Below, one piece after another: positions 1 to 64,000 of a stretch of DNA of 64,000 nt. The translations under genes were made by a program, and so were the position numbers. The stretch's first letter is position 1. Each line of letters begins with the position of its first letter. Location of the stretch: positions 1 through 64,000 of the forward strand of contig NZ_JABCQO010000006.1 in NCBI RefSeq assembly GCF_015244675.1, written 5' to 3'. Source of the stretch: Gluconobacter cerevisiae (GTDB lineage: Bacteria; Pseudomonadota; Alphaproteobacteria; Acetobacterales; Acetobacteraceae). A model generated the notes under the pieces. It saw only the letters and a list, made by a program, of their open reading frames with translations, did not search any database and was not told the origin of the DNA.

Positions 1-48
1 CTTCAGGATCCCTATGATCTGCTCTTCCGTAAAGCGACTGCGCTTCAT
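1..48 (-). CDS. IS3-family transposase OrfA, N-terminal fragment (cut by window)
   Basis: The 16 codons visible on the minus strand read MKRSRFTEEQIIGILK. This is the characteristic start of the IS3-family OrfA helix-turn-helix protein (pfam HTH_Tnp_1), which binds the IS ends. The rest of the gene lies outside the window, so intactness cannot be judged. Confidence 0.75.
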   Translation of the reverse strand, partial: MKRSRFTEEQIIGILK

Positions 49-111
49 TCGTCCGTATCCTTCTCGATCGGACTCTACTTTAAAATGGTGACATTTCCGG
101 GGAGCACGTCA
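1..111 (-). mobile_element. Terminal part of an IS3-family insertion sequence (continues left of window)
   Basis: The complement of this stretch starts with TGACGTGCTCCCCGG at position 111, a TGA-type terminus usual for IS3-family elements. It then runs into the start of an orfA reading frame at 48. Only the 5' end of the element is inside the window. The exact terminus and the target duplication cannot be confirmed because the other end is missing. Confidence 0.6.
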
Positions 112-202
112 GGATAAAAACACTTTTAAAACATTAAATATGTGATATTTTAGGTTATAGTAACATGAATCTGATGAGGGAATATCATACCTCACTTAGA
201 GA

Positions 203-1594
203 ATGTTTTTCATCTTTACCGGTAAACTATATCCTGTGAGGCAATACGTGGCCAAGTCCGATCCTATCGTCCAGTTACCGGACGGTTTTTATCTCAATCG
301 CACACCTTTGCTCGCATTTGGTTTGTTGTGTTGTCTGTTCTCTCTATGGGGCTGCGCCATGAGCCTCAATGACGTGTTGATCGGGCAGTTCCGCAAAGCC
401 TTCATGCTGTCGGATTTTCAATCTGCCCTCGTGCAGTTTTCCTTTTACATCAGTTATTTTGTGCTGGGCATTCCAGCAGGTATGATTATTAAGAAATTCA
501 GCTACAAATGGTCCATCCAGTTGGGATTGTTCCTTTACCTTATCGGCTGTTGTCTGTTTTTTCCCGCAGCATATTTTGCGACATATCAGATATTCTTCGT
601 GGCTCTTTTTGTTGTTGCTGCCGGACTGGTCTTTATTGAAACCGCTGCCGATACTTACTGCACCCTGCTTGGCCCACCGGGCCGTGGAACGCATCGTCTG
701 AATTTTGCGAGTGCTTTCCAACCGATAGGCGCCATTCTGGGAGCCAGCATGGGGGCGTATCTAATTTTCAAGGAAAACGATCTTTCGCGTGAGCAGCTCT
801 CCGCCATGCCGGTTGCTCAGGCATGGCAGCATCAACTCGTTATGATCCACGCCACTCTTGAGCCCTATGTCTACATCCTGGGGGTTCTACTGGTCGTCAT
901 GATCGCCATTGGCGTCACGCGTTATCCAGCCTGCAAAGGGCGTGATCAGCAACGCAGTTATGAGCTCGATACTGCGGGTGCCCTCAAAAGGTTGTTTGCC
1001 AATAAACGCTTCGTCCTCGGTATTCTGACCCAGTTTCTATATGTCGGCGCACAGGTGGGCGTCTGGAGCTTCATTATCCGTCTTTCCATGAGACTGGGCC
1101 ACATTAACGAAAGACAGGCATCTGTTTACCTGATCGCGTCATTTTGTGCGTTTTTTGTTGGCAAGCTGGTGGCCAATTTCTTCATGCGGCACGCTCGTCC
1201 GGCGCGAGTTTTGCTCGTTTACAGTTTGCTCTGCATTATTGCACTAGGTTATGCGGTCATGGTGCATGACTTCACGGCTGTGTATGCAGCTATTCTCGTT
1301 AGCGGGCTGCTCGGTCCCTGCTGGCCAACGATCTATGGCCTGACCGTTGATGAACTGGGCCATGACCGCGCTTATGGCGGATCAATTCTGGTTATGAGCA
1401 TTAGTGGCGGTGGCATTCTTCCACTATTGCAAGGTTATATTTCAGATTCTACTGGTGGAAACATGCAACTTGCTTATGTCGTGCCGATGGGGTGTTTCTT
1501 CATGATTGCAATCTTCGCAGCGTACTGCATAAGAAATACGAATGAAGCAGAAAATCATACAGATGTGAACTCTGTTTTTCAAACAATTGATTAA
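203..1594 (+). CDS. MFS sugar:H+ symporter, FucP (L-fucose permease) family
   Basis: This 463-residue protein has about 12 hydrophobic segments and belongs to the FHS (fucose-galactose-gluconate-H+) branch of the major facilitator superfamily, in the inner membrane. Family landmarks include a first helix with LNDVL followed by QF, which keeps the Asp that couples protons in FucP. The fourth helix has FIETAAD, keeping the conserved Glu, and is followed by a Gly-Pro-rich loop and a RLNFASAFQPIGA segment. The ATG at 203 gives an N-terminus longer than usual. A GTG at 236 is an alternative start, and neither has a strong ribosome-binding site. The sugar is unknown. The gene stands alone between an IS3 end and an IS3 remnant, so it may lie on transferred DNA. 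Confidence 0.85.
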   Translation: MFFIFTGKLYPVRQYVAKSDPIVQLPDGFYLNRTPLLAFGLLCCLFSLWGCAMSLNDVLIGQFRKAFMLSDFQSALVQFSFYISYFVLGIPAGMIIKKFSYKWSIQLGLFLYLIGCCLFFPAAYFATYQIFFVALFVVAAGLVFIETAADTYCTLLGPPGRGTHRLNFASAFQPIGAILGASMGAYLIFKENDLSREQLSAMPVAQAWQHQLVMIHATLEPYVYILGVLLVVMIAIGVTRYPACKGRDQQRSYELDTAGALKRLFANKRFVLGILTQFLYVGAQVGVWSFIIRLSMRLGHINERQASVYLIASFCAFFVGKLVANFFMRHARPARVLLVYSLLCIIALGYAVMVHDFTAVYAAILVSGLLGPCWPTIYGLTVDELGHDRAYGGSILVMSISGGGILPLLQGYISDSTGGNMQLAYVVPMGCFFMIAIFAAYCIRNTNEAENHTDVNSVFQTID

Positions 1595-1626
1595 GATAAA
1601 ATTCGCTTTGAGAGAAAGTGGGTTTT

Positions 1627-1823
1627 ATGGGTAAAGCAACGTGCAAGACGTATGCGGAGGAGGCAAATCACGGGTTGCCCCGAAGGTGATCCGTGAAGAG
1701 CTGATGTTGGTGGATCTGGTGTCGAAACATGGCTTGCAGCAGATGATGATCGCGCAGTTGCAGGCATGGCAGCGATTTTCTCAAGCACAACGAGGCTTTC
1801 ACATTTCGGGGTGCTTTCAATAG
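1627..1823 (+). pseudogene. Decayed IS3-family orfA (frameshifted)
   Basis: The ATG at 1627 opens with MGKATCKTYAEE. After a one-base frame change near 1660 the reading continues KSRVAPKVIREELMLVDL and then VSKHGLQQMMIAQ. Together these resemble the helix-turn-helix half of an IS3-family OrfA (canonical KHGVHQTMIA). Beyond about 1790 the similarity fades, and no orfB follows. It is a remnant without expected function. Confidence 0.7.
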
Positions 1824-1863
1824 GTTGTGCGAAGCTACGAAATCTTTGTGGGCGCTTAGTGCA

Positions 1864-2184
1864 TTATTCGTGGTTGGATATTTTCATTAAGATGAGGCCA
1901 CAAACTATGAAGATTGCAGCTAAAGCTCTGGTCAGGGTGAACGCTTCTCCCAAGATAAATATCCCGACTAAAAATGCCCCGATTGCGCCTATTCCTGTCC
2001 AAACCGCGTAAGCCGTTCCCAGAGGCAAAGACTTCATAGCCAGAGAAAGTAGACCGAAACTAATCAACATCCCCACAAACGTGACTATGGAAGGCCAGAG
2101 CTTTGAAAACCTATCTGACTGTTTCATGGCAAAGGCTCAGATTACCTCGAAAGCACCAGCAACGATAAGAACAATTCAGTTCAT
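1864..2184 (-). pseudogene. gdx: Small multidrug resistance (Gdx/SugE guanidinium exporter) gene with TGA at two Trp codons
   Basis: From the ATG at 2184 the minus strand encodes a full-length SMR protein of 106 residues, except that codons 3 (2176-2178) and 16 (2137-2139) are TGA. In Gdx/SugE proteins these positions are Trp (start M-x-W-I, then E-V-x-W). The essential membrane Glu sits between them in FEVI. The part after the second TGA is well conserved: four-helix pattern, LPLGTAYAVWTGIGA signature and GE in the last loop, with Trp there encoded by ordinary TGG. A translation starting at the ATG at 2127 would give only 87 residues and would lack helix 1 and the catalytic Glu. The gene is probably inactivated by two G-to-A changes. 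It lies 27 bp downstream of the argO-like gene on the same strand. Confidence 0.75.
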
Positions 2185-2211
2185 AGAGATTTTCCAGCAT
2201 TTTTAAGAAAT

Positions 2212-2829
2212 TCAGAGAGCCCGTCGGAGCAAAAGAGTTGCGAGGAAGAGCATCACACACCCGATAACAAGATCTAAAATCTTCCAGGATTTTGGTGTGG
2301 CAAACATTGGCTGCAAAAAACGTGCGCCATATCCTAACGCTCCAAACCACAAAAAACTCGCTGATGCCGCCCCAACTGCAAAAAAAGATCTGAGATGGAG
2401 CGGTTGCGCTGTGGAGGCCGTGCCCATCAAAAGCATCGTATCGAGATAGACATGCGGGTTAAGCCAGGTGAATGCTGCTACGGAGGTCAATGCTCTTGAT
2501 AAAGAGACGGGCCCGCCTTCAGTCACTGTCATGCTCTCAGAAAGTGTGGCCTGTCGTAGCGCTTTGATGCCGTACCAAAACAGAAATCCGGCGCCAGCAA
2601 GGGTAAATCCTTTTGCGACGTGTGGCAGTGAGACGAGTAGAGCGCCCATTCCACTTACTCCTGCTATAACCAGGATAGCGTCTGAAAAGCCGCAGAAAAG
2701 AACGATTGGACCGACATATTCGTTCTTCAAACCCTGTCGAAGAACGAACAGATTTTGAGCGCCAATAGCGACAATCAGCGAGGCAGAAAGCGCAAATCCG
2801 GACAAAAAACTGATAATGAAAGGCATCAT
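2212..2829 (-). CDS. argO: LysE/ArgO-family amino-acid exporter
   Basis: This 205-residue inner-membrane protein has about six hydrophobic segments. The LysE/ArgO hallmark GAQNLFVLRQGL lies near residue 22, and TWLNPHVYLDT near residue 120. The family exports basic amino acids such as arginine and lysine to prevent toxic accumulation. It is divergently paired with an ArgP-like LysR regulator 73 bp away, the arrangement seen for argO/argP and lysE/lysG, which supports the call. The exported amino acid (Arg, Lys or another) cannot be set from the sequence. Two adjacent ATGs (2829 and 2826) are both possible starts. Confidence 0.85.
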   Translation of the reverse strand: MMPFIISFLSGFALSASLIVAIGAQNLFVLRQGLKNEYVGPIVLFCGFSDAILVIAGVSGMGALLVSLPHVAKGFTLAGAGFLFWYGIKALRQATLSESMTVTEGGPVSLSRALTSVAAFTWLNPHVYLDTMLLMGTASTAQPLHLRSFFAVGAASASFLWFGALGYGARFLQPMFATPKSWKILDLVIGCVMLFLATLLLRRAL

Positions 2830-2850
2830 TCAGCTTGTTTACGCAGCACA

Positions 2851-2904
2851 ATCAATGAAGGAAAACTTGTTTTTCTTATCCTGATAAAGCAATCCTTCAT
2901 TGAT
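2851..2904. promoter_or_regulatory. Perfect 12-bp inverted repeat between argO-like and argP-like genes
   Basis: The arms are ATCAATGAAGGA at 2851-2862 and its exact complement TCCTTCATTGAT at 2893-2904, separated by 30 bp that include an AT-rich stretch. The right arm runs into the ATG of the LysR gene at 2903. Placement suggests an operator for the divergent regulator, or an RNA hairpin hiding its start codon. Either reading is inference. Confidence 0.5.
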
Positions 2905-3823
2905 GTTGGACTATAACGCTCTTATGGCCGTCAGTGCTGTTATCCGAGAAGGCTCTTTTGAGGGTGCGGCGAGGAAATTGAATATTACGGCTTCTGCCGT
3001 TTCTCAACGCATCAGAGGATACGAAGACCGGCTGGGTGCTCTGCTAGTTATCCGGGGACAGCCATGCAGACCAACAGACCTGGGGCAGGCTCTGGTAACT
3101 CATCTGGACAAAGTCTGTTTGCTCGAGGCGGAAATTCCTCATCTTTCGCACGCGTCAGGCTTTTTGTTGCAATCCGAGATTACTCTCAGAATTGCCGTAA
3201 ACGCGGACAGTCTTGCAACGTGGTTTCCAGGGGCCATCTCGCGCTTTGCAACAGAAACAGCCATTTGTCTGGACCTTCTCGTCGAAGACGAGACCTGTAC
3301 AGCAGATCGTCTTCGGGCAGGCGAGGTCACAGCCGCGATTACGGCCCAAGCGGAGCCGATTCCAGGATACAAGTCCGTCCATTTAGGGAAGATGCAATAT
3401 GTTGCCTGTGCCACTCCTGATTTTGCAGCAAGCTACTTCAGTAACGGAGGAACAGTAGCCGAGTTTAGGGATGCACCCTGTATATGCTTTGACCGAGACG
3501 ACGCTCTGGAAGCGCGATGGTTGTATGATCTTCACAAAATCGCTCTGCCATCACGGATACATTACATTCCTTCGACGCAGGGCTTCCTTGATTTTACACT
3601 CAAGAATGTCGGGTGGGGGTTACAGCCGCTCGCCCTGGTGGATAAATATCTGTCTCAGGGTAATCTGATCGAGGTTATTCCTGATCATCGGATTACTGTT
3701 GACCTTTATTGGGTTATACCAAGAATGAATAGTAAATTATTGAATGATCTCACTATTCACTTAAAAAACGAATGTGTGAAACATTTTTGGTTCGATAGAA
3801 GCGTAGGGAATTATACCGTTTGA
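2903..3823 (+). CDS. argP: LysR-family regulator, ArgP/LysG type
   Basis: The protein has 306 residues. It starts LDYNALMAVSAVIREGSFEGAA and has a helix-turn-helix with ITASAVSQRIRGYEDRLG, which is the ArgP/IciA/LysG pattern (canonical ITQSAVSQRIKQLE). The C-terminal two thirds fit the periplasmic-binding-like effector domain. The protein is expected to sense a basic amino acid and to activate the divergent exporter gene. The ATG at 2903 was chosen over a TTG one codon upstream. The start codon overlaps the right arm of a 12-bp inverted repeat, so autoregulation is plausible. Confidence 0.85.
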   Translation: MLDYNALMAVSAVIREGSFEGAARKLNITASAVSQRIRGYEDRLGALLVIRGQPCRPTDLGQALVTHLDKVCLLEAEIPHLSHASGFLLQSEITLRIAVNADSLATWFPGAISRFATETAICLDLLVEDETCTADRLRAGEVTAAITAQAEPIPGYKSVHLGKMQYVACATPDFAASYFSNGGTVAEFRDAPCICFDRDDALEARWLYDLHKIALPSRIHYIPSTQGFLDFTLKNVGWGLQPLALVDKYLSQGNLIEVIPDHRITVDLYWVIPRMNSKLLNDLTIHLKNECVKHFWFDRSVGNYTV

Positions 3824-4095
3824 ATATATTTGTTTTTTTGACGTGAATAATTTAGATGCGAGGTATTGCTAGAATCCGTTACTATACATCTGTTTGATGT
3901 TTTTTACTCTGCTGACGTCACACATTCGTCGGGCAGAACCCTAGCAATCTGGGGCAGAATTTCTTCTGTCAGCATCTTTTGGGAAAAGGAAATCCCAGCC
4001 AAGGCGCTTGAGCCTGACGAAATTTCCTTGGGATATTGGTCTGTAAAAAGACTCCAAACCAGAGTCGAAACAATCGACGCTTAGATATTCCGACG

Positions 4096-4938
4096 TTACG
4101 TCCAGGAGGGAATGATGGCTCCGTGATAGGCTTCAAGCAGCTTGGTGCGGACATTGGGTTTTTGAAAAGCGCTCACCAGTGGCTGAACCCAGTTGGCATG
4201 GGCATCGGGCTCGTTTACGGCAATGAAATTGATGTAGGGATTGTTGTCCATACTCTCACGGGCGAGACGTTCCGATTTGAGATCGATCCCGGCTTTGTAA
4301 GCCCATTCCGTAATCACTACGCCAGCATCCAGATCTGGCAGAGACCGCGCCAGAACAGGATCATCCAGTTCCTTGATCGTCAGGTTTTTTGGATTTTCGG
4401 AGATGTCGATTGCGGTTGGCATTTCGCCTGCGTCAGATGAAATCTTCAGCAGTCCGAGAGATTGCAAGAGTTTAAGCGCGCGTCCTTCGTTCGTAGGGTC
4501 CGCAGGAACGCCGATCGTTGCACCATCAGGAATTGTGGAGAGTGTTTTCCATTTTTTCGAATAAAAGCCGATCGGTGCGAAGTAGGTGTTTCCAACAGGC
4601 ACGATATGAGATCCAAGCGCGGTATTCTGGGCTTGAAGGTAAGGGCCGTGTTGAAATGCGTTGGCGTCCAGATCTTCTGCCGCAAGGGCTGCGTTGATCG
4701 GATTCCCTTCAGAAAAAGTGACGACTTCGATGGTCAAGCCTGTCGTGCGGGCATTTTCCTGAACAATACGCCAGATATCCTCGTCTTCTCCTGACAGGAT
4801 ACCGACCCGTACAGGCTTTGCTTGCGCGTTTGCGGATGGACCAATGAGCGATGTGGCAGCGAGGAGCGTGAGTAGGCTGCGACGCCCCAGAGAAATACCG
4901 GGCGCGGACTGTTTCTGGCTTGGAAGGCGATTACGCAT
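4096..4938 (-). CDS. metQ: MetQ/NlpA-family methionine-type ABC substrate-binding protein
   Basis: The 280-residue protein belongs to the NlpA/MetQ family of periplasmic binding proteins for D/L-methionine and related compounds. Visible signatures are VRVGILSGEDEDIW at the mature start, FSEGNPINAALAAEDLDANAFQH, PIGFYSKKWKTL and VPADPTNEGRALKLL. The leader has GRRSLLTLL followed by a hydrophobic stretch and ANAQA, and no Cys lipobox is visible. Export as a soluble, possibly Tat-dependent protein is therefore inferred, unlike lipoprotein MetQ of E. coli. The start ATG at 4938 overlaps the stop of the upstream oxygenase gene by 8 nt (ATGCGTAA), suggesting translational coupling. The matching ATPase and permease are encoded on the other strand at 8.6-10.1 kb. 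Confidence 0.85.
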   Translation of the reverse strand: MRNRLPSQKQSAPGISLGRRSLLTLLAATSLIGPSANAQAKPVRVGILSGEDEDIWRIVQENARTTGLTIEVVTFSEGNPINAALAAEDLDANAFQHGPYLQAQNTALGSHIVPVGNTYFAPIGFYSKKWKTLSTIPDGATIGVPADPTNEGRALKLLQSLGLLKISSDAGEMPTAIDISENPKNLTIKELDDPVLARSLPDLDAGVVITEWAYKAGIDLKSERLARESMDNNPYINFIAVNEPDAHANWVQPLVSAFQKPNVRTKLLEAYHGAIIPSWT

Positions 4939-6043
4939 GGTGCAGGGCTTTCGAGGGAACGGCAGAGAAAAGATCACTGTGATGTCGGGCCGCGACATCT
5001 GGATGGGAGCGCAGCCGCCCTTTGAGTGTGTTCTGTCCGATCTGGGAAAAGAGAGGATTGTTGGGGTCCTGCGTGATCCCGCTGCTGGAGCTTGCCAAGG
5101 CGTCGGGTAGCGGGAGGATTGGCATCGTTGCGTCGAGTTGTGCCCCAAGGAAAAAGGCTGCGGAAAGCCTGTCCCGCCCTGAGTTCGGGCTGACGACACG
5201 ATGAACCGCAGCCTTGAAATATCCGCTTGTGGCGACTTCCAGCAATTCGCCGATGTTGACGATGAACGTCTCCGGCTGGGGTGGTGCCTGAAGCCACTCA
5301 CCGTTTGCCAGTTCCACTTCCAGTCCGCCCTCATTGTCCTGAAGGATGAGCGAGAGGAGGTCGCTGTCTTTATGAGCGCCCACGCCCTGCCTTTCTCCCT
5401 CCCCCTGATGGCCGGGATAATGGATGAGTTTCAAAAGCTGATAAGGCGTATTGCTGACGACGGGATGAAAAGCGTTCGCTGCTTGACCTAGAGATAAAGC
5501 AAGCGCTTCTAACAGGCGCCTGAGGACATTCAGAACCTGCTCCTGCCATGACAGAACAATTATCTTGAGTTGTGGAAGTGTGTCTGGCCATTGGTTGGGT
5601 CCCTGAAGGCGCAGGTAAGCTGGCTTGTCCTTCAGATCTTCCACGATGGCTCGTTCGGGGCCGATATCGAGTTGCTCCCGCCAATCTGCTTTGCCGCGTG
5701 TGATCTCTCGGCCTGCATGATTATACCCTCTGAAATGTGGAGAATTAACCATAGAAATACGTTCTTTTTGCGTCATCGGCAGAGAGAAAAACCTGGTCGC
5801 CTGTGCCATGAGATCGGTATTCAGATCAGCCGAAATTCCATGGCCTTTCAGGTAAAAGAAGCCATATTCGTGGGCAGCGTTGCGCAGAGATGCAAGGAAA
5901 ATCTCGTCTGGCGCCTGATGATCCTGCCACTGGGACAGGTCGATGGTGGGTAGAGAAAGAGTGCTCTGCGTCATACACGTAACCACTTTCGGCTCTGAAT
6001 TTTTTGCCCTTGGAACCCCTTTTTCAGCAGATTCCAAGGTCAT
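4931..6043 (-). CDS. 2-oxoglutarate/Fe(II) oxygenase, isopenicillin N synthase-like
   Basis: This cytosolic non-haem iron oxygenase has the N-terminal DIOX_N part (LPTIDLSQW, FFYLKGHGI) and a C-terminal double-stranded beta-helix. Counting from the inner Met at 5974, the iron ligands are H201 and D203 in GAHKDSD and H258 in AVHRV. The 2OG-anchoring RxS is R269/S271. The gene has two candidate starts: 6043 (370 aa, AGGA just upstream) and 5974 (347 aa, closer to family length). It is translationally coupled to metQ and divergent from a TonB receptor-metNI operon. It may therefore oxidise the compound imported by that system, but the substrate is unknown. Confidence 0.8.
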   Translation of the reverse strand: MTLESAEKGVPRAKNSEPKVVTCMTQSTLSLPTIDLSQWQDHQAPDEIFLASLRNAAHEYGFFYLKGHGISADLNTDLMAQATRFFSLPMTQKERISMVNSPHFRGYNHAGREITRGKADWREQLDIGPERAIVEDLKDKPAYLRLQGPNQWPDTLPQLKIIVLSWQEQVLNVLRRLLEALALSLGQAANAFHPVVSNTPYQLLKLIHYPGHQGEGERQGVGAHKDSDLLSLILQDNEGGLEVELANGEWLQAPPQPETFIVNIGELLEVATSGYFKAAVHRVVSPNSGRDRLSAAFFLGAQLDATMPILPLPDALASSSSGITQDPNNPLFSQIGQNTLKGRLRSHPDVAARHHSDLFSAVPSKALHHA

Positions 6044-6163
6044 GCGTCCTCATATAACCCTCCATAAAACGCGATATATATTAAATCCACATCAATGTTA
6101 TGTTTGACTCAAAAAACACTATGAAATAATCAACAAAACACAAATCTTCTTGAAAGAACTTTT

Positions 6164-8632
6164 ATGCGTAGTGGTTATGTCCTGGCGCCACTTCTTGTTG
6201 GCCTTTCGTTTTCCGGGACCTTTCCGGGGGCTGTCGCGGCCGAAAATACTTCGGGTCAGGATAGTACCGGCGTGAAAAAACAGTCCAGAAAAGAGACTGT
6301 GGTCAAAAAAAACGTGCCTGTCGTCAGGACAGAACAGGCTGTGGCTGACGAACCGGAGCAGGTCATCGTGACGGGTACGCGCGATCCCTCCCAAACGGCG
6401 GCACGCAGCATCAGCCCCATTACGATCATTGGGGGCAACCAGCTTAGGGCGACAGGCATGACGGACATCCGGGAGGCGCTGGTCCAGCTTTCTCCCTCCA
6501 TCAGCCGTGAAGTCAATGGATCGGATCAGGGATCGGTCGTAGATGCGCTAAGTCTTCGGGGACTAAATGCCGATCAAACCCTGGTGCTGGTGAATGGCAA
6601 AAGACGGCATACGACAGCCGCCATTGCGGTGGATGCGTCTTCACAGCAGGGAACGACCCCTGTCGATCTGGATATGATCCCGATTTCTGCAGTCGATCAC
6701 ATTGAGATCCTGCAGGATGGTGCGGCTGCTCAGTATGGATCGGACGCGATCGCGGGCGTGATCAACGTCATTCTGAAATCCAACAATCACGGCATCCATC
6801 TTCAAGCTGTCAATGGCGGTTATGCTGCAGGAGATGGCTTTACGACCGGTGAAAACCTGAATGCAGGTTTCAAGCTGGGTCATCGTGGATTCCTGAATCT
6901 CAGTGCGGAATTCAAACATCAGGATCGCACCCAGAGAACGGGGATTGATCCCCGGACCGGTAAAAATAACGATCTGGCAACGGGGCAGCCTCAGGTGACG
7001 CGTGAGTCCATCGAAACGAATTTCGGCTATCATGTGACGGATGCCATAGAGCTTTATGGTTTTGGAACATTCACGCACCGCGATGCCGAACGTTGGGCTT
7101 TTCTGCGTGCTCCGAGCACCACTGCGGCTGACGGGCTTTCCGGGATGTATCCGAACGGGTTTGAACCCGTCGAAACAATGCCTGAGAATGATTATGGCTT
7201 CACGCTCGGTTTTCGAGGAAAACGACTTTACGGTTTTGACTGGGATCTGAGTTCCACGATCGGTGGAGACCACGACACGCTGGGGGATTATAATTCCGCC
7301 AACGCAGACGCTTATAAAGAGACAGGATATTCCCCGTCGCGTTTCTTTCTTGGCAGTTACTCCAACCAGCAATGGACGAACAATCTCGATATTCGGCGCG
7401 GCGTAGATCTGCCGTTTCTGTATAGCCCCTTGAATATCGCATTTGGTGGCGAATATCGCCGCGATACCTATTCCATAGGAGCGGGAGAACCGTTGTCGTA
7501 TTACCTGAGCGGTGCACAGGGATATCAGGGCGAAACGCCTCAGGATGCTGTCAACGCAGCCAGGCACGTCGCAGCAGCCTATGTTGATTTCTCGACGCAA
7601 ATCGTCAAACGCTGGCGGGTGGATCTTGCTGGACGGTTTGAGCACTATGACGACGTCGGAAATGCGCGGACGGGAAAGATCTCCACGCGATATGACATCA
7701 ACCGTTTCATCGGATTTCGCGGTACCGCCAGCACCGGCTTTCGTGCTCCGACCCTTGCGGAACAGAATTTTGCGGCTTTCATCTCCAGTCCGAATTATGC
7801 CACCGGACAGATTGCGGCCAATTCGCCCGCTGCGCGTGCTTTGGGATCGCCTGGCCTCAGGCCGGAGACATCCACCAATTTCAGTGCGGGTATGATCCTG
7901 AATCCATTGCCTCGGCTTCATATTAATGTCGACGGTTATACAATCTACATCAAGCACCGGATCGTTGATGGAGGGTACGCTTCAGGTGCCCGGGCTGTAG
8001 AAGCCTATGCCGCAGCAGGCGTGGATACTTCCGGTTTCGCCGGCGATGAAACTGCGGTCAGTACAAATTACTTCACGAATGGCGCCAGTACCCGTACGAC
8101 CGGCCTTGATATCACGGCACGTTATTCTTCGGACTTTGGGCGTTATGGGAAAGTGGACTGGGATGCCGCCGTCAATTTCAACCATACCAATGTCAAAAAC
8201 ATTGCGCGGACTGGGGAGGGGGCTCCGGTTCTGAACGCTCAGCAGATCAGTTTGATGTCAACGGAAAACCCGTCCAACAAGCTGATTTTTGGAGGGATAT
8301 GGCGTCAGGGGAAATGGACGGTCGCTGTCCACGAAATCCGGTATGGTCATACAACGTCCAACCTGACATTCGTTTCGGGAAGCAATGCTTTTTCGACAAC
8401 GGATTTTTATCATCAGATTAACCGCCCGCGCTTCGTGACCAATCTTGAAGTCGGTTATCAGGTTCTGCCTCAGCTTCATCTGGCGCTGGGCGGCAACAAT
8501 GTCGGGAATGCCCATCCCAGCCGTGTGCCGTCCTTTACGGCAGATTATAACAACAATCTCTACGACACACTTAGTCAGCAGCTTTCCGAAGAGGGTGGTT
8601 TTTACTATCTTCGCGCTGATCTTTCTCTTTGA
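6164..8632 (+). CDS. TonB-dependent outer-membrane receptor
   Basis: The 822-residue protein starts with a signal peptide (hydrophobic core LAPLLVGLSF, cleavage near AVAA-EN). A TonB-box-like EQVIVTGT lies near residue 65. The plug domain follows, with DALSLRGLNADQTLVLVNGKR and the conserved IEILQDGAAAQYGSDAIAG. A long barrel completes the protein, with FIGFRGTASTGFRAPTLAEQ typical of TonB receptors. The C-terminus ends RADLSL rather than the usual terminal Phe. It overlaps or abuts metN, so receptor and inner-membrane ABC proteins appear to be co-transcribed. This suggests energy-driven uptake of a scarce methionine-like or organosulfur compound across both membranes. The ligand is not identifiable. 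Confidence 0.88.
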   Translation: MRSGYVLAPLLVGLSFSGTFPGAVAAENTSGQDSTGVKKQSRKETVVKKNVPVVRTEQAVADEPEQVIVTGTRDPSQTAARSISPITIIGGNQLRATGMTDIREALVQLSPSISREVNGSDQGSVVDALSLRGLNADQTLVLVNGKRRHTTAAIAVDASSQQGTTPVDLDMIPISAVDHIEILQDGAAAQYGSDAIAGVINVILKSNNHGIHLQAVNGGYAAGDGFTTGENLNAGFKLGHRGFLNLSAEFKHQDRTQRTGIDPRTGKNNDLATGQPQVTRESIETNFGYHVTDAIELYGFGTFTHRDAERWAFLRAPSTTAADGLSGMYPNGFEPVETMPENDYGFTLGFRGKRLYGFDWDLSSTIGGDHDTLGDYNSANADAYKETGYSPSRFFLGSYSNQQWTNNLDIRRGVDLPFLYSPLNIAFGGEYRRDTYSIGAGEPLSYYLSGAQGYQGETPQDAVNAARHVAAAYVDFSTQIVKRWRVDLAGRFEHYDDVGNARTGKISTRYDINRFIGFRGTASTGFRAPTLAEQNFAAFISSPNYATGQIAANSPAARALGSPGLRPETSTNFSAGMILNPLPRLHINVDGYTIYIKHRIVDGGYASGARAVEAYAAAGVDTSGFAGDETAVSTNYFTNGASTRTTGLDITARYSSDFGRYGKVDWDAAVNFNHTNVKNIARTGEGAPVLNAQQISLMSTENPSNKLIFGGIWRQGKWTVAVHEIRYGHTTSNLTFVSGSNAFSTTDFYHQINRPRFVTNLEVGYQVLPQLHLALGGNNVGNAHPSRVPSFTADYNNNLYDTLSQQLSEEGGFYYLRADLSL

Positions 8633-8634
8633 AT

Positions 8635-9453
8635 ATGATGGTGATGCAGAATACGGGTATGGCTGAAGCGAATGAGATGTTGAAAGTTGAAGGTCTGTCA
8701 AAGACCTTTGATGGTCACTTTGCGCTGGAAAATATCAGCTTTTCTGTTCTTCGCGGTGAAATTGTAGGGCTCATTGGGCGTTCGGGAGCAGGGAAAACGA
8801 CCTTGCTTCGTTGCCTGAATGGCGCAGAAACCCTGGATTCAGGGCACGTTCTCGTTGAAGGAAAAAACCTCAGCGTTCTTAAAGAACGGGAACTGCTTGC
8901 CCTTCGGCAACGGATCGGTCTTGTTTTTCAGGGGTTCAATCTTCTTCAGTCCCGGACTGTGGCGGGCAATATTTCTCTTGGTCTGGAAATTTTGGGAATT
9001 CCCAAAAAAGAGCGGCAGCACCGTATTCAGGAACTGATCCATCTGGTCGGCCTTGAAGAGCATGAGACAAAACACCCTTCGCAGCTTTCCGGAGGGCAAA
9101 AGCAGAGGGTTGGGATCGCAAGAGCGCTGGCGGGTCATCCGGCTATTTTGTTGTGTGACGAAGCAACATCCGCGTTGGACCCTGAAGCAACGACTTCAAT
9201 TCTTGCCCTTCTTAAGGCCGTTAATAAAGAGCTTGGTGTTACGGTCATTCTCATTACACACGAAATGGATGTTATCCGCCGTCTGGCTCACCGGGTGCTT
9301 GTGCTTGATCAGGGGCGTATTGTTGAAGATATCTCCAGTGAGTTACTGCACAAAGGGGAGGCGAAGCATGCCTTAACGCAGTCTTTCATCAGTCGTTTGC
9401 CGAATAATGGAGAAGACATGGAGGCCGCCGGATATGCATCATCAGGTTTTTGA
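8635..9453 (+). CDS. metN: Methionine-type ABC transporter ATP-binding protein
   Basis: This cytoplasmic ATPase has Walker A GRSGAGKTT, Q-loop FQGFNLL, the signature LSGGQKQRVGIARAL, Walker B ILLCDEATSAL and the switch His in ITHEMDVI. The MetN-like ALDPEATTSIL is also present. At about 272 residues it ends soon after the nucleotide-binding domain, so the C-terminal regulatory NIL/ACT domain of E. coli MetN (about 343 aa) is absent and trans-inhibition by methionine is not expected. Several start codons are possible (ATG at 8635, 8638, 8644, 8659). None has a good ribosome-binding site, which fits coupling to the receptor gene ending at 8632. Confidence 0.88.
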   Translation: MMVMQNTGMAEANEMLKVEGLSKTFDGHFALENISFSVLRGEIVGLIGRSGAGKTTLLRCLNGAETLDSGHVLVEGKNLSVLKERELLALRQRIGLVFQGFNLLQSRTVAGNISLGLEILGIPKKERQHRIQELIHLVGLEEHETKHPSQLSGGQKQRVGIARALAGHPAILLCDEATSALDPEATTSILALLKAVNKELGVTVILITHEMDVIRRLAHRVLVLDQGRIVEDISSELLHKGEAKHALTQSFISRLPNNGEDMEAAGYASSGF

Positions 9454-10093
9454 TCTGTTTTTCAAAGCCACGCTGGCGACGCTCGAAATGGTTTTTGCGT
9501 CCGCAGCAATTGCCGTTCTCTTTGGATTGCCTCTCGCTATTCTCCTCACCATCACGAGGTCCGGGGGACTATGGCCCGTTCGTCCCATCGGTCGGATTCT
9601 TGGGGTTGTGGTTGATCTGACAAGAGCAGTGCCCTTCATTATTCTTCTTGTCGTTTTGATCCCTTTCACGCGCTTAGTAATGGGAACGGCTCTTGGGACT
9701 GCCGCGGCCATCGTTCCATTGTCCATTACCGCGATCCCATATTTCGCGCGCATCGCGGAAGTCTCATTGAGAGAGGTGTCTCCGGAACTGATTGATGCGG
9801 TTCGTGCTATGGGCGCAACACGGACGAAAGTCGTTCGCTCGGTTCTTATTCCCGAGGCTTTACCAGGGCTGGTCTCCGGCCTGACCGTCACGCTGGTCAC
9901 ACTCATCAGTGCATCTGCCATGGCGGGTGTTGTTGGCGCAGGTGGACTGGGGGATCTTGCAATCCGCTACGGATACCAAAGGTTTAATACAACCATGATG
10001 TTGTGGGTGGTGAGCATTCTTGTTGTATTGACGATTCTTGTTCAGATCGTCGGGAATTCTATTTCTGCCCGATTGAGGAAGAATTTCATATGA
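9434..10093 (+). CDS. metI: Methionine-type ABC transporter permease
   Basis: The 219-residue inner-membrane permease matches the family size. It has about five membrane helices and the conserved EAA-type loop EVSPELIDAVRAMGATRTKVVRSVLIPEALP in two parts, then GVVGAGGLGDLAIRYGYQRF. The ATG at 9434 is preceded by GGAGG and fits the family length. The start overlaps the end of metN by 20 bp, so the two are translationally linked. With the binding protein encoded at 4.1-4.9 kb it would form a complete MetNIQ-type importer. Confidence 0.88.
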   Translation: MHHQVFDLFFKATLATLEMVFASAAIAVLFGLPLAILLTITRSGGLWPVRPIGRILGVVVDLTRAVPFIILLVVLIPFTRLVMGTALGTAAAIVPLSITAIPYFARIAEVSLREVSPELIDAVRAMGATRTKVVRSVLIPEALPGLVSGLTVTLVTLISASAMAGVVGAGGLGDLAIRYGYQRFNTTMMLWVVSILVVLTILVQIVGNSISARLRKNFI

Positions 10094-10146
10094 GGATGGT
10101 GTTCCTCTTGATGACGCCTTTAGGAAGCTCAGACGCTATTAAGAGC

Positions 10147-10178
10147 ACCTTTCCAGCTCAGCTATAGGCTGGGAAGGT
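10147..10178. terminator. Stem-loop between convergent metI and alkylsulfatase genes
   Basis: Arms ACCTTTCCAGC (10147-10157) and GCTGGGAAGGT (10168-10178) form an 11-bp stem with one G-U pair and a 10-nt loop. There is no clear U-tract on either strand, so termination is only a possibility given the convergent genes. A second short inverted repeat, GCAGCCA/TGGCTGC, lies at 10198-10232. Nothing else recognisable was seen in 10094-10295. Confidence 0.4.
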
Positions 10179-10295
10179 ACTGTCTAACCTATGATATGCA
10201 GCCAAAATCTTCTTGATCCTGTTTCTGGCTGCAATCGTCATATTTCTACCTTGAGGCTTAATTCCATATCGATTTCGGTATATTATCCTTGAGTA

Positions 10296-11228
10296 TCAAT
10301 CATCTAAATCATGTCCGTCATCTGGGCCTTTAAGCTGACGGCTTTTTTCACCAGTGATGCTAATAGGAGTGTCTCCGCGCACGGTAATCCGGCGTAGGAG
10401 GCGGGGATGGGTGTCGAAGTCGGCTGTGGCGTAGTGTTGCGTGGCACGGTTGTCCCAGATGGCGACATCACCGGGTTTCCAGTTCCAGCGGACGGTATTG
10501 TCGATCTGCGTGATGTAGGACTGAAAGATTTCCAATAGCCGGTTGGCATGTTGGGTAGGAATACCACGGATTTCTTTGAAAAAATGACCCAAAATAAGCG
10601 TGCGTTCACCGGTTTCCGGGTGGACGCGGACGACCGGGTGCTCCGTTTCATAAATCTTTGAGATGAAGCTTGCGCGAAAATTGGCAATTTCCTCGTGACG
10701 AAGATCATATTTATAGAAATTGGTATCGTAGTCGTTGCCATGAACGGCCCAGAGCGTGTCGGCGAGCTGTTGCAGCGGGGCGGGCAGGTCGTCATAGGCC
10801 GTGGCCGTATTGGCCCAGAGAGTGCTGCCACCATAAGGCGGGATCGTGATGGCGCGCAGAATGGAGGCTTTGGGATAGGCGGGGACGAACGTGACATCCG
10901 TGTGCCAGGAATCCGTGGAGCGGCCGTTGCGGGAGTTCAGCTCGAATGTATAGGGGGTGCCGTCTGCGGCCGGGATGGTCGGATGGAGGATCGGGTCCCC
11001 AAAAACACGGCTGAGTGTTTCATGCTGGGCGTCATCAAGAAACTGATCGCGCAGGAAGATCACCTTGTGGCGCAGCAGGGCGTCATGAAGAAACGCCTTG
11101 TGTTCTTCGGGCAAAGGCTCGCGGGCATTGACGCCATGAATGATGGCACCGATGCGGGATGTTACCTTTTCGGCTTTGAGGGTGTCGGCGAAGGCGGGTT
11201 CGCGGGGGACAATGCTGAGGTTCGTCAT
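10296..11228 (-). CDS. AtsK/TauD-like 2OG-Fe(II) dioxygenase (alkylsulfatase type)
   Basis: This 310-residue cytosolic enzyme is of the TauD/TfdA superfamily. Iron ligands are H109 and D111 in SWHTDVTF and H265 in RATQHYATADF, with Arg residues for 2-oxoglutarate near 276-280. The pattern AYPKASILRAITIPPYGGSTLWANT and the TVRW.W..GDVAIWDNRATQHY block resemble the alkylsulfatase AtsK more than taurine dioxygenase TauD. AtsK oxidises alkyl sulfate esters to release sulfate during sulfur starvation. The start overlaps the MFS gene stop by 4 nt (ATGA). It is the last gene of a five-gene minus-strand operon. A taurine or other sulfonate substrate is not excluded. Confidence 0.82.
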   Translation of the reverse strand: MTNLSIVPREPAFADTLKAEKVTSRIGAIIHGVNAREPLPEEHKAFLHDALLRHKVIFLRDQFLDDAQHETLSRVFGDPILHPTIPAADGTPYTFELNSRNGRSTDSWHTDVTFVPAYPKASILRAITIPPYGGSTLWANTATAYDDLPAPLQQLADTLWAVHGNDYDTNFYKYDLRHEEIANFRASFISKIYETEHPVVRVHPETGERTLILGHFFKEIRGIPTQHANRLLEIFQSYITQIDNTVRWNWKPGDVAIWDNRATQHYATADFDTHPRLLRRITVRGDTPISITGEKSRQLKGPDDGHDLDD

Positions 11229-12508
11229 GAGGGAAGTCCTTCGGGCTGGGGGACTACGGTGCTGTTGAGAGCACGGTCAGGGCGTGTGAGAGGCGGGGGG
11301 GTGATGAAAAAAGTGAGGATGGCGCTGGCTAGAAAGAGTGCGGCGTAGATGAGAATAATGCCCTGCGTGCCGACAGCACCTTCAAAAGCATAGACGATGA
11401 AGGGGCCAATCCAGACGCTGCTGCCGGCACCGAGGTTCAGCAGGGACATGGCGATGCCTTTGTGGTCCGGTAAGAGAGACGGCGTCAGGGCCGAGAGCGG
11501 CACATATCCGGCAAGCGTCATCCCGAAGACGGCAGCAGAGGCGTAGACTGTGAACAGGCTGCTTTGGGCGTAGAGTAGGGGAATCCAGTACAGTCCGACG
11601 CAGCTCAACGCGCTGCCGATGCCGCCGAACCAGATCACGGTCTGGCGCCAGGAAATATAGTCGCTGGCAAAACCGATCAGCAAGTTGAAGACGATATTGC
11701 TGGCGAAGATGATTTCCAGAAACCGGATCCACACATCCTGCGACAGGCCCAGACGGCTGGTGAAGAAGAAGGGCATGAAGACGATCAGGCCATGCGTGGC
11801 GCTGGAATTGACCGCACGTACGATGCAGGCCAATCCCACGCCCGGATTGTAACGGATCTGGCGGACTGTTTCGCGCAGGGTCGGGCCTATATCCTTCAGG
11901 CTCCCTTTCTGCGACCGGGGCGTGGCAGGTAGGGGCAGGATGGCGAGAACGCCCCCCGCTCCTACGCCGAGCAGGGCGATCCAGAGCGTAACGTACTGGC
12001 CGTACACTGGCAGCAGGAGTTGCGCCACGATGGAGCCGACCGTAGGCAGGCCGCAGGTGAAGCAGAACCAGAACAGGCCGACGGCCCGTCCCAGACGGTC
12101 CTGCCGGACCGTGGTGACGAGCAGGGTCAACAGTCCGTAGGAAAACAGCGGATAGCCTGCTCCGCGCAGTCCGTAGGTCAGCAGAAGCAGGGTTGGAGAA
12201 TGGGCGGGAATGGCGACGCTGAGGAACAGGAGCTGTGGGAGAACCCAGAACAGCAAACCTGCGGTCATGACCGTGCGGCTGCCGAAAATATCGCATAGCA
12301 GGCCCGAGAACCAGGCCGCCAGGGCAGCAGCCAGCCCATAGGCCGTAAAAAGGAGGGCGACGAAGTGTTCCGTCTGGCCCGTCTGGACCAGAAAGGGCGA
12401 CAGATAGCCGACCTCGACACCATCTCCGATCATAAAAACCAGAAGCCCGGCATATTGCAGCGCGAAGCTCCGTGGCAGGCGGCTGGCGGGCAGGGGTATC
12501 GTCTGCAT
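11225..12508 (-). CDS. MFS transporter in organosulfur operon
   Basis: The 427-residue protein has about 12 membrane segments and a degenerate MFS loop motif (SGLLCDIFGSRTV after helix 2). Its position between a TonB receptor gene and an alkylsulfatase-like dioxygenase gene suggests import of the compound delivered to the periplasm, but efflux is possible. Starts at 12508 and 12523 are both feasible. The ATG at 12508 lies 2 nt after the receptor stop codon at 12510-12512. The substrate is not recognised. Confidence 0.75.
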   Translation of the reverse strand: MQTIPLPASRLPRSFALQYAGLLVFMIGDGVEVGYLSPFLVQTGQTEHFVALLFTAYGLAAALAAWFSGLLCDIFGSRTVMTAGLLFWVLPQLLFLSVAIPAHSPTLLLLTYGLRGAGYPLFSYGLLTLLVTTVRQDRLGRAVGLFWFCFTCGLPTVGSIVAQLLLPVYGQYVTLWIALLGVGAGGVLAILPLPATPRSQKGSLKDIGPTLRETVRQIRYNPGVGLACIVRAVNSSATHGLIVFMPFFFTSRLGLSQDVWIRFLEIIFASNIVFNLLIGFASDYISWRQTVIWFGGIGSALSCVGLYWIPLLYAQSSLFTVYASAAVFGMTLAGYVPLSALTPSLLPDHKGIAMSLLNLGAGSSVWIGPFIVYAFEGAVGTQGIILIYAALFLASAILTFFITPPPLTRPDRALNSTVVPQPEGLPS

Positions 12509-12509
12509 C

Positions 12510-14963
12510 TCAGAAATCCGCATGAACCGCGCCAAAATACTGGCGTGGAGCACCGAGGACGACAGATTGGTAATCGCCGGCCATGGGATAACCGTTCTGG
12601 CCCATGGTGGAGATGTATTTCACGTTCGTCAGGTTATAGACGTTGAAGTCCAGCGAGAGGTGCTGGACAAAACCTGTATGGGACAGGCGGTGGAGCTGTT
12701 TGCTCAGGTCGTAGCGGGCGCCGAAATTGGTCAGCCAGTAGGACGGGACTTTGGTGTCTCCCGTATAGCTGAGGTTACGTTTGCCGACATACTGGGCCTC
12801 GATATGCGCCTGAAGGTCATGCCAGGTGTAGGACAGATCGGCATGGTACATCAGGCGCGGATAAGCCACGACCTGCTGACCCTTGATGTTGTAGGTCACC
12901 CGCGATCCATTGATGGTCTGGGTGATGTTGTCATCATAGACAGCATGGTTGTAGCTGATGCTGTTGGTCAGGCTCAGCCCCTTGACGGGGGTGAGTGTGA
13001 CGGCGCCGTCCACGCCGCTCATCGTTACGCCGCCAACATTCTGGATGGTGGTGTAAGGCTGGGTTGTCGGGCCGGTTGAGATGCGTTGCAGGCGGTTGGA
13101 AAAGATCGTGTGGTAGCCGTAGAGCGAGCCGCTGATGAGACGGCCGGTGTAGCGGTAGCCGCCAGCGAAGTTCCAGTCGGTTTCAGGTTGCAGGCTGCTT
13201 TTGGACGCCAGATAGGACGCCTGTGAGGTCGAGAAGGGTGATGAGCCGCTGTTATAGCCCGAGACCGGATAGACCTTCACGTTCTCTGCAATATCGAAAT
13301 AGAGTTGATGGCCGGGAGCAAAGCGCCATTCCCCGCTGAAATGCGGCAGGAAAGGTTTGCTGGAGGTGAGGGAATCTCCGCCTGCAATCGCAGTGGTGCG
13401 GGTGTAAGTCTCCCAGTTGGCAAGGGCCCCGACGCGGCTGGTATTCAGGACGGAACGGAAACCGGCATGCAAAGCGATGGTGTTCGTAACGTGATAGGTG
13501 TCCTGAAAATAGGCGACAAAGGTGTTGGTGTTGAAGACCTGCCGATAGCCATTCTGAAACGGGTTCTTGAGATTATCGAGACCATTGACCGGCGTCGCGG
13601 TGCCGTTGAGCACGTCTTCCAGCAGGGGTTCCTGATAGAGCGGTTTGCTGATGTCGAAATGGGTGTTTTCGTACCACAGCCCCGCATTCAGCACGTTATG
13701 CGCGATGCGGTAAGACAGGGATGTCGTGAAGCCGAAGCGGTCCGTATCGGGCTGCGTGACCTGATCGATCAGCGGGGCGCCATTGGGCGATGCGATCAGC
13801 GGGCTTGCAACCGATCCACGCTGGTAGGAACGATGTCCATAGGCGGTGCTTTGCCAGCGCAGACGGTCGGTTAAAGCGAGATCGGCCGAGACGCCGCCGA
13901 TATAGGAATGCTGCATCTGCGCGCCCTCGTAATAGGACGCAGTGTAGGGGCTCTTGAGATTGGCATAGGCAGCCGGAACCTGTCCGCCGGGCAGACCGCG
14001 CTGGGCCAGTGCCAGACGATAGGCTTTCTCATATCCTCCGGGTTGTCCGATGAAATTGTCGATCGCGTAGCCACCGTGGTTGAACATATCCAGGCTGTAG
14101 TCCTGATAGTTCTGCATCTGAAGATCCGCGTAATCGAAGAAGGCCGTGATGCGGCTGTCCTGCCCGATGGGGTGCAGAACCTTTGCATTGACCTGCTGCA
14201 TGAACTGATCCTGTCCGCCACGCCATTTGTCGGTGTCGTTACGGGCATAAGAGACATAAAAACGCGTCCCCTGCGGGTTCAGATCGCCGCTTTCGAGCCG
14301 CAGAAATGTCCGGTACATCGCATTGCTGCCAAAGGTCTGGTTCACGCTTGCGCCGCGCTTATGGGACGGATCGCGGGAAATGAACTGCACCGTGCCGCCC
14401 AGATTGGATGTGCTGGCCACGCTTTCCGAGCCCGTGGAGGCTGAGACATCCATTCGCTCGATGTTTTCGGACGATATGGCAGATGTTGGGCTGAGGCCGT
14501 TGACGTTGCTGAACTGCTGATCGCCCAGCGGGATGCCGTCCAGCGTCATGCCGATCTGGCTCTGGTCGAAACCGTGCATCAGAAACGAGTTCTGCCAGGT
14601 ATTCACGCCCTGCGGGTCACCGGAATTGAACAGCACGCCGGGCAGCCGTGTCAGGGCCTTGAGCGGATTTGTTCCGGCTACATATTCACGGATCATGGCG
14701 CTGGAGACGGGGTTGGACACCCAGTTGGCCTGCCGGTGTCCCTCCACGCCGATGTTCTCTGCGGTGTGAGAGGTTAGAGCACGTGCTTTGGCAGGCGGCT
14801 TGTGAGCGGGAGGCGCCGGTGTGGCGTGACGGGACTTCTCATCGGGCTTTGTGACGGGTGCGCTGGTGGCGGCAAAGGCCTGCGTGCTGACCGAGAGGGT
14901 CAGCAGAGCGATTAAGGAGGCGGAACCGCTGGGGATGCGGCTGGAAAACTGAAAAGCGGACAT
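12510..14963 (-). CDS. TonB-dependent receptor in organosulfur operon
   Basis: The 817-residue outer-membrane receptor has a signal peptide ending near TQAFA-AT and a Pro/Lys-rich linker of about 40 residues. The plug contains MHGFDQSQIGMTLDGIPLGD and IERMDVSASTGSES. The beta-barrel ends with a terminal Phe (AVHADF), the classical signal for barrel assembly. It sits in the middle of an operon of sulfur-releasing oxygenases. Import of sulfate esters or sulfonates is inferred by analogy with the SftP receptor of Pseudomonas putida. No Fur-like box is seen nearby, which argues against a siderophore role. Confidence 0.85.
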   Translation of the reverse strand: MSAFQFSSRIPSGSASLIALLTLSVSTQAFAATSAPVTKPDEKSRHATPAPPAHKPPAKARALTSHTAENIGVEGHRQANWVSNPVSSAMIREYVAGTNPLKALTRLPGVLFNSGDPQGVNTWQNSFLMHGFDQSQIGMTLDGIPLGDQQFSNVNGLSPTSAISSENIERMDVSASTGSESVASTSNLGGTVQFISRDPSHKRGASVNQTFGSNAMYRTFLRLESGDLNPQGTRFYVSYARNDTDKWRGGQDQFMQQVNAKVLHPIGQDSRITAFFDYADLQMQNYQDYSLDMFNHGGYAIDNFIGQPGGYEKAYRLALAQRGLPGGQVPAAYANLKSPYTASYYEGAQMQHSYIGGVSADLALTDRLRWQSTAYGHRSYQRGSVASPLIASPNGAPLIDQVTQPDTDRFGFTTSLSYRIAHNVLNAGLWYENTHFDISKPLYQEPLLEDVLNGTATPVNGLDNLKNPFQNGYRQVFNTNTFVAYFQDTYHVTNTIALHAGFRSVLNTSRVGALANWETYTRTTAIAGGDSLTSSKPFLPHFSGEWRFAPGHQLYFDIAENVKVYPVSGYNSGSSPFSTSQASYLASKSSLQPETDWNFAGGYRYTGRLISGSLYGYHTIFSNRLQRISTGPTTQPYTTIQNVGGVTMSGVDGAVTLTPVKGLSLTNSISYNHAVYDDNITQTINGSRVTYNIKGQQVVAYPRLMYHADLSYTWHDLQAHIEAQYVGKRNLSYTGDTKVPSYWLTNFGARYDLSKQLHRLSHTGFVQHLSLDFNVYNLTNVKYISTMGQNGYPMAGDYQSVVLGAPRQYFGAVHADF

Positions 14964-15014
14964 GGAAAGACACTCACAAGAAACAGGAAAAGGGATTTTC
15001 AGGTCTTGGGAGGA

Positions 15015-16382
15015 TCAACAGCGCCAGGCTGGATGGTCGGCGGAGGGATGCGCGGAAGCGTTCTGAGGGAAGAGGCTTTCGCGCAGGGTTTTGCCGGGTT
15101 TGGGCCTGATGCGACCGCGACGCTTCAGTTCCGGCAGGACGAGGCGAATGAAGTCATTGTAACTGTCCGGATTGACAAGCTGGATCAGGTTCAGCCCGTC
15201 GGTTTCCGACTCTTCGAGCCAGAGTTCGATCTGGTCCGCGACGGTTTCAGGGCTGCCGACAAAAGTTTTGGCGCGACCGAAGCCTTCCGCCGGGCTCGTC
15301 GCTTCGGCGATGGTCCAGGACCGGCCGCTGATGGCAGGATCGAACTGTTCAAGGACGGACTGGCTGGCCTCTGTCGGGCGATAGGTCAAAACCTCGTCCG
15401 TCTGGTTCTTTGAGAAATCCACCCCCGTCATGGAGGAGTAATGGATGAGCGATCCGGTCGCGTCGTAGAACGCTTTGTATTCGGCAAATTTGCGGATGGC
15501 TTCTTCTTCCGTTTCACCCACGACGACGGCGGCAGCGCAGATGAAGCGCAGGCTGTCGGGATCGCGGCCTTCGCGTGCGGCTTCCTCCCGGATGCGTCGG
15601 ACATTCTTTCGCGTTCCCTCCGCTCCAGCGCCGACGACGAAAATGACTTCCGCATGTCGGGCCGCGAAAGCGCCACCACGGGCGGAAGCCCCTGCCTGAA
15701 GAAGGACGGGAACGCGCTGCGGGCTGGGTTCGGCAGTATGGCCGTCTGGAACGCGATAGTACTGGCCGTCATGACGGATGGGATGAACCTTTGCCGGATC
15801 TGTATAAATCCACTCGCCCGACGCCGTTTGCCCGCGGATGACAGCGTCTTCTTCCCAGGATTTCAGCCACAGCTTATAGACGATATCCATGAATTCGTCT
15901 GCGCGGTCATAGCGTTCGTCATGCGGGATCTGATGGTCCAGTCCGAGATTGCGGGCCGCGCTTTCCTGCTGGGACGTCACGATATTCCAGCCCAGACGCC
16001 CTTTGGTCAGATGATCGAGGGTCGTCAGTTTGCGGGCGAGCAGATAGGGATGCTCGTAGGTCGTGGACAGCGTGATGCCAAAACCGAGCGAGGTGGTCGC
16101 CGCGGCCATTGCGGACACGAGTAAAACCGGATCGATCAATGGGGACTGGATACCGTGCTTCAGGGCAGCGTCCGGGCTGTTGCCGTAAACGTCAATCTGG
16201 CCGAGGGCGTCCGCGATAAACAGGGCATCAAACCCGGCGTCGTCCAGCGTGCGGGCCAGTTCGGTCCAGTATATGATGTCCTTGTAGCGATATGTCTGGT
16301 CGGCAGGATGGCGCCACAGCCCGTAATTCAGGTGTGAGACCGTTGCCATTGTGAAGCCGTTGAGAATGATGTGCTGTCCCAT
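15015..16382 (-). CDS. FMN-dependent monooxygenase, NtaA/SnaA/DszA family
   Basis: The 455-residue protein of the bacterial luciferase-like superfamily has the NtaA/SnaA/DszA pattern: LNYGLWRHP, FDALFIADALG, LGFGITLSTTYEHPYLLARK, LDHLTKGRLGWNIVTSQ and the C-terminal GSPETVADQIE. Such enzymes use FMNH2 supplied by a separate reductase and O2 to open C-S or C-N bonds in sulfones, sulfonates or nitrilotriacetate. No flavin reductase gene is in the operon, so one must be encoded elsewhere. The ATG at 16382 shares one base with the stop of the upstream gene (TAATG). Confidence 0.85.
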   Translation of the reverse strand: MGQHIILNGFTMATVSHLNYGLWRHPADQTYRYKDIIYWTELARTLDDAGFDALFIADALGQIDVYGNSPDAALKHGIQSPLIDPVLLVSAMAAATTSLGFGITLSTTYEHPYLLARKLTTLDHLTKGRLGWNIVTSQQESAARNLGLDHQIPHDERYDRADEFMDIVYKLWLKSWEEDAVIRGQTASGEWIYTDPAKVHPIRHDGQYYRVPDGHTAEPSPQRVPVLLQAGASARGGAFAARHAEVIFVVGAGAEGTRKNVRRIREEAAREGRDPDSLRFICAAAVVVGETEEEAIRKFAEYKAFYDATGSLIHYSSMTGVDFSKNQTDEVLTYRPTEASQSVLEQFDPAISGRSWTIAEATSPAEGFGRAKTFVGSPETVADQIELWLEESETDGLNLIQLVNPDSYNDFIRLVLPELKRRGRIRPKPGKTLRESLFPQNASAHPSADHPAWRC

Positions 16383-17608
16383 TACGCCACTCCCACGCGC
16401 CATTGGATTGGCGGCAGGGTGCCGTTGACGGCGTAATCTCCGACAACACGCGTGCGATAGACGCGCGGGTTGTGATTGCCCAGGGTGCGAACATTGCGCC
16501 AGTGTCGATCCAGACCAGCCACGCGCAGGGTCGCGCCGCCGCTCAACGCATCGAACAGGGCGGTCGTAGCCTCCAGAACCAGCGGGAGGATGCGGTCCTG
16601 CACCTGCCAGACTTCGAGTTCGGCGCGGGCGACCGTGAGGTCGAATTCCGGAACCGGACTGTCTGCGACCGCCTGAATGGCGCGGGCGGCGCGCTCAACG
16701 GCAGCGCTGGCAAGATAGGCGGCACTGAACACATGCCCAACGATTTCGAGAATCTGTGGGTCTGCGGCAGGAAGGTCTGCATTGCCGTGGCTGAAAGAGC
16801 GTTTGCGACGACGCACGGCATCCGCGACATCCGTCGCCGCAGCACGGGCGATACCCGCGACAGTCGCCAGATGATAAAGCTGGAAGAAAGCCTGCGAATG
16901 CGGAAAAGCCGTGTTGCCGTAGCGCAGGTCGGCTTCTTCAGTATGGACGTTGCGGAAATGCGCGGTGCCACTGGCCGTCAGACGTTGCCCAATCCCATCC
17001 CAGTCATCCACGATTTCGAGACCGGGATCGTTGCGGGCGGCTAATGTTTTGACGGTCTGGCCGTCTTCGGTGGTGCCGGTAACGGTGAGCCAGTCAGCGT
17101 AAAGTGAGCCAGTGGTGAAAAACTTGGAGCCGTTGATAACCCACCTGCCATCCGTTTGGGACAGGGTGGTGCTGAACAGATCGCGCTTGGAAGCCGGGCC
17201 TTCAGCGGCGGCGGCTCCTGCGGTCTGTCCTGTGCCAAGGCGGTCGAGCCATTTTGTGCGGTACGGGCCAGCAGATTCAAACAGCAGATGTTCGACGAAA
17301 CCAAAATGCGCCCTGAGTGCCTGTGCGACGTTTGAATCGGCCGTCGCTAACGTAGTAACCAGGGCAAACAGGTCTTCAAGACTTGCGCCAGAACCGCCAT
17401 GTGCAACGGGAACACGAAGGGCTGTAAAGCCACTCTCTTTGAGGAGACGGATCTGTTCGAAAGGCAGTTCGCGGTTCAACTCGGCATGCAGCGCCTGTCT
17501 GCGGATTTGCTCGAAAACAGGAGCGAAACGGTCGTGCAGCGGAGTAATTTCACGGGCGTCCTGCCCCCAGAGAAGGGAAAGGTCGGGAGAAGGTGTGTCT
17601 ATCGTCAT
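16382..17608 (-). CDS. Acyl-CoA dehydrogenase-fold flavin monooxygenase, DszC/SfnC-like
   Basis: The 408-residue protein has the acyl-CoA dehydrogenase fold: an N-terminal helical domain (LLKESGFTALRVPVAHGGSG), a central strand domain with WVINGSKFFTTGS, and a C-terminal helical bundle ending with the flavin-side motif GNHNPRVYRTRVVGDY. Paired with an NtaA/DszA-like monooxygenase it fits DszC/SfnB/SfnC-type flavin-dependent oxygenases of organosulfur metabolism, not fatty-acid oxidation. It is the first gene of the five-gene operon, so the promoter should lie in 17609-17900. The substrate is unknown. Confidence 0.78.
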   Translation of the reverse strand: MTIDTPSPDLSLLWGQDAREITPLHDRFAPVFEQIRRQALHAELNRELPFEQIRLLKESGFTALRVPVAHGGSGASLEDLFALVTTLATADSNVAQALRAHFGFVEHLLFESAGPYRTKWLDRLGTGQTAGAAAAEGPASKRDLFSTTLSQTDGRWVINGSKFFTTGSLYADWLTVTGTTEDGQTVKTLAARNDPGLEIVDDWDGIGQRLTASGTAHFRNVHTEEADLRYGNTAFPHSQAFFQLYHLATVAGIARAAATDVADAVRRRKRSFSHGNADLPAADPQILEIVGHVFSAAYLASAAVERAARAIQAVADSPVPEFDLTVARAELEVWQVQDRILPLVLEATTALFDALSGGATLRVAGLDRHWRNVRTLGNHNPRVYRTRVVGDYAVNGTLPPIQWRVGVA

Positions 17609-17898
17609 AAAACAGGAACACCTGAGTTTCAGAGTTATTAACGTTAAAGATTAGTGCATAAATTATTATTCCAGATGCTGAATGTTGTTTTTGGAATAGT
17701 CAACATAATTAGTATAATTTTATATAAACTATTATAAATGGTTATTAATGGACAATGTTGGCCCAGATGTGCGATTTCCGCTATGTTGAAGATTATCTAC
17801 GGGACAAAAGGCTTTTGATTGATACCTGACCGGCAATAAGGCGGCTCCAGAAACTGGCCAATGTCTGCGTGTAGCTTTTCAACGTCGTCTCTTAATCA
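17609..17898. other. AT-rich upstream region of the organosulfur operon
   Basis: The first 150 bp are very AT-rich and probably carry the promoter of the minus-strand operon. On the minus strand, 17805-17890 reads open as a short transposase-like fragment without a convincing family assignment. No gene is called. Confidence 0.4.
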
Positions 17899-17942
17899 CT
17901 GTAATTTTGCCCCAAAATCCATCCTTTCAGGCAAAATTACAG
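17899..17942. repeat. Perfect 13-bp inverted repeat
   Basis: CTGTAATTTTGCC at 17899-17911 is exactly complementary to GGCAAAATTACAG at 17930-17942, with an 18-nt loop. It lies just beyond the stop of an IS5-type transposase remnant. It may be a transcription-stop hairpin of that element or the end of another mobile unit. Confidence 0.6.
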
Positions 17943-17955
17943 CTTAACGACATGT

Positions 17956-18065
17956 TCAAGGGCGACGCATGTTGTAGACGATATTGGCCAGTCCGATCTT
18001 CATCGGTGGCATAGGTGATACCTACAGCCCGGAAAACAATTCTATCCGTGAGGCTGTAAATTGCC
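17956..18065 (-). pseudogene. C-terminal remnant of an IS5-family transposase
   Basis: The minus strand reads PMKIGLANIVYNMRRP followed by a TGA at 17956-17958, the typical C-terminal segment of IS5-family transposases (LANIVYNMRR). Immediately upstream the frame is closed by a TAG, so only a scrap remains. It abuts the stop codon of the siderophore receptor gene at 18066, so an insertion followed by deletion probably removed the original downstream sequence. Confidence 0.65.
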
Positions 18066-20465
18066 TCAATAATGACCGCGGATTGTGAAACTGAAAGTCC
18101 GAGGCTCACCAAAAATCATGCCGTCATAGAATCCGGCCTGTCGCACGTAGGTTTTGTCCGTCAGATTGGTGATGTTGCCAGCCACATCGATCCACTTGGC
18201 CAAACGGTAGCGCGCCATAAGATTGATGAGCGTGTAACCACCAACACGCAGGTTGGAACTGTCATACTTCCCGTTCCCAAGCGGACGGCCAGGATTGGTG
18301 GTCCATTCCGTGCTCGTCTGGCTGGAAATGCCACCGCCTAGGGTCAGGCGATGCAGCGCACCTGGGAATGTATAGCTTGTGGTCAGGCGAACGAGATGGT
18401 GCGGGTCCTGCCGATAGCTCAGGCCTTTTTCGTACAGATAGCTATAGCCGAAGAAGACATTCCAGCCTGGCAGAAGTTCGCCAGAAGCATCAAGATCAAT
18501 ACCTTCGGTTTTGACGCCATTGACGGATCGGTAAATGGATTCACCCGTCGTTGTATTGGTGGCACCCGTCGCTTCCGCCACATTACTCTGTCTGTTCAGA
18601 TAAAAAGCTAGAGATGTGTTCAGACGCTGTTTGAAGAAGGCTCCTTTCAAACCTGTTTCATAACTTTTCCCCATGACAGGGCTAAGGGGCTGATTGTTGG
18701 CATCTCTCAGATTGGATTGGGGGGTGAAGATATTGGTGTAACTGCCATAAACGGACATGGTCTTTGTAAAATCATACACCATGCCCGCATAAGGCGTTAG
18801 AACGGCGTTCTGGCGTCCTGTTCCTGTCGCCCCTGAATACTGGTTCTGCACATTATACGTACCGCTATACGCTTCGTAAGTGCTTACCCGACCGCCAAGG
18901 ATCAGGGAAAGACCTTTGGCAAGAATGAAACGTCCCGACGTGTAGGCACCGTAATTACGCGTCACATCGACTTCGCGTGCTTTTGTCCGATGTGTCATAA
19001 AATCCGGGTATGAACCATCCCAGGTCTGCCAGTTGGCAATGGGAAGGCCTGCCGCACGATACTGACAGCCCGAATACGGCGTAACACCTGCAATACTACA
19101 GTTTCCGAGCGCTTTGCTGAATGTGTATTGCGTCAGCTCGTCATTGTACCCGTTGAAGCCGAAAACGATCTGATGCTCGTGTCCAAGAAAATGTATCGGA
19201 CCTGAGATATGAACATCCGCATTGTCGCGCGCGTCAGCGTATTCGGCGTGCAGCGCATTGAGGTATCCACCTGTACCATCCTGATTCCAAAAACCGGCAT
19301 AGCCTCCGATATTTCTGGCAGCATTGTTGATTTTGGCGACACCCAGGTTGCTGTAGGAACTGCCTTGCGTGCGCATATAGCCAACTTTGAGATGCCAGCC
19401 AGCTGAAAAATCGTGATCGTAATTGATGAAAGCCGTGTACTGGTCCCGCGTGGCCTGACTCCAGTCTGCCGCCGGGTTGGTGCTGCGGGGCAGGTGTGTC
19501 TTAGTGCCATCAGCATACCAGATCGGAACATTGGTTCCCCAGGAGGCGCCGTCATTGCGGGTTCGTTCATACTGAAAACCAAAGCTCAGCGCATCCCGTA
19601 CGGAGAGATCTGCGGCGAAATTGGCAAGTGCACCCAAACGGTTGACGTGCTCACGGACGCGGAATGTATCCGTGTCATCCCATGTAAAAACATATCGGCT
19701 GCGAATCGTGCCGGAATGATTCAGCGGGGTGTTGATATCCGCCATAACCCGATGCTCATTCCAGTTACCCAGTCGAAGCAGGCCGTTGGCTGAGAACTCT
19801 TTGGTCGGGGTCTTGCGTTGTAGATAGATGGTTGCGGATGGATCACCTGTCCCTCCAAGAAGACCATTGGCGCCACGGACGATTTGAACATTCTCATACA
19901 GGTCCATATTCATGGACGAACCAACACCCCCGAAACTGGTGGTGGCATCAATCTGCATGCCATCGATTTTGTAGTTGGTGATGTTGAAACCACGCGCACG
20001 ATAAGTCGTCCGCCCAGCGTTGTCATTGGCGTAGGATGTGACACCAGGTGTTGTTTTCAGCACGTCATCAAGACTGTTGATCTGCTGATCGTCCATAACC
20101 TGTCGTGTCATGACAGTTACGGTCTGAGGCGTCTCGCGAAGACTGAGGGGGAGCCCCGTAGAAGCGCTGGTTGAAGGGGCGGTATAGCTTCCATGATCCC
20201 ATCTTTGGGAACGGACAATGATATTTTCAGCTGTCGGAGCAATTTTTTCGTGTGCTGTCGACTGCTCAACATCCTGACCTTTTCCTGAATGCGGTTTCAG
20301 TAGCACCCTTTTCTTTCCGAAATCGACATGTTTTTCGGATTTTTCAAGAACGGGAGGCTTGTCTTGCACGTCGTCGGCGTGAGCGTATCCAGGAATACTC
20401 GTTGCCAGGAATGTGGAAGCTAAGAGGGTACTTAAGGCGCAACGCGTTACAGGGCGCAGGTTCAC
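18066..20465 (-). CDS. TonB-dependent siderophore receptor
   Basis: This 799-residue outer-membrane receptor has a signal peptide cleaved near PGYAHA-DD, a basic linker and ENIIVRSQRW as a TonB-box-like segment. The plug is typical of ferric-siderophore receptors (LPLSLRETPQTVTVMTRQ, NSLDDVLKTTPGVTSY, NYKIDGMQIDATTSFG, VQIVRGANGLLGGTGDPSA). The barrel ends TFSFTIRGHY, keeping an aromatic terminus. A Fur box 29-47 bp upstream of the ATG predicts iron repression. No siderophore biosynthesis or inner-membrane transporter gene is adjacent, so it probably takes up a foreign siderophore. Confidence 0.9.
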   Translation of the reverse strand: MNLRPVTRCALSTLLASTFLATSIPGYAHADDVQDKPPVLEKSEKHVDFGKKRVLLKPHSGKGQDVEQSTAHEKIAPTAENIIVRSQRWDHGSYTAPSTSASTGLPLSLRETPQTVTVMTRQVMDDQQINSLDDVLKTTPGVTSYANDNAGRTTYRARGFNITNYKIDGMQIDATTSFGGVGSSMNMDLYENVQIVRGANGLLGGTGDPSATIYLQRKTPTKEFSANGLLRLGNWNEHRVMADINTPLNHSGTIRSRYVFTWDDTDTFRVREHVNRLGALANFAADLSVRDALSFGFQYERTRNDGASWGTNVPIWYADGTKTHLPRSTNPAADWSQATRDQYTAFINYDHDFSAGWHLKVGYMRTQGSSYSNLGVAKINNAARNIGGYAGFWNQDGTGGYLNALHAEYADARDNADVHISGPIHFLGHEHQIVFGFNGYNDELTQYTFSKALGNCSIAGVTPYSGCQYRAAGLPIANWQTWDGSYPDFMTHRTKAREVDVTRNYGAYTSGRFILAKGLSLILGGRVSTYEAYSGTYNVQNQYSGATGTGRQNAVLTPYAGMVYDFTKTMSVYGSYTNIFTPQSNLRDANNQPLSPVMGKSYETGLKGAFFKQRLNTSLAFYLNRQSNVAEATGATNTTTGESIYRSVNGVKTEGIDLDASGELLPGWNVFFGYSYLYEKGLSYRQDPHHLVRLTTSYTFPGALHRLTLGGGISSQTSTEWTTNPGRPLGNGKYDSSNLRVGGYTLINLMARYRLAKWIDVAGNITNLTDKTYVRQAGFYDGMIFGEPRTFSFTIRGHY

Positions 20466-20493
20466 GTCAGCAGTTCCAGAGCAAAGAAATTAA

Positions 20494-20512
20494 AATGATA
20501 ATCATTATCATT
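20494..20512. promoter_or_regulatory. Fur box upstream of siderophore receptor
   Basis: AATGATAATCATTATCATT is a perfect 9-1-9 palindrome built of the NAT repeats that Fur recognises, 29 bp upstream of the receptor start at 20465. It strongly predicts Fe(II)-Fur repression of that gene. Confidence 0.85.
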
Positions 20513-20936
20513 TGCATATGGATAGCAGGGTGGTTTTGAAATGAAAAGAAACGCATTTATTACAAAAAATATCTGTTGGTATGCAGATTTTATAAAGAGC
20601 GCGATACTGGGTTGAGGGACCGAGTTTTCATTCAGAAGATTTATCAGTCAGCGAAACAGGCAGCATTCGAAGAGGAGTAAGATCTACTGTCATTCGGTAG
20701 ACACTCTATCCGGGGAGGCCGTAGCAGGACCGGTTTGTCTGATGTTTCGATGAGCGCGCAGGGATGAATGTCTCAACGAAACGCTGTTTGCGTCTCTGGT
20801 GCATATTCCCGAGATCCTGGTTAGCCTATTAATTCCAAATCATAAAAATCGAGGACTTTTTTGCGAGTGCTAATAAAAAAAGCAGCATGTTATCTGGCCC
20901 CCTTAAATGACGATCATGAAATTTGATGTATCTGTT
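20513..20936. other. Gene-free interval with IS debris
   Basis: Between the siderophore receptor promoter and the LysR gene, the only recognisable content is an IS3 orfB scrap near 20730-20810. A 24-codon frame at 20541 has no support. Confidence 0.5.
20730..20810 (+). pseudogene. IS3-family OrfB integrase C-terminal fragment
   Basis: Positions 20754-20804 read ARRDECLNETLFASLVH, matching the catalytic-Glu region of IS3 OrfB (canonical LRDECLNETLF). Just upstream the FVESFNGR motif is visible in another frame as FV-stop-CFDER, so the fragment carries a nonsense change and a one-base frameshift. It is a dead remnant. Confidence 0.75.
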
Positions 20937-21845
20937 TCAACAATAAGGGTCACTTTTTGTGGGTTCAGCCGCAAATTGTATAAAATCAGCGAGGTACTGA
21001 AGTTCCTCGTCCGTTTCGCGTCTGCCAAGAAAAATCTGCTTCGCAATTCCGTGTTCGCCAATTTTTATTGAGTGCAAATCAAATCGCGGTGCATATTCGG
21101 TTACCAGCCATCGGGGGAGAACGGCGACGCCCCGGCCGTGCTCAACCATGACCAGCATGATATCGGTTGTTTCGATTTGCTTCTGCTGACGGGGTGCGAT
21201 GCCAGAAGGTTGAAGAAATTGGGTGAAGATATCCAAACGTTCTGCAGGTACGGGATAAGTTATGAGGGTTTCATTGATTAGATGTTCTGGAGTTATATAT
21301 TTATTGTTTCGTAATGGGTGATCTTTTCCAACAACAAGAACAAGTTCGTAGTCAAATACTGGCGTAAAGATTAAGCCTGGCTTGTAAAGTGGGTCAGGAG
21401 TTACAAGAATATCAATTTCGTTGCTTAGTAGTGCTCCGATGCCGCCGAACTGGAATTTTTGTCTGACATCCACATCTACTTTCGGCCAACGTTCAAGGTA
21501 CGGGGATACGACATTGAGTAACCATTGATAACAAGGGTGGCATTCCATTCCGATCCTCAATATTCCCCGTTCGCCATTAGCAAACTGTTCCAAACGTTCT
21601 TCGGCAAGTGAAAATTGTGGTAGAAGACGGTTCGCAAGAGAGAGCAGCCATACGCCCGCTTGTGTTAAAACCAGAGAGCGCCCCTCGCGTCGCCAGATTT
21701 TTATGCCAAGCTGGATTTCAATCTTACGGATTGCATGACTTAGAGCGGGTTGAGTCAGATTCAGTCGCGCCGCAGCTGCAGTTAACGAGCCTTCCCTTGC
21801 GACTTCCTGAATAATCATCAGATGGTTGCGTTCCAAGATAGCCAT
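20937..21845 (-). CDS. LysR-family regulator, MetR-like
   Basis: The 302-residue protein has an N-terminal helix-turn-helix (GSLTAAAARLNLTQPALSHAIRKIE) and an effector domain close in pattern to MetR, the homocysteine-responsive activator of methionine genes. MetR-like features include LRIGMECHPCYQWLLNVV, IDILVTPDPLYKPGL, FDYELVLVVGKDHPL and the LITYPVPAERLDIFTQFLQPSGI block. It lies divergent from the DUF1275-oxalate decarboxylase pair, 461 bp away, and downstream of the organosulfur island. Its target could be either; the sequence does not decide. Confidence 0.8.
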   Translation of the reverse strand: MAILERNHLMIIQEVAREGSLTAAAARLNLTQPALSHAIRKIEIQLGIKIWRREGRSLVLTQAGVWLLSLANRLLPQFSLAEERLEQFANGERGILRIGMECHPCYQWLLNVVSPYLERWPKVDVDVRQKFQFGGIGALLSNEIDILVTPDPLYKPGLIFTPVFDYELVLVVGKDHPLRNNKYITPEHLINETLITYPVPAERLDIFTQFLQPSGIAPRQQKQIETTDIMLVMVEHGRGVAVLPRWLVTEYAPRFDLHSIKIGEHGIAKQIFLGRRETDEELQYLADFIQFAAEPTKSDPYC

Positions 21846-22306
21846 ATTTCACCTATAATTATGTAAAAAATTTATCTTTTGATAAAGAAATATCATTTAT
21901 ATTTATAGTAAGAAAATACTCCAGTAAACCATTTCCCGTAAGGTTATTTTTAGGTGTGATTGGTAACTGTTGGCAAGGCATGGGGCCTGATTTGTGACGG
22001 CCTGTAATTGCCGCTCACAAAGCCTGAAAATGAAATTATGTAAAAAAATCTCATAATTATATTCTACTTTATCCGTGTTATTACTGATTATGTAGGAAAT
22101 AGCTATGTACATTACTTTAAAAGACTAATTTACCTCTGTTGAGGTGAAGTCGAAATAATTAATTACGATTGAGAAATTATTTAGAAGGTTCTGGATTTTA
22201 AATTTTCTTGATGGAAACCCATTGCACTTTTAGTGCGTTTAGGAGCCCAGTGTTACTTTGTCGATTTATAAATAAATTATTCAAAAATAATTTTTAGGAC
22301 AAAAGT
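21846..22306. other. AT-rich divergent intergenic region
   Basis: This interval of about 460 bp between the MetR-like gene and the DUF1275 gene is strikingly AT-rich compared with the rest of the window. No gene or strong palindrome was recognised. It should hold the promoters of both neighbours. AGGA at 22296-22299 serves the ATG at 22307. Confidence 0.4.
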
Positions 22307-23047
22307 ATGATTGAATTAAATTCGATAGAAATTGTGGGGAAAAATAATTTTCCTCTCATGGAAAATAAAAAAATTGGATTCATTCTCGCTTTTTGTGCCG
22401 GATTGATGAACGCTTGGACTTTTTTCCATGCGAAAACCTTTGCTACTGTCCAGTCGGGTAATGTCATTCAGGTTGGTTATCGTCTGGTCGAAGGGGATTG
22501 GACTGCATTTTGGTTCGCATTTAGTTCTATCCTTGCTTTCGGTTTGGGGGCCGCGTTATGCGGTGTCTTGATGGCTACCCTTCTGAAAGAAGGTAAGACT
22601 TTTTCAAGTGTCGTATTGTGGTCAGAGTGTATTCTACTTTCAATCATAACGTTTCTGGCATTTTTTGGTACAATTTCAGCGGATTTCTTAGCTGTAGCTA
22701 TTAGTTTTGTTGCGGGAATGCAGGGGAATGCCTTCCATAAAGATCATGGAATGCTTTATGGAAATGTAGCTGTTACTTTTGTTGTGCAAATGGCATTCAA
22801 TTTTTTAGCTCAAAGCTTTTTCAAGAAAATTGGAATCAACGGCGATTCCAATTTGGTTTGGTCAGGAATATTTTTCTTTGTTTTATTTGGTTTCGCTAGC
22901 GGCGGGGCTCTTGGATTTTTCTGTGATAAAAACATAGGAGACAATACGTCTCTAATAATTGCCATTTTTTCTCTAATAATGATTTCTGTTTTTTCAAGAA
23001 AAAACAAATCAGCATCAGATCCAAGGACTGGTGCGACATTCGTCTAA
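22307..23047 (+). CDS. DUF1275 (YoaK-type) membrane protein
   Basis: This 246-residue inner-membrane protein has about six helices. It carries the DUF1275 features CAGLMNAWTFFHAKTFATVQSGNVIQVG near residue 30 and AGMQGNAFHKDHG near residue 140. The family has no established function, and transport is suspected. Codon use is AT-rich compared with neighbours, suggesting acquisition. It precedes the oxalate decarboxylase gene by about 50 bp on the same strand, so co-transcription is likely. A link to oxalate or formate movement is only a guess. Confidence 0.75.
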   Translation: MIELNSIEIVGKNNFPLMENKKIGFILAFCAGLMNAWTFFHAKTFATVQSGNVIQVGYRLVEGDWTAFWFAFSSILAFGLGAALCGVLMATLLKEGKTFSSVVLWSECILLSIITFLAFFGTISADFLAVAISFVAGMQGNAFHKDHGMLYGNVAVTFVVQMAFNFLAQSFFKKIGINGDSNLVWSGIFFFVLFGFASGGALGFFCDKNIGDNTSLIIAIFSLIMISVFSRKNKSASDPRTGATFV

Positions 23048-23101
23048 AAAATTACCTTGATAATACTGTGTTGTTTTTTTCTTTTGATAGGATGATTAGT
23101 G

Positions 23102-24235
23102 ATGGAAAATTTAAAGCAGCCAATTATGGGCTCCAAAGGAGCTGATATTGTTGGCCCGCGTAATCCGGAAATTGAACTGCAAAATCCAGATATTTTTCTA
23201 CCACCGGCGACAGATAAGGGGGGCATTCCTAATCTGAAGTTTCCTTTCGCTATGGCGCATAACCGTCTTGAAGATGGCGGGTGGGCAAGAGAGGTTACCT
23301 GTCGTGAAATGGGCGCGCTGAAAGAGCTTGCTATCGTTAATATGCGCCTTCCTCCTGGCGTCGTGCGTGAAATGCATTGGCATAAGGAAGCGGAGTGGGC
23401 TTACGTGCTCAAGGGAAAAGTTCGCTTCTACCTTATGGACGACCAGCGTCAGACTCTTATTGAAGATCTGGAACCGGGAGATTTATGGTTCGCTCCAGCA
23501 GGCTTCCCACATGCTATTCAGGGCTTGGAAGAAGGTACAGAGTTCGTACTTGTTTTTAACGATGGGAATTTTTCAGAAAACCAAACACTATTGGTGACGG
23601 AATTATTTGCGCATGTTCCATTGGAGGTTCTGGCAAAAAACTTTGGCGTTCCTGAAGCGGCTTTTGCAAATATTCCATCACATGAAAAATATATCTTCCG
23701 TCAACCGGTTCCACCCCCGCTTGAGCAGGTACGCCGGGATCTTGGCGCCGTAAGTTTTACCGACAAATACGTGTTTCGTGCCTCCACTACCCCGCCTACG
23801 GCTTATCCGGGAGGCGCAACGCAGGTTATCGACTCACGCAATTTTAGTGTGACGACGTTGGCTGCATTGATTATTGATCTCGAACCCGGCGGAATGCGTG
23901 AGATCCACTGGCATCCGGATGCTGATGAATTGCAATACTATATTTCAGGAAAAGCTAGAATGACGGTATTCGATGCCGTTGATAATGCCAGGACATTTGA
24001 TTTTGTTCCCGGTGATGTTGGTTATGTCCCCAGAACTTTAGCGCATTATATTGAAAATATAGGTGACGAGCCAGTTCGTGTCATTAACGTATTCCATACA
24101 GGACAATATAAAGATATTTCATTCAACAACTGGTTAGCATTAACCCCTGCACACCTAGTCAAAGGACATCTTGAGGTCGATGATCAGTTTATCAGTCATC
24201 TCAGGAAAACGCGGCAACCTGTGGTTAAAAAATAA
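23102..24235 (+). CDS. oxdC: Oxalate decarboxylase (bicupin)
   Basis: This 377-residue manganese bicupin converts oxalate to formate and CO2, consuming a proton. The first cupin has Mn ligands H92, H94, E98 and H137. The second has H269, H271, E276 and H315. The mobile lid over the catalytic site reads SENQ at 158-161, retaining the key Glu of the Bacillus OxdC lid (SENS). This supports decarboxylase rather than oxidase chemistry. No export signal is visible, so a cytoplasmic location is expected. AGGATG upstream serves the ATG at 23102, with a GTG one codon earlier as an alternative. Acid tolerance or oxalate detoxification is a likely role. Confidence 0.9.
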   Translation: MENLKQPIMGSKGADIVGPRNPEIELQNPDIFLPPATDKGGIPNLKFPFAMAHNRLEDGGWAREVTCREMGALKELAIVNMRLPPGVVREMHWHKEAEWAYVLKGKVRFYLMDDQRQTLIEDLEPGDLWFAPAGFPHAIQGLEEGTEFVLVFNDGNFSENQTLLVTELFAHVPLEVLAKNFGVPEAAFANIPSHEKYIFRQPVPPPLEQVRRDLGAVSFTDKYVFRASTTPPTAYPGGATQVIDSRNFSVTTLAALIIDLEPGGMREIHWHPDADELQYYISGKARMTVFDAVDNARTFDFVPGDVGYVPRTLAHYIENIGDEPVRVINVFHTGQYKDISFNNWLALTPAHLVKGHLEVDDQFISHLRKTRQPVVKK

Positions 24236-24389
24236 CAGATAAAATAATATTCTCTGCTTCATATCCTACTGGTGTAAAGAATTTTACGTATATTTCTGGA
24301 TATGAGGGTAGATCACAAGACTCCGCATCAGCCTGTCCAGTACAAGAACAGGTGGTCGTTTATTAATAACCGCTTGTGGCTGATTAGTG

Positions 24390-24429
24390 CTGGTTGTCGT
24401 TCGCTGGCACTTCAGTGAACGACAACCAG
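24390..24429. terminator. Bidirectional hairpin between oxdC and the ketose kinase gene
   Basis: CTGGTTGTCGTTC at 24390-24402 and GAACGACAACCAG at 24417-24429 form a perfect 13-bp stem. A G-T pair plus three more pairs (CTG/CAG) extend it inward around a short loop. It is followed by a T-rich stretch. It lies between two convergent genes and probably stops transcription from both sides. Confidence 0.75.
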
Positions 24430-24451
24430 AAATGTTTTAAAGTCTTTCCTG

Positions 24452-26209
24452 TCAGGCTCTGAGGTCGCGCAGCAGATCGTGTCCATGTTGGGCAGCCATT
24501 CCGGCCTTCAAGTCCTTACCGACACTGCGTGCGCAAAGGGCAAGGGACAGGGCACCGGCATCGGGATGGCCCTTGCTGCGTTCGCCATGCATTTTCGCAC
24601 GTCCCATTCTTGGTAAGAGGTTGCGTGTATCCTGCGCTGCCTGATAGGCGGCTTCAGCACCTTCCATCCAAGCTTTGACGAGTTCATGGCCCGCGGCCAG
24701 TTCCCGCTCCAGCGTTTCCACAAACGGGACCAGCGCATCTACGAGCGTCTTGTCGCCGGGTTTTGCCCTGCCGAGCAGCATGATGCGTTCCATGCTGTTA
24801 CGTGCCCCCTGCGAAAGCTGTTCGGCACTTGGCAGACGGCCGTCATCGAGCGCCGTGCTAAACGCCCGCAGACCTTCTCCCCACAGAGCCCCCGATGTGC
24901 CGCCGGCACGGTCGGCCCACGCATCGGCGGCCGTGGCCAGAACCGTGGCAGGGCCTGCACCGGCATTGGCTGCGTTGCGGGCTGCGCGTGCCGACGCTGC
25001 TGACCCGCGCGCCATGCCCTGTCCATGATCGCCGTCGCCTGCAAGGGCGTCGATATGGCCCAAGCTGGACTCCTCGGCGGCCAGCATCTTCGCCAGATTT
25101 TCCATAACATCCGCGACGCACGCCCCGCCCTGACGGCCCGCTGCGGTGGCAGAGCGCATATAGACGATCGTGGCTTCATCCTCGACGGCAAGATCGGCCA
25201 CACCATCTCCGACCAGCGTTCCGTGGCGCAGGGCTGCGGAATCCACTGGTGCGCGCCAGTATTGCTCAAGGTCTTCATCGAGCCATGTCAGGGTGAGGGA
25301 ACAGCCCGCCATGTCCAGACTGGTGACATACTCGCCCACCAGCGGAGCAACGAGGGTTAGTCCGGCGTTTTCGAACATTGGCGCCAGTGCGTTCCACAGC
25401 ACGAAAAGCTCTTCCTGCTTGGTGCTGCCCAGACCGTTCAGCAGAACGGCGACACGGCGCGGTGCTTCATGGGGGATTTCGGCCAGCAGACGGTCGAACA
25501 GGATTTTTGCCAACACTTCCGGCGTGGGGACGTCTTGTTCATCAATTCCCGGTTCACCGTGAACGCCAAGCCCGAGGGCCATGCGATTTTTTGGGACTTC
25601 GAACAGTTTTTCCGCCTCGCCGGGCAGGGTGCAGCCATCGAAAGCCACGCCGAAGGTGCAGGTCTGACGGTTCACGCGATGCGCGACTTCCTCAACTTCA
25701 TCGAGCGTCAGGCCAGCTTCGGCAGCGGCCCCCACGACCTTGAAAATCAGCAGGTCTCCCGCAATGCCCCGGCGGCGTTCGCGGGTGGAGGCGTCCGAAC
25801 TGGCCACGTCATCGGCAGTTGCCAGAACGCGGACGTCATAGCCCTCTTCGCGCAGGCGGTCGGCGGCAATCCCGAAATTGAGCACATCGCCCGCGTAGTT
25901 GCCGTAGCCGAGGATGATTCCGCCGCCGAGATCGGCCTGCCGGGCGATGCTCTTGATGGCCTGCGTTGAGGGCGATGCGAAAATGTCGCCTGCCACGGCG
26001 GCATCGCCGAAGCCCTTGCCGACATAGCCCGCAAAGGCGGGATAGTGGCCTGAACCGCCGCCCAGTACGACGGCAACCTTGCCTTTCGGGCCGGGCTTTG
26101 CCCGCAGAACGCCACCACGGACGAGGCGCACAAGGTCATGATGGATCAGGCTGAACCCGCGCAGGGCCGACATTGCGAAATTGGATGCGTCGCCGCAGAT
26201 CTTGGTCAT
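24452..26209 (-). CDS. Fused DhaK-DhaL ketose kinase (dihydroxyacetone/L-erythrulose kinase)
   Basis: This 585-residue ATP-dependent kinase has a DhaK domain with GGGSGH at 50-55 and the substrate-binding His217 in GLGVHGEPG, which forms a covalent hemiaminal with the ketone. A DhaL nucleotide domain follows, with GDGDHG at 391-396, GGTSG and PGDKTLVDAL. Family members phosphorylate dihydroxyacetone or, in tetritol operons, erythrulose (LerK). The neighbourhood (RpiB and TIM homologues, ABC importer) favours a tetrulose. The ATG at 26209 follows GGAGG and is preferred over the longer frame. It is the last gene of the operon. Confidence 0.85.
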   Translation of the reverse strand: MTKICGDASNFAMSALRGFSLIHHDLVRLVRGGVLRAKPGPKGKVAVVLGGGSGHYPAFAGYVGKGFGDAAVAGDIFASPSTQAIKSIARQADLGGGIILGYGNYAGDVLNFGIAADRLREEGYDVRVLATADDVASSDASTRERRRGIAGDLLIFKVVGAAAEAGLTLDEVEEVAHRVNRQTCTFGVAFDGCTLPGEAEKLFEVPKNRMALGLGVHGEPGIDEQDVPTPEVLAKILFDRLLAEIPHEAPRRVAVLLNGLGSTKQEELFVLWNALAPMFENAGLTLVAPLVGEYVTSLDMAGCSLTLTWLDEDLEQYWRAPVDSAALRHGTLVGDGVADLAVEDEATIVYMRSATAAGRQGGACVADVMENLAKMLAAEESSLGHIDALAGDGDHGQGMARGSAASARAARNAANAGAGPATVLATAADAWADRAGGTSGALWGEGLRAFSTALDDGRLPSAEQLSQGARNSMERIMLLGRAKPGDKTLVDALVPFVETLERELAAGHELVKAWMEGAEAAYQAAQDTRNLLPRMGRAKMHGERSKGHPDAGALSLALCARSVGKDLKAGMAAQHGHDLLRDLRA

Positions 26210-26245
26210 GTGTTTTTCCTCCAGTCGTGTTCCGCAGTGGAACAA

Positions 26246-27265
26246 TCAGGCTGCATCACGGTTGAGGTAACGACGGGCCAGCGCGTCGAAGGAGATGGCG
26301 AGGACAACGATCCCGCCGCTGACGACCGACTGCCAGTAGGGCGAAATTCCGAACAGCACGATGATGTCTTCGATCATGCCGATAATGACGGCACCTAGGA
26401 CCGCTCCGACCGGGCTGCCGATGCCGCCTGTGGTCGCAACACCGCCAATGACGGCTGCGGCGATCGGTGCCAGAACCCAGGTGTCACCGATGGAGGGCTG
26501 GGCCGTTCCCAGACGGGCGACCATCAAGATCCCGGCGAGTGCTGACAGGAATCCGGCGAGGGCGAAAGCACCCATGCGGATGGCGTTGACGCGGATGCCC
26601 AGCATCCGGGCTGCGTCCGGGTTGCTGCCGATCGCGTAGATGTAGCGGCCGACGGGCGTACGGAACATCACAAACGCCACAACTGCCAGACACACCAGAA
26701 GCACGACGAACGGCACAGGGACGCCCATGACGAGCCCGCGTCCGAGAAAGGAGATGTCGCGCGGGATGCCCGTAATGGCCACGCCTTTGGTCGCAACGAG
26801 GTTGGCGCCGCCATAAACGCCGGCCATACCGATCGTCAGCACCAGCGAGTGCAGGCGGAGCTGCGTAATGAGCGCTCCGTTCAGCAACCCGCACCCGGCT
26901 CCCATCAGCAGGCACAGCCCGAGCGAAAGCCATGGGTTCAGACCGAGTTGCACCATTAAAATGCCGCCGACTACGCCTGCCAGACCGCCAATGGCGCCGA
27001 CGGACAGATCAAGCTCGCCCAGAATCATGAGAACGGACTGTCCGATCGTGACGAGCCCGACAAAGGCCAGCGCACGTGCGATGATCATCATGTTGAAAGA
27101 CGTCAGGAAGTGCGGCGACAGCGCACACGAGGCCCCGAAAATGATGACCAGCGCGGCGATGACGCCGCCCAGCGGATTGCCCACCAGACGCGACACCAAT
27201 GCTTTCATGGGCGGCATTTTCGGCGGCTTGGACGGCGCGGCGGGGAGGGTGGTTTCAAGCGACAT
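26246..27265 (-). CDS. Ribose-type sugar ABC transporter permease
   Basis: The 339-residue RbsC/EryF-like inner-membrane permease has around 8-10 helices. Features include ARALAFVGLVTIGQSVLMILGELDLSVG, IGSNPDAARMLGIRVN and AAAVIGGVATTGGIGSPVGAVLGA, all typical of CUT2 transporters. The ATG at 27265 has GGAG upstream and overlaps the ATPase stop by 11 bp. It works with the ATPase and binding protein encoded directly upstream. The presumed cargo is a tetritol or tetrulose. Confidence 0.88.
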   Translation of the reverse strand: MSLETTLPAAPSKPPKMPPMKALVSRLVGNPLGGVIAALVIIFGASCALSPHFLTSFNMMIIARALAFVGLVTIGQSVLMILGELDLSVGAIGGLAGVVGGILMVQLGLNPWLSLGLCLLMGAGCGLLNGALITQLRLHSLVLTIGMAGVYGGANLVATKGVAITGIPRDISFLGRGLVMGVPVPFVVLLVCLAVVAFVMFRTPVGRYIYAIGSNPDAARMLGIRVNAIRMGAFALAGFLSALAGILMVARLGTAQPSIGDTWVLAPIAAAVIGGVATTGGIGSPVGAVLGAVIIGMIEDIIVLFGISPYWQSVVSGGIVVLAISFDALARRYLNRDAA

Positions 27266-28760
27266 GACGGGTCTCCGGGGCGCCGATGATCGCGCCGACA
27301 AGCGTGTTGACGTCGGTAGTGGCCTGATCGAACGAACCCGTGATCCGGCCGGAGTACATGGTGATGATCCGCGAAGCGCAGCGCTGAAGCTCGGTCATTT
27401 CGGACGAGACGAGGATGATCCCTACGCCTTCTTCGGCAAGCTGCTGCATAATGCGGTAAATCTGGAATTTGGTTCCGATGTCGATCCCTTTTGTGGGCTC
27501 ATCGAAAATCAGGACGCGCGGCCTGCGAGCCATCGCCCGTCCGATAATTGCCTTCTGCTGGTTGCCGCCCGACAGATGAACGATTTTTTTGGCAGCGGAA
27601 GATGTCCTGACGTCGAACTGCCGGATTGTCTCCGCCACGACGTCATTTTCGCGCCGGGAAGAGATGATGCCGCCGCGCTTCATGCGATCCAGAACCGAAA
27701 GGCTGATATTTTCCCGCACGCTGAGCAGCGGGAAAATGCCGTGGTGCTTGCGCTCTTCGGAGAGGTAAACCATCCCCATCGCCACGGCGCGGTCTGTGCG
27801 GCCACGGGGGATTTCTTCTCCGTCGAGGAAGCACTGGCCGGATGTCGCTCTATGATAGCCGAAAATCGTCTGCATCAGTTCGGACCGGCCTGCGCCGACA
27901 AGCCCCGCAAATCCAAGGATCTCGCCCCGGCGCAGGGTGAAGGAGGCATCCGAAAACCCCGGTCCTGAAATATGTTTAGCGCTCAAGATGGTGTCGTTTT
28001 CGCTGACGGCGAAGCGCGGCTGGAACTTCTCTTCCAGCGAGACAGAACTGCCGGACATAAGCTGGATCAGGTGTCCTTCCGTCATGCCCTGCATAGGGTA
28101 GGTGCCGACGCTGCGGCCATTGCGCAGAACCGTCACCGTGTCGCCCAGCTCAAAGATCTCTTCCATCTTGTGGGAGACGAACACGATCGCGCAGCCGTCA
28201 TCGCGCAATCTGCGGATGATGCCGAACAGATGCTCGGTCTCGTTCGCCGTCAGCGAGGAGGTCGGTTCATCAAGAATGAGAACCCTGAATTCTTCACGAC
28301 AGGCGGCACGTGCGATCTGGAGAAGCTGCTGGTCCGGCACGCTGATGCGGTTCACCAGATGGCCGGGTTTTGCATGAATGCCGAAGCGCTGGATGAGATC
28401 TGCCGCAGCCTTTTCCATGGCACGTCGTGAGACCGTCAGATGGCCGAAGCCGGAGCGATCGAACGGCATGAACATGTTTTCGGCTACCGTCATGGAACCG
28501 AAAAGGCTCAGCTCCTGCGGCACATAGGCAACCTTCGTAAACAGGGCGCGATCTGCCAGCGCGTCTCCGTCTTCGATCAGGACGCGGCCTTCATCAGGGG
28601 CGACGAGGCCGGTCAGAACCTTGATCAGCGTGGATTTTCCGGCACCGTTTTCACCAGCGAGAATATGGATTTTCCCTGGCTCCAGCGTCAGGTCCACATG
28701 ATCGAGCGCGACCACGCCGGGATAGGTCTTCCGTACGGCTTCGATCTGAAGAATTGTCAT
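27255..28760 (-). CDS. Ribose-type sugar ABC transporter ATPase (two fused domains)
   Basis: The 501-residue CUT2 ATPase is of the RbsA/EryE type. The first domain has Walker A GENGAGKST and Walker B RVLILDEPTSSL, with a degenerate signature VPDQQLLQIARA. The second has a degenerate A-loop GLVGAGRSEL, the signature LSGGNQQKAIIGRAM and Walker B FDEPTKGID. This half-degenerate pattern is normal for the family. The ATG at 28760 begins MTILQIEAVRKTYPG; a TTG 11 codons upstream is an alternative. Confidence 0.9.
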   Translation of the reverse strand: MTILQIEAVRKTYPGVVALDHVDLTLEPGKIHILAGENGAGKSTLIKVLTGLVAPDEGRVLIEDGDALADRALFTKVAYVPQELSLFGSMTVAENMFMPFDRSGFGHLTVSRRAMEKAAADLIQRFGIHAKPGHLVNRISVPDQQLLQIARAACREEFRVLILDEPTSSLTANETEHLFGIIRRLRDDGCAIVFVSHKMEEIFELGDTVTVLRNGRSVGTYPMQGMTEGHLIQLMSGSSVSLEEKFQPRFAVSENDTILSAKHISGPGFSDASFTLRRGEILGFAGLVGAGRSELMQTIFGYHRATSGQCFLDGEEIPRGRTDRAVAMGMVYLSEERKHHGIFPLLSVRENISLSVLDRMKRGGIISSRRENDVVAETIRQFDVRTSSAAKKIVHLSGGNQQKAIIGRAMARRPRVLIFDEPTKGIDIGTKFQIYRIMQQLAEEGVGIILVSSEMTELQRCASRIITMYSGRITGSFDQATTDVNTLVGAIIGAPETRHVA

Positions 28761-28797
28761 GGTCGTGTTTCCCTTGTCCTGATCGTGCGGCAAGATG

Positions 28798-29730
28798 TCA
28801 GAGGGTCTTGCTGGTCAGAAGATCAATTCCGGTATCGATATATTTAGGTGTCTTCTGTCCCATAGCTTTCTGCCACGCAGAGATGACGGCCCAGTAACCC
28901 TGCATTTCGGGGCGGCTGGAGGCGGAAGATTCCGCTACGCCGTCCTTGATGAGCTGGATCATGTCATTGAGGTTGTCGAGGCCGACTTCCTTGACCTTTC
29001 CGGTTTTGCCACCTTCACGGATGGCCTGTCCGATGCCCACCGGCCCGGATGCATCACAGGCGACCCAGCCCACTAGATCCGGATGAGCCTGCATGATGGC
29101 GGAAGCCTGTTTTTGTGCGGTTTCGATGCTGTCATTGTCGATCCCAGTCGCCACGACTTTCATGTCCGGGTATTTCGCAAAGACCTTCTTTTCGCATTCG
29201 GCCCGAAGCGTATGGTTCGGAGCCGTCGGAACGCCCATCATGATGGCAACCTCGCCTTTCTTGCCAACGAGGTTCGCCAGTCTTTCAGCCGCCATGGTGC
29301 CCTGTTCGCAGAAATCTGCGCCGACGGCCGTGATGTCCATGCCTTCGGGAGGCAGGGAGTCGAACACCGTCATCGGGATTTTCTGGTCTGCTGCTTCATC
29401 CATGGCAGCGCGGTTGCCCTTTTCATCCAGCAGATCGAGGATCAGCCCGTCGGGATGCGTGGCGACAGCGCGTTCGATAATGTCGTTCTGAGAAGACACA
29501 TCCGCCGTTTGCGGCGCGCGATATTCGATCTCGACCGGGCGGCCCGTTGCTTTGGTGATCATGTCGCCAGCGGCCTTCGCCCCCGTCATGGCTTTATCAA
29601 ACCATGGATGGACCGTTTTGGGGACCAGAACGAAACGCAGGGGCGCGCCACTATCCGCCGCACAGGCGACGCCGGAGGACAGAACTGGCGCAGCCGCCAG
29701 CATTGCGGCAAAAGCAAATGCCGTTTTCAT
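28798..29730 (-). CDS. Periplasmic sugar-binding protein of the CUT2 transporter
   Basis: This 310-residue protein of the RbsB-like periplasmic binding family has a signal peptide (cleavage near VACAAD). Its characteristic segments are VPKTVHPWFDKAMTGAKAAGDMI, AVATHPDGLILDLLDE, IPMTVFDSLPPEG and KVKEVGLDNLNDMIQLIKDGVAESS. It delivers substrate to the permease/ATPase pair encoded next. The ligand is inferred to be a C4 polyol or ketose from the adjacent enzymes. Confidence 0.88.
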   Translation of the reverse strand: MKTAFAFAAMLAAAPVLSSGVACAADSGAPLRFVLVPKTVHPWFDKAMTGAKAAGDMITKATGRPVEIEYRAPQTADVSSQNDIIERAVATHPDGLILDLLDEKGNRAAMDEAADQKIPMTVFDSLPPEGMDITAVGADFCEQGTMAAERLANLVGKKGEVAIMMGVPTAPNHTLRAECEKKVFAKYPDMKVVATGIDNDSIETAQKQASAIMQAHPDLVGWVACDASGPVGIGQAIREGGKTGKVKEVGLDNLNDMIQLIKDGVAESSASSRPEMQGYWAVISAWQKAMGQKTPKYIDTGIDLLTSKTL

Positions 29731-29784
29731 AACTCTGTTCTTTCGAAAATCAGCCAGAACCTGCTCGGGCTGAAAGTTTTTATT

Positions 29785-30267
29785 TCAGCAGCTCATATCC
29801 GCAGAGGCTGGCTGCCGGTATTTCCTGCCGAGTGCATCAATTCCGGCAATATTGCGTGCCGATGCACTTGTGGGATCGAAGGTGCAGGCCAGCCATGCTT
29901 CCACGATCGACTTCGCGACTTCCGGCCCAATGACGCGCGCCCCCATGGTGATGATATGTGCGTTGTTCGACAGCGCAGCGCGTTCGGCGGAATAGGTGTC
30001 ATGCGTCAGGGCCGCCCGAATGCCAGGAATTTTGTTGGCGGAAATGCACACGCCAATCCCGGTTCCACAGCACAGGATGCCCCGGTCGAACTCACCGTTC
30101 AGAACCGCCAGCGACACGCGCTCGCTCAGTTCGGAATACAGTTCGGCGCGCTCATCTTCGGGATGGGACATGTCGACGACGACATGACGTCCAAGCGTCG
30201 AGAGATGCTGGGTCAGAAGCTTCGCCAGACCTTCTCCAGCGCTGTCTCCACCAATGGCAATACGCAT
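29785..30267 (-). CDS. eryI: RpiB-family sugar-phosphate isomerase (EryI-like, D-erythrose 4-phosphate isomerase)
   Basis: The 160-residue cytosolic isomerase has the RpiB core [23 protein letters not shown], with the active-site Cys before GTGIG and the downstream [24 protein letters not shown]. RpiB interconverts ribulose and ribose 5-phosphates. In tetritol operons the homologue EryI converts D-erythrulose 4-phosphate to D-erythrose 4-phosphate. The adjacent TIM homologue and kinases favour the latter. The ATG at 30267 follows GGGGGAAA and sets the start. Confidence 0.85.
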
Positions 30268-30302
30268 GGTTATTTCCCCCGTTCTTGCGTTCATTCAGCC
30301 AT

Positions 30303-31112
30303 TCAGGCCGTTATTTTGTCCGAAACCAGATCGCGCACACTGTCGACAAGCGCCATGAAGTCCGTTGCCTTCCAGGCGGCCCGTCCGATGAACACACCAT
30401 CCACATCAGCAAGTCCGACATAGCTGCGGATGTTGTCCCGCGAGACGCTCCCGCCATAAAGCAAGGGGATGCGCGCGCCCTCAGAACCGGTAAGTTCCTG
30501 CACGACACCCCGGAGGCGGGTGTGAACGTCCGAGACGAAGTCTGCGTCCGCTGGGCGACCGGAAGATCCGATGGCCCAGACCGGCTCATAGGCAATCAGG
30601 ACATGCGCCAGATCTTTCCGCGCCACACCATGCAGCGCGATTTTGGTCTGCCGGGCGAGCGTTTCGTGCGAGACGCCAAACTCGTACTCGTCCAGCGTAT
30701 CGCCGATACAGATGAGCGGACGTAAGCCGTGACGAAGTGCTGCGTGAACCTTCAGATTGACTGTCCAGTCCGTCTCGCTGAAATGCTGGCGACGTTCGGA
30801 GTGGCCGATTTCCACCATCGAGGCCCCACAGCCCCGGATCATCTCCGGTGAGACTTCGCCCGTCCACGAGCCGCTGTCTTCCCAGTGCATGTTCTGTGCG
30901 CCGACTAACAGGGCGCTGTCCTCCAGAATGGTGCAGACATCCTTCAGGGATGTGAAAGGCGGGATGACGAAAGGCTGAATCCCTTGCGGCGGAACAAACC
31001 CTTCAAGAACCTGTGCTGAAGCGATGGCTTCGGCCGGGCCCTTGTTCATCTTCCAGCTCGTTCCGATCCAGACCTGACCCATCTCCGACCTTTCGAAAGG
31101 CTGAACGCTCAT
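30303..31112 (-). CDS. Triosephosphate isomerase homologue (EryH/LerI-like tetrulose-phosphate isomerase)
   Basis: The 269-residue TIM-barrel protein has the catalytic Lys21 in SWKMNK, the His of IGHSERR, the Glu of AYEPVWAIG and the phosphate loop LYGGSVS. The Asn that normally precedes WK in triosephosphate isomerase is Ser19 here (GTSWKMNK), which suggests a specialised paralogue. EryH and LerI, TIM homologues in tetritol operons, isomerise tetrulose phosphates; its place beside rpiB and the kinases supports this. The ATG at 31112 has GGAGAA upstream. It is probably not the housekeeping glycolytic enzyme. Confidence 0.82.
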   Translation of the reverse strand: MSVQPFERSEMGQVWIGTSWKMNKGPAEAIASAQVLEGFVPPQGIQPFVIPPFTSLKDVCTILEDSALLVGAQNMHWEDSGSWTGEVSPEMIRGCGASMVEIGHSERRQHFSETDWTVNLKVHAALRHGLRPLICIGDTLDEYEFGVSHETLARQTKIALHGVARKDLAHVLIAYEPVWAIGSSGRPADADFVSDVHTRLRGVVQELTGSEGARIPLLYGGSVSRDNIRSYVGLADVDGVFIGRAAWKATDFMALVDSVRDLVSDKITA

Positions 31113-31140
31113 TCCGATTCTCCGTGTTGCAGAACGGTAT

Positions 31141-31169
31141 ATGTTAGCTTGAGCGTTAAAGCATAACAT
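31141..31169. promoter_or_regulatory. Imperfect palindrome upstream of the TIM homologue
   Basis: ATGTTAGCTT at 31141-31150 and AAGCATAACAT at 31159-31169 are complementary apart from a one-base bulge. The site lies about 30 bp upstream of the ATG at 31112, in the 186-bp gap that divides the operon. It may be an operator for a second promoter. Confidence 0.35.
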
Positions 31170-31298
31170 AAAAAAGTTACTAATACCAAAAACAACGATA
31201 CACAACCCGGGGAGTTCAGTTGGAAAATACTCTTGAAGACTAATTTTTCCTCGTGAATCTCCCGGAGAACCTGTCTGTTTCAGAATCACATAAAAATG

Positions 31299-32282
31299 TT
31301 ATGCCGCGCGTTCCAGGAGGACAGTTTCGGTCACGACGCTATCCAGATCCGCTTCTCTGAGTGGTGGTATGCCCTGTGCGCCCAGTTTTTCATGATAGAG
31401 ATGCGTCGCTTCTTTCGCCGACAGGGCGCCATCGGTCACGCTACGCATGGCCTCGATCAGCAGAAGCGGGTCATCCGCATCCACGATCTTGCGTCCGAAA
31501 AGTGCCGCGCGTGCGCCACAGCACTGCGCCTGATGGATCAGTTCCAGACAGTCGCGCGTTGTTCCGCTGCTGCCCCCCATGATGCCCACGATCACGGAAG
31601 GGTCGAACGCACAGAGTTCGCTTAGAGCGTCCGCGCCATTAAAAGGGACCTTGAGGAAAACGGGGCGTTCTTCACGCCGCAGACCTGCCAGACAGCGGAC
31701 GATCATATCGTTCAGATAAAAGCCGCGATCCGCCTGCGCGATCCTGCCTTCATTGGGATTGAAGACCTCAAGGAAATACGAAAAGCGGCTTTCTTCGGCC
31801 TCTTCTCGAAAGCGTGCGAACTCTTCCAGTGCAAAACTGTCCTGTTCGGCATCGCCATTGAAAGTCATGGAATACAATCCAAGGCTGGTCTGCGCTTTTT
31901 TCAGCGATGCCGAGCGGAAAGGAACGGATTTCTGGGACTGGTAAGATCCACCCCGTCCGCGCCACAGATCCGTTGTGTCATTGGCCCGGATCGCGGACTG
32001 AATTCGCGTTCCGGCAAAACCATCTTCCGCAATCAGGGTCTCCAGAATGGAGGCCGACGTCAGCATGATGTCCACGATGTCCTGCTGGAGGATAGTGTGG
32101 ATCACATCAACATATTCGCGACGGGTCCGAAAGCGGGAATGACCCTGCCTGATGTCACGACGCAGGCCCGTGGCGCTGATCCCCGCCGCCATGTCGGAAT
32201 CCTTGGCGTCTGCCAGAATGAAATCTGTGCGGTCGTCCTGACCGGACATCATACGGGCGATTTTTTCTTCGTAACGGTTCAT
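31299..32282 (-). CDS. Class I aldolase-like protein (DeoC/LacD/IolC-C superfamily)
   Basis: This 327-residue TIM-barrel protein looks like a Schiff-base aldolase. A likely catalytic Lys is in ERPVFLKVPFNGADAL, and other barrel-strand features are YFLEVFNPNEG, VIVGIMGGSSGT and ARAALFGRKI. It starts MNRYEEKIARMM and includes many acidic and aromatic residues near SFALEEFARFREEAEESRFSY. No close family name is certain. It sits 3 bp downstream of the GlpD-like gene and upstream of the TIM homologue. It may cleave or rearrange a tetrulose phosphate, but this is inference. Confidence 0.65.
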   Translation of the reverse strand: MNRYEEKIARMMSGQDDRTDFILADAKDSDMAAGISATGLRRDIRQGHSRFRTRREYVDVIHTILQQDIVDIMLTSASILETLIAEDGFAGTRIQSAIRANDTTDLWRGRGGSYQSQKSVPFRSASLKKAQTSLGLYSMTFNGDAEQDSFALEEFARFREEAEESRFSYFLEVFNPNEGRIAQADRGFYLNDMIVRCLAGLRREERPVFLKVPFNGADALSELCAFDPSVIVGIMGGSSGTTRDCLELIHQAQCCGARAALFGRKIVDADDPLLLIEAMRSVTDGALSAKEATHLYHEKLGAQGIPPLREADLDSVVTETVLLERAA

Positions 32283-32285
32283 GGT

Positions 32286-33995
32286 TCAGGCTCTCAAGGC
32301 TGTTTGTGAGGGGGATGTATCCGGAAGTTCGCCCTTCAGGTTGTGACGCTCCTGCGCTTCCTTCCAGGCCGCACGACACTGTCTGTCTGTCTCTTGCGCG
32401 TTCCATCCCAGCGTTGCGCCAACGATACGGCCCACTTCGAGGACGGTGTCTGGTTTCAGCAGGCCGCTCAGAGCGATCGGCGTCCGGCGAAAAAGAACAT
32501 CGGAAAGCGTGCGGACCAGCTCTTCGGAAGCCACAAAGGCCAGTTCGCGCCGCGTATATGTGGGGAGCGTGCGTAATGGCGCGTCGGCTTCCTTCTGGCA
32601 GAACGTCGCAAAAGCGCGGGCACGCGATCCGTACCGTTCAAGCAGAATTCCGGCCCTCTGACGCGGCATGCCATAGGTCACGAAAAACTCGTCCAGATAC
32701 GCGGAATACCGCTCCGGCGTTGGATAATCGCGTCCACCGCCAATTGGAAAATTTTTCGTAGAGAGGTGTCGTGCAGCGCCCAGAATTCCGAGTAAGCGGT
32801 CTCCAACCTCTTCGGCCAGCCCGCGGAATGTCGTCCACTTCCCGCCAACCAGAGACAGAAGAGGTGTTTCTCCAAGCCGGTTTTCATGCACGATATGGTC
32901 GCGGCTGATGGCGCCAGGATCGGCTGCATCGGTCGCGGGGAGAGGGCGGACGCCACTGTAGCGGTAAACCACGTCGTCAGCGCTGAAACGAAAGCCGGGG
33001 AACAGGTCTGCGACCATCCGCAGCATGTAGTCCTGTTCGTCGTCGGTGCAGGTGGCGGTATCGGGATCTTCGATCCGGATATCGGTCGAGCCGACCAGAA
33101 CATGACCGTAAAACGGATAGGCTAGGCAGATCCGTCCATCTGGCGTTCCGAAATACATCATGCGCCCTTTGAGCTCGCGCAGAAGTCCGTCGTGCCGCAA
33201 CAGAAGATGCGAGCCTTTCGTGCCGCCGATATAACGCGTCGTCTGACCAAGGACGGCATTGATGCGGTCGATCCAAGCACCTCCTGCATTTACCAGTGCC
33301 CGCGTCCGAACGTTGCGCGTTTCTCCGGTGATGCTGTCTTTGAGCTGCAAAACGCCATCGGCAAAAGAAACCGGAACGGTATAGGTCGCAAATCCGCAGC
33401 CCGCCCCGACATTTAGCCCGTCCTGCACACATTCGTAGCCAAGCCGCTCAGGCTGGGTAATGGCAGCGTCATAATATTGTGCGGTGGCGAGAACATCCGT
33501 CGCCATATGCGGCCATTCTTCCCGCGTTCTGCGATTGAGGAAGAGGCTGTGTCGAGGCATGACGCGCGCGCGCCGTCCCAGAAAATCATAGATCTGAAGC
33601 CCGGCTTCCAACACCAGAGCCCCCCGGTCCGTCATTTTTCCGCCCAGGCGCAGGAATTTCCGCAGGGACGGGACGATGCCTCCGAACCATGAGCGGATCG
33701 GTAAAACTGTTGGCAGGGGTTTGACCACATGCGGCGCATTGCGCAGTAGAAGATTGCGCTCCAGAGTCGACTGCGCGACCAGACGGAATTCACCCGTTTC
33801 GAGGTATTTGATTCCGCCATGGATCAGGCGGGAGGGCGCACAGGAAGCTCCGGAACAGATGTCGCTCCGATCAACGAGCAGGACGCGCAGATCCTGTAGC
33901 GCCAGTTCCCGAAATAGCCCGGCCCCGTTAATGCCGGCCCCGATGACGATGACATCGAACTCCGCATTCTCGCGGATATCTTCCAGTCCGCTCAT
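32286..33995 (-). CDS. GlpD-like FAD-dependent polyol-phosphate dehydrogenase (EryB-like)
   Basis: The 569-residue flavoprotein is of the glycerol 3-phosphate dehydrogenase family. It has the FAD-binding Rossmann motif VIVIGAGINGAG near residue 15, SRLIHGGIKYLE, VNAGGAWIDR, a GTKGSHLLL segment and VGGKWTTFRGLAEE. In erythritol operons the homologue EryB oxidises L-erythritol 4-phosphate to L-3-tetrulose 4-phosphate at the membrane, passing electrons to quinone. True glycerol 3-phosphate cannot be excluded. It overlaps the FGGY kinase stop by 4 nt (ATGA), so kinase and dehydrogenase are tightly coupled. Confidence 0.85.
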   Translation of the reverse strand: MSGLEDIRENAEFDVIVIGAGINGAGLFRELALQDLRVLLVDRSDICSGASCAPSRLIHGGIKYLETGEFRLVAQSTLERNLLLRNAPHVVKPLPTVLPIRSWFGGIVPSLRKFLRLGGKMTDRGALVLEAGLQIYDFLGRRARVMPRHSLFLNRRTREEWPHMATDVLATAQYYDAAITQPERLGYECVQDGLNVGAGCGFATYTVPVSFADGVLQLKDSITGETRNVRTRALVNAGGAWIDRINAVLGQTTRYIGGTKGSHLLLRHDGLLRELKGRMMYFGTPDGRICLAYPFYGHVLVGSTDIRIEDPDTATCTDDEQDYMLRMVADLFPGFRFSADDVVYRYSGVRPLPATDAADPGAISRDHIVHENRLGETPLLSLVGGKWTTFRGLAEEVGDRLLGILGAARHLSTKNFPIGGGRDYPTPERYSAYLDEFFVTYGMPRQRAGILLERYGSRARAFATFCQKEADAPLRTLPTYTRRELAFVASEELVRTLSDVLFRRTPIALSGLLKPDTVLEVGRIVGATLGWNAQETDRQCRAAWKEAQERHNLKGELPDTSPSQTALRA

Positions 33996-35611
33996 GGTCG
34001 CGCTCCCTGTGTCATGGTGCCGGCCATGGCGTAATTCAGAGCCGGCCCGGCCTCTATAAGATCGTTTTCACGGGGCCGTTCTGCCGCGGCAGGCTTCAGT
34101 GAAGACGTTCCGCCGTCGTAGAGGTCCGACCAGAATGGCCTCATAGCCTGCGTCAGAGCGACATAGCGGCGATAGATTCCCTCATAAATGCGCTCGCGGT
34201 CCAGCTGTGGTCTGTAGGTGTGCATCGGCACACCCTGCGCGGCCACGGCATCTTCAAGAGTGGCATACAACCCTACGGAAACGCTCGCCGTCAGGGCCGC
34301 GCCAAGGGCTCCGGCCTCGCGGACTTCAGGTATGCGGACAGGCATTCCCAGAATATCCGCGAACATCTGGGCAATGGCAGGCTGTCCGCTTCCGCCACCT
34401 GAAATTCCGACCCTGCGAACCGGTCCGGTCTGTTTCAGGGCATCGACATGTTCGCGATGATTGAAGACTGTTCCTTCCACCATTGCCTGAAACAGATCGG
34501 CCCGATCATGCCACGACTGCACGCCGAACAGGGACGCGCTGGCTGGCGCATCATACGGTGAGCCGAACAGGAACGGATGATACAACGGAACTGCAGGGCG
34601 GGCTCCTGGCTGGGACAGACGCGCTTCTATTTCCGCAGAAAGAACTCGCGCTGCGTCGTGATCGCCCGGCATGAGGATTTTAGCCAGCCATTCGAGATTG
34701 CTTGAGGACGCCGGAGAGATCGCCATGCAGTTCCACAACCCGCGACGATACCCCGCCCGACAGGCCCAGCCTTCTCCGACGACGGGACGGTCGCGGAAAA
34801 CCTCATTGATTGAAAAAGTCCCAGCCGTGATCGACAGATCGCCTGCTCTGGTATGCCCCAGACCGACGGCTGCGGCTGTTACATCATGCAACCCGACCGA
34901 AACGGGCGTGCCGGCAACAAGCCCCGTCAGGGCTGCGGCTTCTGCCGTTACGACGCCACCCCGGTCACAGGAAAGGCGCATTTCCGGCAGCGCAGTCCGG
35001 ATGTCCGCAAGGCCGAAAACATCCAGCAGGTCGTCGCTGTAATCCTGTGTGTACAGATCGGTAAAAGACGTGCTGGCCTCGGTCAGATCCGTCGCGATTT
35101 CACCCGTCAGGCAGTAACGGATCCAGTCCTTGGCAAAAATCACGGACCCGATCGCCTGATACCGTTCCGGCTCGTTGTCCCGGATCCAGGCGAGAAGCGT
35201 GTTAGCGGAATACACATAAGGACGCTGCCCCGCGATAGGCAGTGTCAGATCGGAGACGCCGTCACGCTTCCAGTGCTCATGAATAGCTGTCGCCCGACTG
35301 TCGAGCGACATGATGCCCCGGCCCAGCGGATTACTTGATCGGTCAAGTAGAAAAACACCATCTCCGTGCGCTGTGACCCCGACAGACGCAATGGCACTCC
35401 CGTCCAGCCCTGCAGCGCTGAGCGCATCGCGAATGGATCCGATAACGGCCTGCCAAGCTTCATGCATATCGCGCTCGACATGGTGCGGACGCTCCATGTG
35501 CTGTGCAACACGGCGCCGCCCTGTTCCGACGATGGCCCCTGTGGACGAAAACACAACGGCTTTGGTCGTGGTGGAACCGCTATCGATTCCGATGATGAAA
35601 TCCCGGCGCAT
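33992..35611 (-). CDS. FGGY-family carbohydrate kinase (EryA-like)
   Basis: The 539-residue kinase of the FGGY family has the N-terminal phosphate loop GIDSGSTTTKAVVF and the catalytic Asp segment VGLHDVTAAAVGLG. The adenosine-binding stretch RRVGISGGGSGQPAIAQMFADILG is followed by REAGALGAAL. The family covers glycerol, xylulose, ribulose and erythritol kinases. Its coupling to a GlpD-like dehydrogenase and to tetrose isomerases favours erythritol kinase (EryA). The ATG at 35611 follows GGAGGG and begins MRRDFIIG. It is the first gene of the operon. Confidence 0.82.
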   Translation of the reverse strand: MRRDFIIGIDSGSTTTKAVVFSSTGAIVGTGRRRVAQHMERPHHVERDMHEAWQAVIGSIRDALSAAGLDGSAIASVGVTAHGDGVFLLDRSSNPLGRGIMSLDSRATAIHEHWKRDGVSDLTLPIAGQRPYVYSANTLLAWIRDNEPERYQAIGSVIFAKDWIRYCLTGEIATDLTEASTSFTDLYTQDYSDDLLDVFGLADIRTALPEMRLSCDRGGVVTAEAAALTGLVAGTPVSVGLHDVTAAAVGLGHTRAGDLSITAGTFSINEVFRDRPVVGEGWACRAGYRRGLWNCMAISPASSSNLEWLAKILMPGDHDAARVLSAEIEARLSQPGARPAVPLYHPFLFGSPYDAPASASLFGVQSWHDRADLFQAMVEGTVFNHREHVDALKQTGPVRRVGISGGGSGQPAIAQMFADILGMPVRIPEVREAGALGAALTASVSVGLYATLEDAVAAQGVPMHTYRPQLDRERIYEGIYRRYVALTQAMRPFWSDLYDGGTSSLKPAAAERPRENDLIEAGPALNYAMAGTMTQGARP

Positions 35612-35937
35612 TTCTGGCCCTCCAGACGGCTTCAGTGTCAGGGACACCCAAATTCGAAGGACAGCCATATCACCAATTGCGAGATATAGAACACATATAT
35701 CTGTGATATTTTAAGATTTAGTGTGACTTATCACGCGGGCGCCCTGATGTCGGGCCAGAAATCTGGTCTAGTTCGGATGACCTGCAAGGTTGTCATCACA
35801 GCAACCGTCAGCCATAAAAACAGGGAATGCTTCTTCTTGAGTGGATGCAAAAAGAAGCGCGCATCATACTGCTCGCAATCAGGCACCGACATATCCATCC
35901 ATGGCCTGTTTTTCTAACTGTTTGGGACTGATTACAT
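35612..35937. other. Divergent intergenic region, tetrose operon / phosphohexomutase
   Basis: This interval carries the likely promoters of the nine-gene minus-strand operon and of the plus-strand phosphohexomutase gene. Apart from the nested inverted repeats at 35667-35709 no gene or RNA was recognised. Confidence 0.45.
35667..35709. promoter_or_regulatory. Nested inverted repeats upstream of the tetrose operon
   Basis: An outer pair ATATCAC (35667-35673) / GTGATAT (35703-35709) encloses an inner pair AGATATA (35682-35688) / TATATCT (35696-35702). Both are perfect 7-bp palindromic pairs 55-100 bp upstream of the FGGY kinase ATG. The layout suggests a binding site for an operon regulator, but no regulator gene lies in the cluster. 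Confidence 0.45.
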
Positions 35938-37407
35938 ATGAAAATAGCTGATTGGATGGTGGAATCAGGCGTTGCGTTTGGAACGAGCGGCGCGCGTGGG
36001 CTTGTGACGTCCATGACGGATGCTGTCTGTTTTGCGTATACCGTCGGCTATCTCAAACATTTACAGACGCTGGGGGAGTTTGCTCCCGGAACATCCGTTG
36101 CTATTGCCGGAGATCTCCGGCCGAGTACGCCACGCATTTTGCGCGCCTGTGCGGCTGCCATTCTCTGGATGGACGGTCAGCCGGTAAATTGCGGCTTTGT
36201 GCCGACGCCTGCTCTGAGCCTCTATGCGTTTGGCAGAGCAATTCCGTCTCTCATGGTGACGGGAAGCCATATTCCGGACGACCGGAACGGCATCAAGTTC
36301 AATCGCGCCCGGGGCGAATTTCTTAAGAACGACGAAGCTGCCATGCGGCATGAGGACGTCACACTTCCGGAAGGCTGGTTTGATGAGCAGGGCGCCCTGA
36401 AAATTGACGTTGCAGTTCCGCCGCTAACAGATGTCCTGACAGAATATGTAGCCAGATATGTCGATTTCTTTGGTCCGACAGCGCTTTCGGGTCTGAAGCT
36501 GGGGATCTATCAGCATTCCGCAGTGGGTCGGGACGTTTTGGTGTCCGTCGTCGAAGCTCTCGGGGGTGAAGCGCATCCTCTGGGGCGCTCCGACGTGTTT
36601 GTTTCGGTCGATACGGAAGCCGTGCGTCCGGAAGATGTCGTTCTCGCGCGGGACTGGGCGCAGACCGGAGATTTTGATGCGATCCTAACGACGGATGGTG
36701 ATTCCGACCGACCGCTTCTGGCGGATCAGAACGGTCGTTGGCTCCGTGGTGATGTGCTGGGCATCCTCGCGGCCCGCAAACTGGGTGCTGTCTCGGTCAC
36801 TACGCCTGTCAGCAGCAATACGGCACTGGAAGCATCCGGCGTTGCGCCCTTTGTTCAAAGAACGCGCATTGGCTCGCCGTTCGTCGTGTCAGGCATGACG
36901 GAGGCTGTGGAAAAGGGAAATGTTCCGTCCGTTGGCTACGAAGCCAATGGTGGCTTTCTGCTCGCCAGCGATATCGAACATGACGGCCGACGTCTCGTGG
37001 CATTACCGACGCGCGATGCTGTTCTGCCGATGCTCTGTGCGCTGGTTTCTGCCAGAAGCGGGCAGAGCGGGCTTGCGGAACTTCTTGAAACACTTCCGCC
37101 ACGCTTCACCGTGAGCGATCGTCTGAAAGACGTTCCGACAGAGCAGAGCAAGGCTCGTCTGGCCATTCTGCGGGAGGATGTTCCGGCTGTGAGCGAGGCC
37201 TTAGGGTTTGTGGAAACCTGTGGACCAGTTGCGGCTGTCGACGAAACGGACGGTATCCGCATGACGTTCGAACGTGGGGACATCATTCACCTTCGCCCAT
37301 CCGGTAATGCCCCGGAACTGCGGGTGTATATTGAATCGGCCACGACTGAGCGGGCTGCAGAACTTCTGACGCTGAGCCTTGAATCTGTCAGACGCTGGAC
37401 GGAGTAA
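35938..37407 (+). CDS. Phosphomannomutase/phosphoglucomutase
   Basis: The 489-residue alpha-D-phosphohexomutase has the four expected loops. These are the phosphoserine loop VTGSHIPDDRNGIKF (Ser in TGSH), the metal loop TTDGDSDRPLL, the sugar-binding loop YEANGGF and the phosphate-binding loop LRPSGNAPELR. It interconverts hexose 1- and 6-phosphates, supplying GDP-mannose or UDP-glucose synthesis. Its place beside the exopolysaccharide cluster suggests precursor supply. It is transcribed away from the tetrose operon. Confidence 0.85.
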   Translation: MKIADWMVESGVAFGTSGARGLVTSMTDAVCFAYTVGYLKHLQTLGEFAPGTSVAIAGDLRPSTPRILRACAAAILWMDGQPVNCGFVPTPALSLYAFGRAIPSLMVTGSHIPDDRNGIKFNRARGEFLKNDEAAMRHEDVTLPEGWFDEQGALKIDVAVPPLTDVLTEYVARYVDFFGPTALSGLKLGIYQHSAVGRDVLVSVVEALGGEAHPLGRSDVFVSVDTEAVRPEDVVLARDWAQTGDFDAILTTDGDSDRPLLADQNGRWLRGDVLGILAARKLGAVSVTTPVSSNTALEASGVAPFVQRTRIGSPFVVSGMTEAVEKGNVPSVGYEANGGFLLASDIEHDGRRLVALPTRDAVLPMLCALVSARSGQSGLAELLETLPPRFTVSDRLKDVPTEQSKARLAILREDVPAVSEALGFVETCGPVAAVDETDGIRMTFERGDIIHLRPSGNAPELRVYIESATTERAAELLTLSLESVRRWTE

Positions 37408-37456
37408 GCGACCGGCCCGCGGTCAGGCTTTGCTCTTTACTGAGAGTTTGGCCTGA

Positions 37457-38422
37457 TCAGCGGGGGGTGAAGGCGGGAAGGGCAGGGCCGTAAACGGCGG
37501 CGGGACCATTCATAATGCCGATCTTTCCGCGAACACCGTAAGTTTGAGCGGGAAACTGGATGACGCTGTAGGGGCTGTCGCTTTGTACCCAGTAATCGCT
37601 GCTGGCTTTGCCGTCAGACTGATTGACAAGAATAATTGAGCCGGTGGTCATGTACAGAGAACCTGCCGGTTTTCCGACCAGAGCATGCAGCCTGATTGGG
37701 GGAGCGTGTGGAGGGGAAATTTCTATATGGCCGTCGAACGTCCACGGACCTGAAATAAACGCCGTCATCGCGTTGTAATCGAGACGTGACGCAAGCCAGT
37801 CCAGTTCCATACCGCCTTCATCGTCCACGCCAAGCGTATTGTTGAAAACGCCGACATCCACTAGCGCAATGCGTTCTCCGGCATCCACTGGGTTGGGAAT
37901 GGTATAAATTCCCGTCGCATTGTTATGGATCTGGACATGAGAAAGTCCAAATCCATAGGCATGGTTCCCAACAGTTAATCCGCGCCGAAAGTTTGAAATG
38001 GAGATATTCTCCAGCATAATGGCCGCCGCACGGATATTGTCTTCATCTTCATTGTCGAGAACGATCCCGTCTGCCTTAGGCTGACCGGTCAGGACAAGAT
38101 GATCAATGCTGTTAGCCGCGGTATCGTAACTTTCAGGCTGCCCCTTTCCATCTGACGAGATAACGATCGCAGGTTTTCCATCAGGAAGACCGGAAGCGTC
38201 CAGGATACCATTGGTCAGGGTTGTCGTGAGTGGATTGAGGTGAAGGGTGTTCTGAAGTTTGTAGACCTGCCCTTTCAGATCAACCCGACAATGGACTGGC
38301 CATGCAGGGCAGGCCGCGATCATCGTGGCCGGATCGCTCGGATGGGCATTGGCGAGACAAGTGGAAAGCACCACCGTCATTATACCAGAAATCACAAGGA
38401 CTTTCAGGGGGTGACCAGTCAT
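37457..38422 (-). CDS. Secreted protein, probable right-handed parallel beta-helix
   Basis: The 321-residue protein has a signal peptide (VLVISGIMTVVLSTCLANA) with no clear lipobox. The body has short repeated hydrophobic turns with Asn/Asp ladders (GIVLDNEDEDNIRAAAIMLE, SNFRRGLTVGNHAYGFGL, HNNATGIYTIPNP), the pattern of pectin-lyase-like beta-helix proteins. Such folds often bind, trim or epimerise polysaccharides. It is at the distal end of the minus-strand polysaccharide operon, so it may process the exported polymer. No catalytic motif was identified. The start at 38422 was chosen because the signal peptide begins there. Confidence 0.65.
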   Translation of the reverse strand: MTGHPLKVLVISGIMTVVLSTCLANAHPSDPATMIAACPAWPVHCRVDLKGQVYKLQNTLHLNPLTTTLTNGILDASGLPDGKPAIVISSDGKGQPESYDTAANSIDHLVLTGQPKADGIVLDNEDEDNIRAAAIMLENISISNFRRGLTVGNHAYGFGLSHVQIHNNATGIYTIPNPVDAGERIALVDVGVFNNTLGVDDEGGMELDWLASRLDYNAMTAFISGPWTFDGHIEISPPHAPPIRLHALVGKPAGSLYMTTGSIILVNQSDGKASSDYWVQSDSPYSVIQFPAQTYGVRGKIGIMNGPAAVYGPALPAFTPR

Positions 38423-38459
38423 GGCGTATGTCTTCCCATTTGCACAAAAAAGCCGTCTG

Positions 38460-39335
38460 TCAGGAAAGAATTCTTCCTGTGTTGTGCCGGGCTGCCTCGC
38501 TGGCCGCGCGGCAGAAATATCCCGCCAGCCGCCCCTGAAGCATCTTGAAATAATAAGCCGCCTTTTCAGATTGTCGACGAAGAAGACTGAGGCACACACC
38601 ACCAAAAGGACGAATGAAAAATGTCGCGACTGTCTTCAGGGCTGCGTGGTTTTTACGAAGGACGTATCCCATTCCAGTGCCGTAATCATAGGCCCGTTCA
38701 CCATTGAGAGTGGCGGGCTTGTCCATGTGTCGGACCAGAAGAGCACGATCATGATATCCTTGCGATCCTGCTGCCATTAAACGTAGAGCAAGATCAGGGC
38801 CCTCTGCTGCACCAAAGGGGGCTCCAATCCCCAGATTTTCATCAAATCTGCCAATTTTTTCGAACATCGTGCGCGGCATGAAAAAATTGAATTCGATCAG
38901 GCCTGTCCAGATATTATGCTGATTTAACTTTTGACTGCTGGTCAGCCAGCGCCCCATAGTTGTAGGGGCACCATCCAGATTGAGCACGGCACCCGTAAGA
39001 AAGCCTTTATCGCCTGTTTTACAGAAATAGGCGTTCACTCGCTCCAGCGTGTCGGGTTCATAAATGCAGTCGTCATCTGGAAACGCTATGAGATCCCCTA
39101 CTGCGACACTCGCGCCAAAATTACGGGCATAACGCAGTCCACTGATATCGGGACGAAGATGTTTCAACGGCCATTTGGTGCTGTATCGCGAGACGAGATC
39201 ATCATAGATGTGCGATTTACTTTGATCGACCAGAATGACTTCGAAATCTTTGTAAGTTTGCTTTTCCAGACCCTGCATGAATGCTTCGACCTCAACAGGA
39301 CGAGCCAGAGTCGAAATAACCAAGGAGATTCTCAT
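38460..39335 (-). CDS. Glycosyltransferase family 2
   Basis: The 291-residue GT-A type glycosyltransferase starts MRISLVISTLARPVEVEAFMQ and has FPDDDCIYEPDTLERV, with the DDD acting as the DXD metal/nucleotide-sugar motif. A later FGAAEGPDLALRL corresponds to the acceptor-side ED region. No membrane-spanning segment is evident, so it should work on the cytosolic face on a lipid-linked intermediate. The start codon at 39335 lies one base after the stop of the upstream gene. Donor and acceptor sugars are unknown. Confidence 0.82.
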   Translation of the reverse strand: MRISLVISTLARPVEVEAFMQGLEKQTYKDFEVILVDQSKSHIYDDLVSRYSTKWPLKHLRPDISGLRYARNFGASVAVGDLIAFPDDDCIYEPDTLERVNAYFCKTGDKGFLTGAVLNLDGAPTTMGRWLTSSQKLNQHNIWTGLIEFNFFMPRTMFEKIGRFDENLGIGAPFGAAEGPDLALRLMAAGSQGYHDRALLVRHMDKPATLNGERAYDYGTGMGYVLRKNHAALKTVATFFIRPFGGVCLSLLRRQSEKAAYYFKMLQGRLAGYFCRAASEAARHNTGRILS

Positions 39336-39336
39336 T

Positions 39337-40362
39337 TCAGGAAGCCTTTTTCTTGGAGTGGAGTGTTGCAGCCCGCTCGGGCGTAATACGGTTCCTGAGC
39401 AGATCACCAAGCCCAATCAGATTTCCTAATAAGCGTCCTTTACGATCGACATAATATTCGGGTCTGAGTGATTTCAGGCTATTAATAGTTAGATGTCGCC
39501 CTGCGCTTTTTATTGCGTTGGACCAGGGATATGTTCCTTTTTGGGCCAAGTAGATGCAATTGATAATCTGGGAATAACCCAGTCGAATTCCTGACCCTTT
39601 CCCGGTCTTGTTACCAAGATGCACACCTTGTGCGCTGTTAACTTTAACGACCTTGCCGTGAGGCAGAAGAGAGCGGGAAAAATCTATATCTTCATACCAG
39701 GAATAAAGAGGTAGTCTTTCATCGAACCGCGCGCCAAGGCGCTTTATGGCGGCGCAACGGAATACCATGTTGCAGCCATATGTGTTGAAAGCATCCTCAA
39801 TTTTGAAAACCGCTTCCGTATTAGCCTGAGCATTCAGGCGGTTTGCGTCTTCAATTCGCAGCCCAGGTCCCTGCGCACCATCTGCCAGTACCTGGCCTGT
39901 GGCCCCCAGAATATTGGGATTGTCGCGAAATGCTTCGACCATACGGGCGATATATGTCGGGTGAGGGAAAAAATCATCATCGAAAAACAGGATGATATCT
40001 TCGTCTTCAAGACGGTCGAGAATAACATTGCGCTGAACGGAAGCCCCCTGATACCCGGTGACGAGCTCGAGTGAAGCCATGTCTCGGAGGGTTTGGGAGA
40101 TAGCGGAAATATCGTCCGGTTTGGCGTAACTGATGATGATCCTGTCCGGTTTGACCGTCTGATGCGCCAATTGACGCACGAGTTCTGCTAGAATTTCAGG
40201 ACGACCACTGGTAGCGATACCCACGACAGTCTGCATTTTTTCCCTGAATGGTACAGCCTCTTCAGCTTTCGTGAGTGTTGGCGGCATCTGTCGATTTTCC
40301 TCATGAGAGCTTTGTGGGCGGAAGGCATGTGTCGAGGGCATCTGGGCTATATCGGTCACCAT
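39337..40362 (-). CDS. Glycosyltransferase family 2
   Basis: This 341-residue GT-A glycosyltransferase has an N-terminal tail of about 45 residues before QTVVGIATSGRPEILAELV. A DXD-type motif lies in IILFFDDDFFPHPTY and an SWYEDIDFSRSL motif near residue 230 supplies the catalytic base. It adds one sugar to the growing lipid-linked repeat unit. It lies 3 bp from the downstream stop of a small secreted-protein gene, inside the same minus-strand operon. Confidence 0.82.
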   Translation of the reverse strand: MVTDIAQMPSTHAFRPQSSHEENRQMPPTLTKAEEAVPFREKMQTVVGIATSGRPEILAELVRQLAHQTVKPDRIIISYAKPDDISAISQTLRDMASLELVTGYQGASVQRNVILDRLEDEDIILFFDDDFFPHPTYIARMVEAFRDNPNILGATGQVLADGAQGPGLRIEDANRLNAQANTEAVFKIEDAFNTYGCNMVFRCAAIKRLGARFDERLPLYSWYEDIDFSRSLLPHGKVVKVNSAQGVHLGNKTGKGSGIRLGYSQIINCIYLAQKGTYPWSNAIKSAGRHLTINSLKSLRPEYYVDRKGRLLGNLIGLGDLLRNRITPERAATLHSKKKAS

Positions 40363-40365
40363 GGA

Positions 40366-40737
40366 TTAATTCGATCCGATATTTACAATGCGGTTGCCAC
40401 GTTGTTGTGCTAGAGAAACGAGCGCATCGCGGGCCTTGGTGGCATGCGTCATATCACGGTAAACCGAGCATGCATGGTCATTATTGCGGATCGTTAGATT
40501 GTAGCGGCTATTAACGATTGTTATGAAACGACTATTGGCGTTCCATAGGGCCATATGGTTGAGTTCAGATGTAGGAAGCGGGTCAGAAGCAAAAAGACGC
40601 TTCGAGCCGCCATCGATGACCGTGCACCACAAGACCATTTTTCTGGAAGAAAGGTCTGCAGTTTCGTCCTGTGCCGCAGCCGGCATGATGACGGTAGCGG
40701 CAATCAACATTGCCAGTAGGCGGGAATTTGTCAGCAT
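40366..40737 (-). CDS. Small secreted protein of unknown function in the polysaccharide operon
   Basis: The 123-residue protein has a clear signal peptide (SRLLAMLIAATVIMPAAAQ-DE) and a compact mature part with two Cys (LWCTVIDGG, DHACSVYRD) that could form a disulfide. Its gene overlaps the upstream glycosyltransferase gene by 7 nt and is followed by the next one after 3 nt. It is therefore embedded in the operon and likely co-translated. The family was not recognised. A periplasmic accessory role in polymer export is a guess. Confidence 0.7.
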   Translation of the reverse strand: MLTNSRLLAMLIAATVIMPAAAQDETADLSSRKMVLWCTVIDGGSKRLFASDPLPTSELNHMALWNANSRFITIVNSRYNLTIRNNDHACSVYRDMTHATKARDALVSLAQQRGNRIVNIGSN

Positions 40738-41834
40738 TTGATAAATTCCTCTCGCATGATGTCTAGCAATTGTCGGGCGGCGATCGTCCAGCGGTATTTC
40801 TGAACCTGTTCATAGCCTGCACAGCGGAGATCATTGGCGCGGTCTGGGTGGTCGAGCAATTCGATGACACCTGCTGTCAGATCGGAGGGGTCCCGACCGA
40901 ACAGGGCGGCCTGACCGCACACTTCACGCAGTATGGGAATATCACGGGCTACGACTGGGCAACCGGCTTCCATCGCTTCTACGGGGGGGAGGCCGAAACC
41001 TTCATAGATGGATGGAAAGACAAAACAGGCAGCTTCACTATAGAGCGCGTGTAGCTCCGCATCCGTGACCCTGCCGACATAGGTTGCATGCTGCAGGTCA
41101 GGAGCACCGGCGCTGAAAACCCGTCCGTTCATTCCGCCGCTAATGACGAGTTTGATCCCTCGCTGACTCAACGTTGCCGCCAGATGATCGAGAGCTGCAA
41201 AATCCTTGTGGGGCGCTTTGTTACCAACAGCAAGAACGTATTTTCTGTTCTCCAGGCCATTGGTTTTTAAAACCGATCTGTCGGCCGCAATGCGCGTGGC
41301 ATGATCCGCGCCTTCAGTAATAACGCTGATGCGAGAAGGGTCGATTTTCAAATGGCGTGCGATGTCGTTTCTGGAAAACTCTGATACTGTAACGATACGC
41401 GTTTTGCCCAATGCCAACAGGCGATGTAAAATCTTATAATATGCGCGGAACTGACGTGAGTAAGATTGCGGCGTTGAAAAGACACCGGCGTCATGAATAA
41501 CAACCAGTTGCCGACTACGCCGCGATGACAGATGCAGAGGGGCCGTATTACCCAGATTAACAAGCAATCCGGGTGCAGCAGCCTTTGGAAGATCAATCTG
41601 TTCCCAGATCTGTCCCTGAAATCGACCACAGGAGCGTGCAGGAAAACCAAGATCCACAGAAATTGAAGCTGCTGGGTTTGTCTTGGGTGTCAGAAGCTCA
41701 GGGCGTGATAGGTCCGCAGGCCAGATTTCCGACAGGGCACGCGTAATTTCCGTTGCGAAACGTTGGACGCCACTAAGCGACTGGACCGAGAAGCGTCCGT
41801 TAAGAAAAATTTTGCTCATTGTAGAAATGGTCAT
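40731..41834 (-). CDS. Glycosyltransferase family 4 (GT-B)
   Basis: The 367-residue GT-B glycosyltransferase has an N-terminal acceptor domain with SGVQRFATEI and a C-terminal donor domain with YEGFGLPPVEAMEAGCPVVA, the EX7E motif of family 4. YVLAVGNKAPHKDF marks the start of the donor domain. It resembles mannosyl- or rhamnosyl-transferases of exopolysaccharide clusters. The ATG at 41834 shares one base with the stop of the upstream wzc-like gene (TAATG). Confidence 0.85.
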   Translation of the reverse strand: MTISTMSKIFLNGRFSVQSLSGVQRFATEITRALSEIWPADLSRPELLTPKTNPAASISVDLGFPARSCGRFQGQIWEQIDLPKAAAPGLLVNLGNTAPLHLSSRRSRQLVVIHDAGVFSTPQSYSRQFRAYYKILHRLLALGKTRIVTVSEFSRNDIARHLKIDPSRISVITEGADHATRIAADRSVLKTNGLENRKYVLAVGNKAPHKDFAALDHLAATLSQRGIKLVISGGMNGRVFSAGAPDLQHATYVGRVTDAELHALYSEAACFVFPSIYEGFGLPPVEAMEAGCPVVARDIPILREVCGQAALFGRDPSDLTAGVIELLDHPDRANDLRCAGYEQVQKYRWTIAARQLLDIMREEFIKC

Positions 41835-44011
41835 TACGAAGAAGATACAAGTTTGCGATAGTGGGAATATTCTCCCATACGGAGGCTTTCTTCAGGTCGC
41901 AGGTTTTCTATATCAACGAACGTAAGAACCGCGCCCAGACAATTTGCATGGTGTGTCCGTAATATTCTCTGTGTCTCGATCACCGAACTTGCAGATGTTT
42001 GATGCCATTTGACAGCGATGATGACGCCTTCGGCAAAAGACGCCAAAACGCCCGCTTCGGGAAAGCTCAGAATGGGTGGCGTGTCAATAATGATCTGATC
42101 GTATTCGCCGCGGTGTTTCTCCAGAAATTCTCCCAAGGCCCCGAAATTCAGTACGCCGCGTTCTCCTGTTTGGCTGGCGACAAAAATGTCCAGCCCCGGG
42201 AGCGCGTCGTGAACGAAACCATCTTCGTGCGCTCTGAGGTCCAAAGCCAGCAGGACGCTAGGGCGGTGAGCGTCACAGTCGATCAGAAGAGCCCGCTTGC
42301 CGAGTGCTCCGATGCTTGCAGCCAGTGAAATGGCGAGCGTGGTTTTCCCTTCACCGCTTTCTGCAGAGGTGATGACCGTGATTTTTGTACGGATTGAGGG
42401 ATTGCCGAATGTTAGGATGGCTCGCATGGAATTGAGCATCCGACCATATAGAGAGTCGCCGGATGTCAGTTGTTCCCGTAGAGAGCCTCTGAAACGTGGG
42501 AGTGCGCCCAATCCAAGTAGGCGCGTTTGTTGCTCCAGTTCTGCAAGCGTTCGAAGACTGCTGCGAGAGCGGTCACGTAGCAGAGCCGCGCCAACGCCCA
42601 AACCTGCTGAAATCAACAGTAGAAGTATGCCGTACTGTTTTTTAGGAGGACCAGCTGGCCCTAATGGCTGGCTTGCGGGTGTTATGAGGCGGGCTTCCGC
42701 TTGCTGTATGGTTGTTTCTGCTGAAATCTGACCAAGACGTGAGAGATAGTCCCGATACAGAGTCTGGGCTGCCGTCGCTTCTCCGACGAGCTGCCGAAGT
42801 CGGATGTCTGCATGCTCTTCTTCTGTCACATTTAGCTGAAGGGCGTTTGTGCGTTCTTTGAGAGCATTTACGCGCTGCTGTGCTGTCTCGGCTTCGTAGC
42901 GCAGATTTTGTAAAAGCTTCTGGCTCTCAATGGAGATCTGAGCATCTATGCGGGCAGCCTGGGCGCGTGCCGCGATCAGCTCGGGATTTTGGTCGAGGGC
43001 CGTGGCAGCCAGGGTCGAAATGCGAGCATTGACCTGAGCCTGCTGAAGCCTGAGATTTTGAATGAGCGGAGAAGTCGTAATCGCAGTAATTGTTCCAATG
43101 CTGCCGCTAGACGTCGCTTCATGATAAATCGCCTGCTTACTCGCTAAATCTGCTTCTGCGTCACCAAGCTCATGATTCATCTGCGTCAGATGGAGATCAT
43201 TGGGCGTAGAAGGCAGCGTAATACGGCCGGCACGCCCAGAGTCTCCTCCTGAATCGTCTCCGAGCAAATGTAGATTATGTTCCTGTCTGTAGCGTGAGAC
43301 TTCTTGTTCCGCTTGAATTGATCTCTCTCGCAAAGGAGCAATCTGTTCTTCCAGAAGAACACTTGCGTTCCGTGCGGCCTGAATTTTGGCTTGTTGTTCA
43401 AAATCAAGATAGGCTTTGACGTAACCATTAGCGATAGCTGGCGCTAATTCGGGTCCTGCAGATCGTGTTGTAATTCCAATGATTGCCGAGCGACCATCAT
43501 TGGCGATGTGCACTTTTCCCATAAGTATGCTTGAGGCGATTTCGTCGCGCTGTTTTGGGGTGAGAGGGACAGAAGGCTTCTCCAGCCCAAACCGCTTTTT
43601 AAGCTGCGATAGAAACGAAGGGTTAAAGGCCTTGGCATATTCAGGCGTGTCAGCGAGGTGCAATCGCTGTGTCACCATCAGAGCAATAGTCGGGCTTTTG
43701 AGAATGCCGAGCTGGGTATTGAGTGCCACCAGATCCAGAGCACGATCAGCATATGGACTGAGTTCTGATGGAGAAATCATACCGCGGGCGCCGATCGCGA
43801 TTTCTGCGACAGATTCGTAATAAGGTTTGAGAGTCGCAATGGCAGCGGCTCCCATCAGGAACGTACCGCCTGTCACGCAGCACATCAGAAGCCTATGTTG
43901 GCGCAGAATGGATGAAATTCGTCCGAAACCTGCGAACTCCTGTTCGGGAGCAGGCCCTATGTCCATCTGAGGGTAGTGTTGTTGAGGCATTGCACTGGAA
44001 ATCTGGCTCAT
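41834..44011 (-). CDS. Wzc/GumC-like polysaccharide co-polymerase with tyrosine-kinase domain
   Basis: This 725-residue inner-membrane protein controls chain length and export. It has an N-terminal membrane segment near 40-60 and a long periplasmic coiled-coil region (about 200-440). A second membrane segment at 460-478 follows a Pro-rich stretch (PLGPAGPPKK). A cytosolic BY-kinase completes it, with Walker A SAESGEGKTT at 549-558, Walker A' LLIDCDAHRP at 575-584 and Walker B IIIDTPP near 640. The C-terminus has only two Tyr (SHY and EYS), not the Tyr-rich tail of E. coli Wzc, so autophosphorylation control may be reduced. Confidence 0.88.
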   Translation of the reverse strand: MSQISSAMPQQHYPQMDIGPAPEQEFAGFGRISSILRQHRLLMCCVTGGTFLMGAAAIATLKPYYESVAEIAIGARGMISPSELSPYADRALDLVALNTQLGILKSPTIALMVTQRLHLADTPEYAKAFNPSFLSQLKKRFGLEKPSVPLTPKQRDEIASSILMGKVHIANDGRSAIIGITTRSAGPELAPAIANGYVKAYLDFEQQAKIQAARNASVLLEEQIAPLRERSIQAEQEVSRYRQEHNLHLLGDDSGGDSGRAGRITLPSTPNDLHLTQMNHELGDAEADLASKQAIYHEATSSGSIGTITAITTSPLIQNLRLQQAQVNARISTLAATALDQNPELIAARAQAARIDAQISIESQKLLQNLRYEAETAQQRVNALKERTNALQLNVTEEEHADIRLRQLVGEATAAQTLYRDYLSRLGQISAETTIQQAEARLITPASQPLGPAGPPKKQYGILLLLISAGLGVGAALLRDRSRSSLRTLAELEQQTRLLGLGALPRFRGSLREQLTSGDSLYGRMLNSMRAILTFGNPSIRTKITVITSAESGEGKTTLAISLAASIGALGKRALLIDCDAHRPSVLLALDLRAHEDGFVHDALPGLDIFVASQTGERGVLNFGALGEFLEKHRGEYDQIIIDTPPILSFPEAGVLASFAEGVIIAVKWHQTSASSVIETQRILRTHHANCLGAVLTFVDIENLRPEESLRMGEYSHYRKLVSSS

Positions 44012-44027
44012 AAGTAATGTTTCCTGC

Positions 44028-45515
44028 TCACCGCGCGCCGCGTCTCAGAAAAACGGCTGGAAGGGTTTTCGCAAGAATTGCGATATCGTGCCAGAGAGTC
44101 CAGTTTCGTACATACCACCGATCGAGTTGGACACGCTCTGCGTAACCGGTATTACTTCTACCGCTGACCTGCCACAATCCTGTAATTCCGGGCCGAATAG
44201 CTTTGTAATAGTCGAAGTTTTCGCCGTAGTGACGCACTTCAGCCTGAACAATCGGCCGCGGTCCTACTAAACTCATATCACCACGCAAAACATTCAGAAG
44301 TTGGGGTAATTCATCAAGGCTTGTCTTTCGGATGAAATGACCCACGCGGGTAATTCTGGGGTCATTGCGCAGTTTTTGGGTTTCCTGCCATTCGGTCGCG
44401 GCCAAAGGATTGGTTTCCAATAAATGCTTCAGTATTGCGTCGGAGTTTTTTGCCATTGAACGGAACTTCAGGCACTTAAACTCACGGCCGTTCTGTCCAA
44501 TACGCCGGTGACCATAAATTGGCTGACCACCGTCAAGAGAAATGAGGACATACAATATTACATAGACTGGCAACGCAAGAATAAGAAGGAGGAGGGCTGC
44601 CAGAAAATCGAATGTGAATTTAAGTCTGCGCTGGAAGGGATTTTCCAGATTGCTTTTATAAGACAGGATAATGGTGTCATGACTGAAGTAAGACGATTGC
44701 GTAAGACCATGTGTAGGCATCCCTGAAATTTGCGGGATTAACGCAAAAGGAACGCGTCTGCGCGTCAGCCATTCGATCATGTCGCGCGAGTGTGGCGCGG
44801 TTGGGTCAAGGCAGAGAATAAACTGAAGCCTCGAAGAAGCGTTTGCATTCTCGGAAGCCAGAAGGGAATTCATTGCCACTTCGGGGCTCAAGGCACCAAT
44901 GACTTCGTAGCTGGACAGCGTCTCGCTGGCCAGAACATGACGAACCTGCGTTGTTTCCTCGGCATCACCGATCAGAACGGTAGGGATTTGCCACAACCGA
45001 AGCGCATGCAGAACGCGTCGGCAACATTGTCTAAGGAACTCTCCAAAAAAAGGAAAGATGATCCAAGGCAGAAGAAGCGCCATTCGCAGACTGGGAATTT
45101 GAAAAGCGAATGCCCAAAACCCGGTTGCCAGAAGGGCGCAGAAAGCAGCCGTAAGCAGACGCCCAAATTCGCTCCAGAATGGAAATCGTATACGATATTC
45201 GCCGCTGGCAAACATATACAGCAAAACGCCGATGCAGATCGGCATTAATGATCTCATCGTATACGAAGTGTTGACGCCGACATCCAGAAATGGCGGATAT
45301 CCAGACGACATGTTGTGCATGATTGCCGCGACCCAACTGCCGAGCCGCACAGAAACAAACATGGCGATTATGTCGCTTACGAGAAAAATCAGGAGAATTC
45401 TTGACGAGCGATCGGATGTTAACCGAGAGCGAGTAGAGTTGGACGTATTTACCGAATTTCCATCCGGAGAAATCGCGAGAGCGTCTTGCGGGAAGGGAGA
45501 ATGGAACAGGCTCAT
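44028..45515 (-). CDS. Undecaprenyl-phosphate sugar-1-phosphate transferase (WcaJ/GumD/AceA-like)
   Basis: The 495-residue initiating enzyme has about five membrane helices, with a CoA-binding-like domain between them. The C-terminal bacterial sugar transferase domain (from about 290) contains [49 protein letters not shown] and [14 protein letters not shown]. It transfers a hexose 1-phosphate, usually glucose, to undecaprenyl phosphate at the cytosolic face. It is the first gene of the minus-strand polysaccharide operon, which ends at 37.5 kb. Confidence 0.9.
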
Positions 45516-45783
45516 CGGCTCTCTACACTAAAGAAGCTACCGAATAGGATAGCGGTGTTACCTCCCCCTCAATAGCCCTTAACGAAGCAGGCATTAAAGA
45601 ACAATCAAGTGGAAGCAAGAATATTAATCTATGGGAAATCTAGGTTATTACTGGCATAAAATCACATATGGATCTACGGCATTAATAGTTAATAAATCGT
45701 CATAGCATATATATTTTATATATTTTTCTATTGGCTCAACAGGAGCATTTCTGGACGGTTTTTTTTCTGTTAGATGGTGTTTT
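45516..45783. other. AT-rich divergent promoter region of the polysaccharide cluster
   Basis: This interval separates the minus-strand wcaJ-like operon from the plus-strand export operon. It becomes very AT-rich after 45630 (TATATATTTTATATATTT near 45710), so it is the probable promoter region for both. No regulator site or RNA element was recognised. Confidence 0.4.
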
Positions 45784-47124
45784 ATGTTCGTGTGTCGTGA
45801 GAAGGTCGGGTTGCGTCTGCTATTTGCGCTTGAAGTAGGGATTGCATCGCAGCTTTCCTTGTTTCTGAGCGGGGTCGCCCATGCGCAGGTTGTGACGCAG
45901 AACCTCTCTGCTCTGGGGAGCGCTGAAGACGGTCTCTCTGTCGATGCGTTTCAATCGGACACAGATCGCCGATATGGATCACAAGGTTTGCGATATGGAC
46001 CTTGGGCGATTAACGGGGAAGTATCTGAAGGGGGCGGGTATACCAACAACGCCGACCAGATGATGGGCGGGGTGCCAAGTGCGGTCAGCGTAACCAATGC
46101 GGACGTTGAAGGATTATTGACCCAGAGTCGAAGGCTTCTCAATCTTGGCGCCAAGGTCAGCGAACAGTATTATCCCGAGCGGAAACTGCAGAATCAAACC
46201 AACTGGGCGGCGTTTCTGCGTGGATATGAACAACTTGGCCGTCATCGTGTCTCCTACCGTTTGAGTCATGAGAAGATGACTCAGATGCCGTCTGATCTGG
46301 GGGCTTTTGCCGTCAATCAGCCTATCCCTTATTTTGTGGAAGATCTGAGTCTGGACGATAGGATTGAGACGCACGGCAGGCTCTCGGTTATCCCAAATTT
46401 TGATATGAAACGTTTTCTTTTCACGGATCTCGGAGGCGATAATATCTATCTGAAGCAGTCTTATCGTAACCGATTGCTGTTTTCCGAAGGTTTTGGGCTG
46501 CGTTACAGCCTCGCGGAGGGCAGCGATCTATTAATGATAGCTCAAGGTGTTGAGATCCGGTATTCTAATAACCGGTTTCATCTTCCCTCACGGGACTCTA
46601 ACGGATTTTCGACCCTGCTGGGCTATGATTATGAAATGCCAGGTCCTTTCAGCATTCGTGTGTTGGGAGGGTATCAGAATCGATCTTATAATGTTTCAGC
46701 CTATAAAACTCTCAATACGTTTTATGCGGAGCTTCGTGGAACATGGACGCCCACTCGCCTAACGCGAGTTTCTTTGACAGTATCGCGTGGAATTGCTGAC
46801 AGTGCGTTTGAAAGCGTAATCGGTTTCATTTATACAACTGCCGCTATTGATATCCGTCAGGTCTATTCTCGTAATATCGTACTGCATGCCGGGTTTCAGC
46901 TGCAACAGGGTGGAGCCGGGCAAACGCCAGCTATTTTCCAGAACACCCCGCTGGATCAGACAATGACATCACAGTTGAGCGCCAATTTTACTGTTGGCGT
47001 TAACTGGGCGCTGAACCAGCATTTTTCTCTTGAGGCATCTAACGTCTATCGAAATGCTAATGCTGTAGGAAGCAGCCGATACAATATCGACATGGCTATG
47101 ATAAGCGTGAAATATCAATTATGA
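45784..47124 (+). CDS. Outer-membrane beta-barrel protein of the polysaccharide cluster
   Basis: The 446-residue protein has a long signal peptide (core GIASQLSLFLSGVAHA) and a body of alternating amphipathic strands: FSIRVLGGYQNRSYNV, FYAELRGTWTPTRLTRVSLTVSRG and IVLHAGFQLQQGG. It ends MISVKYQL. This fits a BBP2/outer-membrane-beta-barrel family protein. Similar barrels accompany GumB/Wza proteins in Acetobacteraceae polysaccharide clusters and may act as the outer-membrane exit partner. It is followed 13 bp later by the GumB-like gene. Confidence 0.75.
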   Translation: MFVCREKVGLRLLFALEVGIASQLSLFLSGVAHAQVVTQNLSALGSAEDGLSVDAFQSDTDRRYGSQGLRYGPWAINGEVSEGGGYTNNADQMMGGVPSAVSVTNADVEGLLTQSRRLLNLGAKVSEQYYPERKLQNQTNWAAFLRGYEQLGRHRVSYRLSHEKMTQMPSDLGAFAVNQPIPYFVEDLSLDDRIETHGRLSVIPNFDMKRFLFTDLGGDNIYLKQSYRNRLLFSEGFGLRYSLAEGSDLLMIAQGVEIRYSNNRFHLPSRDSNGFSTLLGYDYEMPGPFSIRVLGGYQNRSYNVSAYKTLNTFYAELRGTWTPTRLTRVSLTVSRGIADSAFESVIGFIYTTAAIDIRQVYSRNIVLHAGFQLQQGGAGQTPAIFQNTPLDQTMTSQLSANFTVGVNWALNQHFSLEASNVYRNANAVGSSRYNIDMAMISVKYQL

Positions 47125-47137
47125 TAAAGTTCTCATC

Positions 47138-47728
47138 ATGACAAAAAACTCTTGGATGCCGTTGTTGCAGAGTCTGCGAAAATATATCCTTTTTCCTGTA
47201 TCGGGCATTGCTCTGGCTGCCTGTAGCCCAGGTGCCGGTCTCTCTCCGGTGCCTGTATACGATCCAGTGCAATATCATCTCGGGACTGATGATGAGGTGC
47301 GCCTGATAACATACGGTCAGGATCAGTTAACCTCTGATTTTCGAATCGATAGTGCGGGTAATATTGATGTCCCGTTGCTTGGCAATGTTCATGCGTCAGG
47401 TCTGACGACGGAGCAGCTTGGGCAGCAGGTTACGGCGGCTCTGCGACAGAAAGCCATTCTACGGGATGCAAAGATCGCGGTTCAGGTTACGGCTTATCGT
47501 TTGATTTCGATAATTGGCGAGGTCGAACATCCGGGACAGTATGCATATCAGCCGGGTATGACGATGCTTTCAGCTGTCGCGGCCGCTGGGGGTTTTACAT
47601 ACCGTTCTTGGGAAAAATACGCGTACACAATCCGTCAGGAGGGAGGCTACACGGTCGCCGGACTGCTTTATCCCCAGAATTTCGTCAAGCCGGGGGATGT
47701 CATCAAGGTCTATGAACGGCATTTCTGA
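47138..47728 (+). CDS. Polysaccharide export lipoprotein (Wza/GumB-like, OPX family)
   Basis: The 196-residue lipoprotein has a lipobox ending IALAAC near residue 30. The export domain starts YHLGTDDEVRLITYGQDQL, with FRIDSAGNIDVPLLGNVHASGLT, and a SLBB-like fold ends ISIIGEVEHPGQYAYQPGMTMLSAVAAAGG. It is short, like GumB (about 210 aa) rather than Wza (about 380), so it lacks the C-terminal helix that forms the outer-membrane pore. The barrel protein encoded just upstream might supply the pore. Confidence 0.88.
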   Translation: MTKNSWMPLLQSLRKYILFPVSGIALAACSPGAGLSPVPVYDPVQYHLGTDDEVRLITYGQDQLTSDFRIDSAGNIDVPLLGNVHASGLTTEQLGQQVTAALRQKAILRDAKIAVQVTAYRLISIIGEVEHPGQYAYQPGMTMLSAVAAAGGFTYRSWEKYAYTIRQEGGYTVAGLLYPQNFVKPGDVIKVYERHF

Positions 47729-47778
47729 TGCCGAAGATCTGATTCTCTAGTCGGAGTGTTGCTACCCAGTGGCAATGC

Positions 47779-47958
47779 TCAGGAAAAGAGCCAGTAGCCG
47801 CCAGCAATCCAGAAGAATGTTCCCAGAAACGCTGCAAGGCCAATTCCGCTACCCGCGATTGGCGATTTATCTTCTGCCGAAGCGGGTTTCGTTGAATGAA
47901 TGCAGGCACCTGCCATGGACTGGCGTTCGATGGCAGCAGAATGAGAAAAAAGAGACAT
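47779..47958 (-). CDS. Possible small tail-anchored membrane protein
   Basis: On the minus strand a 59-codon frame starts at 47958 with GGATGG a few bases upstream. It encodes a polar N-terminal half and a C-terminal hydrophobic segment GIGLAAFLGTFFWIAGGYWL. It fills the only sizeable gap in the plus-strand operon. Its ATG and the glycosyltransferase ATG are the two strands of the same CATG. No homologue is recognised, and it may be a chance frame. Confidence 0.35.
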   Translation of the reverse strand: MSLFSHSAAIERQSMAGACIHSTKPASAEDKSPIAGSGIGLAAFLGTFFWIAGGYWLFS

Positions 47959-49105
47959 GAAATCCATCCGAGTTGCGATCGTACATGAATGGCTTGAAAA
48001 TTGGGCCGGCTCTGAGCTTGTCATCGAGCAATTAATTAAGTGTTACCCGGATGCGAAAATCTTTGCCGTTGTGGATTTTTTATCTCCGAAAGATCGAGCA
48101 CGACTCGGCGGCCGCGAAATTCAGACCTCATTCATTCAGAAACTACCCTTTGCGCGTAAACTTTTCAGACATTATCTCGGTTTGATGCCTCTCGCCGTAG
48201 AGCAATGGGACCTGGCTGGATTCGATATCGTCATCTCCAGTCATCATGCAGTAGCAAAGGGAGTTATTACAGGCCCTGATCAGCTCCATGTGTCCTATGT
48301 TCATTCACCAATGCGTTATGCATGGGACTTTCAGAATACCTATCTCCGTCAGAGCGGGCTGCATCGTGGACTACGCGGTCTCTATATTCGCTGGCTTTTC
48401 CACCGTTTGAGGAACTGGGATGTCCGTGCGGCAGCTGGGGTGGACGCGTTTATCGCCAACTCCCATTATATTGCCCGTCGGATCCGGAAAACATGGCGTC
48501 GTGACGCTGCGGTCATTCCTCCTCCCGTCAATCTAGAGCGTTTTTCGGTCGCTCAGGAGAAGAAAGACTATTACGTCGTGGTTTCGCGGCTAGTGCCTTA
48601 CAAGCGGATTGATCTGGTGGTGGAAGCCTTCAGAAGCATGCCTGAAAGAAAACTGATCGTCATTGGCGGAGGAACGGATCTTGAGCTTGTTCGTGAAAAG
48701 GCTGGAGATGCTCCCAATATCGCGATCAAAGGACATGTTTCTGATTCCGAGCTTCAGTCGACGTTAGGGGGAGCCAGAGCTTTCGTCTATGCGGGTGAAG
48801 AAGATTTCGGTATTTCTCTGGTCGAGGCACAGGCAGCTGGAACGCCAGTCATTGCCTATGGTCGCGGGGGAGCATGTGATATCGTTCAGCCAGGCGTGAC
48901 GGGTCTTCTTTTTGACACCCAGAGTGCGGAAAGCATTGTCGCGGCTGTTCAAAAATTCGAAGAGCATGAACAGGATATGACGCCCGAACTGTGTCATCAG
49001 AATGCACTCCGTTTTTCAGAAGATTTGTTCCGTTCGCGCTTTACGGCATTTGTCGAGCAGCAATGGCGGGAGTTCATGCCTTCCCGGTCGAACGACAAGG
49101 TCTGA
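47957..49105 (+). CDS. Glycosyltransferase family 4, WbaZ-like
   Basis: The 382-residue GT-B glycosyltransferase has VAIVHEWLENWAGSELVIEQL at the start (acceptor-side Gly-rich loop). HSPMRYAWDFQNTYL follows near residue 118, typical of WbaZ mannosyltransferases. The EX7E motif in EEDFGISLVEAQAAGTPVIAYGRGG marks the donor domain. It likely transfers mannose or a related hexose to the lipid-linked unit. It is 2 bp from the next gene start, in a plus-strand operon with the polymerase and PAP2 genes. Confidence 0.87.
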   Translation: MKSIRVAIVHEWLENWAGSELVIEQLIKCYPDAKIFAVVDFLSPKDRARLGGREIQTSFIQKLPFARKLFRHYLGLMPLAVEQWDLAGFDIVISSHHAVAKGVITGPDQLHVSYVHSPMRYAWDFQNTYLRQSGLHRGLRGLYIRWLFHRLRNWDVRAAAGVDAFIANSHYIARRIRKTWRRDAAVIPPPVNLERFSVAQEKKDYYVVVSRLVPYKRIDLVVEAFRSMPERKLIVIGGGTDLELVREKAGDAPNIAIKGHVSDSELQSTLGGARAFVYAGEEDFGISLVEAQAAGTPVIAYGRGGACDIVQPGVTGLLFDTQSAESIVAAVQKFEEHEQDMTPELCHQNALRFSEDLFRSRFTAFVEQQWREFMPSRSNDKV

Positions 49106-49106
49106 C

Positions 49107-50510
49107 ATGCCTCTGACCGCGATGGGGCTGATTTTCTGGCCCCTCAGCTTCATTTTCTTTTTTAAGAAAAATCCGCAACGACTGCTGGAATTGGCCTTTC
49201 TGGGAGGCGTCTTTCAGGCAGCGGCGATTCTGGTTATGGGAGGCCTTGGCCTGCAGCCAGTCATGGCTCCCGGTATGTTGTTCATTGCTTTTATGAGCCT
49301 CCAGCTGGTGTTGGGTGTCAAGTTTCGAGCAGCGGGGCCGGTCCTCAGATTCTGCACGCCGCTTTTCCTTGCGTTCTTATGGGCGTTGCTCGGCTCCATC
49401 CTGCTTCCACGCCTTTTTGAAGGTGTGGTTCTGGTGTGGCCACAGAAGCTTGATGAGGTAGCAGCCCGGGTCCCTCTCGCGCCCACGCGCGGAAACATGA
49501 CCCAGGATTGTTACCTGATTCTCAACCTTATCATGTTTGTCATGACTGTTTTTTTTCTGACGCGGCGTGAAGCAGACCCGCGTCGGCTTTATAACGCCTA
49601 TCTGGTCGGAGCTGCCCTGGCGTGTCTGGTCGGTTTTTGGGAGATGGCGCACCGCCTGGTCGGAAGCATTCCATTTCCAAAAGAATTTTTCTATTCCAAC
49701 CCTGGTTGGGCAGTGCTTGATGAGCAGATGAGCGGTCCGGTACCGCGCATTAACGGCACCTTCACCGAACCCGCAGCCTGTGCGACGTTCCTCATAGGAA
49801 CGCTTTATTCAACCGTATGGTGCACCCTGAGAGGGTATGGAAACTGGGCGACGCGGTTGATGGTTTTTCTCAGCACTCTGTGTCTGTTAATGACGACGTC
49901 GACCACAGGTTATGTCGCCATGCTGATCGGGCTGGGTCTGTTGATCGTTTATGCCGTGTTGAGTCGTGAGAGACGACTGTTTCGGCGTCTGATGATGTTC
50001 ATTGCAGGTGGAATACTGTGTATGGGTGTGACCACGCTGGCTCTGACAGCTTTTGCTCCCGATGTCATCAAGGCGGCAGCAGAAGTCATGCTGGAAACGC
50101 AGGATAAAAAGCAGTCAGCCTCTTATGAAGAACGCACCCAGAAGGATGCTGACTCTTACCAGCTCGCGTTTGACACCTATGGTCTTGGTACCGGTTGGGG
50201 AAGCGACCGGTCCTCCAGTCTTCTTCCCGGGTTCTTGGCGACGATAGGTATTGTGGGTGTTCTGCTTCTCGTTATTTGGAATGGAAGTCTGTTTCTGAAA
50301 ATATATCGCACCCTCAAGGCTGCGGCGAGCGAGCGATCATTTGATGCCTGGATCATTGAGGCGACATTCACGGCGTTGCTCGGACGAACCGTAGCAACGC
50401 TTATTTCAGGGCCAGTTCTGGGCACGATGGATTTTTATGTGTTGCTGGCCATGCTGGTATCGGCGTTGATTCGCCTTCAGACCAAAACAGGAAAGCGGGT
50501 GCGTGCCTGA
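49107..50510 (+). CDS. Wzy-like polysaccharide polymerase
   Basis: This 467-residue inner-membrane protein has about ten helices and a large central periplasmic loop (DEQMSGPVPRINGTFTEPAACATFL), the usual Wzy/O-antigen-ligase layout. A second loop contains DAYQLAFDTYGLGTGWGSDRSSS-type sequence, typical of polymerases. It joins repeat units by block transfer from undecaprenyl diphosphate. The ATG at 49107, one base after the previous stop and with AAGG upstream, fits better than the longer frame reaching into the previous gene. Wzy families are poorly conserved, so the call rests on topology and context. Confidence 0.75.
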   Translation: MPLTAMGLIFWPLSFIFFFKKNPQRLLELAFLGGVFQAAAILVMGGLGLQPVMAPGMLFIAFMSLQLVLGVKFRAAGPVLRFCTPLFLAFLWALLGSILLPRLFEGVVLVWPQKLDEVAARVPLAPTRGNMTQDCYLILNLIMFVMTVFFLTRREADPRRLYNAYLVGAALACLVGFWEMAHRLVGSIPFPKEFFYSNPGWAVLDEQMSGPVPRINGTFTEPAACATFLIGTLYSTVWCTLRGYGNWATRLMVFLSTLCLLMTTSTTGYVAMLIGLGLLIVYAVLSRERRLFRRLMMFIAGGILCMGVTTLALTAFAPDVIKAAAEVMLETQDKKQSASYEERTQKDADSYQLAFDTYGLGTGWGSDRSSSLLPGFLATIGIVGVLLLVIWNGSLFLKIYRTLKAAASERSFDAWIIEATFTALLGRTVATLISGPVLGTMDFYVLLAMLVSALIRLQTKTGKRVRA

Positions 50511-51129
50511 CGGCCTCGTAAGTGTCATCGGATTTTTCAGTGACTTCGGAGACGAAAATATCCTGTGGCCAGTGATGGCTCTGAGTAGCTTTCTGCTGAT
50601 CGTGCAGGGACGGCGGAAGATATTTTTTCAGTGGCTGGCTCTGGTAATCTTGGTGTTTGGCGCAATGTTGGTGCTCAAATTACGGTTTGAGGCATGCGGC
50701 CGGATTCCGGGCCAGAATCTTTACAGTCCAAGTGGGCATACAGCAGGTACGACGTTCGTTTATGGCAGCATGGTTGTGCTGTTTGGCCGATCGCCGATTA
50801 CGGGTTTTGTGGTGGCTCTGGGGATTGCACTGCTCGCTGGCGCCGCACGCGTTTGGCTGCATGTACATTCCATTGTCGAGGTTTGTGTCGGTGCTGCAGT
50901 AGGGCTGCTGGGCGTTTTGTTGCTTGTGCTCGCACGATATCGGGAAATGCAGACGTCCTTACAAAAAAAACAGCCCGAATGGTCAGTGGTAATGTTTTTT
51001 GCAGCAGTTCTGATCGTTGCATTGTCATTGCACGGTTTACGTTCTCCGGCAGAAGTATGGCTCGAATATTTTTCACATCGGTTTGTTGCACCATTCAGGC
51101 ACTGTCCTGTAACACTTCCAGTCGCCTAA
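50503..51129 (+). CDS. PAP2-superfamily membrane phosphatase
   Basis: The 208-residue integral-membrane protein carries PAP2 signatures: KLRFEACGRIPG as the first motif, SPSGHTAGT as the second and ARVWLHVHSIVEV as the third. The acid residue of motif three is Glu instead of the usual Asp, and Ala replaces the Ser before Arg. It is likely a undecaprenyl diphosphate or lipid phosphatase recycling the carrier after polymer release. It starts with GTG at 50503, overlapping the polymerase stop by 8 nt, with AGGA upstream. Confidence 0.8.
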   Translation: MPDGLVSVIGFFSDFGDENILWPVMALSSFLLIVQGRRKIFFQWLALVILVFGAMLVLKLRFEACGRIPGQNLYSPSGHTAGTTFVYGSMVVLFGRSPITGFVVALGIALLAGAARVWLHVHSIVEVCVGAAVGLLGVLLLVLARYREMQTSLQKKQPEWSVVMFFAAVLIVALSLHGLRSPAEVWLEYFSHRFVAPFRHCPVTLPVA

Positions 51130-51160
51130 CCCTGTTTTTGTTCAAATCTGGAAAAGTACC

Positions 51161-52228
51161 ATGAGTAAACTCGGCTTCCCGTTATTTCTCAGGCCCGAGG
51201 CAAAGCTGCAAAGCGCGAAGAGACTGCTGGAGAGCGGAAAGGTCAGGCAGGGACTCAGGCAGTTCCATACTTTGGCGACGTCAGGAAATGCGGAGGCCCA
51301 GTTCGCTCTGGGAGAGCTTTATCTGGCGGACAAAGACGTGCCCATAAATCCCGGGGAAGCTCTGCGCTGGTTCCAGAAGGCCGCAGACCACGGCCACGCA
51401 CAAGCGTGCTATAAACTGGCACAGTTGTGTTACATGGGGCTGGGGCCCACGTCCGCAAATCGTACGACAGTTTTTGAAAGAATTCCCGAACAGGGTGAGC
51501 CTGATTATGAAGGCGCATTGCACTGGACGGCCAAGGCCGTTGATCGTGGAGATGCGGACGGCATGGCAATGATGGCTCATCTCCTGATGCAGGGGCCTGA
51601 CAGCCTGCGCGATCCGGAAAAAGGTCGGGAACTTTACCGCAGGGCCGCCGAGGCAGGTAGCGTGCAGGGTCTTTATGGTTATGGTCTCGATCTGCTTGGA
51701 ACTGCGCAAAACGCTACGGAGCGCGAGCATGGATTAGTCTATATTCGCAAGGCCGCGCAGGGAGGTCTTGCGGATGCTGAACTGACGCTTGGGACTGTTC
51801 TGGAATATGAAGGCGGGAAAGACACTCAGGCCTTCGATCATTTCATGAAAGCTGCTGAAAACGGTCGACCCGGGGCGCAGATGAAGGTTGGGATCGCCTA
51901 TTATCAGGGACGGGGCGTGGAGCGCGATGTTTCCAAAGCCGAGACATGGTTACGCAAAGCCGCGCAGGGTGGAGAAATTGAAGCGATCGCACTGGTCGGG
52001 GATATCAACCTTCAGGGGGATGGAGTGACGCCCAATTTTCCGGAAGCTCATTCCTGGTATCGCCGGGCTGTACAGTCCGGCCATGCAGGGGCTGCGGTAA
52101 CGCTGGCTCAGTTACTTTATAATGGGATGGGGTGTGCTGCTGATCCTGCGGAAGCAAGGAAGCTTCTGGATTTTGCAGCATCGCGCGGAAACGCTGCTGC
52201 GAAAGAACTCCTGCAACGTCTCCGGTAA
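51161..52228 (+). CDS. Sel1-like repeat (TPR-family) protein
   Basis: This 355-residue protein is made of about eight Sel1-like repeats of about 36 residues with the A-x-x-x-L-G-x-x-Y and A-x-x-W-x-x-x-A-A pattern. Examples are AQFALGELYLADKDV, EALRWFQKAADHGHAQACYKLAQLCYMG and AETWLRKAAQGG. No signal peptide is visible. Such proteins are scaffolds in envelope assembly and are often found in exopolysaccharide clusters. It lies 31 bp after the PAP2 gene and is the last plus-strand gene before a convergent flippase gene. Confidence 0.82.
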   Translation: MSKLGFPLFLRPEAKLQSAKRLLESGKVRQGLRQFHTLATSGNAEAQFALGELYLADKDVPINPGEALRWFQKAADHGHAQACYKLAQLCYMGLGPTSANRTTVFERIPEQGEPDYEGALHWTAKAVDRGDADGMAMMAHLLMQGPDSLRDPEKGRELYRRAAEAGSVQGLYGYGLDLLGTAQNATEREHGLVYIRKAAQGGLADAELTLGTVLEYEGGKDTQAFDHFMKAAENGRPGAQMKVGIAYYQGRGVERDVSKAETWLRKAAQGGEIEAIALVGDINLQGDGVTPNFPEAHSWYRRAVQSGHAGAAVTLAQLLYNGMGCAADPAEARKLLDFAASRGNAAAKELLQRLR

Positions 52229-52234
52229 GTCGGA

Positions 52235-52262
52235 CCGACAGTGATAGAGGTCTGTCTGTCGG
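52235..52262. terminator. Hairpin between convergent Sel1 and flippase genes
   Basis: CCGACAG at 52235-52241 pairs with CTGTCGG at 52256-52262 around a 14-nt loop, 6 bp after the Sel1 stop. No U-tract follows, so terminator function is uncertain. Confidence 0.4.
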
Positions 52263-52273
52263 GTGCGCCTGCG

Positions 52274-53809
52274 CTAAATCGCGGCGCGGTTTTTCCCTAG
52301 TTTCGACATGCATATTCCGACGACCTTGGCTTCTACGGACCCAGGTTTTTTGCCGTTCAATGCCCAGAGTGCGAGCAGTGCGAAGACATAGGCCATGAGC
52401 CCGGCGGAGCCGAGAATGAAAAGTTTTACAATGCCTGGCCATGAAGATGGCAGGAGATACCATTTGATGCTTTCTATGCTGAGCCATGAGACGATGCCGG
52501 CCAGGCAGGTTCGCCAGTTTTGAAAAATGACCGCGCTATAAGAGACTTTGATCAGCGTCTTGGTGGTCGAGAGATAGATAAGCATCATGATGAACGCGAC
52601 ACAGATACGCCCCCAGCACGCACCAAGCGCCCCAAAAAAATAGGATGCACCTGTGATGATGGGGATTTTGAATGCGAATTCCAGCGAATTAAGGCGCATG
52701 TAGAGGTGGTTTTTTTTGAAAGCCATGACCAGTGCCGAAATACCTTCTGCCAGTCCCGCCAGAATCGGTGGAATAGCGAGCAGGGAAATATAGGTGATGG
52801 ATTTCTCCCACTTTGGTCCTAGAATCGTGTGGACGATCTCGCTTGAGAGGGAAGACATCTCAATAAAGATAGGAAGGATGATCATGAACACAGTAGCGTT
52901 CGACATCTGGTAGAGATTTCTGAAATGATCCAGATTATCCCGGCGGGCCACAAGAGCTGAAAGCAGGGGACGGCTGAGGGGCGCAATGATAGCCTGCGAT
53001 GGAATTCCCACCAGATCGCTCGCGATTGAAAAAGCACCCAGCGTTTGTGGAGGGACCAGACGTCCCAGAATGAGACGATCATATTGCCAGTTGATGGCAC
53101 TGACGATCTGACCGCCACTGCTCCAGCCGAGAAAATTTCTGAAATCGCTCCATCGCGACAGCGTAAAATGCGGTTTGTATGGAGAGATCACATAAGAAAC
53201 GATCATTCCAAAAGCAGTACTCGTAATCGTCGCTGCAGCAACGGCCCAGTAAGAACGCGTTGTGACAGCCACAAAGACAGCAACGATCAGAGCGCCGAAT
53301 TTTCCAAGAAAATCGATGATACATTCGCGCGAAAAATCAAGACGTTTTGCATAAAGCGCCAAACCTGGGCTCTGCATTCCGCGCAGCGCAGGTGCCAGAC
53401 TAAGCGCCATGAGCAGCGGGAAGAGGCGGGAATCATGGTATAAAATGGAAAACGGTAAGGAAATGAGGAAGACAAGGACACAAATAGTGGAGCCGCGTAG
53501 GAAACTAAGCGTAAATGCCGTGTCGAGATGGTCTTTGTCTATGGTCTCCAGAACAACCAGCGCCTGAGACAATGGGAGTTCGAAAATGGCTTCTGTCAGA
53601 TAAATGACGGACATGGCCAGAGATACCACACCAAAATCAGCTGGCAGTAGAAGATGTGTCAGAACAACAAGTGACACAAAATCCAGAAAACGGCCAAGCA
53701 GCTTGGCACCGACAAGAAAAGCCGCTCCACGGGCCGCTTTTGCGCCGACATTGGTAAATGCTTCCTGCTCCGGGATCGGGGCATTTTCCGGTTCGAGGCT
53801 ATTAGTCAC
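52274..53809 (-). CDS. Wzx-type polysaccharide flippase (MOP superfamily)
   Basis: The 511-residue inner-membrane protein has about 13 helices. Family features are GAAFLVGAKLLGRFLDFVSLVVLTHLLLPADFGVVSLAM at the start, PSQAIIAPLSRPLLSALVARRDN and a C-terminal SIESIKWYLLPSSW. It moves lipid-linked repeat units across the inner membrane for periplasmic polymerisation. It is transcribed on the minus strand downstream of a family-4 glycosyltransferase gene, forming a separate two-gene unit of the cluster. Confidence 0.85.
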   Translation of the reverse strand: MTNSLEPENAPIPEQEAFTNVGAKAARGAAFLVGAKLLGRFLDFVSLVVLTHLLLPADFGVVSLAMSVIYLTEAIFELPLSQALVVLETIDKDHLDTAFTLSFLRGSTICVLVFLISLPFSILYHDSRLFPLLMALSLAPALRGMQSPGLALYAKRLDFSRECIIDFLGKFGALIVAVFVAVTTRSYWAVAAATITSTAFGMIVSYVISPYKPHFTLSRWSDFRNFLGWSSGGQIVSAINWQYDRLILGRLVPPQTLGAFSIASDLVGIPSQAIIAPLSRPLLSALVARRDNLDHFRNLYQMSNATVFMIILPIFIEMSSLSSEIVHTILGPKWEKSITYISLLAIPPILAGLAEGISALVMAFKKNHLYMRLNSLEFAFKIPIITGASYFFGALGACWGRICVAFIMMLIYLSTTKTLIKVSYSAVIFQNWRTCLAGIVSWLSIESIKWYLLPSSWPGIVKLFILGSAGLMAYVFALLALWALNGKKPGSVEAKVVGICMSKLGKNRAAI

Positions 53810-53972
53810 GAAAGTACGTCAACCCTTCAACGCAGCCACCCCGGCGAAGGATGGCACCAGTCCAGAACATGTTCAGGTTTCAAGATTATTTCTTTCAGGC
53901 CGTTTGTTCCATGCCCTGAAATATAAAATTCTTATTGCCCGTCTTTATTTGGGGCAAATCTGCCTGAGCCTT

Positions 53973-55037
53973 TCATCCGCGCTGTTTGATGACTTCGCGA
54001 TACACATCCATCGTCTGGTCACAGACACGGCTGATATCGAAAAATTCTATGTGGCGGAGCGAGGCTGCTTTCTGTTGAGCCAGAAGTTCCGGATTATCCA
54101 GGAGTGATAACACCGCTTGGGCAAGAGCTGGTGCGTCTTGCGGGGGCACGAGCAGGCCGGCATTTCCGACGCTGCAGACTTCTGGCACACCGTCCACATC
54201 GGTTGCTACGATGGCGCAGCCTGCTTCACGTGCTTCGCAGATGACCAATCCAAAAGGTTCACGCAGGGACGGCAGAACAAAAATATCCGATGCGTTCAGC
54301 CATGATCCCGTATCTGGTAAAGCCCCACGGAACAGGATGTTGGCGCCTCCCTCCAGAGCCGCAGCCTGCTTTTCGTACTGCTCTCTGTAGGGGCCGTCTC
54401 CCAGAATGTTCAATGTTGTTTCAGGATGACTGCGCCATATCATCTCAAAAGCGTCCAGCAGGGTGGAAATCCCCTTGCGCGGGTGGAGGCCGCCCACTGA
54501 AATCAGGTTGGGTCGTGGAAGATCAAGATTTTGATCTGGCCATTCCTTACGGCGTACAGCATTGCGCGTGCCATTCAGTACGGTTCTTACACGGGATCTG
54601 GGAACGTGACGGCGGATCATTTCTTCCGATACAGCGCGACTGACCCCAATGACGCGGTCTCCCAATCCCATGAGGATGGCATGCCAGTCAAAAGAGTTAT
54701 GAACCGTCGTTACAAGCGGAATTCCAAAGAGACACGTCCAGGGTTTGGCGAGCACTGCACCGGTCATCATGTGGGCATGAATCACATCCGGTCGGAATTC
54801 ACGGATGACTTTCCATATAGAAAAGAACGTCCTGATTCCCTTCCGAACTGTCATTGCTTCCTGTGGCACATCGATCAGAACAACTCCATTTTTCTTCAGG
54901 AGAGGCTCGAAGTACCCGCCAGAACTACCGAATGCGACGGTATGTCCCTTGGCGGTTTGCTCGCAGGCAAGGTCAACAGCGGCATGCACGTTGCCATTGG
55001 CAAAACGGCAGTGATTGGAAAGATGAAGAATGCGCAT
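53973..55037 (-). CDS. Glycosyltransferase family 4
   Basis: The 354-residue GT-B enzyme starts MRILHLSNHCRFANGNVHAAVDLACEQ. The acceptor domain includes DVIHAHMMTGAVLAKPW and VTTVHNSFDW. In the donor domain are ISVGGLHPRKGISTLLDAF and the EX7E motif REPFGLVICEAREAGCAIVATDVDG. It adds a sugar on the cytosolic side. It lies about 160 bp from the flippase gene on the same strand. Confidence 0.87.
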   Translation of the reverse strand: MRILHLSNHCRFANGNVHAAVDLACEQTAKGHTVAFGSSGGYFEPLLKKNGVVLIDVPQEAMTVRKGIRTFFSIWKVIREFRPDVIHAHMMTGAVLAKPWTCLFGIPLVTTVHNSFDWHAILMGLGDRVIGVSRAVSEEMIRRHVPRSRVRTVLNGTRNAVRRKEWPDQNLDLPRPNLISVGGLHPRKGISTLLDAFEMIWRSHPETTLNILGDGPYREQYEKQAAALEGGANILFRGALPDTGSWLNASDIFVLPSLREPFGLVICEAREAGCAIVATDVDGVPEVCSVGNAGLLVPPQDAPALAQAVLSLLDNPELLAQQKAASLRHIEFFDISRVCDQTMDVYREVIKQRG

Positions 55038-55436
55038 CTGATTTCTAGTAATTGATAATATTCCATTTGTTTACCACGTATTTTACAATTGTTAATGAAA
55101 TATAAATTAATAACTAAACATAGAATAGAATTAATCATATTTTAACGAAAGAACGAGGTGCCAAAGATCATTTGGTCTTTGTTCTTGGAGGATTCTTTGA
55201 GTTGGCCGGTGTGAGAAAGAGTCATCTTTAAGCGAGTCTGTGCTCGATCTCCGTTCAGCTAAAGACCAGAGATAATAAAAAAATGCTTTAACGTCTTATT
55301 AATGAGAAAAAATTCTCCCTGTGTGCGAATAGGCGCATATTATTCGATCTAAAAATGCACGGATAAACAATTCGGTGCGTATAGGTTGATTTATAATACG
55401 TCGGGATTGCTCCCGATTATGCAGGATAATTGTGAC
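55038..55436. other. AT-rich region upstream of the repeat-protein gene
   Basis: This divergent interval of about 400 bp holds a TATAAT at 55392-55397. A short hairpin (TCGGGA at 55401-55406 with TCCCGA at 55411-55416) follows, and an AGGA ribosome-binding site lies at 55423-55426 before the ATG at 55437. The hairpin would sit in the 5' leader. The first 150 bp are very AT-rich and no gene was found. Confidence 0.45.
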
Positions 55437-56852
55437 ATGGCTTCGACTTATTGGACTGGTGGCACTAGCGGCGACTTTTATAACGTCAAGAACTGGTCGA
55501 CCGGTGCGTCTCCGACGACATATCATGACGTTACCATTTCTGGAACGAGCTCCACCGCCACGGTTGAAGCCGTAGCTTGCGCACCGAGTGCGACGGCTGT
55601 TCCTAGCCTGACAATCGGTGGGTACGGCACGCTCGACATCACGGCATCTTCCTGCCAGTCCAGCGAAAGCTCTCCTGTCTTCTCGACCAGCGCTTTCCAG
55701 GTTTTTCAGTACGGCTCCATCGTCATCGACACGCCTTCGGCAGTTCAGCTCGGCGACATTAATGTCATGAGCGGTACCCTCACCATTGAAAACAATCGTA
55801 GCAATGTTTTCATGGGAGCTGGTTCGCGCCTGAATGGCGACGGTACTGTGAATCTGATTAATTCCACGTTCGGCAGCCAGACGGCTAGCATCAACGTCGA
55901 AAATTCGATGCACATTACGCTCTCTGGAAACAGCTCGATGTACACGGGCTTCCTGACAACGGGCGTGTCTGTTTCCTTCGACTCCAAGTCGAGCGAACAG
56001 TTTTTCCTCAATGGTTCGGACAAAGCGGTCGACACCAAATTCTCGGGTGTTTCTGACAAGACCCAGTTCGGTATTACGGCGAATACCGGTGAAACGCCGC
56101 TTTCCGCGTCGTATACCAAGAACGCCGATGGTAGCTACAGCCTTGTTGTACAGGAAAGCGATAATCACACGCTCACCCTGAACAGTGTCACAATGGCTTC
56201 CGGTTACACGCCGGGTAAGCTCGCGATTACGCAGGATAAGAGCGGTAATTATCTTATTTCTGACACATCCGCGAACAGTGGTAACTCTGGCGACCATTGT
56301 GGTGGTCACGGTGGCCATTGGGGTGACCACGACGGCCACTACGGCTGGAACGGCCACGATGGCCACTCGGGTTGGAATGGTCACGACGGTCACTCGGGCT
56401 GGAACGGCCACGACGGTCACTCAGGCTGGAATGGCCACTCGGGTTGGAATGGTCACGACGGTCACTCGGGCTGGAACGGCCACGACGGTCACTCAGGCTG
56501 GAATGGCCACTCGGGTTGGAACGGTCATAACGGCTCCAGCACGGGTTGTGGCGATCATGGCACCAGCTGGGGCTGGGGTTGGGGATCTGGTGGGTGTGAC
56601 TACTCGTCTTCCATGCAGCAGATCATTTCTTCCTGGAACAGCGCCTTCTCGTCCTGCAAGGGCTGGCAGCCGAGCAACTGTGGTGGCAGCAACTGGCATG
56701 GTGGAAACTCCGCTCAGGCCGGTAGTGCTTGGAACTGCTCTTCCAACTGGGGTCAGCAGAGCGGTTCACATGGCTGCTTCTCCTCATCGGGACAGTCTTC
56801 GTCGCATTCCCAGACACCTGTGATCCATAACCCGTCACCCTGGGGCAGCTAA
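55437..56852 (+). CDS. Surface/secreted repeat protein rich in His, Gly and Trp
   Basis: The 471-residue protein has no recognised family. An N-terminal domain (about 1-270) is rich in Ser/Thr and short beta-turns (STYWTGGTSGDFYNVKNWST), reminiscent of secreted beta-helix adhesins. Residues about 284-365 are almost only Gly, His, Asp, Trp, Asn and Ser, with tandem GHDGHSGWN units. The tail is Trp/Ser/Gly-rich with several Cys. No N-terminal signal peptide or RTX motif is visible, so the export route is unknown. A strong ribosome-binding site and a perfect terminator suggest it is expressed on its own. The His/Asp repeats could bind metal ions; this is inference. Confidence 0.75.
   Translation: MASTYWTGGTSGDFYNVKNWSTGASPTTYHDVTISGTSSTATVEAVACAPSATAVPSLTIGGYGTLDITASSCQSSESSPVFSTSAFQVFQYGSIVIDTPSAVQLGDINVMSGTLTIENNRSNVFMGAGSRLNGDGTVNLINSTFGSQTASINVENSMHITLSGNSSMYTGFLTTGVSVSFDSKSSEQFFLNGSDKAVDTKFSGVSDKTQFGITANTGETPLSASYTKNADGSYSLVVQESDNHTLTLNSVTMASGYTPGKLAITQDKSGNYLISDTSANSGNSGDHCGGHGGHWGDHDGHYGWNGHDGHSGWNGHDGHSGWNGHDGHSGWNGHSGWNGHDGHSGWNGHDGHSGWNGHSGWNGHNGSSTGCGDHGTSWGWGWGSGGCDYSSSMQQIISSWNSAFSSCKGWQPSNCGGSNWHGGNSAQAGSAWNCSSNWGQQSGSHGCFSSSGQSSSHSQTPVIHNPSPWGS
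56352..56522 (+). repeat. Tandem 27/18-bp repeats coding GHDGHSGWN / GHSGWN
   Basis: Five 27-bp units (56352, 56379, 56406, 56451, 56478) and two shortened 18-bp units (56433, 56505) follow each other exactly in frame. Units 56379-56450 and 56451-56522 form a 72-bp higher-order repeat that differs at one base only, so the last duplication is recent. Confidence 0.9.
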
Positions 56853-56884
56853 TCGCTTCGGCGATCAGTAGATTCAGGAATTGA

Positions 56885-56917
56885 GAAGAAGCACCCGGCA
56901 ATGGGTGCTTCTTTTTT
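56885..56917 (+). terminator. Rho-independent terminator after the repeat-protein gene
   Basis: A perfect 9-bp stem GAAGCACCC (56888-56896) / GGGTGCTTC (56903-56911) has a 6-nt loop and is followed by TTTTTT. It lies about 35 bp after the stop codon of the repeat-protein gene. Confidence 0.9.
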
Positions 56918-56968
56918 GTTTCCAGTATTAATGTTGGAAACAAAATCGTTTCAGGAAAAACAAACAGA

Positions 56969-58114
56969 ATGTCTGACAGGACGCACGAGACCGCCCGTTT
57001 GAATAGACCTTCTGGGGATCATATCCCGTCCCTGCAATCATTGCGGGGTATTGCATCCTTAACCGTATTGATGCGGCATTATGTTCGTTGCTTTCCGGGA
57101 GGCGAAACCTTCTGGCTTGCGTACCAAAATATCTTTTTCAATTCACAAGCTGCCGTTGTCGTATTTTTTGTTCTGAGCGGCTTTGTATTGTCTCCTTCTT
57201 TTTTCAATAAACCCACAAGTGTGAGTGAGCTTGCCGGATTTTACGTGCGGCGTTTTTTTCGCATTGTGCCGCTGCTTGCAGTCGTAACGGCTTTTTCGTT
57301 CTTCTATGTGAAATCGGCTTTTTCGACATGGAAAGTGCCATTTGCCAACTCTTGGTTCGAAGGGTTGCTGGCGCACGACGTGCCACTGTCGGCCTCGATT
57401 CTGGCCAGATGCTTCGTTGGTATGAACAGTGCTCTCGTTCCCCAGAACTGGACAATCGCCTGTGAATTGCTGGTGGCATTAATATTGCCATTTCTTGTCA
57501 AAGCCTGCACCGGACGTCTCTGGCTTGCCGCATTAACATTCGTCATTGCAACAGTGTTGTCGTTTCTTGCGGCCGATGGTGGTGGGAAAAGTCTTCCTGT
57601 GCTTTATGCAGTCGATTTTGTTATTGGGATTCTGACCTTCAGGATTTTACAGTCTTATACCAAACGGTATTCCGACCTCTTTTTTTACGCTGCGGTCATC
57701 GGGCTTGTGTGTACCTGGAAGATGGTGGAAGTAGTGACAGGTCGGGTCGATCTACCATTCAACGATCCACTCCGCAGTCTTGTCGAAGCCATTTTTGCCG
57801 CCTTTATCATTTATGGTCTGGCGACGAAGAACCATATGGCCCGACTTCTTTCAGCACGCTGGCTGGTATGGCTTGGAGATATTTCCTTTGGAATATATCT
57901 CGTTCATTTTCTGGTTATTGTCGTTGTTGCGCGGCTGATGGCGCATTTTCTAGTTCCGTATTCGCTTCCGGCACAGATGCTCCTGATGCTGGTTCCGGTT
58001 CTCGCCATCTCTTTGGGGGCGTCTTATTTTTCCTATCGTTTCATTGAAATTCCTTTCAATGATCTTGGGAAAAGCCTTCAGCGCCACGTTAGGGCTGCTC
58101 TTGCTCGGGGATGA
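56969..58114 (+). CDS. Acyltransferase family 3 membrane protein
   Basis: The 381-residue inner-membrane protein has about ten helices. Typical acyltransferase-3 features are IPSLQSLRGIASLTVLMRHYVRCF near the start (with the conserved RG and H), VVFFVLSGFVL and VRRFFRIVPLLAV. Late in the protein come WLGDISFGIYLVHFLV and SYRFIEIPFNDLG. Members transfer acetyl or other acyl groups from the cytosol to periplasmic sugars. It likely decorates the exopolysaccharide. It follows the terminator of the repeat-protein gene, so it has its own promoter. Confidence 0.88.
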   Translation: MSDRTHETARLNRPSGDHIPSLQSLRGIASLTVLMRHYVRCFPGGETFWLAYQNIFFNSQAAVVVFFVLSGFVLSPSFFNKPTSVSELAGFYVRRFFRIVPLLAVVTAFSFFYVKSAFSTWKVPFANSWFEGLLAHDVPLSASILARCFVGMNSALVPQNWTIACELLVALILPFLVKACTGRLWLAALTFVIATVLSFLAADGGGKSLPVLYAVDFVIGILTFRILQSYTKRYSDLFFYAAVIGLVCTWKMVEVVTGRVDLPFNDPLRSLVEAIFAAFIIYGLATKNHMARLLSARWLVWLGDISFGIYLVHFLVIVVVARLMAHFLVPYSLPAQMLLMLVPVLAISLGASYFSYRFIEIPFNDLGKSLQRHVRAALARG

Positions 58115-58134
58115 ATAACGAAAATCAGGCGCAT

Positions 58135-58164
58135 TCTCTTCCCGTCTGACTGAACGGGAAGAGA
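58135..58164. terminator. Bidirectional hairpin between acyltransferase and PPK2 genes
   Basis: TCTCTTCCCGT at 58135-58145 and ACGGGAAGAGA at 58154-58164 form a perfect 11-bp stem with an 8-nt loop between convergent stop codons. There is no strong U-tract. Confidence 0.65.
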
Positions 58165-58175
58165 GCGTGTGGTCT

Positions 58176-59093
58176 TTAGTAGCGCTCGGGGACGAGCATG
58201 GTCTCGGGGGTGGGTTCGCGTTCATAATCCGGATGAAACACGCGCTCCGGGAGAATCACCTCTGTACGGCTGACGGGCTCATAAGGCACGAGAGACAGGA
58301 AATGGGCGATGCAGTTCAGGCGCGCGCGTTTCTTGTCAACGGCGGGGACGACCCACCATGGCGCTTCGGGGATGCTGGAGCGTTCCAACATGACTTCCTT
58401 GGCCAGCGTGTAGCTCTCCCAACGACGGCGGCTTTCAAGATCCATCGGGCTGAGTTTCCACTGCTTCAGCGGGTCTTCGATCCGGGCGCGGAAACGGGAT
58501 TCCTGTTCTTCGTCCGTAATTGAAAACCAGAATTTTATGACCCGGATGCCACTCCGGACCAGCATGCGCTCGAACTCAGGAACGGAGCGGAAGAATTCTT
58601 CATATTCTTCGTCTGTGCAGAACCCCATGACGCGTTCAACGCCAGCACGGTTGTACCAGCTGCGGTCAAAGAGAACGATTTCGCCCGCGGCGGGAAGGTG
58701 GGCCGCATAACGCTGGAAATACCATTGTGTACGCTCGCGGTCATTCGGTGCCGGAAGCGCTGCGACGCGGCAGATCCGTGGGTTCAGACGTTGGGTAATA
58801 CGCTTGATCGCACCACCTTTTCCAGCAGCGTCCCGACCTTCAAAGAGGACCACAATACGCTCGCCGCTGGCCTTGACCCAGTCCTGCAGCTTGATGAGTT
58901 CACCTTGAAGGCGGATCAGTTCGCGGAAATAGGTGCGACGGAACTCACGGTCAGCAGGATCGAGACCTTCGCCTTCGTTTTCTTCCAGAGAGAGCTCGAA
59001 TTCTTCATCCAGATCATCGATGATTTCGTAGCGCATGCGCGCCCGAGCCTGTTCGTCTGGCGAGAGACCGCCGAAATCGTTGTCCTGCGTCAT
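58176..59093 (-). CDS. ppk2: Polyphosphate kinase 2 (PPK2 family)
   Basis: The 305-residue cytosolic enzyme uses polyphosphate to phosphorylate nucleoside diphosphates or monophosphates. The Walker A FEGRDAAGKGG lies near residue 84, the lid region around 130 has ERTQWYFQRYAAHLPAAGE, and the Walker B-like IVLFDRSWYNRAGVERVMGF follows. The single PPK2 domain and length fit the class I type (NDP-directed), but the class is not certain. The acidic N-terminus (30-45) is an unusual extension. It stands alone between the acyltransferase and porin genes. Confidence 0.9.
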   Translation of the reverse strand: MTQDNDFGGLSPDEQARARMRYEIIDDLDEEFELSLEENEGEGLDPADREFRRTYFRELIRLQGELIKLQDWVKASGERIVVLFEGRDAAGKGGAIKRITQRLNPRICRVAALPAPNDRERTQWYFQRYAAHLPAAGEIVLFDRSWYNRAGVERVMGFCTDEEYEEFFRSVPEFERMLVRSGIRVIKFWFSITDEEQESRFRARIEDPLKQWKLSPMDLESRRRWESYTLAKEVMLERSSIPEAPWWVVPAVDKKRARLNCIAHFLSLVPYEPVSRTEVILPERVFHPDYEREPTPETMLVPERY

Positions 59094-59195
59094 GAATGGG
59101 TTCCTTTGTCACCGGCTTTACAGACCGTGAACAGAACCTTACCGGGCAAAGCAGATCTGAAGTTTGAAACTTAATTGAAATCACAGAGCAGATTT

Positions 59196-60653
59196 TTAAA
59201 AAGACGTGGTCATGTTCAAACCCAGAACGGCTCCCCGTGATGCGGAGGCAGCACCTTTTGCTGGTTCCTGGCCGCCCAGATTCCAGAAATACTGGAAATC
59301 GGGCTGGAGAGTGACGTAATCGCGAACCGGAATCTGCCATGTCAGCTCGATATGATTTTCTGGCACCAGAAGTCTGGCCGTACTGTCTGAAAGACGAATG
59401 ACGTCCCGCGCGTTTTCTTTGGCGCGATGACTGAAAAATCCTGTTCCCCAGCCAATTCCAATGACGTCGTTGGGGCGGGACGGAACAAACCCCTGAAAGG
59501 TCAGTCCGGCTTCCACCTCTGCTGTAAGACGGTTTCTGGTGCCGCTGGCCATGGTGGTGCGTACAAAAGCATTGATGGCCTTGACCGGATCGCCGATGGT
59601 TCGCCAGAGCGCCTGATCAAGAACGATATATCCCAGCCAGGTCCCGGAGTGGTAGAAGGGCGTACCGGTGCTGTCAGGGCTGCCCAGAAGGCCGCCCTGA
59701 CTGTCAAAACGCGGGTCCGGAAAGCGCCCTGTGTCGTATAGGCCGCCAATCTTCCAGGTTCCTGGAAGGGCGGGTGCATCCTTTCCCGAGAGACTCTGTG
59801 CTGCATCGACCCAGAGCTGGGCTTCTCCCATGAAAAGGGTTCCGCCTCTCGTGGAAAAAGTGGTCCCTGATGGGTCGATCCGTGTCGCGCTGAGAGTGCT
59901 GTAGAAGGGGCCTCGGGTTGGATTGTCATCCGTGATGGCGAGCATGAGAACGAGCGGATAGGCGGGGGACCATTTGATCCGTGTTCCGACAGCGGAAAAC
60001 GGCCATGAAGGGCCACCGGAATAGAGATTGCTGGACGTTGAAAGTGGCCAGCCGAAACTTCCATTCAGGAACAGGGATGCGTTCTGGCTGACCAGGAATT
60101 CGGTATCCAGATCGATCGTTCCGACGCGGATGTCCAGTCGGTTTCCAAAAAAACCCTGCCCGTACCAGAGTTCAAACAGGCGTGTCGTCCGGCCTGCGTC
60201 ATAACCACTGACCGGGTTGAGGGAGCCAAGACGTTCTCCGGCCAGAGATCGTCCCCGGACCTGAATGGCGCTGATATTGAACAGCCCGTCATGCCATCCA
60301 AAGGCCCGGCGGGTCTCTAGCAGAAGACTGGCAGCCGTCATGCCGTCATAGGTCGGACCGGGATGCTGGCCACCAGAGGCGAGGCCCCAGATTTCCTCGA
60401 CATCCTGAAGGTTGAACCGGATTCCTTTTCGGCCCAGCCAGGATCTTGCGCCGCCGACATCCCCGAGAAGTTCGGTACCCGCATCTTCAGGAGGCAGGAC
60501 GAATCCCGGTGCCGGTGAGGGTAGGGGAACGCCCGAGGGTAGCACATCTGTAACGAGCGGAGCGGTTGCGGCCTGTGCGGTTCCGATCAGTGAGACCAGA
60601 GCGAGCCATGCGCTCGTCAGTCGCAGGAGCGAAGGAGAACGTCCTTCGGACAT
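59196..60653 (-). CDS. OprB-family carbohydrate-selective porin
   Basis: The 485-residue outer-membrane porin has a signal peptide ending near GTAQA-AT. It shows the family landmarks LLGDVGGARSWLGRKGIRFNLQ, RLFELWYGQGFFGNRLDIRVGTIDLDTEF and SWPFSAVGTRIKWSP. The C-terminus is LGLNMTTSF with the terminal Phe needed for barrel assembly. It probably admits glucose or other sugars/polyols for periplasmic oxidation, typical of acetic acid bacteria. It could also serve the PstS-like gene downstream (211 bp away on the same strand), but that link is weak. Confidence 0.88.
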   Translation of the reverse strand: MSEGRSPSLLRLTSAWLALVSLIGTAQAATAPLVTDVLPSGVPLPSPAPGFVLPPEDAGTELLGDVGGARSWLGRKGIRFNLQDVEEIWGLASGGQHPGPTYDGMTAASLLLETRRAFGWHDGLFNISAIQVRGRSLAGERLGSLNPVSGYDAGRTTRLFELWYGQGFFGNRLDIRVGTIDLDTEFLVSQNASLFLNGSFGWPLSTSSNLYSGGPSWPFSAVGTRIKWSPAYPLVLMLAITDDNPTRGPFYSTLSATRIDPSGTTFSTRGGTLFMGEAQLWVDAAQSLSGKDAPALPGTWKIGGLYDTGRFPDPRFDSQGGLLGSPDSTGTPFYHSGTWLGYIVLDQALWRTIGDPVKAINAFVRTTMASGTRNRLTAEVEAGLTFQGFVPSRPNDVIGIGWGTGFFSHRAKENARDVIRLSDSTARLLVPENHIELTWQIPVRDYVTLQPDFQYFWNLGGQEPAKGAASASRGAVLGLNMTTSF

Positions 60654-60863
60654 GCTGATATCCCGTCAGACAGATGCGGGGAGGGTGAGCGCCGGAAAAA
60701 CCGGATCGAACGTTCCGGCAGGGCTGAAGACATGCAGAGATCGGCAATGATCCGGAACGCGGTCTGGCAAGACGGTTCCCCTTCCCTGAGGGCGTGTACT
60801 GTCCGGACCATTCACAGGACGGAGAGGGGGAAGTGAAGTGAAGTTATTATGACGTGGCAGAGT

Positions 60864-61853
60864 TCAGGGCCAGCCGGACAGGATCCTGTCTTTTACGCTC
60901 GTGGGGAGTGGCACGTAATCCAGATCCCGCGTCACGTCATCGCCCTGTTTCAGGCCGTATCTGAAAAATGTTTTTGTGGTGGAGGCTGCCGTTTTGTCTG
61001 CCGGATGGACAGGAACCAGAACGAAAGTTGCGCTCATGATTGGCCAGGCCTGCGGCGCCGGGGCCTGAAGAAGATTCACGGCGTAATGGTCAGCGTGCAA
61101 CCAGTCTGCGCTGGTGGCGGCACTGGTGAACGACGCTTTTTCCGGCGCGACGAACTGCCCCGCATGGTTTTTTAGCCGGACGGTATTGAGCCTGTTCTGG
61201 CGCGCAAACGCATATCCCACAAAGCCGATGCCCCCGATGGACTGACGCACGCTGGCCGCGACCCCGTCATTCCCCCGCGCTTCTGGGCCATCACCCCACA
61301 TCCCGGCTTTCCAGTCAGGTGCGACGTCATGCAGATAATCCGCAAAAACATGGCTGGTGCCAGAGGCTTCCTCGCGGTGGATAGGGAGCACATCCAGATC
61401 CGGCAGACGCAGGCCGGGATTTAGCGCTCGGAGATGCGGATCGGCCCAAGACGTGATCGTGCCGTCAAACAGCGCAGCGAGTGTTGGTCCGTCCAGTTTC
61501 ATCTGGTTGGAAGCAATGCCGGGGACATTGATAATCACTACGATCGCACCTAGTGCAGTCGGGAACTGGTAGAGACCGTTTGCATCCAGCAAGGCGTCCG
61601 CAAGAGGGAGATCTGATGCTCCGAAATCTGCACCAGAAGTCATGACGAGCTTTTGCCCCGCACCGGTACCGACGCTTTGATAGGTCAGAGACAGGCCGGT
61701 CTGGCGATGAAAACCCTCGCCCCATCCTCGATAAAGCGGGGCGGCAAAGCTGGAGCCGCCGCCGGTGAGATCAGCCGAATAGGCCGTCCCGCAGAGAAGA
61801 ATTGCAAGAACGCCTACCATGTAGCGCATGGCCCGTTTGCCCTGATGCAACAT
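60864..61853 (-). CDS. PstS-like periplasmic phosphate-binding protein
   Basis: The 329-residue protein has a signal peptide (MVGVLAILLCGTAYSA) and the PstS signatures LTGGGSSFAAPLYRGWGEGF, VGTGAGQKLVMTSGADFGASDLPL and the phosphate-loop region IHREEASGTSHVFADYL. The family binds inorganic phosphate for the PstSCAB importer. No pstC, pstA or pstB gene is in the window, so it is an orphan or supports a distant transporter. The ATG at 61853 has AGGG upstream. Confidence 0.85.
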   Translation of the reverse strand: MLHQGKRAMRYMVGVLAILLCGTAYSADLTGGGSSFAAPLYRGWGEGFHRQTGLSLTYQSVGTGAGQKLVMTSGADFGASDLPLADALLDANGLYQFPTALGAIVVIINVPGIASNQMKLDGPTLAALFDGTITSWADPHLRALNPGLRLPDLDVLPIHREEASGTSHVFADYLHDVAPDWKAGMWGDGPEARGNDGVAASVRQSIGGIGFVGYAFARQNRLNTVRLKNHAGQFVAPEKASFTSAATSADWLHADHYAVNLLQAPAPQAWPIMSATFVLVPVHPADKTAASTTKTFFRYGLKQGDDVTRDLDYVPLPTSVKDRILSGWP

Positions 61854-61929
61854 GCTCAACCCTGTTCCGGTTTGTGTCCCGGTTTTTCTATCACTTCGGT
61901 CAAGCGCGTGGCCATGTCTGTCTATGGAA

Positions 61930-62859
61930 TTAGGCGTCGATATCGTCCAGATAATCGGCCGACGGAACAAAGAACAGCGAACCCGTGACGGGGCGGCTGT
62001 AATCCAGCAGACGGTCGTAATTTCCTGCCGGTTTGCCGACGAACATGTTGTGCAGCATTTCCTCCGTAACGGACGGGGAGCGGGCATAGCCGATGAAATA
62101 GGTGCCGAACTCTCCCTTCCCAGCCTCGCCGAACGGCATGTTGTCGCGCAGGATATCGACCTGCTTGCCGTTGCGCGTCACGACGTTCAGAGCGTTGTGG
62201 GCGTAAGCGGGCTTTGTTTTGTCATCGAGTTCGACATTGGACAGCTTTTTGCGCCCGATGATCTTTTCCTGCATCTCGACGGGTAGGGTGTTCCAGGCGT
62301 CGAGGTCGTGGAAATATTTCTGTGTAATGACGTAGCTTCCGCCTTTGAAAACCGCGTCTTCGTCGCCGATGATGGCGGCCTCGCAGGCTGCGGCATTTTC
62401 AGGGTTTTCCGTGCCGTCCACGAAGCCGATCAGGTCCCGGTCGTCGAAATATTTGAAGCCATGAACCTCATCCACAACCGTACAGACGGCACGCAGGCGC
62501 TCCATGACCAGCTTGGCCATTTCGAAGCACATGTCCATGCGGGTGGCACGGATATGGAACAGCATGTCACCGGGTGTGGAGACGGCGTGATGGACGCCTT
62601 TGATTTCCTGAAACGGGTGCAGCTCCTGTGGACGCGGGCCAGGAAAAAGGCGGTCCCATGCGCTCGATCCGAAACCCAGAACACAGGAAAGCTGACCGTT
62701 CAGATCCCGGAAGCCGACCGTGCGGCGCAGGCCTGAAAGATCCGCACAGAGGCTGCGAATGGTGTTTTCCGCATCCGTGCCGGGATTGATGTTCAGGACA
62801 AGGAAAATGGCGGCGCGTGTCAGGGGGGCGGCAACGGGCTGGGGCGTAGCGTCGGACAT
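61930..62859 (-). CDS. Dyp-type haem peroxidase (YfeX-like)
   Basis: The 309-residue dye-decolourising-type peroxidase has the GFVDGTENP motif near residue 135 that supplies the distal Asp. The likely proximal His is in [11 protein letters not shown], and [18 protein letters not shown] follows. No signal peptide or encapsulin-targeting tail is visible, so a cytosolic location is expected. Class P (YfeX-like) is the closest type. The start at 62859 was chosen because the upstream frame extension lacks family similarity. Regulation is unknown. Confidence 0.88.
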
Positions 62860-63012
62860 GAAAGCAGTCTTTTCATCAGCGGAGAAGAAATGGTGCCCTC
62901 GTTGATAGCGTGCCCGGCGTCTGGAGAACAGGTTACGAAAACAGGTAAAGCCCGTTTTGAAATACAGTTCGCGTGCAGTAATGTCCCCGGCCACAAACGG
63001 AAAAAGGTCATC

Positions 63013-63363
63013 ATGGACAGCAATTTGAAATGCCCGGTCTGCGGGTGCGAACATGTTTATCCGGACGGTGCGCTGTGGATGTGCCCGGAATGTGCGCATG
63101 AGTGGAACCCGGCCGAAACGGCAGCAGAAAATGCCGGTGCGCCTGGCGAGATCCGCGACGCCAACGGCAATGTTCTGGCGGATGGTGATACGGTTACGGT
63201 CATCAAGGATCTGAAGATCAAGGGCTCGTCCATGGTCGTCAAGGGCGGGACCAAGGTGAAGAACATCCGCCTGTCGGACGGCGGAGACGGGCATGATATC
63301 GCCTGCAAGATTGCCGGAATCGGGGCGATGAACCTGAAATCCGAGTTCGTCAGGAAGGCCTGA
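63013..63363 (+). CDS. phnA: PhnA-type zinc-ribbon protein
   Basis: The 116-residue protein has an N-terminal zinc ribbon ([22 protein letters not shown]; four Cys). The conserved PhnA domain follows: [34 protein letters not shown], in two parts, and [16 protein letters not shown]. PhnA proteins are often called alkylphosphonate-utilisation operon proteins, but the function is not established. The ATG at 63013 has AAAGG upstream. The last 14 bp overlap the end of the convergent SulP gene. Confidence 0.9.
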
Positions 63364-64000
63364 CGGACGGCGCCGGGCCGTCCAGAATATCGTGGGCGGC
63401 TTTGAGCGCCGTATGTAGCTCGGGATAGATATTCCCTGCCCCGAGGGCAGGTGTGATGTGATGGCGATCTATGTCTAAGCGCAGATAGACGTTCACCCGT
63501 CCGAAAATCAGTGTAATCCCGCGTTGTTGGAGTTGTGCGATCAGGTCTCGCAGGTCGGCGGCGGCGGAATAGTCGATGTCCGTGACGGGGCTTGCGTCGA
63601 GGACAACACAGCGGACCGGGTGCGGCGCATGGTCCACCAGAGTCAGAAGGTCCTGACGAAAGCGCGTCGAGTTGGCATAGAACAGATCCGCGCAGAACCG
63701 GAAGACGATAAGTCCCGGGACGGTTTCCAGCCCGTTCTTCGCAGGCAGGGCTTCCAGAATTCCTGTGCCTGCGGCCTGCTGCAGGACCATCGTATGCGGC
63801 TCGTAGCTGTGCCGGACATGGCGAAACAGCGAGAGCGCGATAGCGAGGAAAATGCCTTCCTCGACACCCACCCCTACGACAACGGCGGCGGTCGTCATGG
63901 CCAGCCAGAACTCGCCCGGACTTTCCTGTCGGATCGCGCGCAGGCTTTTCAGGTCGATCATCCCGATGGCGACGGTAAAAACGATCCCGGCCAGAACGCA
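63350..64000 (-). CDS. SulP-family anion transporter with STAS domain, 3' part (cut by window)
   Basis: The C-terminal 216 residues of a SulP (SLC26-like) transporter are visible. The last membrane helices are in [21 protein letters not shown] and [26 protein letters not shown] domain ([40 protein letters not shown]) completes it. The frame continues through the window end (codons upstream of the ATG at 63961 read IVFTVAIG). Sulfate, bicarbonate or dicarboxylate are possible substrates. A sulfate role would suit the sulfur genes but cannot be decided here. Confidence 0.85.

Follow-up and report, generated by a model that had tools for sequence, protein, structure and literature searches.

Why should a small transporter gene carry TGA at two positions where its family has tryptophan, and show hardly any other sign of decay? 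The question is raised by a gdx/sugE-type gene of Gluconobacter cerevisiae, located at positions 1864..2184 on the minus strand of the window, i.e., the whole analysed stretch of 64,000 nucleotides of contig NZ_JABCQO010000006.1. A first-pass annotation made from the sequence considered two TGG-to-TGA changes without further damage an unusual way for a pseudogene to decay, and proposed that either the gene had died recently or UGA was tolerated by readthrough. We compared the frame with intact orthologs, reconstructed the changes on its lineage and checked how UGA is read in this genome. The reading that we prefer, with a probability of roughly 0.85, is that of a recently inactivated gene: it belongs to an already known exporter family and would be an ordinary young pseudogene.

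The gdx frame and its lesions

Read from 2184 to 1864 on the minus strand, the frame comprises 106 residues of an SMR protein and a closing TAA. Codon 3 (2176..2178) and codon 16 (2137..2139) are both TGA, the codon for Glu13 (2148-2146) lies between them, and the number of frameshifts is zero. When translated through the stops, the frame matches the Pfam profile Multi_Drug_Res (PF00893), whose cut-off is 23.7 bits, with 91.3 bits. Of the NCBIfam models, SugE fits best, with a score of 104.5 bits (both stops entered as X) that stays under its cut-off of 126; as the intact genes of the two nearest relatives, L211 and L212, also remain below 126 (115.5 and 113.5 bits, respectively), this cut-off does not separate the clade.

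Conservation was counted over 113 relatives (L003-L007, L031-L058, and L059-L138, the last set being the best 80 of 586, with identities up to 64%), and more distant SMR loci (L008-L030 together with L002) were kept out of the count and inspected separately. In this set, codon 3 corresponds to Trp in 113/113 relatives and codon 16 to Trp in 111/113, the other two having Phe. The residues Glu13, Ser42, and Trp62 are present in 113/113 and Tyr59 in 112/113; all four, whose roles in Gdx are described in PMC7695847, are kept in the window frame. Compared to Gdx-Clo, the frame is similar in length, Pfam family, the residues Glu13, Ser42, Tyr59, Trp62, and Lys101, as well as in the Gly-Ile-Gly at 64-66 in helix 3 (a motif taken from PMC9574504), but differs by the two TGA codons, of which the second replaces Trp16, and by an Arg at the invariant Gly25. 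According to PMC7695847, Trp16 is a residue of the Gdx subtype that helps to hold Glu13, and the W16G substitution lowers exchange without abolishing it; in the window, the codon of this subtype residue is TGA. Judged from its sequence, the gene is of the Gdx/SugE type within the SMR family and a putative guanidinium exporter.

The frame, the two stop codons, their location on family Trp positions and the glutamate between them are therefore as described in the first-pass annotation. Its further statement that there was no other damage stands as far as frameshifts are concerned, but not for codon 25 (2110..2112), a candidate third lesion that encodes Arg where 113/113 relatives have Gly. Among the columns with at least 98% conservation, this Arg is the only departure of the window gene besides the stops. 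Since 18% of the relatives themselves depart at one or more such columns, Arg25 on its own is mild evidence of damage, and the extra damage appears slight. An Arg at the same position is also found in an intact, distant SMR protein (L025, 39% identity), and one of the matches listed (G373, 39% identity) has an internal TAA.

A second intact gdx elsewhere in the genome was considered and rejected, as the sole other SMR match (contig C32) is 30% identical, has Ala at position 16 and is of a non-Gdx type. No guanidine riboswitch or other Rfam RNA reached the gathering score in the window.

The lysR-lysE-gdx cassette in two genera

An intact lysE-type translocator gene (2212..2829, minus strand; Pfam PF01810, 111.6 bits), the conserved partner of gdx in the relatives, is located 27 bases upstream of gdx, and a divergent, likewise intact lysR-type regulator gene (2900..3823, plus strand; Pfam PF03466 and PF00126) is the third member of the cassette. 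In the sister genus, gdx matches (E up to 1e-20) were obtained in 8 of the 49 genomes searched, none of them with internal stops, and the best proteins were 86% (G461) and 82% (G457) identical to the window frame. In six of these eight carriers, as in the window, gdx is preceded by a lysE-type gene and accompanied by a divergent lysR-type one; the other two (L216 and L217) have neither a lysE nor a lysR neighbour in the stretch examined. A gdx tree groups the window gene with L211 and L212 (FastTree support 0.82). The cassettes of these two relatives have the same gene order as that of the window, their DNA is approximately 81-83% identical throughout, and their gdx proteins are 86% and 82% identical; unlike the window gene, their gdx is free of internal stops, with Trp at both codon 3 and codon 16 and Gly at position 25.

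In a blastn comparison of positions 1-12000 of the window, the two nearest intact relatives matched over 1858-3789 (L247) and 1862-3796 (L248), so that the common segment (1858..3796) consists of the cassette and little more, and homology ceases just beyond the gdx stop codon. At both sides it ends no more than about 40 bases from the ends of the cassette genes. The same compact arrangement is common to two genera of the family (the window, L211, L212, L043, L213, L214, and L215). Because two genera share the cassette and homology ends near its gene ends, it looks like a unit that has moved between genomes and that would combine an amino-acid-type exporter with a guanidinium exporter. Among the matches listed for named plasmid records, nothing exceeded 63% identity, and near relatives are possibly absent from that collection.

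Within the genus of the window itself, a close gdx was found in none of the 25 other genomes, and a DNA search for gdx remnants in the 26 genomes of the genus gave, the window aside, chance-level matches only. The lysE of the cassette (E up to 1e-30) is present in 2 of these 26 genomes, namely that of the window and G016 (85% identical). The G016 locus is homologous to that of the intact relatives right up to, but not including, the gdx start codon, where a different sequence takes over. Both carriers found in the genus are hence without an open gdx at this locus, by different routes, and the absence of gdx after lysE in G016 makes the gene seem dispensable there too. Inspection by eye suggests that gdx was replaced by an integrated element in G016. 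A tRNA-like stretch and a repressor-like ORF, also recognized by eye, are situated beyond lysE in this genome (L249, ~7950-8170).

Adjoining gdx in the window is a stretch of about 213 bases (1560..1772) that matches a portion of IS3-family transposase genes at 74-80% identity (blastn against plasmids) and is probably a decayed IS remnant; a Pfam scan of two short ORFs in it gave no match. The start of the contig (1-111) also matches an IS3-family element, and both fragments resemble transposase genes of acetic acid bacteria.

Age of the probable inactivation and form of decay

On the lineage of the window gdx, the reconstruction against L211 and L212 counts 10 missense and 16 silent changes in addition to the 2 nonsense ones. 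The missense to silent ratios of the intact neighbours are 25:37 for lysE and 29:50 for lysR (Fisher p = 1.0 for gdx against each), thus most of the gdx lineage evolved under normal constraint, and the ratio of 10:16, being equal to that of intact genes, is compatible with a recent death. A simple two-phase model dated the first stop to 6-7 substitutions ago (median; 95% range 1-17) out of the 28 on the lineage, under three mutation biases. This model assumed a flat prior and an indel factor of 8% per substitution, represented the starting gene by L211, and set the pre-death ratio by pooling the neighbours and the sister branches. The scarcity of further damage fits such a young age. Missense changes are clustered in codons 1-36 (2184-2077), with 8 missense and 4 silent changes vs. 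2 and 12 in the remainder (permutation p = 0.046 over cut points, with the cut picked afterwards); this clustering is a weak signal, yet plain neutral decay does not predict it.

The mutational target of the gene offers a simple account of why both lesions are Trp-to-TGA changes. Besides its Trp codons, the window gdx has one CAG, zero CAA, and zero CGA, so that transitions reach a stop mainly at Trp. In a calculation over the codons of the 108 relatives (out of 113) that have 95 or more codons ahead of the stop, Trp codons receive a mean share of 33-75% of the nonsense mutations, depending on the bias. Given two nonsense mutations, both hit Trp codons with a probability of 0.12-0.58, and both are Trp-to-TGA with a probability of 0.03-0.14, again by the mutation bias assumed. 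With TGG as the main one-step target for a stop, two such changes are not improbable and not strange enough to demand a special mechanism. The notion of an unusual way to decay is consequently not borne out. As a caution, two Trp-to-TGA changes should rather be seen as a likely way for the gene of a small membrane protein with Trp residues to decay, since few other codons of such a gene are a single step away from a stop. Out of the two outcomes that the first-pass annotation had proposed, recent death agrees with the intact orthologs in the sister genus and the 10:16 ratio, and readthrough gained no positive evidence.

In favour of a young pseudogene are therefore the two in-frame stops within the first 16 codons, the sense codons at positions 3 and 16 in 113/113 relatives with a stop common to none, the change of the invariant Gly25 to Arg, the adjoining probable IS remnant, the reading of UGA as an ordinary stop (see below), and the lack of gdx after lysE in G016. 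Against it count the missing relaxation over the whole lineage (10:16 vs. 25:37 and 29:50), the lack of a frameshift, the occurrence of Arg25 in the intact L025, and the missense cluster at the 5′ end. If gdx is inactivated, ribosomes would stop after two codons, and rare passage or restart would yield no working protein, since translation restarted from the in-frame ATG at codon 20 would omit helix 1 and the transport residue Glu13. The exporter would then be dispensable in this host, and its neighbours lysE and lysR, both with open frames, are presumably still working. Such a pseudogene matters little, as it would show how, in this genus, a small transferable cassette loses one of its genes, that of an accessory exporter. 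Among the papers retrieved on sugE pseudogenes, none obviously deals with such a case.

Other readings of the two TGA codons

The alternative that survives best, albeit with a low probability, is a gene that is still alive at a low level, in which the ordinary tRNA-Trp misreads UGA as Trp at both sites and a little normal exporter is made. It would account for two stops that are both TGA and both at Trp positions, this stop being the one reportedly misread by the ordinary tRNA-Trp, as well as for the lack of a frameshift and the normal missense to silent ratio. As stated by Belinky et al. 2021 (PMC7918605), in-frame stops are common in bacterial genes, TGA is leaky with Trp being inserted, dN/dS is 0.66 around in-frame TGA, and in-frame stops without other damage are poor pseudogene markers; it is this published leakiness that gives readthrough its share of the probability. 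The window gene resembles the cases of that study in having in-frame TGA and little other damage. It differs in that the same stop was required there in at least two species, whereas the window stops occur in no relative and are two in number. With the readthrough of approximately 6% that the same paper quotes for one TGA in B. subtilis, two stops per message would leave, by our arithmetic, < 0.4% of product. Neither TGA is kept in any ortholog, i.e., the stop has not been kept across species, and most stops of this kind are short-lived according to PMC7918605. Furthermore, the restriction of the stops to Trp is not improbable under decay, the invariant Gly25 is changed, and Trp16 belongs to the stack that holds Glu13 (PMC7695847). 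Slightly less probable still is the extended version, in which double UGA readthrough with Trp keeps the exporter at trace level because selection favoured turning it down over losing it; the normal missense to silent ratio of the lineage is compatible with this version. If readthrough were true, two leaky stops would here determine the amount of a transporter, which would be a rare situation.

About as improbable is a sequencing or assembly error concealing an intact gdx. The assembly is a draft of 40 contigs and gdx lies 1.9 kb from a contig end, but two substitution errors about 40 bases apart would be needed, with 45 long ORFs covering the remainder of the window, and the lineage has many other differences from its relatives in the same stretch.

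A negligible probability falls to a shortened protein, started internally at codon 20 or 39 and now under selection: an ORF of 87 codons is open from the ATG at 2127 and just 2 missense vs. 12 silent changes follow codon 36 (with the cut chosen afterwards, permutation p 0.046), but this product would be without helix 1 and Glu13, which is strictly conserved and needed for transport (PMC7695847), the changed invariant Gly25 is part of the ORF that starts at codon 20, and the excess of silent changes is accounted for by purifying selection that acted until the stops arose.

Equally negligible is the probability that UGA is decoded as an amino acid, be it through an altered genetic code, a suppressor tRNA, selenocysteine insertion or A-to-I editing, in favour of which there is just the fact that the TGA codons coincide with Trp positions. 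In this genome, UGA serves as an ordinary stop. RF2 was found (518.7 bits), and ARAGORN typed 46 of the 47 tRNA matches, among which there is a single tRNA-Trp (anticodon CCA) and none with the anticodon UCA of a UGA-reading tRNA. TGA terminates 29 of the 45 window ORFs of at least 200 codons. Beyond the TGA, the frame remains open for > 300 codons in 4 of these 29, where the downstream part resembles, by eye, the neighbouring gene or another frame; in the one such pair for which both parts were scanned (24452-26245 and 26246-27301), the Pfam families are distinct, one part matching a permease family and the other Dak1/Dak2. RF2, the lack of a UCA tRNA among the 46/47 typed matches and the frequent use of TGA as a stop rule out, within the reach of the assembled sequence, a recoded genome, which the first-pass annotation had rightly held to be unlikely, and the same 46 typed matches rule out a suppressor tRNA with a UCA anticodon to the same extent. 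Selenocysteine is likewise ruled out in the assembled sequence, as the lone match of the tRNA-Sec model above its cut-off (47.3 vs. 47 bits) is at a place typed as tRNA-Ser, which scores better (63.2 bits) as an ordinary tRNA. A-to-I editing by TadA requires TACG (PMC12255301), a motif that occurs in gdx only at codon 59, hence neither TGA fits and editing is excluded as far as the known motif goes. The remaining tRNA match (L209; G000 C18:772-845) scores 29.3 bits, barely past the cut-off, is rejected by ARAGORN and has, by eye, a CAT-like loop; it appears to be a degenerate tRNA-like sequence, possibly a tRNA remnant.

Follow-up and report, generated by a model that had tools for sequence, protein, structure and literature searches.

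A Gluconobacter cerevisiae sugar operon of two modules, with a predicted class I aldolase in the place of EryC

A stretch of 64,000 nt of Gluconobacter cerevisiae DNA (the window, i.e. the whole stretch that was analysed) contains an operon of nine co-directional minus-strand genes (35611 to 24452). Its first five genes encode a kinase, a dehydrogenase, a third enzyme, a TIM homologue and an RpiB homologue, an order similar to that of the EryABCDHI system of Brucella and Rhizobium. A search of the genome with EryC of Rhizobium leguminosarum TA1, whose erythritol locus served as reference, gave no match at E values up to 10. A sequence-only reading of the same DNA had correctly noted the absence of EryC and had interpreted the locus as a hybrid tetritol/tetrulose operon that bypasses it.

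Layout and modules of the operon

Gene families were assigned with Pfam and NCBIfam models. The operon opens with the first gene of what we call module A, encoding an FGGY carbohydrate kinase (33992..35611; Pfam FGGY_N/FGGY_C), whose ATG at 35611 is preceded by a GGAGG site. It is followed by genes for a GlpD-like FAD dehydrogenase (32286..33995; DAO, DAO_C), for a protein of 327 aa, here called X (31299..32282), predicted from its modelled fold and active-site residues to be a class I (Schiff-base) ketose-1-phosphate aldolase, for a TIM homologue of the EryH/TpiB/LerI type (30303..31082; Pfam TIM) and for an EryI/DerI-like RpiB homologue (29785..30294), a probable D-erythrulose-4-phosphate isomerase. 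Next come the periplasmic sugar-binding protein (28798..29730; Peripla_BP_4), the duplicated-ATPase subunit (27255..28760; two stretches of ABC_tran) and the permease (26246..27265; BPD_transp_2) of an ABC importer, and last a fused DhaK-DhaL ketose kinase (24452..26209; Dak1 and Dak2). The sequence-only reading had named gene families for an operon at this place, and the family models bear these out. The genes mostly overlap or touch, the widest gap being the 216 bases between X and TIM. This gap holds a palindrome, GTTATGCTTTAACGCTCAAG (31148..31167, minus strand), with one mismatch to a motif that related loci share upstream of their TIM genes. The motif has four sites in the 3.0-Mb genome whereas a reversed control has none, and the palindrome is a putative, operator-like element.

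The second half of the operon is tetrulose-like. The TIM homologue is 47% identical to R. leguminosarum EryH; the NCBIfam TIM models fail to tell TPI from EryH/LerI. There are three TIM genes in the genome, and the housekeeping-type TPI is encoded separately, on contig 11. The RpiB homologue scores marginally on NF051858 (D-erythrulose-4-phosphate isomerase; 239.9 bits, cut-off 240) and is about 62% identical to rhizobial EryI. The earlier designations of these two enzymes as EryH- and EryI-like are hence retained. The DhaK-DhaL protein, the only DhaK of the genome, scores 719 bits on NF011049 (cut-off 492). A DhaK-DhaL kinase together with TIM and RpiB homologues is also the set LerK/LerI/DerI of Mycobacterium smegmatis, here found with an importer; the likeness of DhaK-DhaL to LerK is one of gene context. 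Unlike the M. smegmatis route, the Gluconobacter operon lacks EltD (erythritol/threitol dehydrogenase), and the ketose would arise in the periplasm, where the oxidation of erythritol by acetic acid bacteria yields L-erythrulose. The best match of the binding protein among solved relatives has an E value of 4.5e-28 and is one of many sugar binders; binding proteins beside other X genes likewise have solved relatives without one decisive ligand match.

The first half of the operon is different. The FGGY kinase, previously described as EryA-like, is 26% identical to EryA, no closer than to LsrK or GlpK; it is 31% identical to the FGGY kinase of an X operon of Martelella, and scores 225 bits on the XylB model, below the cut-off of 380. 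The dehydrogenase, previously described as EryB-like, scores under the NCBIfam GlpD cut-offs; it shares 31% identity with EryB and 32% with ordinary GlpD, as against 37-62% with the GlpD proteins that accompany X in Vibrio, Martelella, Ameyamaea and Asaia. With 52% identity to an ordinary Gluconobacter GlpD, EryB is nearer to the glycerol enzymes than to the dehydrogenase of the operon. Judged by these identities neither enzyme is an orthologue of its ery counterpart, and the dehydrogenase is a member of a GlpD-like subfamily that occurs beside X. Given the weak identity to EryA and EryB, and the likeness of the dehydrogenase to proteins of X operons, a kinase-dehydrogenase pair of another kind makes up the first half of the operon. 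Compared with EryABCDHI, the Gluconobacter operon therefore has EryH and EryI homologues but no EryA or EryB orthologue and no EryC, with the aldolase-fold protein X instead and an extra DhaK-DhaL.

The two halves are separate in sister species, an arrangement that had escaped the sequence-only reading. In four Gluconobacter genomes (G004, G014, G021 and G024) the operon is split into two unlinked, complete operons: module A, with the order FGGY-GlpD-X-TIM-DeoR-propeller, and module B, with the order TIM-DeoR-RpiB-binding protein-ABC-permease-DhaKL. The binding protein stays together with RpiB and DhaKL in module B, of which DhaK-DhaL is the last gene (71-73% identity to the G. cerevisiae protein). 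In the TIM tree, the TIMs of the two split forms make up separate supported clades. A further genome, G013, has only the module A form, with neither an EryI-like RpiB nor a close DhaKL. The fused form is found in Komagataeibacter, in Asaia bogorensis and in several Gluconobacter, and since it extends across these genera the fusion probably dates far back, and the split form, in which TIM-DeoR is doubled, would be derived from it.

Protein X and its family

An aldolase-fold protein in the place of EryC had gone unnoticed in the sequence-only reading. X matches no Pfam family, is covered by no NCBIfam family, and gives weak profile matches to LsrF/ADH-synthase models. It is 97% identical to X of G. 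kondonii, and a scan of species genomes revealed at least 581 encoded relatives; in plasmid records its homologues are labelled 'hypothetical protein'. Our literature search found no report on X, and we know of no reaction established for any of its homologues. The gene order suggested an EryC orthologue, but X has no relation to real EryC by BLASTP; a GatZ-type epimerase (PF08013) was also considered, and was discarded because there was no Pfam match.

A model of X was made with AlphaFold2 from 57 homologues (pLDDT 93.1, pTM 0.91). Its best fold matches are LsrF (Foldseek E 5.6e-11), the Methanocaldococcus ADH synthase and the archaeal fructose-bisphosphate (FBP) aldolase, followed by LacD, YihT and sulfohexulose-1-phosphate aldolase. 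Superposition on LsrF, ADH synthase, archaeal FBP aldolase, LacD and YihT gave Z values of 20-24, with an rmsd of about 3 A over about 250 residues. Since a shared fold does not prove function, the active site was examined. In LsrF, K203 is the Schiff-base lysine and GG226-227 and GR253-254 are phosphate ligands (PMC2728841). In a profile alignment these correspond to K211 (strand 6), GG236-237 (strand 7) and GR263-264 (strand 8) of X, all of which are invariant in the 57 homologues. D25, located on strand 1, is likewise invariant and, by its position, a candidate for the catalytic aspartate. With the (beta/alpha)8 fold, the lysine and the phosphate-binding residues all present, X is predicted to belong to the class I aldolase superfamily.

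The resemblance has its limits. X shares about 12-17% identity with LsrF, archaeal FBP aldolase, LacD and YihT, and the conserved motifs DAKDSD, RANDxTD and FLEVFNPN are peculiar to X when compared with these proteins. HHalign found no significant match of X to YihT or FbaB, each taken as a single sequence, so that the link to LacD and YihT is one of fold. The closest relative by sequence, LsrF, is annotated as a thiolase, and the fold thus leaves the reaction of X unfixed.

The genes around X in other genomes were surveyed for the best 80 of at least 581 X loci, which are not independent, as several genera are repeated. A labelled kinase was found anywhere in the locus in 76 of the 80. Within the X operon itself the kinase was PfkB alone in 46 loci, FGGY with GlpD in 19, PfkB with FGGY in three, DhaK/DhaKL alone in three and ADP-PFK in two, while seven operons had no labelled kinase. 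Only 15 of the 80 X operons contained a TIM (labelled as EryH in this survey) and 11 an RpiB; EryC was found within about 10 kb of X in none of the 80. The GlpD subfamily of the operon recurs beside X in Vibrio, Rhizobiales and Acetobacteraceae, and in Vibrio X is followed by an aldehyde dehydrogenase. For the PfkB beside X the nearest match is IolC, and for one FGGY kinase it is ribulokinase, in both cases with scores below the cut-off, for IolC far below.

It is plausible that the PfkB, FGGY/GlpD, DhaK and ADP-PFK entries each yield a phosphate adjacent to a ketone, as a DHAP-forming aldolase needs. X follows varied entry modules and has no common downstream isomerase, which suggests that its product goes straight into central metabolism and fits a DHAP-forming aldolase better than an epimerase. 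There are parallels: LacD and YihT act after a PfkB-type kinase, and in the inositol pathway the IolC step is followed by a DHAP-forming aldolase. The likeness to the inositol pathway, in which the IolC-nearest PfkB of most X operons would likewise be followed by an aldolase, is drawn from kinase sequences, and the scores of PfkB set the two apart. We would give an even chance to X being the founder of a large, as yet unnamed family of class I ketose-1-phosphate aldolases in which many polyol and ketose pathways of Alphaproteobacteria and some Vibrio, entered via PfkB, DhaK, ADP-PFK or FGGY/GlpD modules, find their shared final step.

Proposed pathways and alternatives

From the gene content, the modularity, the predicted fold and active-site residues of X and the absence of EryC, we infer all substrates and reactions as follows. 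Module B (TIM, RpiB, binding protein, ABC importer and DhaK-DhaL) would import a ketose, most likely L-erythrulose, which would be phosphorylated at C1 and isomerised via D-erythrulose 4-phosphate to D-erythrose 4-phosphate; most simply, by analogy, it would serve L-erythrulose in the manner of the M. smegmatis route, with an importer added. Our literature search found no report on genes by which acetic acid bacteria break down erythrulose. In module A, the FGGY kinase would phosphorylate a polyol, the GlpD-like enzyme would oxidise the product to a ketose 1-phosphate, and X would cleave this via a Schiff base on K211 to DHAP and an aldehyde. TIM may pass DHAP on to glyceraldehyde 3-phosphate; as TIMs of the EryH type are found in both modules, triosephosphate isomerisation in module A is only putative. 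A C4 polyol as substrate of module A would mean release of formaldehyde, which speaks against the aldolase reading. On the whole we lean towards an operon that joins two pathways, an L-erythrulose-type ketose branch and a polyol branch with cleavage of a ketose 1-phosphate by X. The aldolase fold, and the lysine and phosphate residues of LsrF aligned with invariant residues of X, count for the aldolase part of this reading; the occurrence of modules A and B as unlinked, complete operons in four genomes, and of A without RpiB in G013, counts for two pathways.

The bypass proposed earlier depended on stereochemistry. Work on EryC and on L-erythrulose in M. smegmatis is cited here through PMC10733421, PMC11508834 and PMC3599248. 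In the Brucella naming, as given in PMC11508834, the EryB product is L-3-tetrulose 4-phosphate, which EryC converts to the D form used by EryH; in the erythrulose naming of PMC10733421, EryC acts on D-erythrulose 1-phosphate and forms L-erythrulose 1-phosphate, the substrate of LerI. Combined, the two namings make L-3-tetrulose 4-phosphate the same compound as D-erythrulose 1-phosphate, i.e. the enantiomer of L-erythrulose 1-phosphate, and not identical to it as had been claimed for the meeting point of the two branches. With the wrong enantiomer, branches of the EryA/EryB and the LerK type would not meet without an epimerase, and the loss of EryC alone bypasses nothing. A tetritol/tetrulose operon whose branches meet at L-erythrulose 1-phosphate, with X in a side role, would be chemically sound only for L-threitol, whose 1-phosphate is oxidised directly to L-erythrulose 1-phosphate, and not for erythritol via an EryA-type D-erythritol 1-phosphate. 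Such an operon would agree with the lack of EryC in the genome, the EryI-like RpiB, the EryH-like TIM and the fused DhaK-DhaL kinase, but X and this GlpD subfamily are found together in Vibrio, Rhizobiales and Acetobacteraceae alike, which makes an accessory role of X unlikely, and module A of G013 has neither RpiB nor a LerK-like DhaKL. We therefore regard it as improbable. What stands of the hybrid is the half with TIM, RpiB, DhaKL and transporter, which fits an L-erythrulose route and is stand-alone in sister species; the bypass falls with the stereochemistry, the weak likeness to EryA and EryB and the overlooked X.

An epimerase might of course be X itself. As a non-homologous replacement of EryC it would take the D-erythrulose 1-phosphate that the FGGY kinase and the GlpD-like enzyme form from erythritol and epimerise it to the L form, and the whole operon would be one tetritol pathway to erythrose 4-phosphate. 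The order FGGY-GlpD-X-TIM-RpiB does match the rhizobial EryA-B-C-(D-R)-H-I with X in EryC's place, and is kept in the fused operons of Komagataeibacter, Asaia and several Gluconobacter. However, the active site of X is that of an aldolase, its sequence shows no relation to EryC, neither the kinase nor the dehydrogenase is an orthologue of its ery counterpart, and a TIM and an RpiB are found in the operon in only 15 and 11, respectively, of the best 80 of at least 581 X loci. Moreover, since module A of G013 lacks an EryI-like RpiB, the route to erythrose 4-phosphate would not be needed there, which argues against X as a substitute for EryC at least in that genome. This alternative appears unlikely, if less so than the meeting of branches at L-erythrulose 1-phosphate. 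Finally, X may split D-erythrulose 1-phosphate, formed from erythritol by module A, into DHAP and formaldehyde. A lyase of this kind, proposed for the degradation of erythritol by Propionibacterium and Sinorhizobium (PMC10733421), would be in line with the aldolase fold and would account for module A beside tetrulose genes without any need of EryC or RpiB; yet formaldehyde is toxic, the operon has no formaldehyde gene, and the IolC-like and ribulokinase-like kinases beside X point to C5-C6 substrates, so that we consider it the least probable of the alternatives.

With a polyol branch ending in X, the idea of an EryC bypass gives way to that of an aldolase, which can be tested, and a mechanism, an active site and a pathway position are predicted for a family of at least 581 members. 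If true, X would supply a missing step in many sugar-alcohol operons of rhizobia and acetic acid bacteria. Synthesis could also draw new DHAP aldolases from the family, among them candidates for erythrulose 1-phosphate synthase, an enzyme that is sought for the assimilation of formaldehyde. Of lasting interest in the locus are X, as representative of a predicted and uncharacterised family of class I aldolases, and the modular organisation of the operon, by which acetic acid bacteria seem to pair a ketose-salvage module, suited to periplasmic ketoses, with an unrelated polyol module.

Gene neighbourhoods of X and the operon

In split Gluconobacter species, where the FGGY-GlpD-X(-TIM) genes form an operon of their own, the last gene of that operon encodes a YncE-like beta-propeller protein (12596-13573 in locus L137; 12867-13823 in L040). 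The operon studied here is directly followed, on the opposite strand, by a bicupin gene (23099-24235), the product of which looks, from its sequence, like an oxalate decarboxylase.

In Asaia and Ameyamaea (L064, 2028-6896; L085, 7944-12707; L139, 4164-10360), X, the predicted class I ketose-1-phosphate aldolase, is followed by DhaKL; the genes before these two encode a dehydrogenase of the NAD-dependent epimerase type and, fused to it in L064, a xylose-isomerase-like protein. These loci resemble the tetronate (erythronate/threonate) pathways, but the final enzymes differ. An X homologue with 41-43% identity to that of the window was also observed in an alphaproteobacterial genome (L151, 8639-9631), next to PfkB, FGGY, importer and transketolase genes; the genome is small (1.4 Mb), and GC content within the L151 stretch is 35%.

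A palindrome upstream of two EryH-type TIM genes

In Komagataeibacter and G. morbifer a DeoR gene is located between TIM and RpiB, whereas the window operon lacks this gene. About 60 kb away from it, on the same contig (C6:96144-97750), a second EryH-type TIM gene is followed by one for an EryR-like DeoR regulator. The palindromic motif GTTATNNTTTARCGNTAAAG is located upstream of both TIM genes, at 31148-31167 in the operon and at C6:96048-96067 before the second copy. When the whole genome was searched with up to two mismatches allowed, four sites were found, and the reversed control gave none in the same search. GTTATNNTTTARCGNTAAAG may serve as operator for the DeoR regulator that adjoins TIM in related operons.
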